Assembly (NCBI RefSeq): GCF_039555335.1
Contig: NW_027305502.1
Span: 1,075,001-1,139,000, forward strand
Source of the DNA: Amphiura filiformis
Taxonomy: Eukaryota > Echinodermata > Ophiuroidea > Amphilepidida > Amphiuridae
Length of the DNA stretch: 64,000 nucleotides
Direction: 5' to 3'
The translations under genes and the position numbers were made by a program. The notes below the pieces were generated by a model. The model had not been told where the DNA came from. It did not search any database and worked only from the letters and a program-made list of their open reading frames with translations. Positions 1 to 64,000 of the stretch are shown here, piece by piece (position 1 is the first letter of the stretch; each line of letters starts with the position of its first letter).

Positions 1-297
1 TTTTGGTATCACTGGATAGAAGATTCCTATAGTTATACATAGGTATCAAATATTATATTAATTTAGAAAATCCAGGCTTTCCAGCTGTATTACAATAGAC
101 CAACCTGCTTTGTACAGCTAAGTATAGAATTTGTCTCTTTTTGTCCAAATCCAAATTTTGATATATTGGGGAGTAAGATTTACCATACTTTAATTCAATT
201 TGATAACAAATTCTTGATTCTTCACTCTGCCGAATCCATAGCAATATGTAACGTTCCCCTACTCCTTCACCCAATAAACATTCCAAATATTTATCAG

Positions 298-443
298 TTT
301 TCAGATGTTTAAACTAAATCATCAGATTGTTGATGACACTGAAGCTGTTGCTATGGTAGCCAAAGATGTTGTGAGAGAGTTTGCAGAAGATGGAGTTCGT
401 TACTTGGAGCTGAGGAGTACGCCTAGGGACGTGCCACAGACAG
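298..443 (+). CDS. ADAL: ADAL copy 1, exon 3
   Basis: Acceptor ttatcag, donor GTAGGG. The exon enters with one base of a split codon and leaves with one. It encodes FQMFKLNHQIVDD through YLELRSTPRDVPQT. The ATG at 305 is an internal Met, aligned with the Met of CFQMF in copy 2, and is not a start. An alternative acceptor (tttcag) lies 7 nt further on. A repeat element begins only 6 nt after the donor. Confidence 0.88.
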
Positions 444-3400
444 GTAGGGTTAACCCTAACACTGACCCATGCTTTTTGGTATCGGGAGTCAGAGAAGATC
501 CGAATTTTTCAAGAAGAAGAAGAATTTTGACTTGGCACCCCGGATTCAACCTTTGACCCCTCGCATGCCAAGCTTAACGATCGCGGACCGGTAGCTGCTC
601 ATGTTATTGCTGCCCGCCAGCAATTCCGTGAGCATATCACACTTCGGTGATTAAGCGCCATCGCAGACCCTGGGATGCATGCATGTTATGAATTTTTCAT
701 CGTGGTATTTTGTGGTTTTTACTGGTGTTAGGGGTAATGGACACTCTAATCTGGAAAAATACATCTTTTTTAACCCTAACACTGACCCATGCTTTTTGGT
801 ATCGGAAGTCAGAGAAGATCCGAATTTTTCAAGAAGAAGAAGAATTTTTGACTTGGCCCCCCCCCCCCCCCCCGGGATTCGAACCTTTGACCCTCGCATG
901 CCAAGCTGAACGATCGCGGACCGGTAGCTGCTCGGGTTATTGCTGCCCGCCAGCAATTCCGTGAGCATATCACACTTCGGTGATTGCGCATCGCAGACCC
1001 TGGGATGCATGCATGTTATGAATTTTTCATCGTGGTATTTTGTGGTTTTTACTGGTGTTAGGGTTAATGTAAATTTGCAGCAGTCCCATAAATTATTTTG
1101 ATTGCAGGGTAATATAATATTGGGTGATTGTCACACCGTCATTGATGCAGTTCTTGGATTGGAAATCCAAAAATCTTCCACACTTTTTCCATGATTTTGA
1201 ATAAAAATGGTTTGAGCTAAAATGGTCCAATCTGTTGAATTTTGTTTGACATCAAAAATCTCCTACATGTATAGCAGCTGTGTGAATATCAAATAAATTA
1301 ACCCAATGTGCTATGGATTATAAGACCTATATCAGCTCATACTAAATTGGATAAAGACTAAGGAAGCAATTGCCAAATAGGGTGCAACTCTACTAGTCAT
1401 ATTGCAAGACTGCCCTACCCCAACCCTAAACCCTACCCCTAAACGAGGACTGGACTCAAGTCTAGCAAGTTGCACCCTATTCAGTAATTGTACCAAACTA
1501 AGTAGATGGGTAAGTGAGAGTGTCCGCATTGGGCTTTTCCAATTGAATTCCACACACCCCCTGTGGAAACAGGGCCTCAGATCCAACGAGAATCACAGAA
1601 TCGATTCTCGTAATGATTCCCGTAATATTTGTTGCAAGAATCAGTTTCTTTCATTGAATCATGCATGCAGTAAGTAAAGCGACTCAGATGGTTTTTTATT
1701 TCTCGCAAACTGGCACGAAATTGAGGTCCTGGGAAGACATGACCTTGATCTTCCACACAGGGAATATGAATTTCAAATGGGAATGACTCCATTTGAAATA
1801 TACACCTCTACAAGTAGTATGGGAGGTTTAACAAGATAAAGGGGTGCATGGATTTCAACTGGAATAGGCCATTCATTGATAATACCTCATCCAAATCACA
1901 ATAAAATGAAAGGAAGGAAACATGCAAAACTTGCCAATTCAACAAGAAGAAATCATATTTTTTTTAATTGTTCAAATTATATTAATGTATTCTAGGTATG
2001 ACAAAACGGAGCTACATTGAAACAGTACTGAAAGCTATTCAACAGTGTCAGGAGGAAGGAGTAGACATTATTGTCAGGTAAAAACATTAAGAGGCAAAAA
2101 TAGAATAGTGGAATCAGTAAATGCTAACCACAGTCCTGCAGTTCTTGCCAGCTGTAATAATGGAATCAGTAAATGCTACTAACCTCTGCAATGTGGAGGG
2201 CTAACCTCAGTCCTGCAGTTCTTGCTTGCTGTAATAATGGAATCAGTAAATGCTACTAACCTCTGCAATATGGAGGGCTAACCTCAGTCCTGCAGTTCTT
2301 GCTTGCTGTAATAATGGAATCAGTAAATGCTACTAACCTCTGCAATGTGGAGGGCTAACCTCAGTCCTGCAGTTCTTGCTTGCTGTAATAATGGAATCAG
2401 TAAATGCTACTAACCTCTGCAATGTGGAGGGCTAACCTCAGTCCTGCAGTTCTTGCTTGCTGTAATAATGGAATCAGTAAATGCTACTAACCTCTGCAAT
2501 GTGGAGGGCTAACCTCAGTCCTGCAGTTCTTGCTTGCTGTAATAATGGAATCAGTAAATGCTACTAACCTCTGCAATGTGGAGGGCTAACCACAGTCCTG
2601 CAGTTCTTGCTTGCTGTAATAATGGAATCAGTAAATGCTACTAACCTCTGCAATGTGGAGGGCTAACCACAGTCCTGCAGTTCTTGCTTGCTGTAATAAT
2701 GGAATCAGTAAATGCTACTAACCTCTGCAATATGGAGGGCTAACCACAGTCCTGCAGTTCTTGCTTGCTGTAATAATGACATCAATAAATGCTACTAACC
2801 TCTGCAATGTGGAGGGCTAACCACAGTCCTGTAGTTCTTGCTTGCTGTAATAATGGAATCAGTAAATGCTACTAACCTCTGCAATGTGGAGGGCTAACCA
2901 CAGTCCTGCAGTTCTTGCTTGCTGTAATAATGGAATCAGTAAATGCTACTAACCTCTGCAATGTGGAGGGCTAACCTCAGTCCTGCAGTTCTTGCTTGCT
3001 GTAATAATGGAATCAGTAAATGCTACTAACCTCTGCAATGTGGAGGGCTAACCTCAGTCCTGCAGTTCTTGCTTGCTGTAATTATGGAATCTACCAAAAA
3101 AACGTTGACAACGTAAAGAAAGCAGCAAGTTTAAAAAGCCCCCACCTCGGCTCACTTTTTGAAACTTGGTCCCATTTTGAATATCAACAGCAAATCGGTG
3201 TTTTTTAGCATCATTGCCATTAACATGCCTACTTGTTATTCGTTTAATTCAATCATTGATCATGAACTTTATTATTATAAAACAAAACATATATGGTCGC
3301 ATGTCATAAGTTGGGTACAATTTCCATTACATGGTCAAAAATGACAAAAAAATTATTTTTTGTTATGTTGTATATATTGACAATCTCTAATCATTAACAC

Positions 3401-6400
3401 CATTTTTAACCTTAACACATGCTTAATTTTTGAGATAATGCTTAATTACTAATCAATTAATACACAGGCGTCTATGTAAATCTCAATTTTCAAATGTGTT
3501 TTTCTCAAATCGGACCTCAATTACAAAAATGACTGTAAAATTTGTATTTTATGCAAGAATGTCATCAGATTTGGAGGATATGTTCTCAATACATTAATGC
3601 TTCAAAGCTCTTCAAATGAACCATTTAAAATAATTGTACATATGTTAATTACATTGTGAAGGTCAATGACCTTTTATGCGTAATTAGCTTAGATGATTAT
3701 TTTATTATTGAGGAAATGAATATCAAGAAAAGAAATGTACATTAGCATATTGCTAAAAATACTGAAATTCAACTACATTGTACATGTAGGATTTCATTAA
3801 ATATGAAAAAAAATGGAACATATAACCCTTTAAGGTGGTACTACACACCTTGATAAATTTGTGACTATTTTTGCATTTTTCTCAAAAAATAATATCACAC
3901 TGGTAACAAAAGTTATATATATTATACTGGGTAAGGAATCCAGTTACTACACTGGAATTTCAGTGACTCAAGACAAGCGGTACGTTATTTATGATAAGAA
4001 AAGAGGTACCGCTAGAATGTACCTCATTTCTTAACATATATAATGAACCCCTGGTCTTGAATCACTGAAATTTCAGTGAAGTAATTGGATTCCTTGCCCC
4101 TATAATATAGACCCCTACATATATCTTTTGTTACCAGTGTGTAGTTACTTTTTGAGAAAAATACAAAATTAGTCACAAAATTTATCAGGGGGGTGCAGTA
4201 CCACCTTAAGTAGTCAGTAATTGTTTTAGTTGTACAAATTCAACATTCAAAGCTGTCAATACATCATACCCTCCCTAGATTTGAAAAAGTAACCAGTAGT
4301 TTTGACATGCTGACATGCGAATTTTCACATAGGCCCTATTTGCACACTCCCGCATCCGCCTGCTCCACATCCGCCTGCTCCTCCACCCCTGGCATTTTTC
4401 ATTTCAACTGATGTAATTTGTTTACTGAATAATGTATAATTATATGCTTCAGTAGACTGAAAGAGTATAATATTAGGCTTAAAATGAGGTATTAACCACT
4501 GCTGTAGGATATGGGGTTACGGAAAGCCAATCAAATTTGTATCACAATTTTCAGAAAAGTGTAATCCCTCCACCCTTTTAGCATACCCAACTTATGACAT
4601 GCGACCATATAGGATATTGGCCAAGAATAACATAATAACCTTTCTGATCGTTCCAGAATGCTAACAACTTTTAAGTAATATATCGCATCGGCACATTAAA
4701 GATTCATAACACTTCTGGAAATGTTTTAAGTTGATAATTATGACAAAGTTTAAATCAGTATCTTTTACAAATGGGACCAAGTTTCAAAAAGTGAGCCGAG
4801 GTGGGGGCTTTTTAAACTTGCTGCTTTCTTTACGTTGTCAACGTTTTTTTGGTAGATTTCCTTTTTTTTATGAATGAAACCGAGTAGCTCCAAGCTTGAA
4901 AAGTCATCCGTTACGAAGTACTCCATAAGACGAATAAAGCGAAAAATAGAAGTTTGAATAATATTATCCTTGATTTATGACAATAAAAAATACGAGTATA
5001 TGAAGCTATACCTATAACTAAAATGTACGTGGTTCTTTGTAGCACTGAGGCAATCTAGTTGGATATCCAAATTTCGCCGTTTGTGGTTCTTTGTAGCCCT
5101 GCAGGCAATCTAGTTGGATATCTCTATTGAGCGGCGGTTGTTGGCGGTCTTTCGCGGTTCGTGGTATTCCTTTATTCTTCAAGCCCTGTCCTCTATCGGG
5201 GCTAATTTATTGTTTAACCATGTTGGATATCCATATTTCGCTCTGTGTGGTTCTTTGTAGCCCTTCAAGGGCAATATAGTTGGATATCTCTATTGAGGTG
5301 GTTGTTGGAGGTCTTTCATGGTTAGTGGTTATAATTTTCCTTATCCTTCAAGCCTTGCCCTCTATCGAGGGCTAATTTATAGTTAAAACTTGTTGGACAT
5401 CCATATTTCGCGGTGTGTGGTTCTTTATAGCCCTCTGGGCAATCTAGTTGGATATTTCTATTGAGCGGCAGTTGTTGGCAGTTTTTCGCGGTTTGTGGTT
5501 TTAATTTGTAGGATATCCATATTTCAAGATTTGTGGTTCCTGAGTCCTGCGGGGCAATCTAGCTAGATATCCAAATTTCGCGGTTTGCATGGTTCTTTGT
5601 AGCCCTGCGGAGTTAAAACTTGTTGGACATCCATATTGAGCTGCAGTTGTTGGTGGTTTTTCGGGGTTTGTGGTTTTTATTTGTTGGATATCCATATTTC
5701 CGGTTTGTGGTTCTTTGTAGCCCAAGGGCAATATAGTTGAATATTTCTATTAAGCGGCAGTTGTTGGCGGTTTTTTCGCGGTTTGTGGTTTTAATTTGCA
5801 GGATATCCATATTTCAAGATTTGTGGTTCCTGAGTCCTGCGGGGCAATCTAGCTGGATATCCAAATTTTGCGGTTTGTGGTTCTTTGTAGCCCTGCGGGG
5901 CAATCTAGTTGGATATCCCTATTGAGCGGCGGTTGTCGGCGGTCTTTTGAGATTTAATTTTCCCTTTAATTTCGGGCCGCCCCTCCTCTCCATCCCGAGG
6001 ATGCTTTTCAATAATTTAAATTATACGGTGTCAAAAATTACTATTCCTTGGTATAATTTATCTTACCATGTTGACTTATATTGTTTGTTAAGTCAACTGG
6101 ACGTGACAAAATATCCTGCTATGTAGACATTAATTTGTTTCTAAATTGACTTGGCATAATAATTTATTTCGCGAAGACGACGTCCATTTTTGGTATGTCG
6201 ACTTGGCATGATAATTTATCTTGCCATCTTGACTTGTTTGTTCATTTGTCTTGGCGAGATATTTTATATCGTCATGTTGACATAATGCTGATAATAAGTC
6301 GACATGGCAAGATAATTATCTTGTCAAGTTGTGTCACATAGACGCTTCCGTACTATGCTTGATAAATGTTATTTGGAGATTTTTTTCCTGCTGGCCTTCC

Positions 6401-9400
6401 ATACTAGCGGAACAATTTTCCACACCTACAGAGTGTTTGTAATCAACCTACCGGGACGATATGACAATTTTCATGTTCTACGATAGCTGAAGATGACAGA
6501 GAGTCAGGTCTCTTAATCGATTCAACAACCATTCATACATATCACAATCATCATTGTCCTATTATCATGCGAATTTGCCCGTGGTAGGACAAAATATATT
6601 TAAATGAGAATAACAATGAGTAACGCTCTTATTGCCTGATCTGGTTTCTTGTGTTATTCAGATTTCTTTTGATCCTTGATGGTGTTGTATCACATTATGC
6701 TGTGTTTTTAAATAGGCCCATAACACAATAAACAATTTCCATGAGAATCAAACAACTTGCTTTAATAAAAAAAAAAATATCACAATAGCACTGGATGTTT
6801 AAAATTATGTTATCCTTGATTAATGACAATAAATTAGTTAATAAAACATTGAAAAAAAAAATGAGTTGGTCACCGGGTTTCAACTCGGATAGCGTATCTG
6901 GAGTCAAGCGCACTAACCATTAGGCCACGGACCTCTGCTGTAAATTACTCTGTCGAAATACAGCATTTATTATATAAATGGATGCGTCGTCCGATAAGAA
7001 CAAAAGAATTGTGAAAAACTTGATTTTTTGGCGAATGGGGCTCAGAATTTGTATGTAGGGTATCCAAGAAACTGCTAGGGTATATTTGGAAGTGAATCTG
7101 AAAAAGTAGTGTGAAGGTGATAACCAGGTAGACCTGTAGCAGTGTCCAAAAATTCTGGATCAGTATGATTTGCAACTAATTTTCTCTTATTCTTGAAATA
7201 CCGCGTGAAATGGAAGCAAAAATATTTGTTTATTACGAACAATGATTGACTGTAGGATTGGTGGCCCTTTTGGAATTAATGAGTTGTCACGATATTACAC
7301 CTGGGACTGTAAATAACATTTAGCATGGTTTTAGATACATTTTGTACCCAGCGAAAAATAACATCGAACAATAGAAGTCAAGTGTTTTAATGTTACGTGT
7401 AAATATAGTCTCGCGGGAGCATCTGTTATTAGTCTTCTTTATCAGTCTTTTTTTTTTAAAAACTTGCTGGTCACGGCTACCGCGTGACTCTAATCAGTAA
7501 ATGCTACTAACCTCTGCAATGTGGAGGGCTAACCTCAGTCCTGCATTTCTTGCTTGCTGTAATAATAGAATCAGTAAATGCTACTGACCTCTGCAATGTG
7601 GAGGGCTAACCTCAGTCCTGCAGTTCTTGCTTGCTGTAATAATGGAATCAGTAAATGCAACTAACTTTCAGCTAATGTTGAGTGTCCTAGTTTGTATGGG
7701 ACTGTGCCTGACAATGATCCTATGTAATAATTATTATGCTAGATATACAAATCTGTGTCTTAAAAAAACAGTGTAAGTGATTGAGAGGAGAAAATGAGAG
7801 AAAAATCAAGAGACATTTGGGGTGAGAAATAGAGAACAAAATAATTTCTCAATGTAAGGGTATTATAGACAGGGTTAAATGGATGATAGAGGATGGTGTG
7901 TTTTCTTTCTCAACAGATTTATCTTAGCTATAGACAGAAGAAACAGTTTAGAAGCAGCTGCAGAAACTATCCAATTAGCAGAGGAATACAGGGCTAAGAG
8001 TGGAGGCATTGTTGTAGGAGTTGACCTCAGTGGAGATCCTATGGTATGAAACAAGCACAAATCACACCCCTACACCCCCCCCCCTCACACACACCACTAT
8101 CCTTGTTGATTGTATTGATTGTATATCCAAACAAGGACTTCTGAAACGATGTTTAATCAACATACCAAGGACCAAAATGGCAGATTTTGAGCAGGGGCGT
8201 AGCTAGCTTTTTTGGTGGGGGGCAGCAAAAAAGATTTTGGGGCACAGACAAAAAAATTATTTTGCAATATTTTCGGCCATTATCAGGCCTTTACAATGTG
8301 CAAAAAATGTTGTATTTTACACTATTTTGGCCCATGATCGGGCTGTATTTCGGTAGAAAAGGGCTCCTTGCCCCTTTTCTTTTCCTTTGCCCTCCTGCTT
8401 TTCTCTTTTATTTTTTGTCAGAGGGGCACTTTTGTCTTTCATTTTTTGTCAGGGGGGCACTCTAGGGGCCAAACCTCACCCCTACAAAAGGATTTGGGAT
8501 AGGGGTGATAAAGGAGATGTTAAAAGGGCGCTGCACTGCTCCTTGTCCACGGACCCAGGGCCCTGAGGCTCTTGCTTGTGTCCACTGTAACGTGAAGTGT
8601 ATTATGATCTATGTCCTCAGTTGCAGGCATAAAAAAAGGCATTTGTAACATTGCATCCACTAACGCACATGGTGTGCAGAACCGACAATTCAGGTGCAAA
8701 CAGTGTGTTTCCACACGCTCTTTTTATATGCAATTTTTGACGCTCAATTTTGTGTCTGTTGGACAAGATCAATCAAAAGTAGAAAACAAGACTATTGTCG
8801 TTGGACAGGAACAACCTGCTATGTGTCATTGGCCCCTGAACATGTTTAAAGCAAAACTGCCTATGTAATCTTATGGCAGTTTTGTTTTAATCATGTTCAG
8901 GGGCCACAAGCACATAGGAGGGTTTTCCTGCTTATCAGCGCTCTTTTGTTAGGCATGTTGAGTGCCAAGTTTATTTCCTGGCAATATGGTCCATTTAAGA
9001 TGACAAAAGTGTTTGGGGGTAGCCCTATTGTGGTAATTGGCCCGCAAGAAAATGATGGGGGTCGGCCCATTGGCCCCTGTTCTGGAGCCACTGTATAAAA
9101 AAAGTCAAAGGCCATTCATTGTCTGGCCATTGGGTCCTGTTGACCATTGACTTCCATTACAAATAATAAGTTACCGTAATAGTACATTTTAGATGGTAAG
9201 TACTATACTGTTTCTTGATTCTTATATCAAGACGAACAATTTTCCACCATTTTTACCAAAATCAGAGCAAGTTGAAATTTTTACCCCTGTGTAACCAAAA
9301 ATGTGTTCTTTTGACCCCAAAATGAGGTTTTTGTAAAATAATTCTGTAATGATACATTTTTGAATTATTTGTGATCGGACGAATAATTTGGTATATCTGT

Positions 9401-12400
9401 CGAAAAGGTTGGAGCATTTTCAACTTTTTACCCCTGTGTGACCCTTCTTGACCTAGTGGTCACTGGGTGTCATATAATATCCAAAATGCCTCCACATCTT
9501 AAAATAAACTTTGGTCCATAATATGTAGAAACTCTCATGCTTTTGTCACTAAGTGCACAACTGTACCAAATTTGGGAGCTTAGCAGCTACACTCTCAAGT
9601 TGTCTGATACAACTTCAAATTGCCAACAGGACAAATTCAAGGTGTAGTCTATTTCGATTTACCATATGTGACAGGATCAAGGGGAATGAGTCACATGTCA
9701 ACCCTAATCGAAAATGGGTTTTAATAATAATAATAACAAGAATTTATATAGCGCATAAAGCATGGCATCGATGCGCTTTACATATTAAAATCTAAAGAAC
9801 ATTAACATCTTAAAATACAAACTACATATAAGCAGAATCAAACGTTATAAAAACCATACAGCAAGCCTGCAAAAGCAGAATATCAAATAAACACAAGCTA
9901 AAAAGACCCTATTATACAACCACATATCATATAAGGTAAAAATTTACAAATAGTATACACAATCAATTTCAGATAAAAACAGTTTAAAATTCCGATGAGC
10001 AAATGTACAGAACACGGAATATGAGAATGCTCAGTTGTTAAATGCTTCATTAAAAAGATGTGTTTTGGGCGTGGATTTCGGTTGAGATGTTGTCTGCGAA
10101 TTGCGAATGGCAAGAGGAAGCCGGTTCCAAAGTCTTGGTGCAGCCACTGAGAAACTCCTGCCGTATGTTTTTGATTTCGCGGGAGCTTCCTGAAGTAAGT
10201 ATTGTGAGGCCGATCTGAGAGTCCGAGATGGCTGATATGTTGTTATAAGGTCCGAAATGTAAACAGGGGCTTCGCCGTTCAATGCCTTGTATGTTAAAAG
10301 CATGAGCTTGAAAACGATCCTCTGTCGGATCGGCAGCCAGTGTAATTGAACCATTACAGGTGTGATATGATCGTGCTTTCTGCTTAAGGTGACAACTCTA
10401 GCAGCGGTGTTTTGGATTCTTTGCAGTTTATTGAGTTCTTTGTCAGGGAGTCCATATAGGATGCTATTGCAATTATCAATCCTGGATGTGACAAACGAGT
10501 GAATGAGTTTCTCAGTGTTCTCCGCGTCCAAGTAGCGTCTCAATTTGCCGATTCTATAGATGGCATAAGAAGCATTTTTGCAAACAGCGTTAATATGAGC
10601 ACTCATTGTAAGACCTTTGTCGAGTATTACACCGAGGTCGCGAACTTCCTTAGAAGGAGTGATGGTGCTATTACCAATAGTAATGTCAACATTGGGGACA
10701 TTCCTTGCAGACCTTGAGGTGACATGTAATAGCTCAGTCTTTGAGTTGTTTAACATCAACTTGTTCTCGGTCATCCATAGTCGTATGTCCTCGATACAGT
10801 TCGCGAGCTTATCAAGTGCACTGTCGCGATTGGAAGGCTTAATCAACACATAAAGCTGCGTGTCGTCAGCATAAGATATACTTGACATGCCATGTTCTTT
10901 TATTATGTCCTCGATAGGAGCAGAGTAGATAACAAACATCTCTGGTCCCACGACGGAACCTTGCGGCAAGCCCCAGTCGAGATCAGTCGGATTAGATCTC
11001 TCACTTTCAATGACCACAGACTGTTGTCGTTTCTCCAAATATGATGCGAACCATTGATGAGCTGTTCCTTTGACACCGGACCGCGTTTTTAGTCTATGGA
11101 GCAAGATGTTATGGTCCACGGTGTCAAACGCCGCGGACAAATCCAGTAGAATCAAGATTGCTTCACCATGGGTGTCGACGGCATTAAGAAGATCATTGGT
11201 TACACGAACAATAGCGGTTTCAACACTGTGGAATTGACGATATGCCGATTGCGTTTGATTGTACAAGTTGTTATTCTTGATGTAACCTTGAAGTTGGGAT
11301 ACGGCAGCACGCTCTATAGTCTTTCCGAGAAAAGGGAGGTTAGAGACGGGACGAAAGTTCTTCAAGTCCTCAACATCAAGGTTTGCCTTTTTCGGCAGGG
11401 GGGTAACAAGAGCTTGCTTCAAAGGAGTTGGAAACGTCCCTGAATTCAGAGAAGCATTCACTATGGCCGTGATTGACGGTAACAAACACTGCAAGTGATC
11501 TTTAATGAGACATGCTGGCAAGGGGTCAAGCGAACATGTTTTCACACGAGATTTCTTGATTATGTCCAGGACATCATCACAAGTCAATAGATTGAAGCTG
11601 TCAAAACTGCTGTTGCACGATTTTCAGTTCTCTGGGATGTTTCAATAGTCGTACCGACAGACAAGTCCAGCGCGCCGCGAATGTTGCGAATTTTCTCATC
11701 AAAATACTTGCTGAAACGGTTTGCCAGATCCTGCTTAGAATTATGAGAAGGAAGAACCTTACATGGCTTATGGACAGAAAGTTTATTGACCAGTTGGAAC
11801 ATTTGCCGTGTATCACATGCTGCAATTTGAGCGCAGTGGTATTCAGTCTTTGAGGTGTCTAATGCGTTCTTGTATTCACGACAATGATCACGAAATGAGT
11901 CTTCATCAACAGCCAGTTTAGACTTTTTTCCATTTGCGTTCTGCTTTCCTTTTAGCTCTTTTTTTTGTTCGTTCGGCTTCAGTATACCAAGGAGCTTGTG
12001 GTCTGAGCGAAATCTCCGGGATTTAATTGGAGCATGTTCGTTGATAATACTGCTCAGGGTAGAGTTAAATGACTCCACCATACCATTAACTTCGTCGCAG
12101 TCATCCACTTTCAGATGGCTAATAAGGTCCTCAGAGAAAGCACTTGAGTCAATGGTACGTGGTTGTCGTGATCTAATAAGGCGTTTAGTAGGTTGAGGAC
12201 GAGATATCAACACGCTACATTCGACGGCAAAATGATCTGATGGAAGACCGGGAACTACAGAGATGTTGGAGACGAAGTCATGGGATTCACGTGTAATCAA
12301 TAAATCCAACGTGTGACCACGTTTATGGGTGGGTTTTACATATGTTTCTAAGAGGACATTTAGAGCTTTCATAAACTGAAAACCCCATGTTGATACGACT

Positions 12401-15283
12401 TTTCTTTGTGAAGTTACATCAATTTATCAATCGCTGAAAACAATATGAAGCAAAAGAATAATAACACTTTCTTTGTCAATAATTCAAAATCAATATTAGA
12501 GACATCCGACTCATTTCCCTTGATCGTGTCACATATTCATTCTTCTGCAGGTTGGTGATGCAAGGCAGTTTATTCCATTATTACAGCAAGCAAGAAATGC
12601 AGGTCTGAGGTTAGCCCTACACATTGCAGAGGTGAGTAGCATTTACTGATTCCGTTATTAGGCAATAGAAACAAATAAGTATGATCTTTCGATCGACCAT
12701 CGATGTTTGGTAGAAATATGGTCACGGTCGGATTGCATACAGCTGTTGGCAACTACGTTCATTAAATGAGATTTTTACTTTAGAGTTAGGATTATTATAG
12801 GTCACAAAGAGATTATGATGTTGACACTAGGGTTTGGGCAAAGATTACTCAGAACTCTTGCTGCCCCTGTTGCCCCCCAGAAAAAGCCAAAATTACGAAA
12901 ATTTCCCCTTTTGCTGTAATTTTGGGCAAAATTTGTTGATTTTGCCATCCCCTTACTTTTCCCCTCTAATGCCCCCTCCCGAAAAAATTCCTGGCACCGC
13001 CACTGATTATAGTTAGATGGTGACCTCAAATTGCTCATAAATCAGATTTTTTTATCATACCGTATGTTGCTCTAAAATCGGATTTGTTATCATTCCATTT
13101 GTATTATCCTAGAGATGCCATCAAGGAGTAGAGAGTCTGGCATTACTGAACATTCCCACAGACAGGATAGGCCATGGGACATTCCTACATCGGGTTGAAG
13201 GGTCACAAGAATTGGTGGCAGCAACAGAACTTCACAACATTCCTTTAGGTAAATATTTTGTGCTGTTATCGGGCTATTCCATTTGAAATCCACACTACCC
13301 CTGTGGAAGATTTTGGAAATATCTTCCACAGGGGGTATAATTTTAAATGGAATTTAAACTGATAGGCAGCTCCATTTGAATTTCATACACCCTCTGAGAA
13401 AGATTCAACCTGAATCTTCCGCAGAGGAGGTGAGTTTCAAATGGAGCTGCCTAATGCTAATTCCATTTGAAATTCATACTCCCTCTGTGGAAGATATTTC
13501 CAAAATCTTGCACAGGGTTAGTGTGGATTTCAAATGGAATAGCCCATTTATTCCACAAAGCAAAATATCTTTTGTTAATAGGATAGAGGAGTGTTTGGGT
13601 GAATCATAATTGTTCAGACACAGGCACTGTGTACGAACAGCCAGGTGGTCCCCCAACTGGAACTGACTATGAGGTCTTTGTCATCCTATGTTTGCCAGGG
13701 AGTTACCCTGATTGAAATTGGCTTTGAGGTCTTGGGTCATCCAGTGCATCTGCTGCACAGTTCAGTTTAATATCTTTCATTTAAAGAGTATGCACAGCTA
13801 CAACAAATACCGTTAAGATTTGCCTAATGGCGCACTTGGGCTCCTTTGCTTTGGGGGTACATTTCATTTGCAAATAGAGAGCTCCCTCCACTAAAATCCC
13901 AACAAGAATTACGATTCCATGCCCTTATTTGCTGGTGGGAATTTTACAGGCGGGTACTTTTAAGTTGTGCCTAAAATTCTACTTATGTCAAGTGAACCCA
14001 TAGCGCCATTAGGCGAATCTTTACGGTATGGGCCTTCAAAAGCGAAATGAAACATTTGGTTTTTTCACTTGCAGAATTATGTCAAACAGCCAACCATATT
14101 AGTAAGTCAGTGCCATCATATGATCAGCATCATTTCAAGTATTGGTATGACAAGGGACATCCGTGTGTTTTTTGTGTGAGTACCATGTTTTCATTTAATT
14201 TTACATCACTTTATCCATTTAAATAAGCATGATAGGCAGACGTTAAAATATACAGTCTAGATCAGTGCTCCAAAATGATGGTGGCACCATAGAACCATTA
14301 TAGTGGGAATGAACACAGCTTTGAATAGCGTGATGATTTTTTTGCGTACACTGCCCGATGTACGCCAGCATGTGCAACTTTGCGTAACGCAACCATGCCA
14401 ACGCACTCGTGATTGGTTAGCATTGTATCTAAGGTCGTGCGTTCGCGTTGTAGTTTGAAATATGCAATGTACGATCGCGGTTGAAAGCTGCATTCATTCA
14501 ATTGGAATTCCTACTATAATACAGACTATTTATCAACAGTCAAAGTGCCTGTGCTTAATGCTGTGAATTCTCGCATATTTAAAATATAAATGAATACACA
14601 ACATTCAGGAGCATGAATGGGTTAACTACAACCTAAAGAATGTAATTGTTAAAGCCAGTGTCTACTCTAATACAGGGATGGGCAACCTACGGCCCATCTA
14701 TATACAAATATTGTGTGATGTGTGAGACCTAGTTGAGAGAAAAGTGAATTTCAAATTTGAAAGTGTCTTTATTCAAGACAATTTTGTGATCATCCACCAC
14801 AAATGGACTATTAAGTCGGCATTATCTCTTTTTGAGTTATCGGGATGCAAATTTGCCTTTGCCAGTCCTTTAGATCTTACATCCTCTGATCAACCTTCCT
14901 TTTACGCGCTACTAAACCAATCATAGGGAGTTTGATTGACAGTGATATTGGACGCAAACTAGTCTTTTAAATTCCCTATTGAATTATATAATGCGACATG
15001 TGCATGTGTTTCTAAAACAAGTTTTTCAGGTTGGAAGGGATGTGAAACATCAAATAATGTTTTTATTATGCTTGTTTTTTTCACTTAACAGACAGACGAC
15101 AAAGGAGTTTTCCACACCACCCTAAGCAAAGAGTACCATCTTGCCATGACGACCTTTGACATTAGCAAAGAGCAACTGTGGCAACTTTCTGAACGGAGCA
15201 TAGACTACATATTTGCCGATGACAATGTCAAGCAGACTCTGCGTAAACGTTGGAACGATGAGAAGTCAAAACTACTGGTGTAA
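298..15283 (+). CDS. ADAL: ADAL/MAPDA-type adenosine deaminase-like gene, copy 1 (exons 3-9, 5' end outside window)
   Basis: Seven exons (298-443, 1996-2077, 7917-8043, 12551-12631, 13113-13248, 14075-14175, 15092-15283) join in frame to a TAA stop. The translation follows the N6-methyl-AMP deaminase (ADAL) branch of the adenosine deaminase family, which deaminates N6-methyl-AMP to IMP in the cytosol (family knowledge). Visible motifs, in order: YLELRSTPR, VRFILAIDRR, VDLSGDP, ALHIAE (metal His and catalytic Glu), DRIGHG, ELCQT, DQHHFKYW and TDDKGVF (metal/catalytic Asp pair). Exons 1-2, with the HxH motif, must lie left of base 1. All introns are GT-AG, and no stop or frameshift is seen from exon 3 onward. 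Compared with copy 2 it lacks one codon at the start of exon 3 and one in exon 7, and the first residues of exon 7 (RCHQGV) replace the family-like IPDQEA. It is probably functional, but that depends on the unseen 5' exons. Confidence 0.9.
449..1068. repeat. Two tandem copies of a ~300-bp inverted-terminus element, with tRNA B-box-like sequence
   Basis: Copies at about 449-745 and 768-1068 are near-identical. The pair starts TTAACCCTAACACTGACCC and ends GGTGTTAGGGTTAA, an inverted terminus. Each holds, on the - strand, a match to a tRNA T-arm (GGTTCGAATCCC in the second copy), preceded by GTTCAGCTTGGCATGCGAGG. This suggests a tRNA-related SINE module. A C-run interrupts the second copy. It lies in intron 3 of ADAL copy 1. 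Confidence 0.6.
1530..1871. repeat. Foldback MITE, TTCCATTTGAAATTCATAC family (diverged)
   Basis: The ends are inverted (GGGCTTTTCCAATTGAATTC against GATTTCAACTGGAATAGGCC). A second internal inverted pair has CCATTTGAAAT and TTCCACACAGGG words. It is related to the nested palindrome at 13271-13545. It sits in intron 3 of ADAL copy 1. Confidence 0.6.
1996..2077 (+). CDS. ADAL: ADAL copy 1, exon 4
   Basis: Acceptor tattctag, donor GTAAAA, 82 nt. It encodes GMTKRSYIETVLKAIQQ through the first two bases of an Arg codon completed in exon 5. It is nearly identical to 26086-26167 in copy 2. Confidence 0.9.
2108..3091 (-). repeat. 77-bp minisatellite made from ADAL exon 6 plus its 5' splice site, antisense, 12 full units
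   Basis: Units of exactly 77 bp start at 2158 and repeat without length change to 3081. A shortened first unit lies at about 2108-2157 and a 10-bp stub at 3082-3091. Read on the - strand each unit is GATTCCATTATTACAGCAAG through CACATTGCAGAG, then GTTAGTAGCATTTACT. That is the last ~60 bp of ADAL exon 6 followed by the start of intron 6. Units differ by a few substitutions (cctcag/ccacag, atgtgg/atatgg). The array is in intron 4 of copy 1, opposite in orientation to the gene. Confidence 0.95.
3091..4855. mobile_element. Long foldback element with 87-bp inverted termini
   Basis: Bases 3091-3177 and 4769-4855 are exact or nearly exact reverse complements (CTACCAAAAAAACGTTGACA at the left end). 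A second inverted pair lies inside at 3290-3317 and 4584-4610. No transposase ORF lies between. It hosts the MITE at 3830-4209. Confidence 0.85.
3830..4209. mobile_element. TTAA-bounded foldback MITE, GGGGGTACTACACC family, copy 1
   Basis: It starts TTAAGGTGGTACTACACACC and ends GCAGTACCACCTTAA. Internal arms are also inverted (CACTGGAATTTCAGTGACTC). The same family occurs at 15893-16232 and 31012-31368. Confidence 0.8.
5028..5950. repeat. Degenerate tandem repeat block (GGTTCTTTGTAGCCC / TTGGATATCC words)
   Basis: At least eight irregular copies of a module containing ggttctttgtagccctgcgg, caatctagttggatatcc and gagcggcggttgttggcggt. Spacing varies from about 55 to 170 bp, so units are mosaic rather than a clean satellite. 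No coding potential is recognised. Confidence 0.75.
6048..6335. repeat. Degenerate GTTGACTTGGCAAGATAA-type repeats
   Basis: Repeated palindrome-like words (gtcgacttggcatgataatt, atcttgccatcttgactt, ggcaagataattatcttg) recur about every 40-60 bp. This looks like an old inverted or tandem element. Confidence 0.5.
6868..6933 (-). pseudogene. tRNA-like sequence (Trp-like CCA anticodon loop), degenerate
   Basis: On the - strand it reads GGTCCGTGGCCTAATGGTTA (A-box-like), then TTGACTCCAGA (anticodon loop like tRNA-Trp CCA), then GAGTTGAAACCCGG (B-box lacking the conserved TTC). Only part of the acceptor stem pairs. A tRNA pseudogene or SINE head is more likely than an active gene. Confidence 0.4.
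7491..7658 (-). repeat. Continuation of the exon-6-derived 77-bp minisatellite (two units plus a partial)
   Basis: Unit joins fall at 7563 and 7640, again 77 bp apart. The first unit starts at unit position ~7 (aatc), the same point where the first array stops at 3091. The two arrays were therefore one before a 4.4-kb insertion split them. Confidence 0.9.
7917..8043 (+). CDS. ADAL: ADAL copy 1, exon 5
   Basis: Acceptor ctcaacag, donor GTATGA, 127 nt. It encodes (R)FILAIDRRNSLEAAAET through GVDLSGDPM. The final codon is ATG (Met) where copy 2 has AAG (Lys). The conserved DLSGDP segment is intact. Confidence 0.92.
8195..8520. repeat. GGGGCGTAGCTAG / GGGGGCA-type dispersed repeat
   Basis: Starts gcaggggcgtagctagc and continues with gggggcagc, then C/T-rich cttttgccctcc and gggggcactctaggggcc. 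Related G-rich words occur at 12.83, 16.5, 22.97, 35.1, 56.1 and 57.25 kb. Intron 5 of ADAL copy 1. Confidence 0.45.
8819..8918. repeat. Foldback hairpin (GGCCCCTGAACATG)
   Basis: tgctatgtgtcattggcccc with aacatg is mirrored by catgttcaggggccacaagc with acatagga, around a loop near 8868. Short MITE in intron 5 of ADAL copy 1. Confidence 0.7.
10031..11587 (-). CDS. Non-LTR retrotransposon reverse transcriptase (ORF2 C-terminal part)
   Basis: 518 codons. RT blocks in order: FRPVSNLPFLGKTIE, an AFDTVDH metal-binding motif in LDLSAAFDTVDHNIL, GLPQGSVVGP and the catalytic SYADDTQLYV. A C-terminal HWLPIRQRIVFKLMLLTYKA segment typical of CR1/L2/jockey-like elements follows. The frame enters from upstream without a true Met. 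The stop lies before the 3' UTR. Confidence 0.9.
   Translation of the reverse strand: MTCDDVLDIIKKSRVKTCSLDPLPACLIKDHLQCLLPSITAIVNASLNSGTFPTPLKQALVTPLPKKANLDVEDLKNFRPVSNLPFLGKTIERAAVSQLQGYIKNNNLYNQTQSAYRQFHSVETAIVRVTNDLLNAVDTHGEAILILLDLSAAFDTVDHNILLHRLKTRSGVKGTAHQWFASYLEKRQQSVVIESERSNPTDLDWGLPQGSVVGPEMFVIYSAPIEDIIKEHGMSSISYADDTQLYVLIKPSNRDSALDKLANCIEDIRLWMTENKLMLNNSKTELLHVTSRSARNVPNVDITIGNSTITPSKEVRDLGVILDKGLTMSAHINAVCKNASYAIYRIGKLRRYLDAENTEKLIHSFVTSRIDNCNSILYGLPDKELNKLQRIQNTAARVVTLSRKHDHITPVMVQLHWLPIRQRIVFKLMLLTYKALNGEAPVYISDLITTYQPSRTLRSASQYLLQEAPAKSKTYGRSFSVAAPRLWNRLPLAIRNSQTTSQPKSTPKTHLFNEAFNN
11584..12400 (-). pseudogene. Retrotransposon endonuclease C-terminus and linker, frameshifted from RT
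   Basis: The frame holds WGFQF before the Met at 12372, then THKRGHTLDLLITR and GLPSDHFAVECSV. These are the last blocks of an APE-type endonuclease; the SDH triplet carries the catalytic Asp-His. The ORF ends in a stop at about 11584 while the RT continues one frame over, so one indel near 11590-11610 broke ORF2. The N-terminal endonuclease is absent. Confidence 0.78.
12551..12631 (+). CDS. ADAL: ADAL copy 1, exon 6
   Basis: Acceptor ttctgcag, donor GTGAGT, 81 nt, phase 0 at both ends. It encodes VGDARQFIPLLQQ to ALHIAE, which holds the metal His and the catalytic Glu. The last ~60 bp plus ~17 bp of intron are the source sequence of the 77-bp minisatellite in intron 4. The intron here starts with the remnant of another unit (gattccgttatta) before diverging. 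Confidence 0.92.
12830..13015. repeat. GGGGGGCA-rich MITE fragment ending CACCGCCACTG
   Basis: The right end (CTGGCACCGCCACTG) mirrors the CAGTG(T/G)CGGCGCCA end of the element at 35119-35310, and inner words match (aaattacgaaaatttcccct, gggcaaaatttgttgatttt). The left terminus is missing. Intron 6 of ADAL copy 1. Confidence 0.55.
13113..13248 (+). CDS. ADAL: ADAL copy 1, exon 7
   Basis: Acceptor tatcctag, donor GTAAAT, 136 nt (139 in copy 2). It encodes RCHQGVESLALL, then DRIGHGTFLH and the start of the split Glu of ELCQT. The first six residues have drifted from IPDQEA. The frame stays open across the one-codon deletion after TFLH. Confidence 0.88.
13271..13545. mobile_element. Nested palindromic MITE (ATTCCATTTGAAATCCACAC)
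   Basis: The outer arms (GGGCTATTCCATTTGAAATC / GATTTCAAATGGAATAGCCC) enclose a second, independent palindrome (AGGCAGCTCCATTTGAATTT / GAGTTTCAAATGGAGCTGCC). The two share the TCCATTTGAA word, which suggests self-insertion of one family. Intron 7 of ADAL copy 1, 22 nt after exon 7. Confidence 0.8.
14075..14175 (+). CDS. ADAL: ADAL copy 1, exon 8
   Basis: Acceptor cacttgcag, donor GTGAGT, 101 nt. It encodes (E)LCQTANHISKSVPSYDQ, HHFKYWYDKGHP and CVFC. It corresponds to the family's ELCxTSN and DQHHF segments. Confidence 0.92.
14690..14960. repeat. Diverged copy of the ATAATCAAAGAC MITE family
   Basis: gatcaaccttccttttacgc and gggagtttgattgacagtg followed by actagtcttt match the inner right half of the MITE at 26582-26969. 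The left boundary is unclear. Intron 8 of ADAL copy 1. Confidence 0.5.
15092..15283 (+). CDS. ADAL: ADAL copy 1, exon 9 with stop
   Basis: Acceptor cacttaacag, 64 codons including TAA. It opens with TDDKGVFHTTLSKEYHLA, carrying the Asp pair that binds the metal and acts in catalysis in the ADA family. It continues through SERSIDYIFADD to a Lys/Arg-rich C-terminus. Confidence 0.94.
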   Translation, partial: TDDKGVFHTTLSKEYHLAMTTFDISKEQLWQLSERSIDYIFADDNVKQTLRKRWNDEKSKLLV

Positions 15284-15416
15284 TGGGTCAAATTTTGTAT
15301 TCGAAACAACTCTTTGGACATTCCTACAAATTTGACACACTAAACTATATCATAGATCTTCAACTAGATCTAAAAAACATTTGAATTGATGGTAACGAGG
15401 CAAAGAATATATCGTA

Positions 15417-15695
15417 CACTTCCCATAATGCATTTCTCCATTTCAATATCTGTACGGATTTGCTCTCCAGTGCAACGTGGGTCGATAGCGACTAAATGTA
15501 CCTCAATGAACAGAACACATCCAGATCTTGCAAAAATATGTTTATTTCATGACTATCAACCCATGGTTAGCCAGTCTATTCTCAAAATAAAAATGAAGGG
15601 AATCTACATTTAAGTGTCATTCGATGAAATGAGGTGATTTATCATGTTGCAAAGGATTCTGGGAGGGGTAAGATATCTTCTGTGATACCAAGGTA
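15417..15695 (+). repeat. Segment shared between ADAL copy 1 3' flank and ADAL copy 2 intron 8
   Basis: The run from cccataatgcatttctc to ggggtaagatatcttctgtg matches 32255-32790 in order and orientation. In copy 2 the match is broken by ~270 extra bases. In copy 1 it follows the stop codon; in copy 2 it precedes the last exon. Confidence 0.8.
15586..15591 (+). promoter_or_regulatory. AATAAA, possible poly(A) signal of ADAL copy 1
   Basis: A canonical AATAAA lies 303 nt after the stop codon. Others follow (for example near 15812), so the true 3' end is not settled by sequence alone. Confidence 0.35.
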
Positions 15696-15892
15696 TGGAA
15701 AACTTTGTTAGCTACAGTTTGGTAACTCAGTTGTAAATTACTGTGTTCTTAGTCTACTTTTTCCTTGTTTTTGGCTGCTACGCAGCTATTTATTTTATTT
15801 TTCTGATAACTAATAAAAAGCGTATAAAAAAGGCCCAGTAGTTTCACAAAGTTGCTTCACATTTTCTCAAAATTTCATGAAGTTAAGGGGGT

Positions 15893-16232
15893 ACTACACC
15901 CATGTGGTCAATTTTTGACTATTTTTGCATTTTTCTCAAAAAATAATAACACACTGGTAACAAAAGTTATGTAGATTATTGGGGCAAGGAATCCAATTAC
16001 TACACTGAAATTTCAGTGACTCAAGACAAGTGGTTCAGTATATATAATAGGAAATGAGGTACATCCTAGCGGTACCTTATTTCTTATCATAAATAACGAA
16101 CCGCTTGTCTTGGGTCACTGAAATTCCAGTGTAGTAATTGATTCCTTTAACTTTGTTACCACTGTGTAACTAGTTTTTAAGAAAAATGCAAAAATAGACA
16201 CAAATTTATCGAGGGGTGTAGTACCCCCTTAA
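15893..16232. mobile_element. TTAA-bounded foldback MITE, GGGGGTACTACACC family, copy 2
   Basis: It starts TTAAGGGGGTACTACACCC and ends GGGTGTAGTACCCCCTTAA, a perfect 19-bp inverted terminus. Internal arms are inverted as in the other copies. It lies just downstream of ADAL copy 1. Confidence 0.85.
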
Positions 16233-16910
16233 CTAAAAGTTTCACAAAAGTGCTTAATTTTCAAAATTACTCAAAACTGCTCCACCCTGCGTACAACTGC
16301 GTAATGTGAGCACGGATTGCGATAAGTTGCTGAAAATCTACCAATGTGGTCAGGCAATTTGAAGCAGCTTTGGGTCATGTTACGTAACATATAAAATGTT
16401 TGAAATGTCTAACGTTTTTGGACAATTTTGTCAACTTGGGCAATTTCCCCTGTGACATGTGGCCTAGTTCATGGAGAATAAGTTGAAGTAGTGGCGCAGA
16501 CAGGACTTTTTGCAGGGGGGGGGGCAAGGAGGGGCAAGGTAAATTTCCAGGGGGCAAACGTGACAAAAATGGGCTAAAAATTACAATCAAGGCTTCTCAC
16601 AAGGGGCCCCCTTGCCCCCTAAGCAGAAATGAGGAAAAAGGCAAGGAGTGGAAGACTTAAAGGTTACACCAAACATGCCAAAGAAGAAAGACTGAAGAAA
16701 TAGCATGACCACCATTTCTAAGACCCCTCTGAAATGACCTCCAATGGCTTTAAAAGTTATGGTCTTAGTTTTATAGCTGGGGGTCTAACTATAGCATACT
16801 GGGGGGTGGTCTAGCTATCAAACTAAGACCCCTGTAAAATCTTATGGTTTTAGTTTTAAAGTTGGGAGGAGGGTCTAAGGGGTGGTGCAATAATTATGTG
16901 TACCCCAGAG

Positions 16911-17319
16911 TGGTGAATTATAGGGGGGGCAAGCATTTTTGGCAGGTCGAAAGGGGGTGGTCAAGCAATTTTTGGCAAGTTGAAAGGGGGGGACAAGCGA
17001 TTTTTGGCACAGATATTTTGGGCATCATTTCTATATTTCGCCATAAAAAGGGGTAGGAAAACGTTAGGAACATGTTCAAATATGCACAATTTCCTGCTCG
17101 CTGCACTCGCACAATATGATTATTACAATTTAAGGTTTTAAATTCGAGTTCACCAAAATCTTGCATGTGTAGGGGGGGGGAAAGAATTTTTTGGCATGTC
17201 AAAAGGGCCTGGGGGGCAAAGGTTTTTTGACATGTCAAAAGGGGGGCAAAGATTTTTTGGCATGGCCAAAGGGGGGGGCAAGTGATTTTGGCAGACCATT
17301 TTGAGAATTCACCACCCCC
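16911..17319. repeat. G-rich element with inverted GTGGTGAATT ends and short internal repeats
   Basis: Left gagtggtgaattataggggg, right gagaattcaccaccccctat. Between them, ~35-bp modules such as aaaggggggcaagcgatttt with tggca recur in both halves. Confidence 0.55.
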
Positions 17320-17644
17320 TATATTTGACCAAGATAGAGCTACGAAAGACCCTTGATTTTGATAATTTCAGCTCTAAAAGACCCCAAATTGCTCATTCCT
17401 CGTATTTCTGGGTTTTTTTTCTTGCGATTTTAAACCAGAAAGCCAAGAAAGACCCTTGACCCCTTTTACCGGTACGCCGTCAGCTCCCAAAGACCCACCA
17501 CCTCAAAATTCCGTGGGGAACATACCCACCAAAATTGTTTGATGTGCCCCCCCCTCCCCCCGGGTGTGGTCAAACTATAAGACTCATTCTGAAATAATCC
17601 CAACTAGACATAGCCTCAGCTAGTCGTCAATGGCTTTAAAAATA

Positions 17645-18190
17645 AGGTCGTAGTTTATAGCCATAAGGGGCTAACCATAAAGGGGCTACCCCCACTTTTG
17701 GCAGTCGGGGGTGTACCGGGGAACTCAAATGATGAAAGTGACGTATAGGCTAGTGTGCCTACCGAAGTACAAGGGTCTATCTGTGGGAATTTTTGCCAAG
17801 TTTGGAAAGGGGTCATGGGGGCTCCAAGGTCGTAGTTTATAGCCATAAGGGGCTAACCATAAAGGGGCTACCCCCACTTTTGGCAGTCGGGGGTGTACCG
17901 GGGAACTCAAATGATGAAAGTGACGTATAGGCTAGTGTGCCTACCGAAGTACAAGGGTCTATCTGTGGGGATTTTTGCCAAGTTTGGAAAGGGGTCATGG
18001 GGGCTCCAAGGTCGTAGTTTATAGCCATAAGGGGCTAACCATAAAGGGCTACCCCCACTTTTGGCAGTCGAGGGGTGTGCCGGGAACTCAAATGATGAAA
18101 GTGACGTATAGGCTAGTGTGCCTACCGAAGTACAAGGGTCTATCTGTGGGGATTTTTGCCAAGTTTGGAAAGGGGTCATGGGGGCTCCAA
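17645..18190 (+). repeat. 182-bp tandem repeat, three units
   Basis: Units start with aggtcgtagtttatagccat at 17645, 17827 and 18009, a period of 182 bp. Copies are almost identical, with only small indels in G-runs. Short ORFs on both strands are by-products. Confidence 0.9.
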
Positions 18191-19087
18191 GAAAATGGGT
18201 CATTCAGTGTGGGATGCAAGTGGGTGTCATTGACCGTGAAAAAGGAACTTATTTCTGGGCAAGAAATGTGCCAGACATTGAAAACGAGGGTCATTGGGTG
18301 AAAGCTAATGAAATGTAAAATTAGCATTGTTAGTAGTTTTCGGTAAAATTAGTATTGTTAGTAGTTTTCGTTTTTTTTCCAACAGTGCTGGAGAAGTAGG
18401 AGGCCGCTTTTTTTTTTTTTTTTTTTGATGTGAGATTCTGAGGGATAAACCCCCTAGAGTCTTGGAAGTGAGGCTCTAAAGGCCTATTTAGGCCTACATA
18501 AGGACTTTACCCTTGCCTACATAATAACCATAGGCCTAAATTTGATTTTGATGGATGACTTGCCCTGGCCATGCAATTTACATGGGGACATTTGTTTCCA
18601 GCAATATGATCTGAATCAACTATGAACCAGGTAAATACATAACAAAAGTGTGCAAAAGCCATGAACAGTAGAAACTCTCTGGAGCCTGAGTGTAGTACTG
18701 TCTTGAAAAAATAGCCCGGTTCTATTTTGAGGAAACTATGAAAGGTCAGAGGTCCAGGGGTATTGCCTGACAAAATTACCAATATACACGAGGACTTTCC
18801 CTTGCTGGAAATAAATTTCCAGCAATAGTGTCCTCGTAAAGTGTGCATAATATAAAAGTTCCTAATTCCCAAGTGCCAATTTCTGAAAAAATTATCATCT
18901 CTAAAAAAAAATCTGTCAAATCCCAGAAATTGAGGAGGAAGGGACGAGAACCAAAACATTAATTTTATACGGCCTTAATTTAGCCTGAAATTTGGGCAAT
19001 CTTGGCCGCCAACCCCCCCCCCCCCCGCCGAGATTTTTTTTGACAGCTGGTTTAATAGCGCCACCTAGATAAATGTAAACAACAAAA

Positions 19088-19150
19088 ATGGCGACTGCGT
19101 CAGAAGAACATGTGTCTGAAGGAAAGTTTTGTAAACTTCTTCCAAAATTG
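19088..19150 (+). CDS. ADAL: ADAL copy 2, exon 1
   Basis: ATG in context aacaaaaATGG, 21 codons, donor GTAAAT. It encodes MATASEEHVSEG followed by KFCKLLPKL. The ending joins in phase 0 to ELHAH of exon 2, which rebuilds the LPKxELHAHLNGS motif of the family. That join supports this distant exon, 5.1 kb upstream of exon 2. Confidence 0.85.
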
Positions 19151-22100
19151 GTAAATATACTTTCTGATTATCGTGTTTTTCTAAAAATATTTAAAACTAT
19201 TACTTGGCGACTTAAAAGGGGAGTAAATTTGGTAAAATCTCGCATATTGAAGATGAGATTTTGTGTAAGCTTATTGATTTATTCATCATCATGATTGATG
19301 ATAGATACAGACTTTAAGGTACATATTTCGAGGTGCATAACAGACACCAAATTTGTGTCATAACAAACACCAAATTGGTGTCGATGACCTGACATGCATG
19401 CATTCTTTTGTGATGGTCTTTCAATTTGTACCGAGTGTCCTTGGCAGACTTGACTATGCTTCAGTGATCATGAAAGGATTCAATAGATAACCTCTGCCCC
19501 ACTAATCCCCAGCTATTGTCTGAAATTGCACCTCGAAAGATATATTATAACAACTCAGTCCCTCAAATGATAGTCATATAACGACCAAAAGATAAATGAC
19601 TGACTATCATTGAGGACTGAGTTCCGCAGTCTAGATTGATGATGATCACACAATGCACAAAAACACAACACAATCATGCATCATTGCATATGTACATGTA
19701 TAAAAGCAAACCCAGTTAACACAGTGCTAGTCAGCCAAATTGGCCCAAACCGGGGCCCAAGCACAAAACAAATTTTACATTGAAAATTAAAAGAAAAGAT
19801 AGGTCAAAACGTCAAGGAAAGTAGGAAATCTCATTTGTTGTCTATACTTTAGGTACATGCTAGGACAGGTGAATTCAAATTTGCCATCAAACTGCATCAT
19901 TTTACATATCAAATTAAAACCCTTGAGTATTCAGAAAGCCAAAACTGAAAACATTTTTGTCATAGCACTTTCCGTAACAAAGTTACATCTTGTCGAAGAT
20001 TGACTTTCATCAAAAGATTCTGCTAGCAAAATTCCCCAAAACAGCATTTAGGGCAGACTGCCTTACTAGCCTGTATCATGTTTCAGCGAAAGAACGTCTG
20101 TAGTACATACCTGTTTTTAATGACGTAACAATGTTTCTATTGTCAGCAATAACACCTTGCATTCATACTTATGAGTTTGCATGGAGCACGTCCGTACACA
20201 TTATAAATATAATACACATGTCACTTGTATGACCCACCCTAGGACCCCCGGGGGATGTGCGTCATGGTTGGGTCATTTACCAACCAATTAGTGACGCAGG
20301 TAGGCCTACGGTCATTTACTCAATATGTGCGTCACAACATACCCCGAGGGGTGCGTCAGTGTCAGTCACTTTACCTAGGTGCGTCAATGGTTAGGCGCAT
20401 CAGTGTCAGTCAAAATACCTAAATGCCTAAAATGGTGAGTCAAATTTGCGTCATGAGGACAGTCATAATCCTTAACATGTGCGTCACAATTTTGACCAGG
20501 GGCTCAGTCATTGTCGGCAAATGTCAGTCATTGTTTAGACGCACATGTGGGTCATGGTATAGTTAAATCCGACGCACCTATGTAAAGTGACTCACCACTC
20601 CCGGGGGTCATAGGGTGGGTCATACAAGTGACATGTGTATAAAGTGAAATCAGAATATCCTGAAAGGAATTTAGGTAATGAATTGAACGACACTGACCTC
20701 GCAGCAGCTAATGTTTTCATGTAAACATGGCGAATGAATGACGTCATTGGACATTTTTAGCCTACGTTTCGTATCCTACTATCGGATTGTTGTAACAAGA
20801 AAATCTCATTCCCCGGCCTCATTCACGAATTCGCTCACCTTCCTACACCACCAGTTGAAATAAAACTCAAAAATCCCGTGTTATTCCTCAAAACTACATG
20901 CATCTTCATTAATAAAAAATTGAAATCCTAGTAGAAATCCGTTATCGAAAATTGTTTGATATTATAAAACGTCAACAAAAGTAATTTTTCTGAAGAGTAG
21001 ATACCACGTGTCAAAATGGCGGCTCGCAGTCGCATCCCCTGCTTTGTGTTTGGGCCCCAGTCTAGGTAGACTACCCCGTAGTCCACTTGCCCATTGTGCA
21101 TACTCTGGATATTGTATTTAAGCTTAAAACTCTGATTTAATTAATGTGTGCACAATTGATAGATTTTCACATCTGATCAGTCACCCTACTCCCTCTGTTT
21201 GTTAGCTTCCCAAGTGGACTACTGACATTGCCTTGCGGTTAAGATTTTTAACACGGGACTCTATGGAGAGTTAGGCCAATTTCTGGCCTAACTAAAATTG
21301 TCCATGATGTAATGCATCTTTAAATGGATCTGCCTTGTGATTGGTCGCCCATACCTACGCTATCAGGGTCGCGCTAACCTGCGTTTCTCTTGCGTACAAG
21401 CGCATATTTTTAAGTTTAGGTATATATATTCATTTTTGCATATCAGTTCAGGGGTTTTCATGCAAGCAGAAAAATGAAAACATGTGAAAGAAAAATAAAA
21501 GCTTCGATCTCCAATATTTACGGCCCGTCCAGAAATTATGTAACATAAAATGCAATGTAACATAAATGTTGAATTGAAGTCGCCGTAGCATTGTAACATA
21601 ATTTAAAAATAGAAATAAAATACACACCACCGGCATAATTACACAGATTGCGATATTGTCTAGAATCACTGCTGATGAATTATTGCAGTACTGAATGATG
21701 ACACACGTACGTGAGTTGGTAATTTCTAATTCTAGGGATCGGAAAGAAATGCTTTGTGGGTGGTGTGTAGAGATATGCCATCAGTGAAATACGACACAAT
21801 GATCGGCCGTAGAAGAAAAAAATGACAAAAATTTGCCCTTGAATTATGTTTTATAGTCATAATACTCCAGTAATCCAATAAATATCATAATATTTGGCCT
21901 AAACTTGAACTCATTTGCAATGAAATGTCATTTTTATTGAGTAAAGCATTGCTTCCATGTGGTGCCAATGGTGTTGAATTCTGCACTTTGCCGAAGTTGA
22001 ACTGCATTTTGTGGAATTCGGCGAACTTTTATGGCATAAAGCAACACTTTTATAGTAAGTAAACTGCTCGGGAACTTTCTTAAAAAGCGAGATAGTTGGT

Positions 22101-25100
22101 TACAGGCGAGAATCGTGCCGTGAAAAGCGAGATCACGTTTTTTGCTGGGCTAAACAACTATTATACCAATGGTACCGGTAAGCGGTAACACATCATTATA
22201 CTTATAGCCAAAATCACAAAATCTGATACTGATACGTATATAAAAATGGTACATTCAATACTTAACAGATTAGAGAACCCCTCATTTTAGGATTTGGCGC
22301 ATATTTTAACACTTTCAGGGGTTCAGGGTTCTGAGAACCCTGGTTTTAAAACCTAGTGCTACCCCTGCTCGCTATGGTATAAATCGTCTGGGCCCGCGCC
22401 ATTACCATTAACTACACCGTAAACAACTGTCTGTGGTATTTGCGGCGCTTTTGTGTTGACGCAGTTAATCTCTCATCAAACATCTAAGCGCGTCCATGCT
22501 TAGTACTTGTGGTTAATGGACTGATAAACAAGTATGCTTGACAGTGTGTTTTTAGAGAGCAAAGTCCAGGGGGTAAAGTTCTGCTTACAATTCAAAGTTC
22601 ATAGTCGAAATTTCGGAGATTCCAAATTCCAAAATCAGAATTGTTCAGTATTAAAGTGAGCCGTTATAATTATTGCATTCAATTACTTTTATTGTTACTA
22701 ATCGTCTGATATTTTTAACTCTTTATGACCATTTTACTATTGAATATTTGAATTTTAATAAACATCAGTATAATTTTGAGTTCAACGAAATGGGTTCATC
22801 ATGACTAATAATAACATATTTTTAATAAAATTCGACTATGGCATAGTCTACAGTCTAGGCGAATTTCGCTGACTAGCAAATGTGTTAACTAAGGTTTGCC
22901 TGGAATAGGCCTACCTATATACTTCACTTGACCCAAATTAAATTATTGTTGTGATCAGGGTTGTAGCTACGCCGGACGGTGGCGGGCGGACCCGTCCGGC
23001 ACTCTTAATTTCCACCCGGCACTCAAGTTATTTTTGAGCCCAAATACCCAGCACTCCAGTCTCAAATGTTTCAAAATTAATGAACAATCCGTATAAAAAT
23101 TAGCAATGCTTATCAAAATTTTATTTTTTTACCATTTCATATAAATTTCACCCCGCACTCAAATTTGGCTAGCTATAAACCTGGTTGTGATGAGAGAATC
23201 GCACATGGAATTTTAGAGTGATTTTAATAGCAGGTCCATGTTGTAGAAAAGCTGCTCTATCATGAGACTATGCTGTTGTTTTGCAGTTGATGCATTAAAG
23301 GAGGATTTCATGATCCTAGCATCCACTTTTTATGACATTTTTCAGTAGATATCAACGAAAAAAACTTATTCCCAAAATTTCAGTTTGCGAGTTTAATATG
23401 CATGAGTATGTGTATTACACGCCTCCATGACAAATTTGAATTCGCCTAGTAAATGAATGTGATGATGATCAGCTATAATAATAGCTGTCATGGCTGTCAT
23501 ACATAGGCGGGGGATGGGGGGATGGGGGGAGGGGACATCATCCCAAATCGATTTCCCACATGCTTGGTGCAAGGACAATCTGGGGAAGAATACAACAATT
23601 AATATAATGACTTGTTTATGACATGCATCGGGTTGATTTTACGAGCAAGGTAAGTTTTTCTGCCTGTTCCGGCGTTAAATATTCTCATTTTTTTTTTATC
23701 AAAGATGCTAGCGATGACAATTTTTTTGCAGACGTCATAGGGTAGAAACGATAGAGCTATACAATTGTACAAAATATACATTTTGATATAGTCTTAAAAT
23801 TAGGCTGTAATTTTTTTGTAATTTTTTCCCTTTTTTTTCAAATTAACTGTGAATGATCCTAGCACTTCAGAATAGGTCCAGTGGTTCTTCAAAGTCACCG
23901 AAAACTTTGATTTTTTTTTTTTTTTCTAATTTGGTAGTCTTTTGTGTTACAAGTAACAACTGGATACAGTGCATAAAGATCAATATGCCAGTAGTGTATT
24001 ATTGACCTGTCATTTTCTTGCCATGGTAATAACCCAGTACCATTAGAAAGTTTGATATGTTAAAATACTTAATGTTCAAAAAATAGTAATGAAAGAGTCG
24101 CCTCAAGCCATCACTTGCCAAAAATAAATGTGATGGAAAAATTAAATTTAACTTCTTGAGAATGAACATGGTTATTGAATGCTATTAAGTGAAGTCTGTA
24201 TTTTTTTATTCTTTGTGAAAAGGAACTCCATGCTCATCTTAATGGCTCTATCAGTAAAGAAACTATGACAAAGCTGTTGGCTAGGAAGGCCCATCTACCT
24301 CAAGATCAGCAACCAGACACTCAGGCTTTGCAGCAATGGACAGACATAGTAGAAAATGGGAAAGCGGTTAGTCTTGATGCGTGAGTAATTACCAGTGACA
24401 GCACCACACATATTTTGCCAACAGTGGGCATATTGTGATGGATGGGGGAGGGTAAAATATCAGAAATTTGCCCAAAATGTTGTATTTGTTTTAGAATGTC
24501 TGGCGCAACAGAGAAAAAGGTACTGTATATCACTACCAAACTCAAGGTGAATGGAAGTGTAGAACATGTCAAAGATCAAAGCAATTACAAAAACAACATT
24601 TTCAACTAAAATATTATCTTGGCTCACGTCACTTTTCAGATATATGACAGCCGGGTAAAATGAAGATATCAGTGTGTGTACCCCGGTACCTATCTATAAT
24701 AAATTACTGTAAGTGGCGAATTGGTGAGGCTAAAAACTTTCACGCTTTACATTATTTTGGAAAACGGACTTTTGCTATGCAAAGAACAAGGTGGTGTGCA
24801 CTTCAATAAAACGTCAAATTTTGTTTTTGTTTACGTTAAAGGGGTCAAATTACATTAATTAGTTTCAAATGCACTGAAAGGTCCTTTCAGACTAATCACC
24901 TCCAATAAGGTTGCAGTATTTTGACTCGCAGGTCAATTTTTTTGTCTCATATATCCTGTCACTCATATCATAATACACAGGAGTTCACTGGCAATCAATA
25001 TATTAATTGTTTATTCAATCACTGCTACACCTCCAGATTTGTTATTTGTCAAGCTCACAATAAATCCACTATGTCAATAATGTCAACTGTGTACTCAAAA

Positions 25101-28100
25101 CTGTTAGCATCTAATTTACTCAAAAGGGTCAATGTCCTTTTTGGACATAACAAAGGATAATGTCACTAACAAAAATAATCACATTCAAAAGAACATTTGC
25201 ACACCCAACATATCACTACAATTTACCAACCGCAAAAAGGCTGTGACCGCCAAAGATTGTAACTGCGAAGCACAGGTGACCGCTAGTAAATTGTAACCAT
25301 TAGAAGCTTTTTCCAAAAATATTGCACGAAAACCTAAAAATCACTATGTGACCTCTGCATTATCTCATTTCATCAGATGTTTCCAGATGTTTAAACTGAT
25401 ACATCAGATTGTTGATGACACTGAAGCTGTTGCCATGGTAACCAAAGATGTTGTGAGAGAGTTTGCAGAAGATGGAGTTTGTTACTTGGAGCTGAGGAGT
25501 ACCCCTAGGGATGTACCACAGACAGGTAGGGTAGATCTGAAACGAATATAACTAAAGAGATATAAAGCAATGTACAACCCTTTAGATGAATCCGACGAAC
25601 CACATTCCTACTGTTCTACACATCACTGGCGGCCATAGCTGGGGGCCATCCATCCATTTTATGCGACGCCAGTATCGTAGGCATGCAGCGTTAACCGCTC
25701 CTGTGAAGCGGCGGGCGTCTTGGATCGCAATTCAAACAAACTAAACTATTTTGACGCGGATGGCCCAAGCCATGACCAACTTAATACTGACTGTCACTTG
25801 GCTCGTAGGATTGTCAAAATAGTTATCACGTATCGATCGTATTCCAAGGTCTTCCACGGTAGCTTCAACACGGATCTGTCTCTTGACACTTTTGTGTCCT
25901 AATTCATGAAAAGGTAGTTAAATTTAACATATTTTGATCACTTGATTTGTGTTTAGAAAATATTAAAGAACATAACTAGCACAGTTATTGGACTCAGACT
26001 AATGTAACAGCTAAAACTTGCCATTTCAATGTAATGCAATCATGTTTTTTATTTGATTATTAATGTATATATTAATGTATTCTAGGTATGACAAAACGGA
26101 GCTACATTGAGACAGTACTGAAAGCTATTCAACAATGTCAGGATGAGGGAATAGATATTATTGTCAGGTAAAAAAAAAATCATTTGAAATATATGATTAC
26201 TCAATTGACAGCTGTGTTGTATTACAAAGTGCTTTTACATGAGAGCAAAAGTAAGAGATGCCAGAAATTAGGACAAAAGGAAAAGGATTAAATTGATTCA
26301 GTCAGGAGTACACTCTACTATGTGTGTGGTGAATGGTGATCATGTGTTTCATCTTGCTCTTAAAAGTGACATGCTGATTGGTTAGATTGGTTACAAGAAG
26401 ACTTTTTATATTTATTGAGCCAATCAATAGCATGATAAAATTGGTGTTGAGGCTGTAGAAGCTTGAGCTTGAATATCTAGATATGTAATTGGTCACTCAG
26501 ATGAATGTACATGAATTGCTTAATTACCCAATCAGAAACATCGTAAGAAACAGGAGTAGTTTTAAAGGGGTTACAGGATGATATAATCAAAGACAGAATT
26601 AAAAAGACTACTTTGCATCTGACGTCATCTGTCAGTCAAACTTTGCTTTGTTTGTCGTGATGATTGACTTTCTGAACGCGGTGGTAAAAGGTTTATTTTA
26701 CACATTCAAATATTCAAACAGTCTCAATGTTAGGTCTTAGTAATAAGAAACTTTCTATTCTGAAGGCACCATGACAACAAGGCCTAAAAAAGTTGCTTTT
26801 TGCCTTGTATATGTACGGTAATTTTTCGCCATGAATCAACCTTCCGTTTTACGCACTAACTAATTTTTTTTTTTTTTTTTTTTTTTTTTTACTACTAACT
26901 AATGGGGAGTTTGATTGATATGTGCCGTCAGATGCAAAGTAGTCTTTCTTAATTTTATCTTTGATTATAGAGGATGGTGTTTTCTTTGTCAACAGATTTA
27001 TCTTAGCTATAGACAGAAGAAACAGTTTAGAAGCAGCTGAAGAAACTATCCAATTAGCAGAGGACTACAGGGCTAAGAGTGGAGGCGTTGTTGTAGGAGT
27101 TGACCTCAGTGGAGATCCTAAGGTATGACACATGCGCATACGCATGCCCATGCACCCAAACCCCACCTTAACACACACACCCCCACACCCCCCCACCCCT
27201 GTGTGTGTTTGTCGCCAACCGAGGACATTGTGTTTTGCTATCTAACCGAGGACTAAAATGACGGATTTTTTGTGTGCATAATACGAAACGTAATTTTAGC
27301 CATCACCTGCGGATGGTAGTTTTTACACGTGTGGTCCTCGGTTTCAGGCAAATAGCGTTATAAAGCATTTAACATGCATTTGAGGTCTTTTGCAGCAGTT
27401 TGAGATTACGGACTGTCCTCGGTTGGATGTAAGTCCGCAGTTTAGGGTGAAAAATCTTGTGTGTGTCCTGGTTTGCCCGCAAGGCCGCAAACACGTACGC
27501 AGTCACACCCACCTATTGGTATTTGCCTCCAACCGTGGACAAAATTGAGTACTATGCAAATGCAGACGTCTGAATCCGCATTCTATCGACGTAACCACCT
27601 GAAACTCAACCCTGACAAATGTCAAGCCATTCAAATCTGTTTCATGAGAAACCCACCTTCTCATCCCATTTTGAAGATAGGCCATTCATTGCTTTCTTTT
27701 GTTTCATCTGCCAAAGTCCTGGGCATCTTCATACAGCAAGATCTTAAATGGGATGCCCAGGTGGATCACATGTGCAAGTGTGCTAACAACCGCCTCTTCA
27801 TGCTCCGTTCTCTGAAAGCGTTTTGGTTTCAACGTTTGAGCTGACCACAGTTTACGTTGGTTACATACGTCCCCTATTGGAATACTCTGATGCCAATTGG
27901 CATTCAGCGCTCACGGTTAAACAATCAAATACACTTGAGCGAGTCCAAAAAAGGGCATGCAGAATCATTTTGGGTGCTAATTATATTTCGTATGATAATG
28001 CAGTTAGTGTATGTAAGCTAGAGTCTCTCTCTGCCAGGAGGAACAACACTAAACTTAAGTTCGCGCAATAAACGCTAAATCAGAGCGTACCAACATGTTG

Positions 28101-31100
28101 CTCCCTCCTAGTAGAAGTGAAGTCCATGGAAGACAGCTGTTAAATGCAGTCAGTATCTCCAAATTGCGTGCACGCACAAGCAGATTTGCTGAAAGCCCCA
28201 TTCCCTACTACATTAATCTGTTGAATAAGCAGTAGTAGCTTGTGTGCTGGTGGCTTCCCATTGTGCCCTTTAGCATCTCTCTGCTGTTTTTCCATGCCAA
28301 GTTGCCTTTTTTCTTTTTTGCTTTATAATTATGTAATTGATTTCTTTCATAATATTTGTTTATTGTCTCTTGTATAATGCAATTCGGCCGTTTGTCCGCG
28401 ATATTGTGCAGGTTAATAAAATCATATCATATCATATCATACCAAGGACGTTTCCCACCATTTTGTGTGTGTAGGTGTATGTGGTGAAATTTTACCTAGC
28501 AACTGTGGATGGTATAACTAATGTACGACAGAGGACATGTCTCGCAAATGCATTATACATGCAATTGTGATCATTTGCAAATATCCTAGAACCAAGGACA
28601 GTCTGCTGTTGAAGAGAGGTCCATGGTTTAAATGTGAAATATCTTGAGAATTTCCTGTTAGACTGTAATTCTTGGCAATATGGTCCATTTAAAATGACAG
28701 AAATAAAATTGGAAAACTTTGAGATTTTTTGCCCAAAATAGTGAGTTTTCTGTGCTTTGTTTTTAGTTCTAAGTGCCGTCAACAGGGCAGAGGGTAAATG
28801 TCCCCTCTCCATGCTGCTGCCAGTTTTCACATCTGACCCAGCATTTCAACATACCAAATTTGTCAATATTTTTTGAAAGGGCATGTCTCATAATCCCAGT
28901 CTATTGATGAACAATGAGCATGACAAGGTCTTGTAGGTGTGAATTTACACTGTCTAGATACTTGGACAAGAAAGGGTACTGTTACAAGTTGCCCGAAGCG
29001 TACACAACTTTGAACTGCCAACAGGTTAATGGCAGATTCAAGGCCTAACATGTTTCAGTTTACCGTTATTATTTTTCTGCAGGTTGGTGATGCAAGACAA
29101 TTGATTCCATTATTACAGAAAGCAAGAACTGCAGGACTGAGGTTAGCCCTCCACATTGCCGAGGTTAGTAGCATTTACTGATTCCATTATTACAGCAAGC
29201 AAGAACTGCAGGGCTGAGGTTAGCCCTCCACATTGCAGAGGTTAGTGGTATTCAATTAAGATATTATTACATATCAAATGTATGTAGGTTTCATTCTATG
29301 TACATCTGGATAAGTAACTCCATCCAATTTAGAGTACTGCTTTGTAATACAAGTCAGAAAAAATATTTTGAGGCATGTTTGCAGAGTGGATGAGTGGGGG
29401 GGGGGGCAGAAATTGCCACCCCTGGCTCAAAAATAGCGGGAAAAAATTGACCAAATTTTATAATGTGCATTTTGGTCCATTTTAGCATTATAATTTTGGC
29501 ACACATTGTATTAAGCCACTTGCAGGTTCCGCCATTATGCACTATGTGCGGGAGAGCCTCGAACTGGCAGCATACATGAATGGGAATTGAACCAGTCATA
29601 TAACATTCTGTGTAAGGTTACGTAATTCTTCCTTTGATGTATGCTGCCAGTTCGAGGCTCTCCCCGCATATAGTGCATAATGGCGGAACCGTGCAAGTGG
29701 CGAATTGATAGTCTTTAGTAGTGGGTCTGTGGGACAGAGTGAAAATTTTCTGGCTCGGTGGTCCAGTACACCTAATCTACGCCGGTTTGATTCTGTTCAC
29801 TGCAAGCCGTATATAAAAAGCTTAATTCTTACATGACCTATTCCAGAAGCAGATTAGTGTTTGGACAAACATTGCAAACTGGACTTTTACCAAAATTGAG
29901 GGTGCATTTTTTTTTTACACAATGCCCCTTTAAGCGGAATTTACACTAGTGACGAGTGATTAGTTTTTAGCAAATAAGGTAGAGCCCTTCTTTTTACATT
30001 AGGAAAAATGTGCCAGCTGGATCATTGTCAAAAAATCAGCTACTCGTCACTTAGCGATGACGACCGCTATTTTATAAAGTTCGAATCCGGGCAGATGCAC
30101 TGTTGTGTTTTGTTTGTTTTTCAACGTTAATGTGTCCTGGCTGCTTTTGGTAAAGATTAAAATTCATTATTGTACCATTTGCATTATCCTAGATTCCTGA
30201 TCAAGAAGCAGAGAGTCTGGCACTGCTGAACATTCCCACAGACAGAATAGGGCATGGGACATTCCTACATCCTGAAGTGGGAGGGTCACAAGGACTGGTG
30301 GCAGCAACAGAAAATCACAGCATTCCTTTAGGTAAATATTTTGTGCTGTTTTTGTTGTTCGTATGTTGAGATAGAGTAGTGGATTTTGTGTGCTTTTTTA
30401 ATAGGGTGAAAAAACAGTTAATTGTTACCTTGACGGGAAGTGGATATGAGGTCTTTATGATACACTGCATTGTGAGGGGTTATACCTGTTCGGAACTGGG
30501 TATGAGGTCTATGTCATCCACACCTTTGTTTCCAATGGACATTTTATTGTGAAATGTCATTGTACAAGCAATACATTTAAAAAAAATTCACATACCGCCC
30601 GCATGAAATTATTTAATTATCTTTGTAATCACTCAAAAAGCATTTTGTGTGAATTTTACATCCAAACTAAGTGCTATTCAATTTTTATGGGCCTTTTTAT
30701 TTTACATGTAAAGTCTATGGGGTGACAATTAGAAATGGACGGCAATATTGAAAAACCCTCATTTTAGGCCATTTTAGACACTAAAATGCCCATAAAAAAA
30801 GAATAGCACTTAGTTTGGATGTAAAATTTACACACAATGCTACCTGAGTGAGTACAAACATAATTGAATACATTTCATTCGGGGGCTAAAGCAAAAACAA
30901 AAAATGTCCTATACCCTAAAGTCATAATGTACGATCTTTTTTCAGAATTTACCTTTATTTTTTTCAAAACCGATTTTTTGGCATATTTGTAATACTTACA
31001 CATGTTCTAACTTAAGGGGGTACTACACCCCTGCCCAATTTTGTGCCCATTTTTGCATTTTTCTCAAAAATATAGCACATTGGGGACAAGTAAGATATGT

Positions 31101-33926
31101 ATATTGTAGGGGCAAGGACTACAACTACTACACTGGAAATTTTGTTTCAGCGCAGACAACAGTTGTGGAGTTACAGTCAAAAATGAGGAAAACCAATATT
31201 TGATCAATAAATCAATAACTACTTGCTTTGAGTTGCTGAATTTTCAGTACAGTAGTTGTAGTCCTTGCCCTATAATATACATATTTTACTTGTTACCAAT
31301 GTGCTATAATTTTTCAGAAAAATGCAAAAATAGGCACAAAATTGGGCAGGGGTGTAGTACCCCCTTAAATCTATGAGCAAACTGTCAAATTAAGTCCTAT
31401 TTGTAGTAAAAGCGGGATTTATTTTCTGTTGGTCCGACATAAAGTCATAATTTTAGATTATGACTTTATGTAAACCACGATCATAAACCGTAGTCTCGTA
31501 CAAAACTAGCTTGGTTACGCTCCTTGCACATGTGGAGGGAGGCGTAACCAAACTGGCCGCGTGGAGACTAACTCTGAGGCCGCACTCGCTGTCCTAATTC
31601 CAAATAGTGCGAGATGTTTGAGTGATAGAGGTGAAGTTTATGATGTTGTTTCTTTGCAAATTCCCAATGTTTTTCGGCGTCCAAATGTATTGGGAACTTT
31701 CATAATGATTGCATATTATCATTTTAGAAGAAAAAAAGAAAAATCTAAAAATTTAAAAAGATCGTACATTAAGGCTTTAATGGTTATGGAACAAAGGTGA
31801 TCCAGTGCATTTGCCAGAGGTTTGCTTGATCAGAACTGGCTATAAGGTCTTTGTCATCCAGTGCCATCCACTGTAACTGCCAATTCAAATGCATTTTAGT
31901 ACTTATTTAATGTCATAATAGAGATTTGGTGCAGGCTGCTGCGCAGCTAACACAAATGTGCGCCCTCAAGAGCTAAATGAATACATTTATTTTGTCGCTT
32001 ACAGAATTATGTCAGACATCCAACTTTGTTGGTAAGACCGTAGCATCATTTGATGAACATCATTTCAAGTATTGGTTTGACAAGGGACATCCGTGTGTGA
32101 TATGTGTAAGTACCATGTTTTTGTGGACTATAATCATAAAGACCAGTTTAATGTTCTGATGCATGGCTTACCAAACCTTTTTTTCCTGTGTGTGGCCCAA
32201 ATTTTAAAATCTTTCTTATCAGAGGCATACCAGGCAAATTTTTTTAATTTTCACTTCCCATAATGCATTTCTCTCATTTTAATTTTCTGTACTAATTTGC
32301 TATCTAGTGTAACATAGGTCGATAGTGACAAAATGTACCTCAATGAACAGAGCACATCCAGTTCTTGCAAAGTATGTTTATTTCATGACTATTAGTGGGT
32401 TTTTAGGGGTTTTGCCGTTGGACAAGTTTAGAACTGTCAAGCTTTCGTCAGGAGCAGCTCTGACTTCTTCAGGACAAAGTACTTAAGAATCAGATATGTT
32501 GGCCTTCCCTTGCCTACTGATGGCTCTGAAAAGAGCTGTTCACTGAAGACTGTCCCTTGTCAACAGAGAACAAGCAGATCTCGCCTATCTGCTAATTTGA
32601 AAAGTTTGGTAGATCTGAAAAGAGCTGTTCACTGAAGACTACTGCCCCTTGTCTCTTGACTGTTGACCCATGTTTAGCCAGTCCATTCACAAAATGAAAA
32701 CAATGGGAACCTGTACAAAGTAATGAGAATGTTATTTGATGAAATGAAGTGATGTAAAGGATTCTGGGAAGGGTAAGATATCTTCTCTGTGCAGGTCTTT
32801 AGTCTGAAAATCTATGAACCCCATCAATTTTGACAGCTTTTGGCCCTAGAGGGTGCCTTATTCCTAACACTGTATGTGGGTCTGATCCAAGACACATCCC
32901 ACCTGTATAATAACCTCTTTAATGCAAGAGTGATACCCTTCATTCCAACCAATATTGAAACAGCAATCCCTGTTGGGGGCGTTAATAAAGGGGTGTGTGT
33001 GTGTGTGTGTTAACTGACAGTTTCAGGCGGGGACTTTCATTAGGCTAATGAAATAAAATGATAAGTTTTTTTCATTATTGCCAAAACTTTCATTTATATG
33101 ACTATTACCTATATTGTAAATGAAAGACCATCTCAAAACAGATCATCATTACAGACATTTTGCAATAGATTGAGAAAAGATTTGAATTTGTTTTTATTAA
33201 AATGAAAAGAAATTTGCAATTTTTGTAATCACTAGAAACATGATGAGGTAATCCTTAAATTTCCATTATTTACTACATCCTCTACCCCTACAACTAAGAA
33301 AAACTGCCGATTATGATCAGCAGGGGATGTCAGACATTTTGAGAGTTTCAATTTTGATTATTTCCATCTCAATTTTCAGATAATTGACTTTTTTATGAAA
33401 ATAAAGAAAGTTTTGGTCAAATTGAAAAGGTGATGAGGGTGGGTGATGGGAAACTAAGAATCAACTTTCATTAGCCGTAGGCAACAAAATAAAAAAAACT
33501 CCTCTTCTATGGGCCTGACCTACTCAGATTTTAAAGAAATTTGGGGGAAAATCTCCTGTACAAATGAATGCCTAAACATATTCTGTATTCCAAAATATTG
33601 CAAACAGATTTTGGTTATTTTTCAGGTCATTTGAAAAAAAAGAAAATTTGAAATGATATACGTCTGCCTGTAGAACAGGTTTTTTTTTTTCCATCACCTT
33701 ATGGAAACTGATTTGTTCTTATTTCACTTAACAGACCGACGACAAAGGAGTTTTCCACACCACCCTAAGCAAAGAGTATCACCTGGCCATGATGACCTTT
33801 GACCTTAGCAGAAAGCAGTTATGGCAACTTTCCGAACGGAGCATAGACTTCATATTTGCAGATGATGATGTAAAGCAAACTTTACGTAAACATTGGACCA
33901 ATGAGAGGTCAAAATTGCAGCTATAA
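19088..33926 (+). CDS. ADAL: ADAL/MAPDA-type adenosine deaminase-like gene, copy 2 (complete, nine exons)
   Basis: Exons 19088-19150, 24223-24380, 25377-25525, 26086-26167, 26996-27122, 29083-29163, 30193-30331, 32005-32105 and 33735-33926 join in frame. They total 1092 nt and encode 363 residues plus stop, close to the ~355 residues of vertebrate ADAL. The start ATG at 19088 is followed by G (favourable context) and its exon encodes FCKLLPKL, which splices to ELHAHLNGS exactly as the family motif requires. Active-site residues visible: HxH at about 24/26, His/Glu of ALHIAE at about 217/220, His of DRIGHG at about 241, and the Asp pair of TDDKG at about 302/303. Known family role: deamination of N6-methyl-AMP to IMP in purine salvage. 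It lies 3.8 kb downstream of copy 1 on the same strand, so this is a tandem duplication. No lesion is seen. Confidence 0.93.
19323..19543. repeat. Inverted-end element (ATATTTCGAGGTGCA)
   Basis: atatttcgaggtgca at the left mirrors tgcacctcgaaagatat at the right. An adjoining perfect palindrome-like hairpin (aactcagtccctcaaatgat / atcattgaggactgagtt) occupies 19552-19623. Confidence 0.55.
20212..20640. mobile_element. MITE with ~40-bp inverted termini (ATACACATGTCACTTGTATG)
   Basis: The left end ATACACATGTCACTTGTATG with ACCCACCCTA is mirrored at the right by TAGGGTGGGT and CATACAAGTGACATGTGTAT. The interior is a degenerate run of gcgtca/agtca words. No ORF. Confidence 0.82.
21060..21235. repeat. 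Inverted-terminus repeat (GTAGTCCACTTG / CAAGTGGACTAC), also present inverted at 60388-60545
   Basis: The segment from gtagactaccccgtagtcca to cccaagtggactac reappears reverse-complemented at 60388-60545 with near identity. A further inverted match joins 22600-22700 to 60275-60360, so 60275-60545 looks like a deletion derivative of a longer element spanning about 21060-22700. Confidence 0.7.
23296..23460. repeat. Partial copy of the TTAAAGG(A/G)G..TTTCGTGATCC MITE
   Basis: aaaggaggatttcatgatcc, then tttttatgacatttttcagt and gtgtattacacgcctccatg, parallel the left half of 38143-38480. The right half is missing. Confidence 0.6.
24223..24380 (+). CDS. ADAL: ADAL copy 2, exon 2 with HxH metal-binding motif
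   Basis: Acceptor gtgaaaag, donor GTGAGT, 158 nt. It encodes ELHAHLNGSISKETMTKLL, then a Gln-rich variable stretch, ending at SLDA split across the junction. The two His of HAH are the first metal ligands in this family. The exon is short, has no Met start of its own, and was recognised from the motif. Confidence 0.92.
25377..25525 (+). CDS. ADAL: ADAL copy 2, exon 3
   Basis: Acceptor tttcatcag, donor GTAGGG, 149 nt. It encodes CFQMFKLIHQIVDD through YLELRSTPRDVPQT. Three nt longer than copy 1 at its 5' end, in frame. Confidence 0.92.
26086..26167 (+). CDS. ADAL: ADAL copy 2, exon 4
   Basis: Acceptor tattctag, donor GTAAAA, 82 nt. It encodes (G)MTKRSYIETVLKAIQQ through DIIV and a split Arg codon. 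Confidence 0.93.
26582..26969. mobile_element. MITE with 43-bp inverted termini (TATAATCAAAGACAG) next to ADAL copy 2 exon 5
   Basis: 26582-26624 and 26926-26969 are inverse copies (tataatcaaagacagaatta; the rest includes aaagactactttgcatctga). The interior has a long T-run. It ends 26 nt before the exon 5 acceptor, so it supplies the branch-site region of intron 4. Confidence 0.85.
26996..27122 (+). CDS. ADAL: ADAL copy 2, exon 5
   Basis: Acceptor gtcaacag, donor GTATGA, 127 nt. It encodes FILAIDRRNSLEAAEET through GVDLSGDPK. A MITE ends 26 nt before the exon. Confidence 0.93.
27123..29082 (+). other. Intron 5 of ADAL copy 2
   Basis: Holds CCGAGGAC-type words (27.2-27.5 kb), a retrotransposon relic (27545-28441), and sequence colinear with intron 5 of copy 1 (ggcaatatggtccatttaa at both 8978 and 28674). 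Confidence 0.65.
27545..28441 (+). mobile_element. 5'-truncated non-LTR retrotransposon relic with (ATATC)n tail
   Basis: Carries the C-terminal part of a reverse transcriptase in three frames: NHLKLNPDKCQAIQI, then VLGIFIQQDLKWDAQVDHM, then VGYIRPLLEYSDANW and VQKRACRIILG, then SRSEVHGRQLLNA and IPYYINLLNKQ ending at a TAG (28235). At least two frameshifts (about 27825-27845 and 28065-28075) make it dead. A 3' UTR and an aataaaatcatatcatatca tail follow. It differs from the CR1-like copy at 9.7-12.4 kb. Confidence 0.82.
29083..29163 (+). CDS. ADAL: ADAL copy 2, exon 6
   Basis: Acceptor ttctgcag, donor GTTAGT, 81 nt, phase 0 both sides. It encodes VGDARQLIPLLQKARTAG to ALHIAE. A partial duplicate of this exon with its own donor follows directly (29178-29247). 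Confidence 0.93.
29164..29247 (+). repeat. Sense duplicate of ADAL exon 6 end plus 5' splice site (one 77-bp unit)
   Basis: Directly after exon 6 the intron runs gttagtagcatttactgatt, then repeats the end of the exon to CACATTGCAGAG and a second donor GTTAGT. Inside the unit, ttattacag at 29187-29195 is acceptor-like. The 45 nt at 29196-29240 could therefore be a cassette exon encoding QARTAGLRLALHIAE. Confidence 0.88.
29515..29701. mobile_element. Foldback MITE with ~70-bp arms (GCCACTTGCAGGTTCCGCCA)
   Basis: The left arm GCCACTTGCAGGTTCCGCCA...CTCGAACTGGCAGCATACAT is mirrored almost perfectly by the right arm ending CGGAACCGTGCAAGTGGC. Intron 6 of ADAL copy 2. Confidence 0.85.
30193..30331 (+). 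CDS. ADAL: ADAL copy 2, exon 7
   Basis: Acceptor tatcctag, donor GTAAAT, 139 nt. It encodes IPDQEAESLALLNIPTDRIG, then HGTFLHPEVGGSQ and SIPL plus one base of Glu. It holds the conserved His of RIGHG. Confidence 0.93.
30603..30879. mobile_element. Foldback MITE (TGAAATTATTTAATTATCTT)
   Basis: The left arm contains ttacatccaaactaagtgct; the right contains agcacttagtttggatgtaa; the outer ends continue as an imperfect inverse. Intron 7 of ADAL copy 2. Confidence 0.78.
30921..31780. repeat. Inverted-end element (GTCATAATGTACGATCTTTT) enclosing a TTAA MITE
   Basis: 30921-30942 is mirrored by 31755-31780 (aaaaagatcgtacattaagg). Internal palindromes occur near 31440 (cataaagtcataattttaga) and 31510-31555 (ttggttacgctcc / ggaggcgtaaccaa). 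The MITE at 31012-31368 is nested within. Confidence 0.55.
31012..31368. mobile_element. TTAA-bounded foldback MITE, GGGGGTACTACACC family, copy 3
   Basis: Same termini (TTAAGGGGGTACTACACCC / GGTGTAGTACCCCCTTAA) and the same inner words (TTTTTGCATTTTTCTCAAAA). It lies in intron 7 of ADAL copy 2, inside a larger inverted repeat (30921-31780). Confidence 0.85.
32005..32105 (+). CDS. ADAL: ADAL copy 2, exon 8
   Basis: Acceptor cgcttacag, donor GTAAGT, 101 nt. It encodes (E)LCQTSNFVGKTVASFDE, then HHFKYWFDKGHPCVIC. Confidence 0.93.
32255..32790 (+). repeat. Copy-1-3'UTR-like segment inside intron 8 of ADAL copy 2
   Basis: Matches 15417-15695 either side of an inserted ~270 bp (about 32390-32660). 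The insert holds two direct copies of ctgaaaagagctgttcactg about 90 bp apart. Confidence 0.78.
32990..33012. repeat. (GT)n microsatellite
   Basis: ggggtgtgtgtgtgtgtgtg run in intron 8 of ADAL copy 2. Confidence 0.9.
33735..33926 (+). CDS. ADAL: ADAL copy 2, exon 9 with stop
   Basis: Acceptor cacttaacag, 64 codons including TAA, same length as copy 1. It opens TDDKGVFHTTLSKEYHLA and ends SKLQL. Confidence 0.94.
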   Translation, partial: TDDKGVFHTTLSKEYHLAMMTFDLSRKQLWQLSERSIDFIFADDDVKQTLRKHWTNERSKLQL

Positions 33927-34285
33927 AATTTGATTCAGTTTTGTGTTTGTAACAACTCTACGGGTATTCCTGTATTCACCACACAAAATGAAAATCTACA
34001 CTAGTTTTGAGTGGTCATATGTTTGAACTCTCTCCACGCGGGTGTCAACTGCAATTTAAAAAAAAATCAGAATTGTAAATTTCCATGACCATATTTGGAC
34101 TCAGCATGAAAAATGCATAAAAATGAGTACAAACAAGCCTAGTATTGGTTCAGTGGTTCTTGAGATAGCTTTTGATATTTTGAGAAATTATCACAAAACT
34201 TGGGACTTTTTATGTTGTAGTCTATGGCTAGCATGCAAAGCATTAAACAAGCAAGTTAATATCAAGGTGTGGACAGTTTTGTTAG

Positions 34286-34476
34286 CAGGGATTGAGTTTT
34301 GAAAATAGCAGGAGTGCTACAAATCACACTTCTGGCAATGTTAAGGTGGGCTTTCAGGTATGCTATTAAATTGCACTCAGTAAGAAGTTTAGGAATTGAG
34401 GTGTGCTATAAATTGCAATCGAACAGGCGATTTAAGGTGTGTGATCACATTTGCATGCCTTAAAACTCAATCCCTG
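34286..34476. repeat. Inverted-end element (CAGGGATTGAGTTTT) in the 3' flank of ADAL copy 2
   Basis: cagggattgagttttgaaaa at the left is mirrored by ttaaaactcaatccctg at the right. It lies between the stop codon and the AATAAA at 34545, so it may be part of the 3' UTR. Confidence 0.65.
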
Positions 34477-34544
34477 TGTTAGGTGCAGTTTGATAACTCA
34501 CTTGTGTATTTAAAAAGAAGACAATATTCTGTATTCGTAGATTG

Positions 34545-34550
34545 AATAAA
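34545..34550 (+). promoter_or_regulatory. AATAAA, possible poly(A) signal of ADAL copy 2
   Basis: A canonical AATAAA lies 619 nt after the stop. The intervening 3' region contains an inverted-repeat element (34286-34476). Confidence 0.35.
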
Positions 34551-35029
34551 AAATGGTGCAATTAAAAAAACTGCAAAATTCAAAGAGACTCAACTGTGTG
34601 AAATTACTGAGCATTAGATGTTATCATTTTGAAGCAGGTTTTGCAGATTTTTTGCTGGAGGTGGAAAAAAATGTGGTTTTTACTGCAGTTTTTTCCACTT
34701 GGAAAACAGTTTTTGCTGGCAAAAATGGCAAAAACTAAAAACGTGATATATGTTTCACTTGTTTCACCTCAAAACAAATTATTAGTAACAAAACAAGAAG
34801 GCCAGATTTTGTGATTATAAGTTAACATATTAAGAAGTTAAAGGCATAGGTTTTCATTGCACACTAGTGCACTTAATTGAAATACATCATATCAAATCAA
34901 AGGACTTGATGAGACAAACAAAATGTTGAATCCCAGTTTTTGTGACTTTCTGATTTTTGCTGCCAAAAACCGAACCCTGAGTCTTGGCCTGAAGTGAGTG
35001 TCATATCAACTGCTTGGTGCCAAAATTGG

Positions 35030-35115
35030 GTAAGTGCAATAGCTGCCATGTGTAGATGAGTATAATATACTGTGTGTAAATTGCCAAATGTTCACAGGGC
35101 AGCTATTGCACTTAC
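35030..35115. repeat. Short foldback (GTAAGTGCAATAGCTGCC)
   Basis: gtaagtgcaatagctgcc (35030-35047) is a perfect inverse of ggcagctattgcacttac (35098-35115). Confidence 0.8.
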
Positions 35116-35118
35116 GTA

Positions 35119-35310
35119 CAGTGTCGGCGCCAAGGGGGGCATTGAGGGGGAAAAGTGAATTTCAGGGGGGCAAAATCACCAAATTTTGAGCAAAATTGCC
35201 GCAAAAAGTGGAATTTTTTGCAATTTTCGGTTTTTACTGGGGGGCAACAGGGGGGGCAATAGTTCTGACTGGGGGCATTTGCCCCCTGCCCCCCTGTGGC
35301 GCCACCACTG
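35119..35310. mobile_element. hAT-like MITE (CAGTGTCGGCGCCA), G-rich interior
   Basis: The CAGTG..GGCGCCA terminus is mirrored by GTGGCGCCACCACTG. Flanking octamers CTTACGTA (35111-35118) and CTTACTCA (35311-35318) agree at 6 of 8 bases, as an aged 8-bp target duplication would. Related fragments at 12830-13015 and 57240-57400. Confidence 0.65.
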
Positions 35311-35380
35311 CTTACTCACTTCTGATACTGAGCAGTCGGCATATCACCTGAGAGTACACTCCAATCGTAAACTAATCCAC

Positions 35381-35643
35381 TACCGTAAAAACTCGATAAT
35401 TAGCATATGTGCTTACTATCGAGCACTTTCAAAACCTGCAAACATGAAGTGCCCCATCCACAAAAGTGCAAAGGATTAGAGCAAATCATCGATACACATA
35501 GTTATATACGAACAAGTAAACCTGCAAATTTGTGTCTCAACTCCATTAGCTCATTTGGTAAATCACCAGACTTTGGTACAATTCCATGTTTTCAAAAGCG
35601 CTCTATAGTAAACACATGTGCTAACTATCCAGTTTTTACGGTA
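35381..35643. mobile_element. MITE with inverted TACCGTAAAAACTCGATAAT ends
   Basis: The left end taccgtaaaaactcgataat plus tagcatatgtgc is mirrored by gcacatgtgctaactatcca and gtttttacggta at the right. Confidence 0.8.
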
Positions 35644-35774
35644 ATTGCTCTTTCAAACTCTTATACTGCCATCATGTCTTTACTTCACCCATGAAGACAA
35701 ATTAGTCCTTTTCTTTGTCTTCAGGGGTTTATTAGTAAAGATGCGATGGAAGTATAAATGTTTGAAAGAGCAAT
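35644..35774. mobile_element. 131-bp foldback MITE abutting the previous element
   Basis: attgctctttcaaactctta and tactgccatc mirror gatggaagtataaatg and tttgaaagagcaat. It begins at the base after the preceding MITE ends. Confidence 0.8.
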
Positions 35775-36243
35775 CAGTGAAGGAGTTTGGAGATGGTCAG
35801 AATTCGATGGGGAGGGGTAAAAATTTTGGTCATGTGTGCATAAGAAAAATGGCGATTTGTTTGAGCAATAAAAAAAGGAGTGAAAAATTATGGTATTTTC
35901 CTGCATTTCTTCATAACTTTTAATAAAATGTCAATGGAATTGTTCAATTTGTTGCACCGTAACAAATTCTATAATAATTATGATGCCAACAGTGATTTTC
36001 TCTTCAATGTTTAAATTTTAGTCTATTATGCACAATGGTCCTATAAGTGGAGTTTAAACCTTTCCTCAGATTGCATGAGTGAAAGAAAACTGTGTTTAGG
36101 GTTCACAGAAGTAAAACGTCCCCTGTACATCATAAATCATAAGTTGATCAAATCAACCTCATAAAAGTTCAACTAATGATTTGTGATGTCCTTAGTTTTT
36201 GCTTCCAAATAATTTTTGTAAGGGGCATTAAAAAGTTGTTTCA

Positions 36244-36317
36244 GTAGTCTCCTCCACAGCCGAGTTGATTCCGCTCAGGGCGCTCACTCCACACAAACCG
36301 ACGGCGGAGGAGACTAC
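36244..36317. repeat. Short inverted repeat (GTAGTCTCCTCC)
   Basis: gtagtctcctccacagccg is mirrored by cggcggaggagactac 74 bp apart end to end. Confidence 0.75.
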
Positions 36318-37079
36318 GGTAAAAAAAGGCTACGTAAATGTCTATTGCTGATTCAGTCCTAAAGCGCCTGGGAATCGATACTACTAATTGATGGTGTGAC
36401 AAGCTCCAAATAATAATTCAAAAGTCGGCTGAATGAATTATAAAAACAAATCACTTTGGATCAGGGAAGTTAGTTCAGTTTGTTTGTATTGGAACTTTAG
36501 AAGACTAGACAGTAAAACGAATGACCTTTTCAAGGGATCATTCATGAAATTGGGATCATACTAGCAGAGTTCTTAAAGTAAGTCTTACTTTCGGCGTAAG
36601 AATTTATATAGGTCACAACGTTGAATGTAAACATTATTTCATAATTAATATTATTAATATGGCGCATAATTTCAGATAACATCCAACACCGGGATCCACT
36701 AAATGAGGGAATCGTCCGAGCTGCTACTACCAGGTCATTTTTGCGCTGGATGTAACGAGCCCCTATATATTGTTGTAAACATAGGCCTACTTTAGGCACC
36801 ACATAATTAACTCAGTGGTGTACTATTTTATTTATGTATTTTTGTTCTTCCAAAGTAGTTTGCCTGTATCTCTGTTTCAAAATTGCAGCCTTTTCAGATG
36901 CCACAGGGGAAATTGCCCAAAATTGTCAAAATAGATCAAATTTACACAAAATTGCATTAAATTGCCTAAACATTTTGCAAAGTTGCCTAAACATTTTGCA
37001 AAGTTGCCCAAAGTTTTCATAAAGTTGCATAAAATTGCTCAAAGCTACCCGAGTTAATGCAAAGTTGCACAAAATGGCA

Positions 37080-37975
37080 CTGTTAGGAAAGTTTGTTTTT
37101 TGATGTATTTTATTTGTTTGTTTTTTCCGCTATCTACTCAAGATAGTATTTATTTCTAAAATAAAAAGAAAGTAAGTAAGAAAGGTTGACAATATTTTGT
37201 TATCTACTGATGATACCATTTGGAACCGTATGAAATAATTAAAAAAATCAGATTTAGCATGAGACAAGTCAGAAATTTCATTCGGTATATTTTTTGTACT
37301 ACATGTTTGTTGTTTGTTTGCTTGTTTGTTTGTTATCTACTCTAGGTAGAATTTACGGTGTGATTTGCAAATCAATATAGGCCCTTTGGGACATCACGCA
37401 TCTGCTGTCAAAAACACGCGCTCAAAGCATACTTACGGCCTGCATCATTTTCTCGGAACGCACAAACAGCTTTACGGGCTTAATAAAACAACACAGAAAA
37501 TATTTCACAAATTTAGAAAACGTCTGTTAGGAAAGTTTGTTTTGATGTTTTTGTTTGTTTGTTTATTTGTTTGCTTGTTAGTTTTTCCGCTATTTACTCA
37601 AGATAGTATTTATTTCTAAAATACAAATAAATTGAGAAAGGTTGAATATAATGTTAGGCCTATCTACTGATGATAGCATTTTTAAACCTAATGAAATAAT
37701 ACAAAAAAGAAGGAAATCATAGACGTAGCATGAGACGAGTCAGTAAGATCATTTGGTATATATTTTTTTTTTATATTTCATGTTTTTTTTTGTTTTTTTG
37801 TTTTTATCTACTCAAGATACCATTTACGGTGCGATTTGCAAATCACCCGTCGCGACGCGACATGCATCTGTGAACACGCGAGAGCCCCCTTACGGCCTGC
37901 ATCATTTTCTCATAACGCGAGCGCAAACAGCTATCTTCTGAAGATAGCATTGCGGGGCTAATGAAACAACAGAAA
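37080..37975. repeat. Tandem ~450-bp repeat, two units (TCTACTCAAGATAGTATTTA family)
   Basis: Units start with tgttaggaaagtttgttttt near 37077 and 37527. Each includes a TTTG-rich run, ctactcaagatagtatttat, ctactgatgatagcattt and tacggtg(t/c)gatttgcaaatc. The same family recurs at 59040-60265. Confidence 0.75.
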
Positions 37976-37999
37976 TATTTCACAAATTTAGAAAACTAT

Positions 38000-38850
38000 A
38001 GAAAGAAAGAACGAGCTAAAAATATACGGAAAGAAAAGAAAAGAAAGGACAAAAAAAAGCAGGCCTAATTTGGATGGATTACGGGTACGGGGTTGTGGTA
38101 ATAAATAAATAATAACATGCAAACGGGAAATCACAAGCTTAAAGGAGTGTTTCGTGATCCTAGCATCCTCTTTTTATGACATTTTTCAGTATATATCCAC
38201 GAAAAAGCCTATTCCTAAAATTTCAGTTGATTCCGATTTTGCGTTTGCGAGTTATGAATGAGTTATGTGTATTACACTGCTCCATAGACAATGCGTTGTA
38301 ATTTCGTTCTGGTGCACCAGAACGAAATTCAAATTTCACGATATCTTTGCAAAACGAATTAATCTGCAAGGAATATTTTGTACATAAACATTATATAGCC
38401 AGAGGTTTCCAGTGATATAAAAATCTCAACTTTTTTTGAGAAAAGTGGGGGGATGAGGCTGTGGATCACGAAATGCCCCTTTAAGCAGGAAATATAAAAA
38501 ATGGAAACAAAATATGTAGAAAAAGAAAAGAAGCTAAAAGGGAAATGTAAGAAAGTGTAGATTAAAAAAATAATGGGAACGGGGTTAAATAAATAAATAA
38601 CATGGAAACCGAAAATTACAAGCTAAGCAGTAAATATTTATAAAAAAAAAGGGGGGGTGGGGCAAAATAGGCCCATGTAGAAGAAACTGAAAAGAATGAA
38701 GCTAAAAAGGAAATGCAAGAAGGGACCGGTGTATAAAAATAAAATATTACCTTTTCAATGAGTCTACCTGTTCATTAATTCCTCCTGTTTGAGTGAACAC
38801 TCCCATTTACTCATCTAGCGGGGACCCTCGCGAAGCGCGGGTCACAGTGT
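38000..38850. mobile_element. Helitron-related sequence with 3'-type hairpin, no CTAG terminus
   Basis: Parallels 43.9-44.87 kb: acatggaaaccgaaaattac, gaaatgcaagaagggac, cctcctgtttgagtg and tcccatttactcatctagcg. It ends with the hairpin GACCCTCGCGAAGCGCGGGTC but then continues cacagtgtcgacg with no CTAG, so the terminus is lost or was bypassed. A TTAA MITE (38143-38480) is inserted in it. Confidence 0.7.
38143..38480. mobile_element. TTAA-target MITE (AGGAGTGTTTCGTGATCC)
   Basis: Flanked by TTAA at 38139-38142 and 38481-38484. Left AGGAGTGTTTCGTGATCC, right GGATCACGAAATGCCCCT. The Helitron at 43135-44874 has the uninterrupted site (tcacaagctaagcaggga), which fixes the ends. An internal ttcgttctggtgcaccagaa palindrome is present. 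Confidence 0.85.
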
Positions 38851-39350
38851 CGACGTCCTATACGATAAATATAAATTTAATACTCCGTTGGTGAGCGACG
38901 GGCGAGTGGTATGTCACCGAACGCAAGAAAATGAGTTCTATCTGATTGGCTAGCAATCGATCGCTTAGGTCGCTCAGTAGTCAACTACAAACTCAAAATG
39001 GAGCAATGTATTCAATTCGATTGAAATCGATTATTCTATTATTGACGTAGATAAAGAGAGTGATAGTGTGTCAATAATGTACATTGTATCGCACCTGGAT
39101 TTTACATGCATTCCTTTATATAATTATTTTCTCAAAGTGTTGAATATTATCACAATTTTTATAGTGGATTTCAAATTTTTACATCAAAATTGCAGTTAAA
39201 CATCCACAGCAAAATACCGGTCCTCACTAATTAGTGAATTTAATTTCCAGTTAGTGTATTTAAATTAAACCTGTGATTTACCTGACAACAAATAAAATTT
39301 TCTTGCAATAGAAATATCATATGGGATACTGATATGGTAGGCCGCAACAG

Positions 39351-40817
39351 CCACAACGTGGAGCTGCTACGCGTAGCTGACTTTTTGCTCCGTGGAGCCA
39401 AATTGACCAATCATGTTAGAGTTTTTCATTACTCGGAGGTAAAACTGACCAATCAAGTACGACTTACTCATTACGTGAAGCGAATTTATTCATTAAGAAT
39501 TTGCCAGACGAGCTTCACGTAGTTGCAAGATATCCTCGGTCACGAAAGTTATGATTCAAAAAGTAGTTTATGAAAAGTACGAACCGACTTATTATTAAGA
39601 TGGACATGCACTCATAAGAAACTCATACAGTATTGTACATAACTATATAGCTAGGCAGAGTGGTGGTAAACCATGCACACAATTCTGCGATCTGCAGTGT
39701 ATCGCCGGGAGCTAATTGGTAAAACTTGCGCGGCGTGGCCTGCGGAATTCGACCTTCAGCAAACCAGTTCGGATTTACTTTATATACTAGTAGGCCATAC
39801 ATACTGTACTAGTTACTGTCCGTTTTCCTATACACAATACTCAGTGCGCTCACTATTGACGCGTGACCTCTACAAATAGTGTATGTTAGAAGTATAGGCC
39901 ATTGCCTAGTTGACGTCACTGTGTAAAAAATAACCGGCCAATATTTAAAGTATTCTCTGAATTTCTAGAAAATATAGTTTTGTAACATGTCCTAAATTTT
40001 TAGCTAATTTAAGGTGTTTGGAAATATTGGTACTTTTGTGTTTTAGGAAGGATATGTAAACGACAGATAACACCAAAATATATGAAGAAATTATTTCTAA
40101 TCCGTGTTAAGTCTGCAAACCATTATGCTTCTCATTTTCAAGAACGCTGGTTAACAATAAGCAGACTATTGTCTCATTTCGTAAACAAAAGCCCACACAG
40201 TATTGTTACCTTGCTTTCGCTTTATAATCATTCACCCAACTGAAACTATAATACCAGCTCATTGCTCATTGCACAGGTAAAACAGACACAAGTGCAGTGT
40301 GTATTTAACCAGAGAAGATCTGATGTAACATAGTTGAGCTGTTTTCATTGAGTGTTATCTTGGTTTAATAGCTTTTAATGGGGTTTAAGTCCTTCAAAGG
40401 TCGTGGTGAATTCTACTGTAGACATGACTGCATCATGATTATTTTAAAGTCAACATTCAACAATATGATCACCGTGATAGTATGACAGTATCAGTACCGT
40501 GGGTGTCAGGATCCTGGCCTGACACAGTAGACAAACAAACAAACAGACACGCCACACACATGACACATGCATGCAAGGTAACATTGACTATAATACACTA
40601 ATCAAACAATGGTATTGATCCTGTACAACTGGTCGTGGTTTATTTACATTCGATTCATTTAAAATCCCCATAGTAAACATTAATTTTGGCAAGAGTTTTC
40701 TCTCTCTGGAACGAGGATGCATCCACTGGCTCCGCGTAATGAAAAGATCTAACATGATTGGTCAATTTAGCTCCGCGAAGCGAAAAGTAAGCTACGCGTA
40801 GCAGCTCCACGTTGTGG
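39351..40817. mobile_element. Inverted-end element (CCACAACGTGGAGCTGCTAC)
   Basis: The ~95-bp left end (ccacaacgtggagctgctac, gcgtagct, caaattgaccaatcatgtta) is mirrored at 40720-40817 (taacatgattggtcaattta, agctacgcgtagcagctcca, cgttgtgg). No transposase ORF inside. Its right end abuts the 3.46-kb array. Confidence 0.72.
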
Positions 40818-41286
40818 GCGCACACCACTAAATAATCTTCCCATTGAAACGCGTGTAAAAACACCGGGTTTCTTTGCTCATTTTGAGGCCTTTTGGGCTC
40901 GTTTAAAAAAATTTTATGATGACCAGTCGATTGCAAATCGATGAAAGTTTAACATATGTTTCAATGTATGGGGGTTCTTCCATCTCGTTTTCCCGCTAGG
41001 AGGCCGCGAACAGCGCCCTCACTGTTTTTGACATGCTCTCAAGACTGCAAACCCGATTCTGCCATTTTTCAATTCGCGGACCTATTTTCTAAATAATTAT
41101 AAAAATGTGACTTTTTTGGCGACTCAAATTTATGTATAGGCTTTACACTTTTATTTAAGCTATAATTCGCCACTCTTTCTGCATAATAAGTTTAAAGACC
41201 AGCCCAAAATACCTCAAAAAGTTTCTGTAATTTACCGGAACTCATTAGGGTTACACAAATGGCGCATTGATTTAGTGGTGTGCCCC
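40816..41286. mobile_element. TIR element (GGGCGCACACCACTAAAT), unit 1 copy
   Basis: Left GGGCGCACACCACTAAAT, right ATTTAGTGGTGTGCCCC. Copies at 46015-46484, 49489-49955 and 52945-53411. Truncated copies start at 45558, 49019 and 52488. Confidence 0.75.
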
Positions 41287-41995
41287 TTCAAGGAATTATG
41301 ATGTTCATAAAATCGAATTTTGTTATATTTTTCTTGAAATATAAATTTTTTTGATAAAGACACGCCAGCCTTGGGTGCTCACTGACATCCACATCAAGAG
41401 AAATGTCGTATCAAAGATACATGGTGCATTCCAAAAATGTGCACATTTTCAATATTTTGACCATTTGTGCTTATTTCCCTAGATTTGCATTAAATACCAA
41501 TTCTCAACATAATAGTTTTTGACCGTTTATCTGCTAAAACCGCTTTAAAATGAAAAGAAACTAGGTTTCATAATGGCAAAGGTCTATATATTAATGATTT
41601 TACAACAATCACCCCCCTTATAAAAAATTAAGATTTGAGAGGTTTAAAGACTTGTGCCGATTTGTCACCTTATGACAATTTTGCTTCAAATCTGAGAAAT
41701 CTTAGTTTTCTCACAATTTTTGACAGTTTCTTTAACTTTGAAGGCCTCTGAGAGAATAAACTTAGCGCGACTTGCATCTAAAACGCATTAAATAAATTTT
41801 TTTCCCCAAAAAGACCTATTTTTTGTTGGTGTTTTGGGGAAAAAAATCTTCAATACGAAAGGTCAAAATTTTCAATTGATCGTCGGCTTTTCATCCCACC
41901 TACATACACTTTAAGTACAATTTTAAATCATTTGCCATAAAATGTGTATTACATTGCGAATTTCAAAAAATCAAAATTATTTGATATCAGAACCC

Positions 41996-42312
41996 AGCAA
42001 ACACAAAACGTTTTCGACATCATTCGCAAAAGGTTATGAAAGGTTGTCGGAAAACGTTTAAATGTCGGGTTATATAAAGGGCCTACATTAATGGTATAAA
42101 ACGTTTTCATAACATTAAAAACATTTGTTGGTAATTTACTGCACAACAAACACAAATGTTTTACAGAAAACATTTAAATGTCGGGTTATATAAAGGGTAT
42201 AAAAACGTTTTAATAACAATGTTTTCACGACCTTCATATAACCCGACATTTAAATGTTATGAAAACGTTTTGTAAAAAACATTTTAAGAACATTTCTGTG
42301 TTTGTTGGGTGC
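41996..42312. mobile_element. TIR element (CCCAGCAAACACAAAACGTT) within array unit 1
   Basis: Starts cccagcaaacacaaaacgtt and ends gaacatttctgtgtttgttg with gg, with internal inverted aaatgtcgggttatataa words. Repeated in units 2 and 3. A longer relative at 55113-55689 interrupts a foldback element at a clear junction. Confidence 0.72.
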
Positions 42313-44065
42313 AAATATTTTAACATAGGGGCCTAATGTTATTTCAGTGTTGCCAAAATATTTGGCCAAAAATGTTTGCAAAAATAGTTTACAAACAAGA
42401 AATGTCTTTAAAAAGACAACACCATGAATGAAATTCATGTTTCATAATTTTACATTGACAAGTACTTGGAATGCTAGTAATTTTTTTGTGTGTAGCGCAT
42501 GCACAACTAATGGGGTTGGAAATGTTGCTACCACGAATACCACCAATGACATACTATAAGCTAAATTGAAACATGTGTGTTAAATAGGTCTACATTTAAT
42601 TTATACTTAATTTATACTTTCGCATCAATCCAACAATCTATATTCAGACGACTTTGTGATTACGTTTTATGACATGACTTTGTACATAATTTCTGACAAT
42701 CCAACAATATATACTTATTCCACCTCAGGCTCAGATGACCTTTAACAATTATAATAAAAAAGACTGATTACTCAATCCCAGGGGTTCCCTGGCTCAATTC
42801 AATCTTTATTTTCTGAATGTGTTGATTATAATTGTTACTACTAACTGCCCAGTTGCTCTACCAAAATGTATAAAACCAAAGCAACTATCTACCCCAATTA
42901 CTGGTATTTTACCCCCCCCACTTTATACCCAGCTTGGTTCCTGTCTGGTCAGATAATTGCTCATTATAATTGTTGAATTAGTGGTCACTTGTTGACAGCT
43001 TATCAGTAGCATGGATCAGCAGGGGTGCATTTATATCATTTTTCATAGAGCAATTGTTCAAAATATTTAATGTCAAATGGTTCCGAAAAACATTATTTGT
43101 GAATGGATTTTTATTGTTAACAAAACAAAATGTATCTATATAAATAAAAGGAAGATTGCCCATCTTGTGCGCGAGTGTTCTCCGAATTGCCTAGACTTTC
43201 GGCTTTGATTTAGTGGTATATTGATCGGGTATATATTGCCATTTTTCCATCGGACATTCGTTTTTGCAAAAATTGATGGTAACTAAGAGAATAACATAAA
43301 AAACTGTCGTGTTGCTATGCAAAATCGCATGCAGTGGCATTGTGGGTAATAAGGACAGTGTGAACAGCGTAATAATATTTCCATTAAAAAACCATACGCA
43401 GAGCAACATTGCCCTGTTTTCTGCCAACTGCGAGGTGGCCAAGAAATGATTCAGGCTATCTAGATGCACAACACCGCGTACTTTAAGAATGATCTTACGA
43501 GCTTTTCGCCCCTACGCAGAGCTACGCACCCCATTTTCCGCCACTGCACCGAAGTTGGCAGCCAAGAGATTAAGGCTACGTCGCGTGAATTTATTCTAGG
43601 CCTATGAATCGTCGTTTAGTTTTACAGCCAAATTCATAGGGGAGATTGAGGAATATACGGGGAACGCATTGCACTATATTTGGTTGAAAACTGTCAAGAC
43701 CAACAATTGTCCTCAAAATCAGTGAAAATATGGTTAAAACCGGGGTTTTTCCCGGGATTTTTGTTGTCAAGTGGTCAAAACTCAGTGGTAGCGCGTACCG
43801 TAACTAACTGGCAGCAGCGCGTTGGCGTTAGTACGTCGGCGTACTAAGCAATGTGACGCGCACGTATGGGGTGCATAATATGCACAGACCAACTTTCCGT
43901 GCCAGAGAAATAGAAAAGAAAAGAAAGGAAGACAAAACTGAAAAGGTAGGCCTATGGATGGGTCGGGTTGTGGATTATATGCATGGTACTGGATTCGGTT
44001 AAGAGATTACCCGCCAAGATGATAAAAAATCGTGAGGATACGAGAGGAAAGAAGGAAGCTAAAAA

Positions 44066-44067
44066 TG

Positions 44068-44130
<63 letters not shown>
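44066..44130 (+). repeat. (CTAA)n microsatellite inside the Helitron
   Basis: About 16 perfect repeats of ctaa. Confidence 0.95.
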
Positions 44131-44851
44131 CATGTAAAAAATGTAAAAAATGTAAATAGATAAAATTCAAACGGGAAATCACAAGCTAAGCAGGGAATAT
44201 GAAAAATGGGAATAAAATGTAGAAAAAAACCAAAACTAAAAGGAGAAATGTGAGAAATGGTAGATTTATAAAATAATGCATGGGAACGGGGCTCAATAAA
44301 TGAACAACATGGAAACGGAAATCACAAGCTAAGCAGCATGGGAACAAAATAGACCTATGCAAAAGAAACTGAAGAGAAAGAAAGGAGCTAAATGAATTTA
44401 AAAAAAAAAAAAAAAAAGAAGAGGACAAAAAAGGTACGGGTAGGCCTATTATACGGGCTATGGTTACAGTAACTAAATGAAACTAAAGAGGGAAAGAAAG
44501 AAACTAATCAGGGAAAAAAAGAAGTTAAAATTAGAAACTAATCAGGAAAAAAAAGAAAAATAAATAACAACTGAAGGAAACGGGAAATAAGAAAGGATAG
44601 ATTTAGAAAATAATGGGAATGGGGTTAGGCCTAGATAGAAAAATAACATGGAAACGGAAAATCACAAGCTAAATAGCATTTTGTTTTAATGGAAACAAAC
44701 TAGGCCCGTGCAGAAGAAACTGAAAAGAAAATGGAAATGCAAGAAGGGACAGGTTTAGAAAAATAAAATTTACCTTTCAATGATTCTACCTTTTCAGTAA
44801 TTCCTCCTGTTTTAGTGATCGCTCCCATTTACTCATCTAGCGGGGACCCGC

Positions 44852-44870
44852 GCGAAGCGCGGGTATCCCG
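44852..44870 (+). other. 3' hairpin of the Helitron
   Basis: GACCCGCGC, a GAA loop and GCGCGGGT form an 8-bp GC-rich stem shortly before CTAG, as in Helitron 3' ends. Confidence 0.85.
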
Positions 44871-47800
44871 CTAGTGTTTAATATATCAATTATTCCATTA
44901 ACAGCAATTTCCTAAGTTTCCATCCATAAATAATCACAGAGTATCATCTGTTTACAAAAGAAGTGTTTATCTTCAGATTTCCAATTAACCATTATCAGTA
45001 TGGTGCCAAATGCAGACTTTGCTAATAGTTATAGTCAGAAACAGGTATTTTGTCCTGTAGTCCCTGGCAACCCAGTCTGCTTGTGACTCACTCGCAAACA
45101 TACACGACAGAAACCGGCTGTGAAGGAGCCTAATGCACGTAAACAACTTCCTTATAACATGTATAATAAAATCCGATTTTGAGTATAATAAAGAAAGTCA
45201 TGCATATGCAAAATGAAGCAATTACCTATTGCTAACTTGGTAAAATGCATACTCGTAGCCCAATCTTGTACATCATAGCACCCAGTTTTGGTTTGTGGTT
45301 TCGAAATGTTGCAATTAAACATTAGTTCTTTCAAATATGAAACGCTAAAACCCAAGTCTAGAACAAACAATCATATATTTAGAAATATATAGCAAACTTT
45401 CCATGATAGAGATTGGACCCAAGACAAAGTACACCCAAATTAAGTGTCAATTCAGAATTATCCCACCATGGTGGAAAAACTGCAATTTAATCGAAAGCCA
45501 ACTTCCAATTTTGGCTGAATCTCTCAGGAGCACGATTTTACGCCTAGGCCCTTCGAAGGGCGCACACCACTAAATAATCTTCCCATTGAAACGCGTGTAA
45601 AAACACCGGGTTTCTTTGCTCATTTTGAGGCCTTTTGGGCTCGTTTAAAAATTTTTTATGATGACCAGTCGATTGGCAAAGGTCTATATATTAATGATTT
45701 TACAACAATCACCCCCTCCCTTATAAAAAATTAAGATTTGAGAGGTTTAAAGACTTGTGCCGATTTGTCACCTTATGACAATTTTGCTTCAAATCTGAGA
45801 AATCTTAGTTTTCTCACAATTTTTGACAGTTTCTTTAACTTTGAAGGCCTCTGAGAGAATAAACTTAGCGCGACTTGCATCTAAAACGCATTAAATATAT
45901 TCACTAACATAAAAACTATCTATTTAAATAAAAAAACTGCAATTTAATCGAAAGCCAACTTCCAATTTTGGCCGAATCTCTCAGGAGCACGATTTTACGC
46001 CTAGGCCCTTCGAAGGGCGCACACCACTAAATAATCTTCCCATTGAAACGCGTGTAAAAACACCGGGTTTCTTTGCTCATTTTGAGGCCTTTTGGGCTCG
46101 TTTAAAAATTTTTTTATGATGACCAGTCGATTGCAAATCGATGAAAGTTTAACATATGTTTCAATGTATGGGGTTCTTCCATCTCGTTTTCCCGCTAGGA
46201 GGCCGCGAACAGCGCCCTCACTGTTTTGACATGCTCTCAAGACTGCAAACCCGATTCTGCCATTTTTCAATTCGCGGACCTATTTTCTAAATAATTATAA
46301 AAATGTGACTTTTTTGGCGACTCAAATTTATGTATAGGCTTTACACTTTTATTTAAGCTATAATTCGCCACTCTTTCTGCATAATAAGTTTAAAGACCAG
46401 CCCAAAATACCTCAAAAAGTTTCTGTAATTTACCGGAACTCATTAGGGTTACACAAATGGCGCATTGATTTAGTGGTGTGCCCCTTCAAGGAATAATGAT
46501 GTTCATAAAATCGAATTTTGTTATATTTTTCTTGAAATATAAATTTTTTGAGTAGAACACTCAAGGTTTGAGTGCTCTGTGATATCCACATCAAGAGAAA
46601 TGTCGTATCAAAGATACATGGTGCATTCCAAAAATGTGCACATTTTCAATATTTTGACCATTTGTGCTTATTTCCCTAGATTTGCATTAAATACCAATTC
46701 TCAACATATAGTTTTTGACCGTTTATCTGCTAAAAACCGCTTTAAAATGAAAAGAAACTAGGTTTCATAATGGCAAAGGTCTATATATTAATGATTTTAC
46801 AACAATCACCCCCCCCCCCCTTATAAAAAAATTAAGATTTGAGAGGTTTAAAGACTTGTGCCGATTTGTCACCTTATGACAATTTTGCTTCAAATCTGAG
46901 AAATCTTAGTTTTCTCACAATTTTTGACAGTTTCTTTAACTTTGAAGGCCTCTGAGAGAATAAACTTAGCGCGACTTGCATCTAAAACGCATTAAATAAA
47001 TTTTTTTCCCCAAAAAGACCTATTTTTTGTTGGTGTTTTGGGGAAAAAAATCTTCAATACGAAAGGTCAAAATTTTCAATTGATCGTCGGCTTTTCATCC
47101 CACCTACATACACTTTAAGTACAATTTTAAATCATTTGCCATAAAATGTGTATTACATTGCGAATTTCAAAAAATCAAAATTATTTGATATCAGAACCCA
47201 GCAAACACAAAACGTTTTCGACATCATTCGCAAAAGGTTATGAAAGGTTGTCGGAAAACGTTTAAATGTCGGGTTATATAAAGGGCCTACATTAATGGTA
47301 TAAAACGTTTTCATAACATTAAAAAACATTTGTTGGTAATTTACTGCACAACAAACACAAATGTTTACAGAAAACATTTAAATGTCGGGTTATATAAAGG
47401 GTATAAAAACGTTTTAATAACAATGTTTTCACGACCTTCATATAACCCGACATTTAAATGTTATGAAAACGTTTTGTAAAAAACATTTTAAGAACATTTC
47501 TGTGTTTGTTGGGTGCAAATATTTTAACATAGGGGCCTAATGTTATTTCAGTGTTGCCAAAATATTTGGCCAAAAATGTTTGCAAAAATAGTTTACAAAC
47601 AAGAAATGTCTTTAAAAATACAACACCATGAATGAAATTAATGTTTCATAATTTTACATTGACAAGTACTTGGAATGCTAGTAATTTTTTGTGTGTAGCG
47701 CATGCACAACTAATGGGGTTGGAAATGTTGCTACCACGAATACCACCAATGACATACTATAAGCTAAATTGAAACATGTGTGTTAAATAGGTCTACATTT

Positions 47801-50800
47801 AATTTATACTTAATTTATACTTTCGCATCAATCCAACAATCTATATTCAGACGACTTTGTGATTACGTTTTATGACATGACTTTGTACATAATTTCTGAC
47901 AATCCAACAATATATACTTATTCCACCTCAGGCTCAGATGACCTTTAACAATTATAATAAAAAAGACTGATTACTCAATCCCAGGGGTTCCTGGCTCAAT
48001 TCAATCTTTATTTTCTGAATGTGTTGATTATAATTGTTACTACTAACTGCCCAGTTGCTCTACCAAAATGTATAAAACCAAAAGCAACTATCTACCCCAA
48101 TTACTGGTATTTTACCCCCCACTTTATACCCAGCTTGGTTCCTGTCTGGTCAGATAATTGCTCATTATAATTGTTGAATTAGTGGTCACTTGTTGACAGC
48201 TTATCAGTAGCATGGATCAGCAGGGGTGCATTTATATCATTTTTCATAGAGCAATTGTTCAAAATATTTAATGTCAAATGGTTCCGAAAAACATTATTTG
48301 TGAATGGATTTTTATTGTTAACAAAACAAAATGTATGTTTAATATATCAATTATTCCATTAACAGCAATTTCCTAAGTTTCCATCCATAAATAATCACAG
48401 AGTATCATCTGTTTACAAAAGAAGTGTTTATCTTCAGATTTCCAATTAACCATTATCAGTATGGTGCCAAATGCAGACTTTGCTAATAGTTATAGTCAGA
48501 AACAGGTATTTTGTCCTGTAGTCCCTGGCAACCCAGTCTGCTTGTGACTCACTCGCAAACATACACGACAGAAACCGGCTGTGAAGGAGCCTAATGCACG
48601 TAAACAACTTCCTTATAACATGTATAATAAAATCCGATTTTGAGTATAATAAAGAAAGTCATGCATATGCAAAATGAAGCAATTACCTATTGCTAACTTG
48701 GTAAAATGCATACTTGTAGCCCAATCTTGTACATCATAGCACCCAGTTTTGGTTTGTGGTTTCGAAATGTTGCAATTAAACATTAGTTCTTTCAAATATG
48801 AAACGCTAAAACCCAAGTCTAGAACAAACAATCATATATTTAGAAATATATAGCAAACTTTCCATGATAGAGATTGGACCCAAGACAAAGTACACCCAAA
48901 TTAAGTGTCAATTCAGAATTATCCCACCATGGTGGAAAAACTGCAATTTAATCGAAAGCCAACTTCCAATTTTGGCTGAATCTCTCAGGAGCACGATTTT
49001 ACGCCTAGGCCCTTCGAAGGGCGCACACCACTAAATAATCTTCCCATTGAAACGCGTGTAAAAACACCGGGTTTCTTTGCTCATTTTGAGGCCTTTTGGG
49101 CTCGTTTAAAAATTTTTATGATGACCAGTCGATTGGCAAAGGTCTATATATTAATGATTTTACAACAATCACCCCCCTCCCTTATAAAAAATTAAGATTT
49201 GAGAGGTTTAAAGACTTGTGCCGATTTGTCACCTTATGACAATTTTGCTTCAAATCTGAGAAATCTTAGTTTTCTCACAATTTTTGACAGTTTCTTTAAC
49301 TTTGAAGGCCTCTGAGAGAATAAACTTAGCGCGACTTGCATCCCCGGCTTGCATCTAAAACGCATTAAATATATTCACTAACATAAAAACTATCTATTTA
49401 AATAAAAAAACTGCAATTTAATCGAAAGCCAACTTCCAATTTTGGCTGAATCTCTCAGGAGCACGATTTTACGCCTAGGCCCTTCGAAGGGCGCACACCA
49501 CTAAATAATCTTCCCATTGAAACGCGTGTAAAAACACCGGGTTTCTTTGCTCATTTTGAGGCCTTTTGGGCTCGTTTAAATTTTTATGATGACCAGTCGA
49601 TTGCAAATCGATGAAAGTTTAACATATGTTTCAATGTATGGGGTTCTTCCATCTCGTTTTCCCGCTAGGAGGCCGCGAACAGCGCCCTCACTGTTTTTGA
49701 CATGCTCTCAAGACTGCAAACCCGATTCTGCCATTTTTCAATTCGCGGACCTATTTTCTAAATAATTATAAATATGTGACTTTTTTGGCTACTCAAATTT
49801 TTGTATAGGCTTTACACTTTTATTTAAGCTATAATTCGCCACTCTTTCTGCATAATAAGTTTAAAGACCAGCCCAAAATACCTCAAAAAGTTTCTGTAAT
49901 TTACCGGAACTCATTAGGGTTACACAAATGGCGCATTGATTTAGTGGTGTGCCCCTTCAAGGAATTATGATGTTCATAAAATCGAATTTTGTTATATTTT
50001 TCTTGAAATATAAATTTTTTGAGTAAAACACTCAAGGTTTGAGTGCTCTGTGACATCCACATCAAGAGAAATGTCGTATCAAAGATACATGGTGCATTCC
50101 AAAATGTGCACATTTTCAATATTTTGACCATTTGTGCTTATTTCCCTAGATTTGCATTAAATACCAATTCTCAACATATAGTTTTTGACCGTTTATCTGC
50201 TAAAAACCGCTTTAAAATGAAAAGAAACTAGGTTTCATAATGGCAAAGGTCTATATATTAATGATTTTACAACAATCACCCCCCCCCCTTATAAAAAATT
50301 AAGATTTGAGAGGTTTAAAGACTTGTGCCGATTTGTCACCTTATGACAATTTTGCTTCAAATCTGAGAAATCTTAGTTTTCTCACAATTTTTGACAGTTT
50401 CTTTAACTTTGAAGGCCTCTGAGAGAATAAACTGAGCGCGACTTGCATCTAAAACGCATTAAATAAATTTTTTTCCCCAAAAAGACCTCTTTTTTGTTGG
50501 TGTTTTGGGGAAAAAAATCTTCAATACGAAAGGTCAAAATTTTCAATTGATCGTCGGCTTTTCATCCCACCTACATACACTTTAAGTACAATTTTAAATC
50601 ATTTGCCATAAAATGTGTATTACATTGCGAATTTCAAAAAATCAAAATTATTTGATATCAGAACCCAGCAAACACAAAACGTTTTCGACATCATTCGCAA
50701 AAGGTTATGAAAGGTTGTCGGAAAACGTTTAAATGTCGGGTTATATAAAGGGCCTACATTAATGGTATAAAACGTTTTCATAACATTAAAAACATTTGTT

Positions 50801-52944
50801 GGTAATTTACTGCACAACAAACACAAATGTTTTACAGAAAACATTTAAATGTCGGGTTATATAAAGGGTATAAAAACGTTTTAATAACAATGTTTTCACG
50901 ACCTTCATATAACCCGACATTTAAATGTTATGAAAACGTTTTGTAAAAAACATTTTAAGAACATTTCTGTGTTTGTTGGGTGCAAATATTTTAACATAGG
51001 GGCCTAATGTTATTTCAGTGTTGCCAAAATATTTGGCCAAAAATGTTTGCAAAAATAGTTTACAAACAAGAAATGTCTTTAAAAAGACAACACCATGAAT
51101 GAAATTCATGTTTCATAATTTTACATTGACAAGTACTTGGAATGCTAGTAATTTTTTGTGTGTAGCGCATGCACAACTAATGGGGTTGGAAATGTTGCTA
51201 CCACGAATACCACCAATGACATACTATAAGCTAAATTGAAACATGTGTGTTAAATAGGTCTACATTTAATTTATACTTAATTTATACTTTCGCATCAATC
51301 CAACAATCTATATTCAGACGACTTTGTGATTACGTTTTATGACATGACTTTGTACATAATTTCTGACAATCCAACAATATATACTTATTCCACCTCAGGC
51401 TCAGATGACCTTTAACAATTATAATAAAAAAGACTGATTACTCAATCCCAGGGGTTCCCTGGCTCAATTCAATCTTTATTTTCTGAATGTGTTGATTATA
51501 ATTGTTACTACTAACTGCCCAGTTGCTCTACCAAAATGTATAAAACCAAAGCAACTATCTACCCCAATTACTGGTATTTTACCCCCCCACTTTTATACCC
51601 AGCTTGGTTCCTGTCTGGTCAGATAATTGCTCATTATAATTGTTGAATTAGTGGTCACTTGTTGACAGCTTATCAGTAGCATGGATCAGCAGGGGTGCAT
51701 TTATATCATTTTTCATAGAGCAATTGTTCAAAATATTTAATGTCAAATGGTTCCGAAAAACATTATTTGTGAATGGATTTTTATTGTTAACAAAACAAAA
51801 TGTATGTTTAATATATCAATTATTCCATTAACAGCAATTTCCTAAGTTTCCATCCATAAATAATCACAGAGTATCATCTGTTTACAAAAGAAGTGTTTAT
51901 CTTCAGATTTCCAATTAACCATTATCAGTATGGTGCCAAATGCAGACTTTGCTAATAGTTATAGTCAGAAACAGGTATTTTGTCCTGTAGTCCCTGGCAA
52001 CCCAGTCTGCTTGTGACTCACTCGCAAACATACACGACAGAAACCGGCTGTGAAGGAGCCTAATGCACGTAAACAACTTCCTTATAACATGTATAATAAA
52101 ATCCGATTTTGAGTATAATAAAGAAAGTCATGCATATGCAAAATGAAGCAATTACCTATTGCTAACTTGGTAAAATGCATACTCGTAGCCCAATCTTGTA
52201 CATCATAGCACCCAGTTTTGGTTTGTGGTTTCGAAATGTTGCAATTAAACATTAGTTCTTTCAAATATGAAACGCTAAAACCCAAGTCTAGAACAAACAA
52301 TCATATATTTAGAAATATATAGCAAACTTTCCATGATAGAGATTGGACCCAAGACAAAGTACACCCAAATTAAGTGTCAATTCAGAATTATCCCACCATG
52401 GTGGAAAAACTGCAATTTAATCGAAAGCCAACTTCCAATTTTGGCTGAATCTCTCAGGAGCACGATTTTACGCCTAGGCCCTTCGAAGGGCGCACACCAC
52501 TAAATAATCTTCCCATTGAAACGCGTGTAAAAACACCGGGTTTCTTTGCTCATTTTGAGGCCTTTTGGGCTCGTTTAAAAATTTTTATGATGACCAGTCG
52601 ATTGGCAAAGGTCTATATATTAATGATTTTACAACAATCACCCCCCTCCCTTATAAAAAATTAAGATTTGAGAGGTTTAAAGACTTGTGCCGATTTGTCA
52701 CCTAATGACAATTTTGCTTCAAATCTGAGAAATCTTAGTTTTCTCACAATTTTTGACAGTTTCTTTAACTTTGAAGGCCTCTGAGAGAATAAACTTAGCG
52801 CGACTTGCATCTAAAACGCATTAAATATATTCACTAACATAAAAACTATCTATTTAAATAAAAAAACTGCAATTTAATCGAAAGCCAACTTCCAATTTTG
52901 GCTGAATCTCTCCGGAGCACGATTTTACGCCTAGGCCCTTCGAA

Positions 52945-53411
52945 GGGCGCACACCACTAAATAATCTTCCCATTGAAACGCGTGTAAAAACACCGGGTTT
53001 CTTTGCTCATTTTGAGGCCTTTTGGGCTCGTTTAAAATTTTTTATGATGACCAGTCGATTGCAAATCGATGAGAGTTTAACATATGTTTCAATGTATGGG
53101 GTTCTTCCATCTCGTTTTCCCGCTAGGAGGCCGCGAACAGCGCCCTCACTGTTTTTGACATGCTCTCAAGACTGCAAACCCGATTCTGCCATTTTTCAAT
53201 TCGCGGACCTATTTTCTAAATAATTATAAAATGTGACTTTTTGGCGACTCAAATTTATGTATAGGCTTTACACTTTTATTTAAGCTATAATTCGCCACTC
53301 TTTCTGCATAATAAGTTTAAAGACCAGCCCAAAATACCTCAAAAAGTTTCTGTAATTTACCGGAACTCATTAGGGTTACACAAATGGCGCATTGATTTAG
53401 TGGTGTGCCCC
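52945..53411. mobile_element. TIR element (GGGCGCACACCACTAAAT), last copy ending the array
   Basis: The array stops exactly at the element's right terminus GTGGTGTGCCCC. In the other units the same point continues into ttcaaggaatta(or t)atgatg. Confidence 0.78.
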
Positions 53412-53650
53412 CTTGTGGCGGTTACGGCCAGCTATATACTGATCATGCGAAAATCGTAAAAACATAGAATAGAAACAGTGTGGCAGACTCTCAAAATCTC
53501 ACATTGTATGCTTAGCCTGAGTCGCTCGGTCTATCTCGAACAAAATCACCATGCGTAGCTGTTGAAAAACGTGAGGATTCATCGTACTATCACGGCAATT
53601 GTTGACACGAAGATATAGGGACGATGACGGTGTGCGGGTGTCCCGCTAGT
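53412..53650 (+). mobile_element. Possible Helitron-type 3' end next to the array
   Basis: The last 16 bases, GCGGGTGTCCCGCTAG followed by T, match the terminus of the 43-kb Helitron (GCGGGTATCCCGCTAG-T) at 15 of 16. The upstream hairpin is weaker (GGGAC..GTCCC). The 5' end was not identified. Confidence 0.45.
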
Positions 53651-53651
53651 C

Positions 53652-53953
53652 TAAAGCAGTATGCAGACTCCGAGTATTAGACGTACAATATTGTATGTAA
53701 CATATCTACGTTATTTTATATATTGCCATTCTATTTCCAGTAATGTTTAAGTTCTAACGAATGTTTGATGACGTAAAATCGATAATATGTTACGTATAAT
53801 ATCTGGTAGAAATATATTATCGATTTTACGTCATCAAACATTCGTTAGAACTTAAACATTCTGGAAATAGAATGGCAATACATGTAGATTAAATAACGTA
53901 GATATGTTACATACAATATTGTACGTCTAATAAAAAGTCTGCATACTGCTTTA
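53652..53953. mobile_element. 302-bp near-perfect foldback MITE (TAAAGCAGTATGCAGACT)
   Basis: Arms of ~140 bp (left taaagcagtatgcagact; right agtctgcatactgcttta) mirror each other with few mismatches around a short loop at about 53791-53812. TA at each end fits a TA-target (mariner-type) MITE. Confidence 0.88.
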
Positions 53954-54113
53954 CTCTAAATAGCGATATATTGTGACTGACTACAGAGATCACATCACTA
54001 ATTATTTGATGATATTTTTTATTACACGACTGAATTACATAGGCTTTTACGATACCAGCCATTTATGGTTACATTTACTGCAGTATTATAATGGAGCCTA
54101 ATTACTCACAATT

Positions 54114-54392
54114 GTGACATGATCAAGGGGAATGAGTCACATGTCGGCAATTTTCAATTAGAAGTTTTTTACATCAGTTTTTGGCAGCTTATGAATGCTA
54201 CATTTGGATGCAAACCCCATCAAAATCGGACATCTGGTTACCGAGTTATGAGCTAGAGATCAGTGGTTATCTGGTTATGAGCAATTTATCAATGGCTGAA
54301 AACAATATAAAACAAAAGCATTTGAACACTGTTTTTGCCAATATCTCAAAAACAATATTAGCGACATCCGACTCATTCCGCTTGATCATGTT
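54114..54392. mobile_element. GTGACATGATCAAGG-type MITE, uninterrupted copy
   Basis: Left GTGACATGATCAAGGGGAAT, right inverse CGACTCATTCCGCTTGATCA. It shares inner words (aatttatcaatggctgaaaa, caatattagcgacatccgac) with the split copy at 9668-12532. The short + ORF here is an accident of the repeat. Confidence 0.75.
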
Positions 54393-54644
54393 ATTATGTT
54401 TGGCTGTAGTTTGCCGCAAACAAAAATGATGAATGATTTAACCAGGCGATTTAACCCTTTGCATTTATAATTGAGATACGGAATCAAATCTATCAAGATA
54501 CCAAAATTGACATGTTTTGCAGTACATGTAAATGGATTAGTCCTACTAATGAGACCGTTTCTATTTTAGTGTACCAGTTCCAAGAATGCTGTAAGCAGAT
54601 TCAGCTCCAAGTATATTGAATGCACGTATTCTTGTCAATTTCGT

Positions 54645-55787
54645 TTAAGGGATCTGGAATGAGCGTTTCGACAGTATTTTTTGTGGGACATGAGAGCACA
54701 TCAGACATATATCGAATTGCATTCTGAATACGAAGAATGTCTTTCTGATATCAAATAATTTTCATTTTTGAAATTCACGATATAATACAAATTTTATGAC
54801 AAATTATTAAAATTTGATATTTTTCACATTTTTGAATGATATATTCTTAAAGTGTATGTAGCTGGGAGGAAAAGCCGACGATCAATTGAAAATATTAACC
54901 TTTCATATTGAAGATATGGATTTTTTCCCCAAAAAGACCTATTTTTTGTTGGTGTTTTGGGAAAAAATCTTCAATACGAAAGGTCAAAATTTTCAATTGA
55001 TCGTCGGCTTTTCTTCCCACCTACATACACTTTAAGTACAATTTTAAATCATTTGCCATAAAATGTGTATTACATTGCGAATTTCAAAAATCAAAATTAT
55101 TTGATATCAGAACTCAACAAACACAAAACGTTTTCGAAATCATTCGCAAAAGGTTATGAAAGGTTGTCGGAAAACGTTTAAATGTCGGGTTATATAAAGG
55201 GCCTACATTAATGGTATAAAACGTTTTCATAACATTAAAAAACATTTGTTGGTAATTTACTGCACAACAAACACAAATGTTTTACAGAAAACATTTAAAT
55301 GTCGGGTTATATAAAGGGTATAAAAACGTTTTAATAACAATGTTTTCACGACCTTCATATAACCCGACATTTAAATGTTATTAAAACGTTTTGTAAAAAA
55401 CATTTTAAGAACATTTCTGTGTTTGCTGGGTGCAAATATTTTAACATAATGTTATTTCAGTGTTGCCAAAATATTTGGCCAAAAATGTTTGCAAAAATAG
55501 TTTACAATGACATTTCGAAAAACATTAAAAAAATATTGTTGTAGTGTGTTTTCATATAAAACGTTTTAAAACGATTTCATGACCTTTATATAACCCGACA
55601 TTTTAATGTTATTAAAACGTTTTACCTAAACCAAAATCCAAAATATAACTTATTTAAAATGTTTTAAAAACGTTTTTGTGTTTGCTGGGAAGGACATTCT
55701 TCGTATTCAGAATGCAATTCGATATGTCTGATGTGCTCTAAGGTCCCACAATAAATACTGTCCAAACGCTCATACCTCATCCCTTAA
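54645..55787. mobile_element. TTAA-bounded foldback element interrupted by a TIR element
   Basis: Starts TTAAGGGATCTGGAATGAGC and ends CTCATACCTCATCCCTTAA, with inverted words gaatacgaagaatg / cattcttcgtattc and catgagagcacatcagacat / gatatgtctgatgtgctc. At 55113-55689 a cagcaaacacaaaacg-type TIR element is inserted. The uninterrupted relative is 60582-61251. Confidence 0.8.
55113..55689. mobile_element. TIR element (CTCAACAAACACAAAACGTT / GTGTTTGCTGGG) nested in a foldback
   Basis: Splits gatatcagaa from ggacattcttcgtattcaga, sequences that adjoin at 61146-61170. Longer than the array copies (41996-42312), with extra aacgtttt-rich interior. Confidence 0.75.
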
Positions 55788-56030
55788 GGTTTACATCATC
55801 ATTATAGACAGCACTAATCCATTTTAAACCAAGACAATGAGTAAAAAATTAAAGAAAAGCCCCTTATTAGCCGCTTAACCCTACAACTACGAAGGGGGTG
55901 TCAGATTTTTATTCGTCATAAAAAAACGCACGCGTTTACGCCCAAACGACCTAAGCTAATCGTAGATCCATCTTTTGCGCTCATTTTAGCGATAACATTT
56001 TTACCCCAGCACCAATACCCGGGGTAGGAC

Positions 56031-56550
56031 CAGGGCCGTTCCTAGGAATTTTGCCGCCCTAGGTAAAATCTTTCCCTGCCGCCCCACCAGAGCATACCAA
56101 AAAAGTGTTGGGGGGGGGGGTTACCCCTTGCAAACTCATCAGTTGTTATCCAGTGGCGGAGCTAGGGTTTGTGGCGCACTGGGCTAAGGATAATGACACC
56201 CCTCCCCCCTAATTCTTGAAACAATTGCGCGCGGAGCGAGCAAAATTGTGCACAAATAGGGCTTACCACTAATTAATTTTGGTTATAATGATATTGAATA
56301 TCGGTCTAAAATTGATATTGCAAATGATTTTTGTGGAAATGCGTGCGAAAATGTTGACCTTTATCTCTTGGAGGGGCGCAGAATCGATCCTGAATTGGTC
56401 AATTCGGCGGCCCCTGAGGGAGGCGTTGTCATTTTTTTCTTCCCTTTTCTTCCTCTATTCCCGTGTTTTTTTTCGCCCTTTTTTTTCGCCCCTCTACGTT
56501 TGCCGCCCTAGGCGACCGCCTTACCTGGCCTAATGGTCGGAACGGCCCTG
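56031..56550. mobile_element. hAT-type MITE with perfect 8-bp target duplication GGTAGGAC
   Basis: Termini CAGGGCCGTTCC and GGAACGGCCCTG are perfect inverses. GGTAGGAC precedes the left end (56023-56030) and follows the right end (56551-56558). Inside are gccgccctagg words near both ends and a nested ccagtggcggagctaggg repeat near 56151. The short + ORF here is not a gene. Confidence 0.9.
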
Positions 56551-56574
56551 GGTAGGACCGGCCATCAAAGATAA

Positions 56575-56596
56575 TCATAGAGAGAGAGAGGGGGGT
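56575..56596. repeat. (GA)n microsatellite
   Basis: agagagagagagaggggggt run. Confidence 0.85.
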
Positions 56597-56817
56597 GAGG
56601 CCCACCATTGGTTTCTAGAGTAAAATGAATGACTTTCATCTCGTTCTTGTAAAATTATTCAAAGATATACTGACCTTTAACTTGTTAGTTAGGTTGAAAT
56701 AGTCATTTCCTTTTATATTTAGGAGAAAATTCGTTGAAAATCGCATCTTTGTAGAATTTTTAGCCGAAAATCAATTTTGTAAATAGCTCAGAATTGTCCA
56801 AATCTGCATGGGCGCCA

Positions 56818-57240
56818 TCACATCATAAGGTGAAATTTACTTGCAAGCATATTTAAAATAACCGACTGTAGCTGGCAACGGATTTTTGGCTCTGGTAGGA
56901 AGAAGGTTAAAGGACAGTACACCTCTGGAGGAGAATTTCCTTTTGGCAGAGGCACTTCGGTTAGTTGGAGGGACAAGATTACCTTGGGATGCGGATCTAG
57001 TGGAGTGGCCATGACTGTTACTAATTGTGGAAAAGATGTTACATAAAGGCAGTGGGAGGATGTTGCTAAGGCTCTTATATAGACCATGATGTTAAGGTGG
57101 ATATTGCGACGATTATTAAGCTTGTCCCACTTCAAGGTATTTAGAAGAACATCAGAGGGGTATCTGCGTGGGAGACCAAGAATTATTTTGCCAGCAGTAT
57201 TTTGCAACCTGTCAAACGTTTTCAGTAGGGTCTTACCAGC
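56818..57240 (-). mobile_element. Non-LTR retrotransposon relic (C-terminal end of RT ORF)
   Basis: The - strand encodes LKTFDRLQNTAGKIILGLPR, then SDVLLNTLKWDKLNNRRNIH and later EPKIRCQLQSVI, a pattern seen at the C-terminus of CR1/jockey-type ORF2. Everything upstream is missing and the 5' edge abuts the G-rich repeat at 57240. Confidence 0.7.
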
Positions 57241-57400
57241 ATTTCCCCAAAATCAACAAATTTTGCGCAAAATTACCGCAAAAAGGTGAAATTTTCGTAA
57301 TTTTGGGTTTTTACTGGGAGGGGGAAACAGGGGGGGGGGAGAGTTCTGCCGGGGGGGGGGCATTTTCCCCCAGCAAATATCACAATAGTTGTCTCAAGAA
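57240..57400. repeat. GGGGGGCA-rich MITE fragment
   Basis: Matches the interior of 35119-35310 (caaaattaccgcaaaaagg, gggtttttactggg, gttctgccggggg). The conserved CAGTG ends are absent. It separates the retrotransposon relic from the GPCR fragment. Confidence 0.6.
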
Positions 57401-57407
57401 ATGTAAT

Positions 57408-57485
57408 GCGATCAATACAAGTCCGCGGTAAAACTGGAAGAAATGCGTAGAGCGAAAAGGCTCTCATACGCCGTGGACGCGAAGA
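57408..57485 (-). pseudogene. Fragment of a GPCR copy (TM5 region)
   Basis: About 75 bp resembles 58011-58085 inside the adjacent GPCR, in the same orientation. The fragment reads PRRMRAFSLYAFLPVL, where the gene has PPRRLRAFSLYAFLAVYL. It lacks the remaining helices and runs into a G-rich repeat. It is best read as a broken duplicate of part of the receptor gene, lying just past its stop codon. Confidence 0.6.
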
Positions 57486-57557
57486 CACTGTCTTCGAAAA
57501 CATGTAGTTTGACATCATTGGTGTTGGACCAACGGTGCTTTCAGGCAAGAATCATTT

Positions 57558-58670
57558 TTAACGTGCGTTATTTAATACGCATGTCATATATCGTCCGACG
57601 TAACGAATGAAGAGGTTTCGAATTTTCTTTCGCGTCATTCCGTAAAGAATCTGATCTAACATTGCGTTGCATGATTGCAGCAATAACAAACTGTTAACAA
57701 GTCCGGGGACAAAACATTTCGAACAAAAGAATTCTGTTATAATAACATAGATACTGTATGGTAACACGCAGATGGTCATAGCCGAGACTAACACAGTCAA
57801 ACTTATCGCTGGTCTATTGTAGCGGCTATTATGTTTGCCGCGTTCTCTGATGACAGACTCTGTTGAATTACCACCAGCTCTTCTGGATTCCTCCTGTTTG
57901 ACCTGAGCCCTCGAACGAGATGCGTTCGTCTCTGGTGAAACAGTTCCAATTCGTGCGTTTCTATGAATTCGCTTCCAAAGCAAAATAAAGAATGCCACAC
58001 TCAACCCTAAAACGATCAATACAGGTACTAGATAAACTGCTAGAAATGCGTAAAGCGAAAAGGCTCTCAATCGTCTTGGTGGACTCAGACACACTCTCCC
58101 GAAGTCGATATCCGCTGACTCGTCTAATGTCTTTGCTAAATTCCATATGCTGTGTTCAATGCCACTTATTAAAAAAGCTAACGTCCAGCAAATGATGATT
58201 GTGAGGCGAATACGAAATGTTGATTGCATTTTCAAATATCGTGGATAAGCAACAAGTACTAATAGAAATCGATCCATACTGATTGCAATAAGCGTAAATA
58301 TGCTGGCATTAACAGTGATATGAAAAGATGCGTGAGCTAATCTGCAGCCATATTCACCTAGTGGGTTATAGCCGCGAAAAATATACACAGGGGATATGTA
58401 GAGAAGGACAAAACCGGTGCAAAGATCAACAACTGAGAGGTTCCAAATTAAAAGTTCACTGCGTTTATCACGTAGCGAGGGTAACTTCCAAAACGCGACA
58501 ATTATGAAAATGTTACCACCCGTTACGAGGAATGAGAGAAGTGGTATGAAAACGGCGTAATAAACGTTTACTGTATATTGTAAGTCGTTGGTACTAATAG
58601 TAGATGCAAAAGAGGAATCGGAGTTCTCTAGCGTTATGTTATGTGCCGACATCCTGACTAAATTTGACAA
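57558..58670 (-). CDS. Single-exon class A (rhodopsin-like) GPCR, 370 aa, orphan
   Basis: One uninterrupted ORF with the layout of a rhodopsin-family receptor: an N-terminus with an NIT glycosylation sequon, then seven hydrophobic segments. TM1 has GGNIFIIVAF. TM2 has NLSVVD. Cys3.25 starts TM3, and the end of TM3 is SMDRF, a DRF variant of DRY. TM4 has Trp in IICWTLAF. TM5 has Pro in YLVPVLIVL. TM6 has CVLPY in place of CWLP. TM7 ends NAMLDQILYG, so NPxxY is replaced by LDQILY with no Pro. Counting back from DRF, position 3.32 is Phe rather than Asp, so it is not a typical monoamine receptor; no Lys is seen in TM7, so it is not an opsin. Intracellular loop 3 is long (~60 residues), basic and Ser-rich. 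Coupling to G proteins at the plasma membrane is family inference; the ligand is unknown. A second Met at residue 7 could also serve as start. Confidence 0.88.
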   Translation of the reverse strand: MSNLVRMSAHNITLENSDSSFASTISTNDLQYTVNVYYAVFIPLLSFLVTGGNIFIIVAFWKLPSLRDKRSELLIWNLSVVDLCTGFVLLYISPVYIFRGYNPLGEYGCRLAHASFHITVNASIFTLIAISMDRFLLVLVAYPRYLKMQSTFRIRLTIIICWTLAFLISGIEHSIWNLAKTLDESADIDFGRVCLSPPRRLRAFSLYAFLAVYLVPVLIVLGLSVAFFILLWKRIHRNARIGTVSPETNASRSRAQVKQEESRRAGGNSTESVIRERGKHNSRYNRPAISLTVLVSAMTICVLPYSIYVIITEFFCSKCFVPGLVNSLLLLQSCNAMLDQILYGMTRKKIRNLFIRYVGRYMTCVLNNAR

Positions 58671-59039
58671 ACTTCCGTGAACAAGTTGGTTAAGCGACTC
58701 CAGCGTGAGCTCTAAGTGCTGTCAAGAGCTCACTGTTGACAAATCTATAGCTATGTCGGACGTTATCGACACTGCTTTATACTGCCACCAATACGTGTCT
58801 GTGCTATTCACCCACGGGTTTGGAATTTTAATGTAAATTACTTTTACTTTTTCCCTGAAATGAATCTTATGTTTAATGATCCCAATGTCGTACACCGTTC
58901 CAGAGCACCCCCCGACACACACGCATACAAATTCACGAATTTTGGCAATAATTCGGTGCCATCTGAACATGTTCGGACCCACGTCACCATGGAGTCCAGT
59001 TAACTGATGATCGAGTGAGATATGGTGGCGGGGAGGGCA

Positions 59040-60265
59040 AAACTTGCCCACTGTTGGTACATTATTTAGTTTGTTTTGATATTTGTTTGTTTGTATGTTT
59101 ATTTGTTTGCATGTTATTTTTTTTGCTATCTACTCAAGATAGTATTTATTTATAAAATACAAAGAAATTGAGAAAGGTTGAATACATTTTGTTAGGCCTA
59201 TCTACTGATGATAGCATTTTGAACCTAAAAAGAACAGTCGGTATATTTGTTTTATATTTCATGTTTGTTTGTCTGTTTGTTTGTTTGTTTTTTATCTACT
59301 CAGATACCATTTACGGTAAGATTTGCAAATCACCCGTTGCGACATGTATCATCTTCTGTGAATACACCCAAGCCCACTTACGGCCTGCATCATTTACGGC
59401 CTGCATCGTTTTCTCGGAACGCGCAAACAGCTATCTTCTGAAGATATAGCATTGCGGGACTAATAAAACAACAGAAAATATAGAAAACATCTGTTAGGAA
59501 AGTTTGTTTTAGATGTTTTTTGTTTGTTTGTTTGTTTGTTTTTTCCGTTATCTACTCAAGATAGTATTTATTTATAAAATACAAAGAAAGTAAGAAAGGT
59601 TGACAATATTTTGTTATCTACTGATGATAGGCTACCATTAGGAACCGTATGAACTAATGAGAAAAACATCATAGATTTAACATGAGACAAGTCAGAAATT
59701 TCATTTGGTATATTTTTTTGTATTACATATTTGTTGTTTGTTTGCTTGTTTGTTTGTTATCTACGCAAGGTAGAATTTACGGTGTGATTTGCAAATCATT
59801 ATAGGCCCTTTGCGACATCACGCATCATCTGCTGTCAAAATCACGCGCTCAAAACCTACTTCTAACGGTCTGCATTATTTTCTCGGAACTCGCAAACAGC
59901 TTTACGGGCTTAATAAAACAACACAGAAAATGTTTCACAAATTTAGAAAACGTCAGTTAGGAAAGTTTGTTTTGATATTTTTTGTTTGTTTGTTTATTTG
60001 TTTGTTTGTTAGTTTTTCCGCTATCTACTCAAGATAGTATTTATTTATAGAATACAAAGAAATCGAGAAAGGTTGAATATATTTTGTAAGGCCTATCTAA
60101 TGATGATAGCATTTTTAAACCTAATGAAATAATACTAAATAAGAAGGAAATCATAGACTTAGCATGAGACGAGTAAGATAGGCCTAGATCATTTGGTATA
60201 TTTTTTTGATATTTCGTGTGTTTTTTATCTACTCAAGATACCATTTACGGTGCGATTTGCATATA
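59040..60265. repeat. Tandem ~450-bp repeat, about 2.7 units (same family as 37.08-37.98 kb)
   Basis: gttaggaaagtttgtttt recurs at about 59493 and 59957. The ctactcaagatagtatttat and gatgatagcatttt words recur in each unit. The run ends at ccatttacggtgcgatttgc, next to the inverted 21-kb-type repeat. Confidence 0.75.
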
Positions 60266-60274
60266 TAATATAAT

Positions 60275-60545
60275 AATTGAATGCAACATTTAATATCTTG
60301 CATAATTATAACGGCTCACTTTAATACTGAACAATTCTGATTTTGGAATCTACCAGTTTATTGATAGCGAACCCCGAAATTCCTCCACTTGGGAAGCTAA
60401 CAAACAGAGGGAGTAGGGTGACTAATCAGATGTGAAAATCTATCAATTGTGCACACATTAATTAAATCAGAGTTTTAAGCTTAAATACAATATCCAGAGT
60501 ATGCACAATGGGCAAGTGGACTACGGGGTAGTCTACTAGTAGTAG
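60275..60545. repeat. Deletion derivative of the 21.06-22.70 kb element, inverted
   Basis: ataacggctcactttaatac with tgaacaattctgattttgga is the reverse complement of sequence near 22650. The following ~155 bp is the reverse complement of 21060-21225. Confidence 0.68.
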
Positions 60546-60581
60546 CCAAGTAAGCGGAAAGGAAAACATTCAATATTTGAT

Positions 60582-61251
60582 TTAAGGGATCTAAAATGAG
60601 CGTTTATTGCGTTTCGACAGTATTTTTTGTGGCACATGAGAGCACCTCAGACCTATCGAATTGTATTCTGAATACGAAGCATGTCTTTCTGATATCAAAT
60701 ATTTTTCATTTTTTGAAAATCACAATATAATACAAATTTTATGACAAATTATAAAATTTGATATTTTTCGAATTTTTGATATATAACAGTCCTCGAAGTA
60801 AATTATATAAATCTAATGATTTATACTTAAAGTGTATGTAGCAGGGCGGAAAAGCCGACGGTCAATTGCAAATTTTGACCTTTCATATTGAAGATATGGA
60901 TTTTTTTCCCAAAAAGACCTAAGTTGTTTTTGGTGTTTTGGAAAAAAAATCCATATCTTCAATACGAAAGGTCAAAATTTTCAATTGATCGTCGGCTTTG
61001 CAACCCACCTACATACACTTTAAGTATAAATCATCAGATTTATAAAGTTCACTTCAAGTACTGTTAAATATCAAAAATATCAATTTTTAATGATTTGCCA
61101 TAAAATGTGTATTAAATTGCGAATTTCAAAAATTCAAAATTATTTGATATCTGAATGACATTCTTCGTATTCAGAATGCAATTCGATATGTCTGATGTGC
61201 TCTAATGTCCCAAAATAAATACTGTCCAAACGTTCATACCCCAGCCCTTAA
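60582..61251. mobile_element. TTAA-bounded foldback element, uninterrupted copy
   Basis: TTAA at 60582-60585 and 61248-61251. The arms mirror each other (gcgtttcgacagtatttttt / aaataaatactgtccaaacg) and the centre is a perfect hairpin of ccaaaaagaccta and tccatatcttcaata words. Confidence 0.82.
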
Positions 61252-61301
61252 TGAAACAATATATAGCTTTTATTGGCTTTTACATTATTTACATACCTCT
61301 T

Positions 61302-62202
61302 TAAGGTTGGTCTTAACCGAACCCTGGAATTATGGAAATTTTAGGCCTCATTGTTGGCTCTACTTCGAAAGTATATAAAAATATAGAATGGAAAAGAAAA
61401 TTTGTGCAAAAATGTTCAGTTTTGTATAAAGTCGCGAAAGGGAGGCGGGAGGGGGGGCATTCGGGGCAACATATCAAAACAATTCTTCAGCAAAATTGTT
61501 AAAAACTAGATATGAACACTATATTTTGATGTGAGGTTTATCGAAGTAAAAAATGAAAATTTTCATCCCAAATATGTTTACATTCATACTTTAGACCCGG
61601 GGTGGGGGGCACTTCCATGTCAGATATGCATCATGTGCCTCGGGATAGACCCCCTTTTTCAAACCGGCTTGTACCCAATGACCCCCTTTTTGTGTTATGA
61701 TCCTACCTATTACCCAATGACCCCCTTAAAAAAATTCATGTACTCAATGACCCCTTTTCTATTTCCTGCTATACGAAATGACCCCCCTTTTAATTCCCAA
61801 ATTTAGGTGGTATTTGTGTTCTCCTCCAGAAATAATGAGATTTTTCACATTTCCAAGGTGGCTAAGTTGTTTTACGCAGTTTGGCACTTATTTATGTGTA
61901 CTTAATGATACTCTTTTGGCAATCCTGTACTCAATGACTCCCATTTTACTTTTTGTTACCCCAATGACCATCCTTTTTTCAAAGTTTCATACCGAATGAC
62001 CCCATTTTTATTCAGGTTGTGTACTGAATGACCCCATATTTTTGTAATTGTACATTTGACCTGAATGCCCCCTACTTTTAACATGGCCGAGGCACATCCC
62101 TGCCATTTCAGATAGGGAGTGCCCCCGGGACTTTAGACCAACAATTTAGCAGTTATGAGACCCAAAAGTTTCCATAATTCCAGGGTTAAGACCAACCTTA
62201 AT
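61302..62202. mobile_element. TTAA-bounded element (TTAAGGTTGGTCTTAACC) with a second element nested inside
   Basis: Left TTAAGGTTGGTCTTAACCGA then ccctggaattatgg; right ccataattccaggg then TTAAGACCAACCTTAA. Inside, 61592-62133 has its own inverted ends (acccggggtggggggcactt / gggagtgcccccgggac) around many degenerate caatgaccccctttt words. It ends 189 nt before the P450 ATG. Confidence 0.78.
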
Positions 62203-62390
62203 ACAGCCTTGTAATGCTTACATAACCATGAGGATATATCCGGGGAAATATCCGGGAATATATCATGTCAAGTGTACTCGTATGTGCTTGTAGGTCGCCC
62301 AGTATACTCTTAGTAATTATTTTTGCATTATTTAATATAGTTAGTACAGAATCCGTGCTCTGATTTTGTCATAATAAATCTGGGTTAATC

Positions 62391-62734
62391 ATGACATTTA
62401 TAGCTAATATTGATATCCAATCAGTCTTCTTCTGTGTGCTGGTATTTTTACTTCTATCATGGTGGCTACGAAGTCCTTCCACCCGGACCATGGGGTTGGC
62501 CATTTCTTGGATATCTACCAAATCTTGCCATATCGGCATATCGTTCAGGACAACCACTGGATCAACTACTCAATTTATTGGCCAAAAAGTATGGACCGGT
62601 GTTTAGCCTCAACCTTGCTGGGAAGTCGGTTATTGTCTTAAATAACTTCAAATATGTGAAGGAAGGTTTGAGTAATCCCAGTATAAGTGACAGACCTCGT
62701 ATTTTAGACAAGGTTGATGCCGATACCGGTGAAG
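62391..62734 (+). CDS. P450 exon 1 (anchor, hinge and first beta region; contains a 1-nt frame offset)
   Basis: The ATG at 62391 opens the membrane-anchor frame. The hinge and body are in the +1 frame, open from 62410. Donor GTGAGT follows GATACCGGTGAAG. The phase matches exon 2 (G + GC = Gly). Confidence 0.78.
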
Positions 62735-64000
62735 GTGAGTGAAGATGAAAAAAAAATAGTGTAGCACAAGTTGTAACAAAGAAAGTTGTACAATTTAGAA
62801 ACTAATATTAGGCAATAATGTCACTTTTTGATTGTCATGAATTTTATTTGGACGTCAAGGTAATGTCATATGCTAAGAATCGATGGTCTACAAGCGAAGA
62901 TACGGGCCAATTGTGTAAAGTAGTCCTAAATAAAATAGCTTGGGCCACTTTCGTGTCTTTCTGTATAGCAATAGTGACTAAATTGAGTTGAATTATGAAC
63001 TATCTGGTTAGTGCTCTTAAGATTGGTAATTTTAAACAACGTGAACAATGGGGCATTTTATTGTGGTATTTTAATGTATAAATTTGAAATAAACATCATA
63101 TTATTTATTTACTAATGTTTGTTATGTGAAAGAAAAACATGAAAAACCTATTTGCCTTGACGATATTAAGCATGGTAGTTCATTTTACGCGGTACAATCT
63201 TGATAATTATATGCGAATATGGCAAAACGTGGCCCAAGTAAGTAAAATCGGCACAACCTTTGAACATGAATTGAAGAAAGCAAGTAAAGTTTTTCTGTTA
63301 GCCAATATATTACTGATTCTACTGCATATCACATTAACGCTGTTTTTTTTTTCTGAAAAGCGAAAATGCAATTGCTAATCATTAAAGTCGATTTACGCGA
63401 TGCAAGCTTGATATGCGCAAAAAAGTCAAAAGTGTTTAAATGTTGTCCTCCCTGTTTCTTTGCAGGCTTAGCAGGGGCATCTGGAGAACCCTGGAAAGAG
63501 CAGAGACGATTAACACTGACAACTTTGCGCAGCTTTGGAGTAGGCAAGAGAAGCTTCGAAGAAAACATCTCAGAGGAAGCCGAATGTTTAGCGAAAGAAA
63601 TCAGCAATTTGAGAGGCAAGGCCTTTGACCCATGCCATTTCTTTAACAATGCTTCCTCAAACGTCATTTGCTCAGTAGTTTTTGGAAAGAGATTCGAGTA
63701 TTCCGATCCCAGCTTTGAACGTCTGATGCACATGTTAAATGAAAATTTTAAACTCGCCGGCTCTGGTGGGTTGAATATGTTGATTCCATTTGCTATGTAC
63801 CTACAATCATCTCACAGCGTAATGGCAAGAAATCGAATTAATATAATGGAATTTATACGTGACCATGTGAACGAACACAAGAGAGTCCATATCCAAAATG
63901 AGCCGAGTGATTACGTCGATGTTTATCTTGATGAAATAAACCAGAGGCAGAAATTGAACACGCATTCTGCTGTTAATGATAAGAACCTATCCCACACTGT
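62391..64000 (+). CDS. Cytochrome P450, CYP2-family-like, 5' part (runs off the window)
   Basis: Two exons (62391-62734; 63466 to beyond 64000) encode the N-terminal half of a microsomal P450, a haem monooxygenase of the ER membrane. The first Met leads a hydrophobic anchor (VFFCVLVFLLLSWWLRS). The next reading frame carries the proline hinge PPGPWGWPFLG, then YGPVFSLNLAGK and SDRPRILDK. Exon 2 shows GEPWKEQRRLTLTTLRSFG (C-helix WxxxR), FDPCHFFNNASSNVIC and VVFGKRFEYSD, typical of CYP2 proteins. The I-helix, ExxR and haem Cys lie beyond the window. Anchor and hinge are in different frames, offset by one base near 62475; a one-base deletion there would make a continuous CYP2 N-terminus. Either the copy is damaged, the assembly has a base error, or translation starts at 62410 without an anchor. 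Confidence 0.85.
62735..63465 (+). other. P450 intron 1
   Basis: GTGAGT...TTTGCAG, 731 bp, AT-rich. No repeat or further exon recognised. Confidence 0.75.
63466..64000 (+). CDS. P450 exon 2 (partial, continues past the window)
   Basis: Acceptor tttctttgcag. The frame stays open for all 535 nt to the window end. It encodes LAGASGEPWKEQRRLTLTTL, through VVFGKRFEY, to DYVDVYLDEINQRQ. The length implies this gene lacks some introns present in vertebrate CYP2 genes. Confidence 0.85.

Follow-up and report, generated by a model that had tools for sequence, protein, structure and literature searches.

Intron 4 of the first of two tandem ADAL-like gene copies in Amphiura filiformis harbors a tandem array of 77-bp units, each of which repeats in reverse complement the 60 bp that end exon 6 and the 17 bp that open intron 6, the 5' splice site (donor) included. 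The array is real and its structure unusual, none of the observations demonstrates an activity, and it is most likely neutral. The window mentioned below is the whole stretch of DNA analyzed, 64 kb in length.

Results

The two ADAL-like copies lie in tandem on the + strand, with spans of 298-15283 (copy 1) and 24223-33926 (copy 2). Both encode an A_deaminase domain (PF00962; E 2.2e-37 in copy 1 and 3.3e-39 in copy 2) and this domain, together with close relatives so named, places them among the ADAL / N6-methyl-AMP deaminases. For copy 2, the only one compared with solved structures, the best match was 8qch 'Adenosine deaminase-like protein' (E 2.1e-97), which we take to be the human protein; exons 2-9 of this copy, once spliced, give 342 amino acids contained exactly in P0001, the NCBI model 'N6-Methyl-AMP deaminase-like isoform X2 [Amphiura filiformis]'. 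Over the exons inside the window, the final exon borders (Table 1) yield the NCBI proteins exactly. Exon 6 is 81 nt long in both copies with phase 0 at either end, in line with the in-frame length given by the initial annotation, and the Glu at its end is presumably the catalytic Glu of adenosine deaminases. Divergence between the copies over exons 3-9 amounts to a dS of 0.297 with a dN/dS of about 0.26 (approximate values, exon 3 having been taken 7-10 nt short), hence both copies look maintained.

NCBI isoforms X2 (P0001) and X4 (P0002) bear one product name and draw their exons from both copies. X2 consists of 21 N-terminal residues common to the two models followed by copy 2 exons 2-9, and X4 of copy 1 exons 3-8, matched exactly, followed by copy 2 exon 9 (63 of 63 residues, vs. 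51 of 63 for copy 1 exon 9), while exon 2 of X4 lies outside the window. Both models omit the open exon 9 of copy 1 and an exon 1-like stretch at 19088-19150; as the latter matches only 18 of the 21 common residues, the first exon shared by X2 and X4 is probably located upstream of the window. The isoform numbering suggests to us that the copies are regarded at NCBI as alternative exon sets of a single gene, and the two models, representatives of two clusters with seven member sequences, would fit a mutually exclusive use of the internal exons. Exon 6 has normal borders in both.

Divergence is patchy along the copies: the two exons 5 show no synonymous difference over 27.7 sites, while dS reaches 0.69 in exon 9, a pattern that perhaps reflects gene conversion beside the array. 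Directly after the exon 6 Glu, copy 1 exon 7 starts with RCHQ (13113-13130), where copy 2 and 8qch have IP(D/N)Q; two sea stars carry IPN at this site and the crinoid P0118 carries RTN, so that the Arg of copy 1 is not unique. Between the ADAL copies, a 182-bp repeat occurs three times in tandem at 17644-18191 (98% match).

Table 1. Coordinates within the window of the array, the related units, the insertion and the exons discussed in the text.
Feature	Position	Strand	Remarks
Copy 1 exon 4	1996..2077	+	
Copy 1 intron 4, host of the array	2078-7916	+	
Edge unit of the array	about 2104..2166	-	Shortened by about 25 bp
12 full 77-bp units	2167-3090	-	Antisense to the gene, constant length; unit-by-unit alignment
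Perfect 90-bp inverted repeat	arms 3088-3177 / 4769-4858		
Putative Helitron-like insertion	3090..7493	+	TC at the 5' end, hairpin and CTAA at the 3' end; flanked by A and T
Continuation of the array	7494..7682	-	Full units 7495-7571 and 7572-7648, edge remnant
Copy 1 exon 5	7917..8043	+	
Copy 1 exon 6	12551..12631	+	Donor GAG/GTGAGT
Copy 2 exon 5	26996-27122		
Copy 2 exon 6	29083..29163	+	Donor GAG/GTTAGT
Copy 2 extra 77-bp unit	29164-29240	+	17 bp intron-like and 60 bp exon-like
Copy 2 intron 6 start past the extra unit	29241..29269	+	Differs at 9 of 29 positions from the segment that follows the first donor
Copy 2 exon 9	33735..33926	+	Final exon in both X2 and X4

Tandem Repeats Finder placed the main block of the array at 2123-3091, with a period of 77, 12.6 copies, 97% match and no indels, values that agree with an intronic minisatellite (head-to-tail tandem units of some 10-100 bp). 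The initial annotation, which had described twelve units of constant length antisense to the end of exon 6 and the start of intron 6, was thus borne out, and with two further units downstream copy 1 intron 4 contains 14 antisense units of full length. A 40-mer of the unit, allowing up to three mismatches, matched 15 times in the 64 kb vs. 0.00 expected, 12 times in the main block, twice at 7542-7658 and once in an extra unit of copy 2. Three joined units gave no BLAST match in copy 2 intron 4, which equally upholds the earlier statement that this intron is devoid of an array. Neither BLAST nor the 40-mer search returned unit copies outside ADAL within the window, so that, on the scale of these 64 kb, the units do not resemble a dispersed satellite more than they resemble exon 6. 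Remnants of further units beyond the array edges or exon 6 were not recognized, seven local alignments between the unit and these flanks (100 or 101 bp, once 25 bp; p values from shuffles) being all non-significant, with p from 0.06 to 0.98. Exact matches to a 23-mer of the unit were absent from viral contigs and matches to 231 bp of the array from plasmids, results of little weight given that neither collection is expected to contain it.

The mean divergence between units, 2.5%, is lower than the 3.22% heterozygosity of A. filiformis (PMC11310086, in excerpt), and the array is accordingly young or homogenized. The 14 full units carry 15 changes with respect to the coding frame of exon 6, 11 nonsynonymous, 2 synonymous and 2 intronic, or 7, 1 and 2 when variants common to several units are counted once. 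At the mean change rate of the array, 1.4%, about 1.8 changes would be expected in the nine donor columns and one was found in 126 cells, which indicates no clear extra conservation of the donor; overall, the changes give no apparent sign of constraint. The variant at column 36 is common to five consecutive units, an adjacency predicted by tandem expansion, and recurs in the shortened unit at the far end. A role of the array as coding sequence or as a structured RNA was rejected, five units folding at -93.1 vs. a shuffled mean of -95.1 (s.d. 6.3, 30 shuffles). Rfam gave no match at gathering score across the window, and the two matches to miRNA models that came up with a lax threshold, both of them sub-threshold, fall within the insertion described below.

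The array is interrupted by an insertion of 4.4 kb, whose removal rejoins it in phase, with 65 of 66 bases equal to the unit. Published hallmarks of Helitrons are a TC start, a CTRR end preceded by a hairpin and an insertion site between A and T (PMC4778049, in excerpt), and the ends of the insertion present all of these and accord with an integration that duplicates no target, although not exclusively, a 4-bp AATC duplication describing the same junctions. The hairpin GTCACG...CGTGAC (6-7 bp, -9.6 kcal/mol) stands just before the 3' end; by the same rule, 23 of the 425 CTRR/T sites in the window have one. No RepHel transposase, a feature of autonomous elements only, was recognizable, the insertion containing no ORF longer than 76 aa, and the element would be non-autonomous. 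We assign it to Helitron-like elements with moderate confidence. The insertion starts with most of the first arm of a perfect 90-bp inverted repeat, the second arm of which is internal; its ends are not mutual inverted repeats, and a TIR DNA transposon was discarded as its identity. Tandem repeats of 170/290 bp occupy 5058-5948 within it.

Other repetitive or mobile sequences are present in the window. An ORF with reverse transcriptase similarity (RVT_1, E 5.8e-28), presumably of non-LTR type, lies antisense in copy 1 intron 5 (10031-12372, - strand), and an ORF upstream of it in the same stretch has no Pfam match. By eye, several long and near-identical direct repeats were seen at about 40800-53400, where a stretch starting CGCACACCACTAAATAATC recurs. 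An inverted pair of 153 bp with 99% identity (21066-21218 and 60384-60536) may stem from a short mobile element present twice.

The extra unit of copy 2 lies directly 3' of exon 6 and brings a second GAG/GTTAGT donor 77 nt from the first. Its use would add VSSIY and an in-frame stop; P0001 splices from the first donor. Compared with the array consensus, copy 1 has 4 differences in 77 positions (95% identity), the first unit of copy 2 has 2 in 77 (97%) and the extra unit has 1 in the 60 exonic positions, or 6 in 77 when the intron belonging to that unit is included. The 29 bp that follow the first donor of copy 2 equal the array and differ from the copy 1 intron at 2 positions, vs. 9 from the intron that follows the extra unit, while the intron 6 starts proper of the two copies differ at 11 of 29. 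Two differences or fewer in 29 have a P of 0.0099 at a neutral difference of 26%, and the segment after the first copy 2 donor may therefore have been transferred from a copy-1-like sequence. However, intron starts vary widely between the copies (6 to 16 of 23 positions matching in six introns) and aligning the intron 6 starts of copies 1 and 2 gives a shuffle p of 0.065 (0.54 past 29 nt), which makes the argument a lean and not a proof.

The direction of copying appears uncertain on these data, since the exonic distances point to copy 2 as the nearest relative of the array and the intronic part points to copy 1. The units are indeed exon-derived, antisense and intragenic, and the idea that the array is a satellite of its own gene is plausible, though over the 77 bp the consensus stands nearer to copy 2 (2 differences vs. 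4). In copy 1, two 12-bp repeats ATTCC[A/G]TTATTA, alike at 11 of 12 positions, start at 12572 and 12649, a spacing of exactly 77 bp, and would make a natural seed for the unit; the one past exon 6 coincides with a non-significant local match in the 100-bp flank (p 0.06). We favor a history in which copy 1 exon 6 would have given rise to the array and the array, in turn, to the extra sequence of copy 2.

Discussion

The array is probably a by-product of DNA rearrangement in the duplicated ADAL locus, neutral in its effects and spliced out with intron 4. The 77-bp stretch across the exon 6/intron 6 border, delimited by the 12-bp repeats, would have reached intron 4 as an inverted copy, and the unit would then have expanded by unequal exchange or slippage; copy 2 exon 6 may subsequently have received one unit by exchange. 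The insertion, putatively a Helitron-like element, splits the array in phase. In normal splicing the array would be removed along with its host intron and affect splicing weakly at most. Copy 1 exons 3-8 are all present in X4, hence that model removes intron 4 and the array and keeps exon 6. As a counterpoint, 14 near-perfect antisense units of an exon and its donor are what an RNA-pairing regulator needs.

Such a regulator, by analogy with known systems, would require a single transcript over both copies, in which the array would mask the exon 6 donor, mainly that of copy 2, and bias the choice of exon set; we consider it unlikely. A probe of three units forms a duplex of -300 kcal/mol with exon 6 of copy 2 and of -165 with that of copy 1, against shuffled means of -77 and -54 respectively (30 shuffles each) and the -75 to -81 obtained for exons 5 and 7, and the longest perfect complement to the array is 52 nt in copy 2, across the splice site, and 25 nt in copy 1. 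The copy 2 donor GAG/GTTAGT is matched perfectly by 13 of the 14 full units, whereas the +3 base of the copy 1 donor is matched by none. The masking proposed by the initial annotation, which concerned the donor of the host copy, would therefore be the weaker version, as both this mismatch and the duplex energies favor copy 2. The two isoforms, with their first 21 residues and last exon in common and different internal exon sets, would suit such a choice. On the other hand, the units bear no sign of constraint, and the presence of exon 6 with normal borders in both X2 and X4 argues against a strong block by the array. Exon 6 moreover lies downstream of the main block by about 9.5 kb in copy 1 and 26 kb in copy 2, and downstream of the two-unit part by 4.9 kb and 21 kb respectively, distances at which intron 4 may be spliced before the targets are made.

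The closest precedent is the 38-bp VNTR in intron 6 of human TERT, for which exon skipping driven by pairing was established by compensatory mutation and at least nine repeats are needed (PMC3948165, in excerpt). Like that VNTR, the ADAL array is a long tandem repeat deep in an intron, with more than nine units and, by duplex computation, complementarity to a distant part of its own pre-mRNA. The excerpt does not describe the TERT repeats as an antisense exon copy, which the ADAL units are; these, at 77 vs. 38 bp, also span a 5' splice site, and their pairing is computed from the sequence whereas that of TERT is backed by compensatory mutation. Docking-site/selector pairing of the Dscam type, which serves mutually exclusive exons, likewise joins duplicated exons with complementary intronic sequence (PMC6071210, in excerpt), and a comparable competition is conceivable at ADAL, although here whole exon sets are concerned, the complement covers an exon and its donor, and 14 units take the place of a single docking site. 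A stricter version, a self-sparing switch in which one transcription unit would include both sets and the array would mask the set 2 donor, spare its own through the +3 mismatch and so favor set 1, seems to us very improbable.

That the array arose as the interior of a mobile element carrying a captured piece of exon, instead of by a local event, is also quite improbable. The Helitron-like element does touch the array, and in the oyster the Cg_HINE elements, which are Helentrons, carry satellite-like arrays (PMC7492417, in excerpt), so that both cases combine short tandem arrays with rolling-circle transposons. In the oyster elements of that excerpt, however, the array is inside the element, whereas at ADAL array sequence lies on either side of the element and closes up in phase once this is removed, which puts the element inside the array, and the unit is exon-derived. 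The lack of unit copies beyond ADAL in the 64 kb likewise speaks for a local event.

Pairing between array and exon 6, or antisense transcription, might alternatively feed siRNAs or piRNAs directed against both copies. In Drosophila, the antisense Su(Ste) repeats act on Stellate from a separate transcribed locus that produces piRNAs, and, like the ADAL array, they consist of units in tandem whose sequence is antisense to a coding paralogue; unlike them, the ADAL array is intronic and has only 77 bp per unit. Systems of this type thus exist, and 14 full antisense units, with a consensus that shares 95% identity with copy 1 and 97% with the first unit of copy 2, would be a suitable source, but both copies keep intact exons and their dN/dS of about 0.26 speaks of maintenance, and such a role is highly unlikely.

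An effect of the units in sense orientation, as a cluster of decoy branch points, is similarly hard to credit. Read on the sense strand, units show TACTAAC, at once the reverse complement of the donor GTTAGTA and the branch-point consensus of yeast, followed by CTAAC and CAG, and of the 17 occurrences of TACTAAC on that strand of the window, against 5 on the other, 12 lie at 2101-3091 and one at 7492-7690. Tandem UACUAAC repeats of Gomafu bind SF1 and alter splicing kinetics in vitro (PMC3116199, in excerpt), which offers a precedent. Most CAG sites of the array nonetheless score 2.2-2.6, whereas the exon 5 acceptor reaches 16.8 (13.6 leave-one-out), on a small matrix built from 15 acceptors; as 2 of these 15 true acceptors score lower still (1.7 and -6.7, leave-one-out), the weak scores are compatible with use, but exons 4 and 5 are joined normally in X4. 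The donor-like site of the array scores 1.4 vs. 3.0 to 9.5 for true donors (leave-one-out), and with such scores, from so small a matrix, the case for a poison microexon or an acceptor decoy is weak.

A literature search returned, in the titles and opening lines of abstracts among the matches listed, no antisense exon-derived array within its own gene, which does not prove that none has been described. The ADAL array represents an unusually clean natural case in which to ask how RNA-pairing splice regulators like that of TERT could arise, with two related targets of clearly different fit in a highly heterozygous species. If neutral, the locus still documents the inverted duplication of an exon fragment, the growth of a minisatellite, the insertion of a transposon and the exchange between paralogues.
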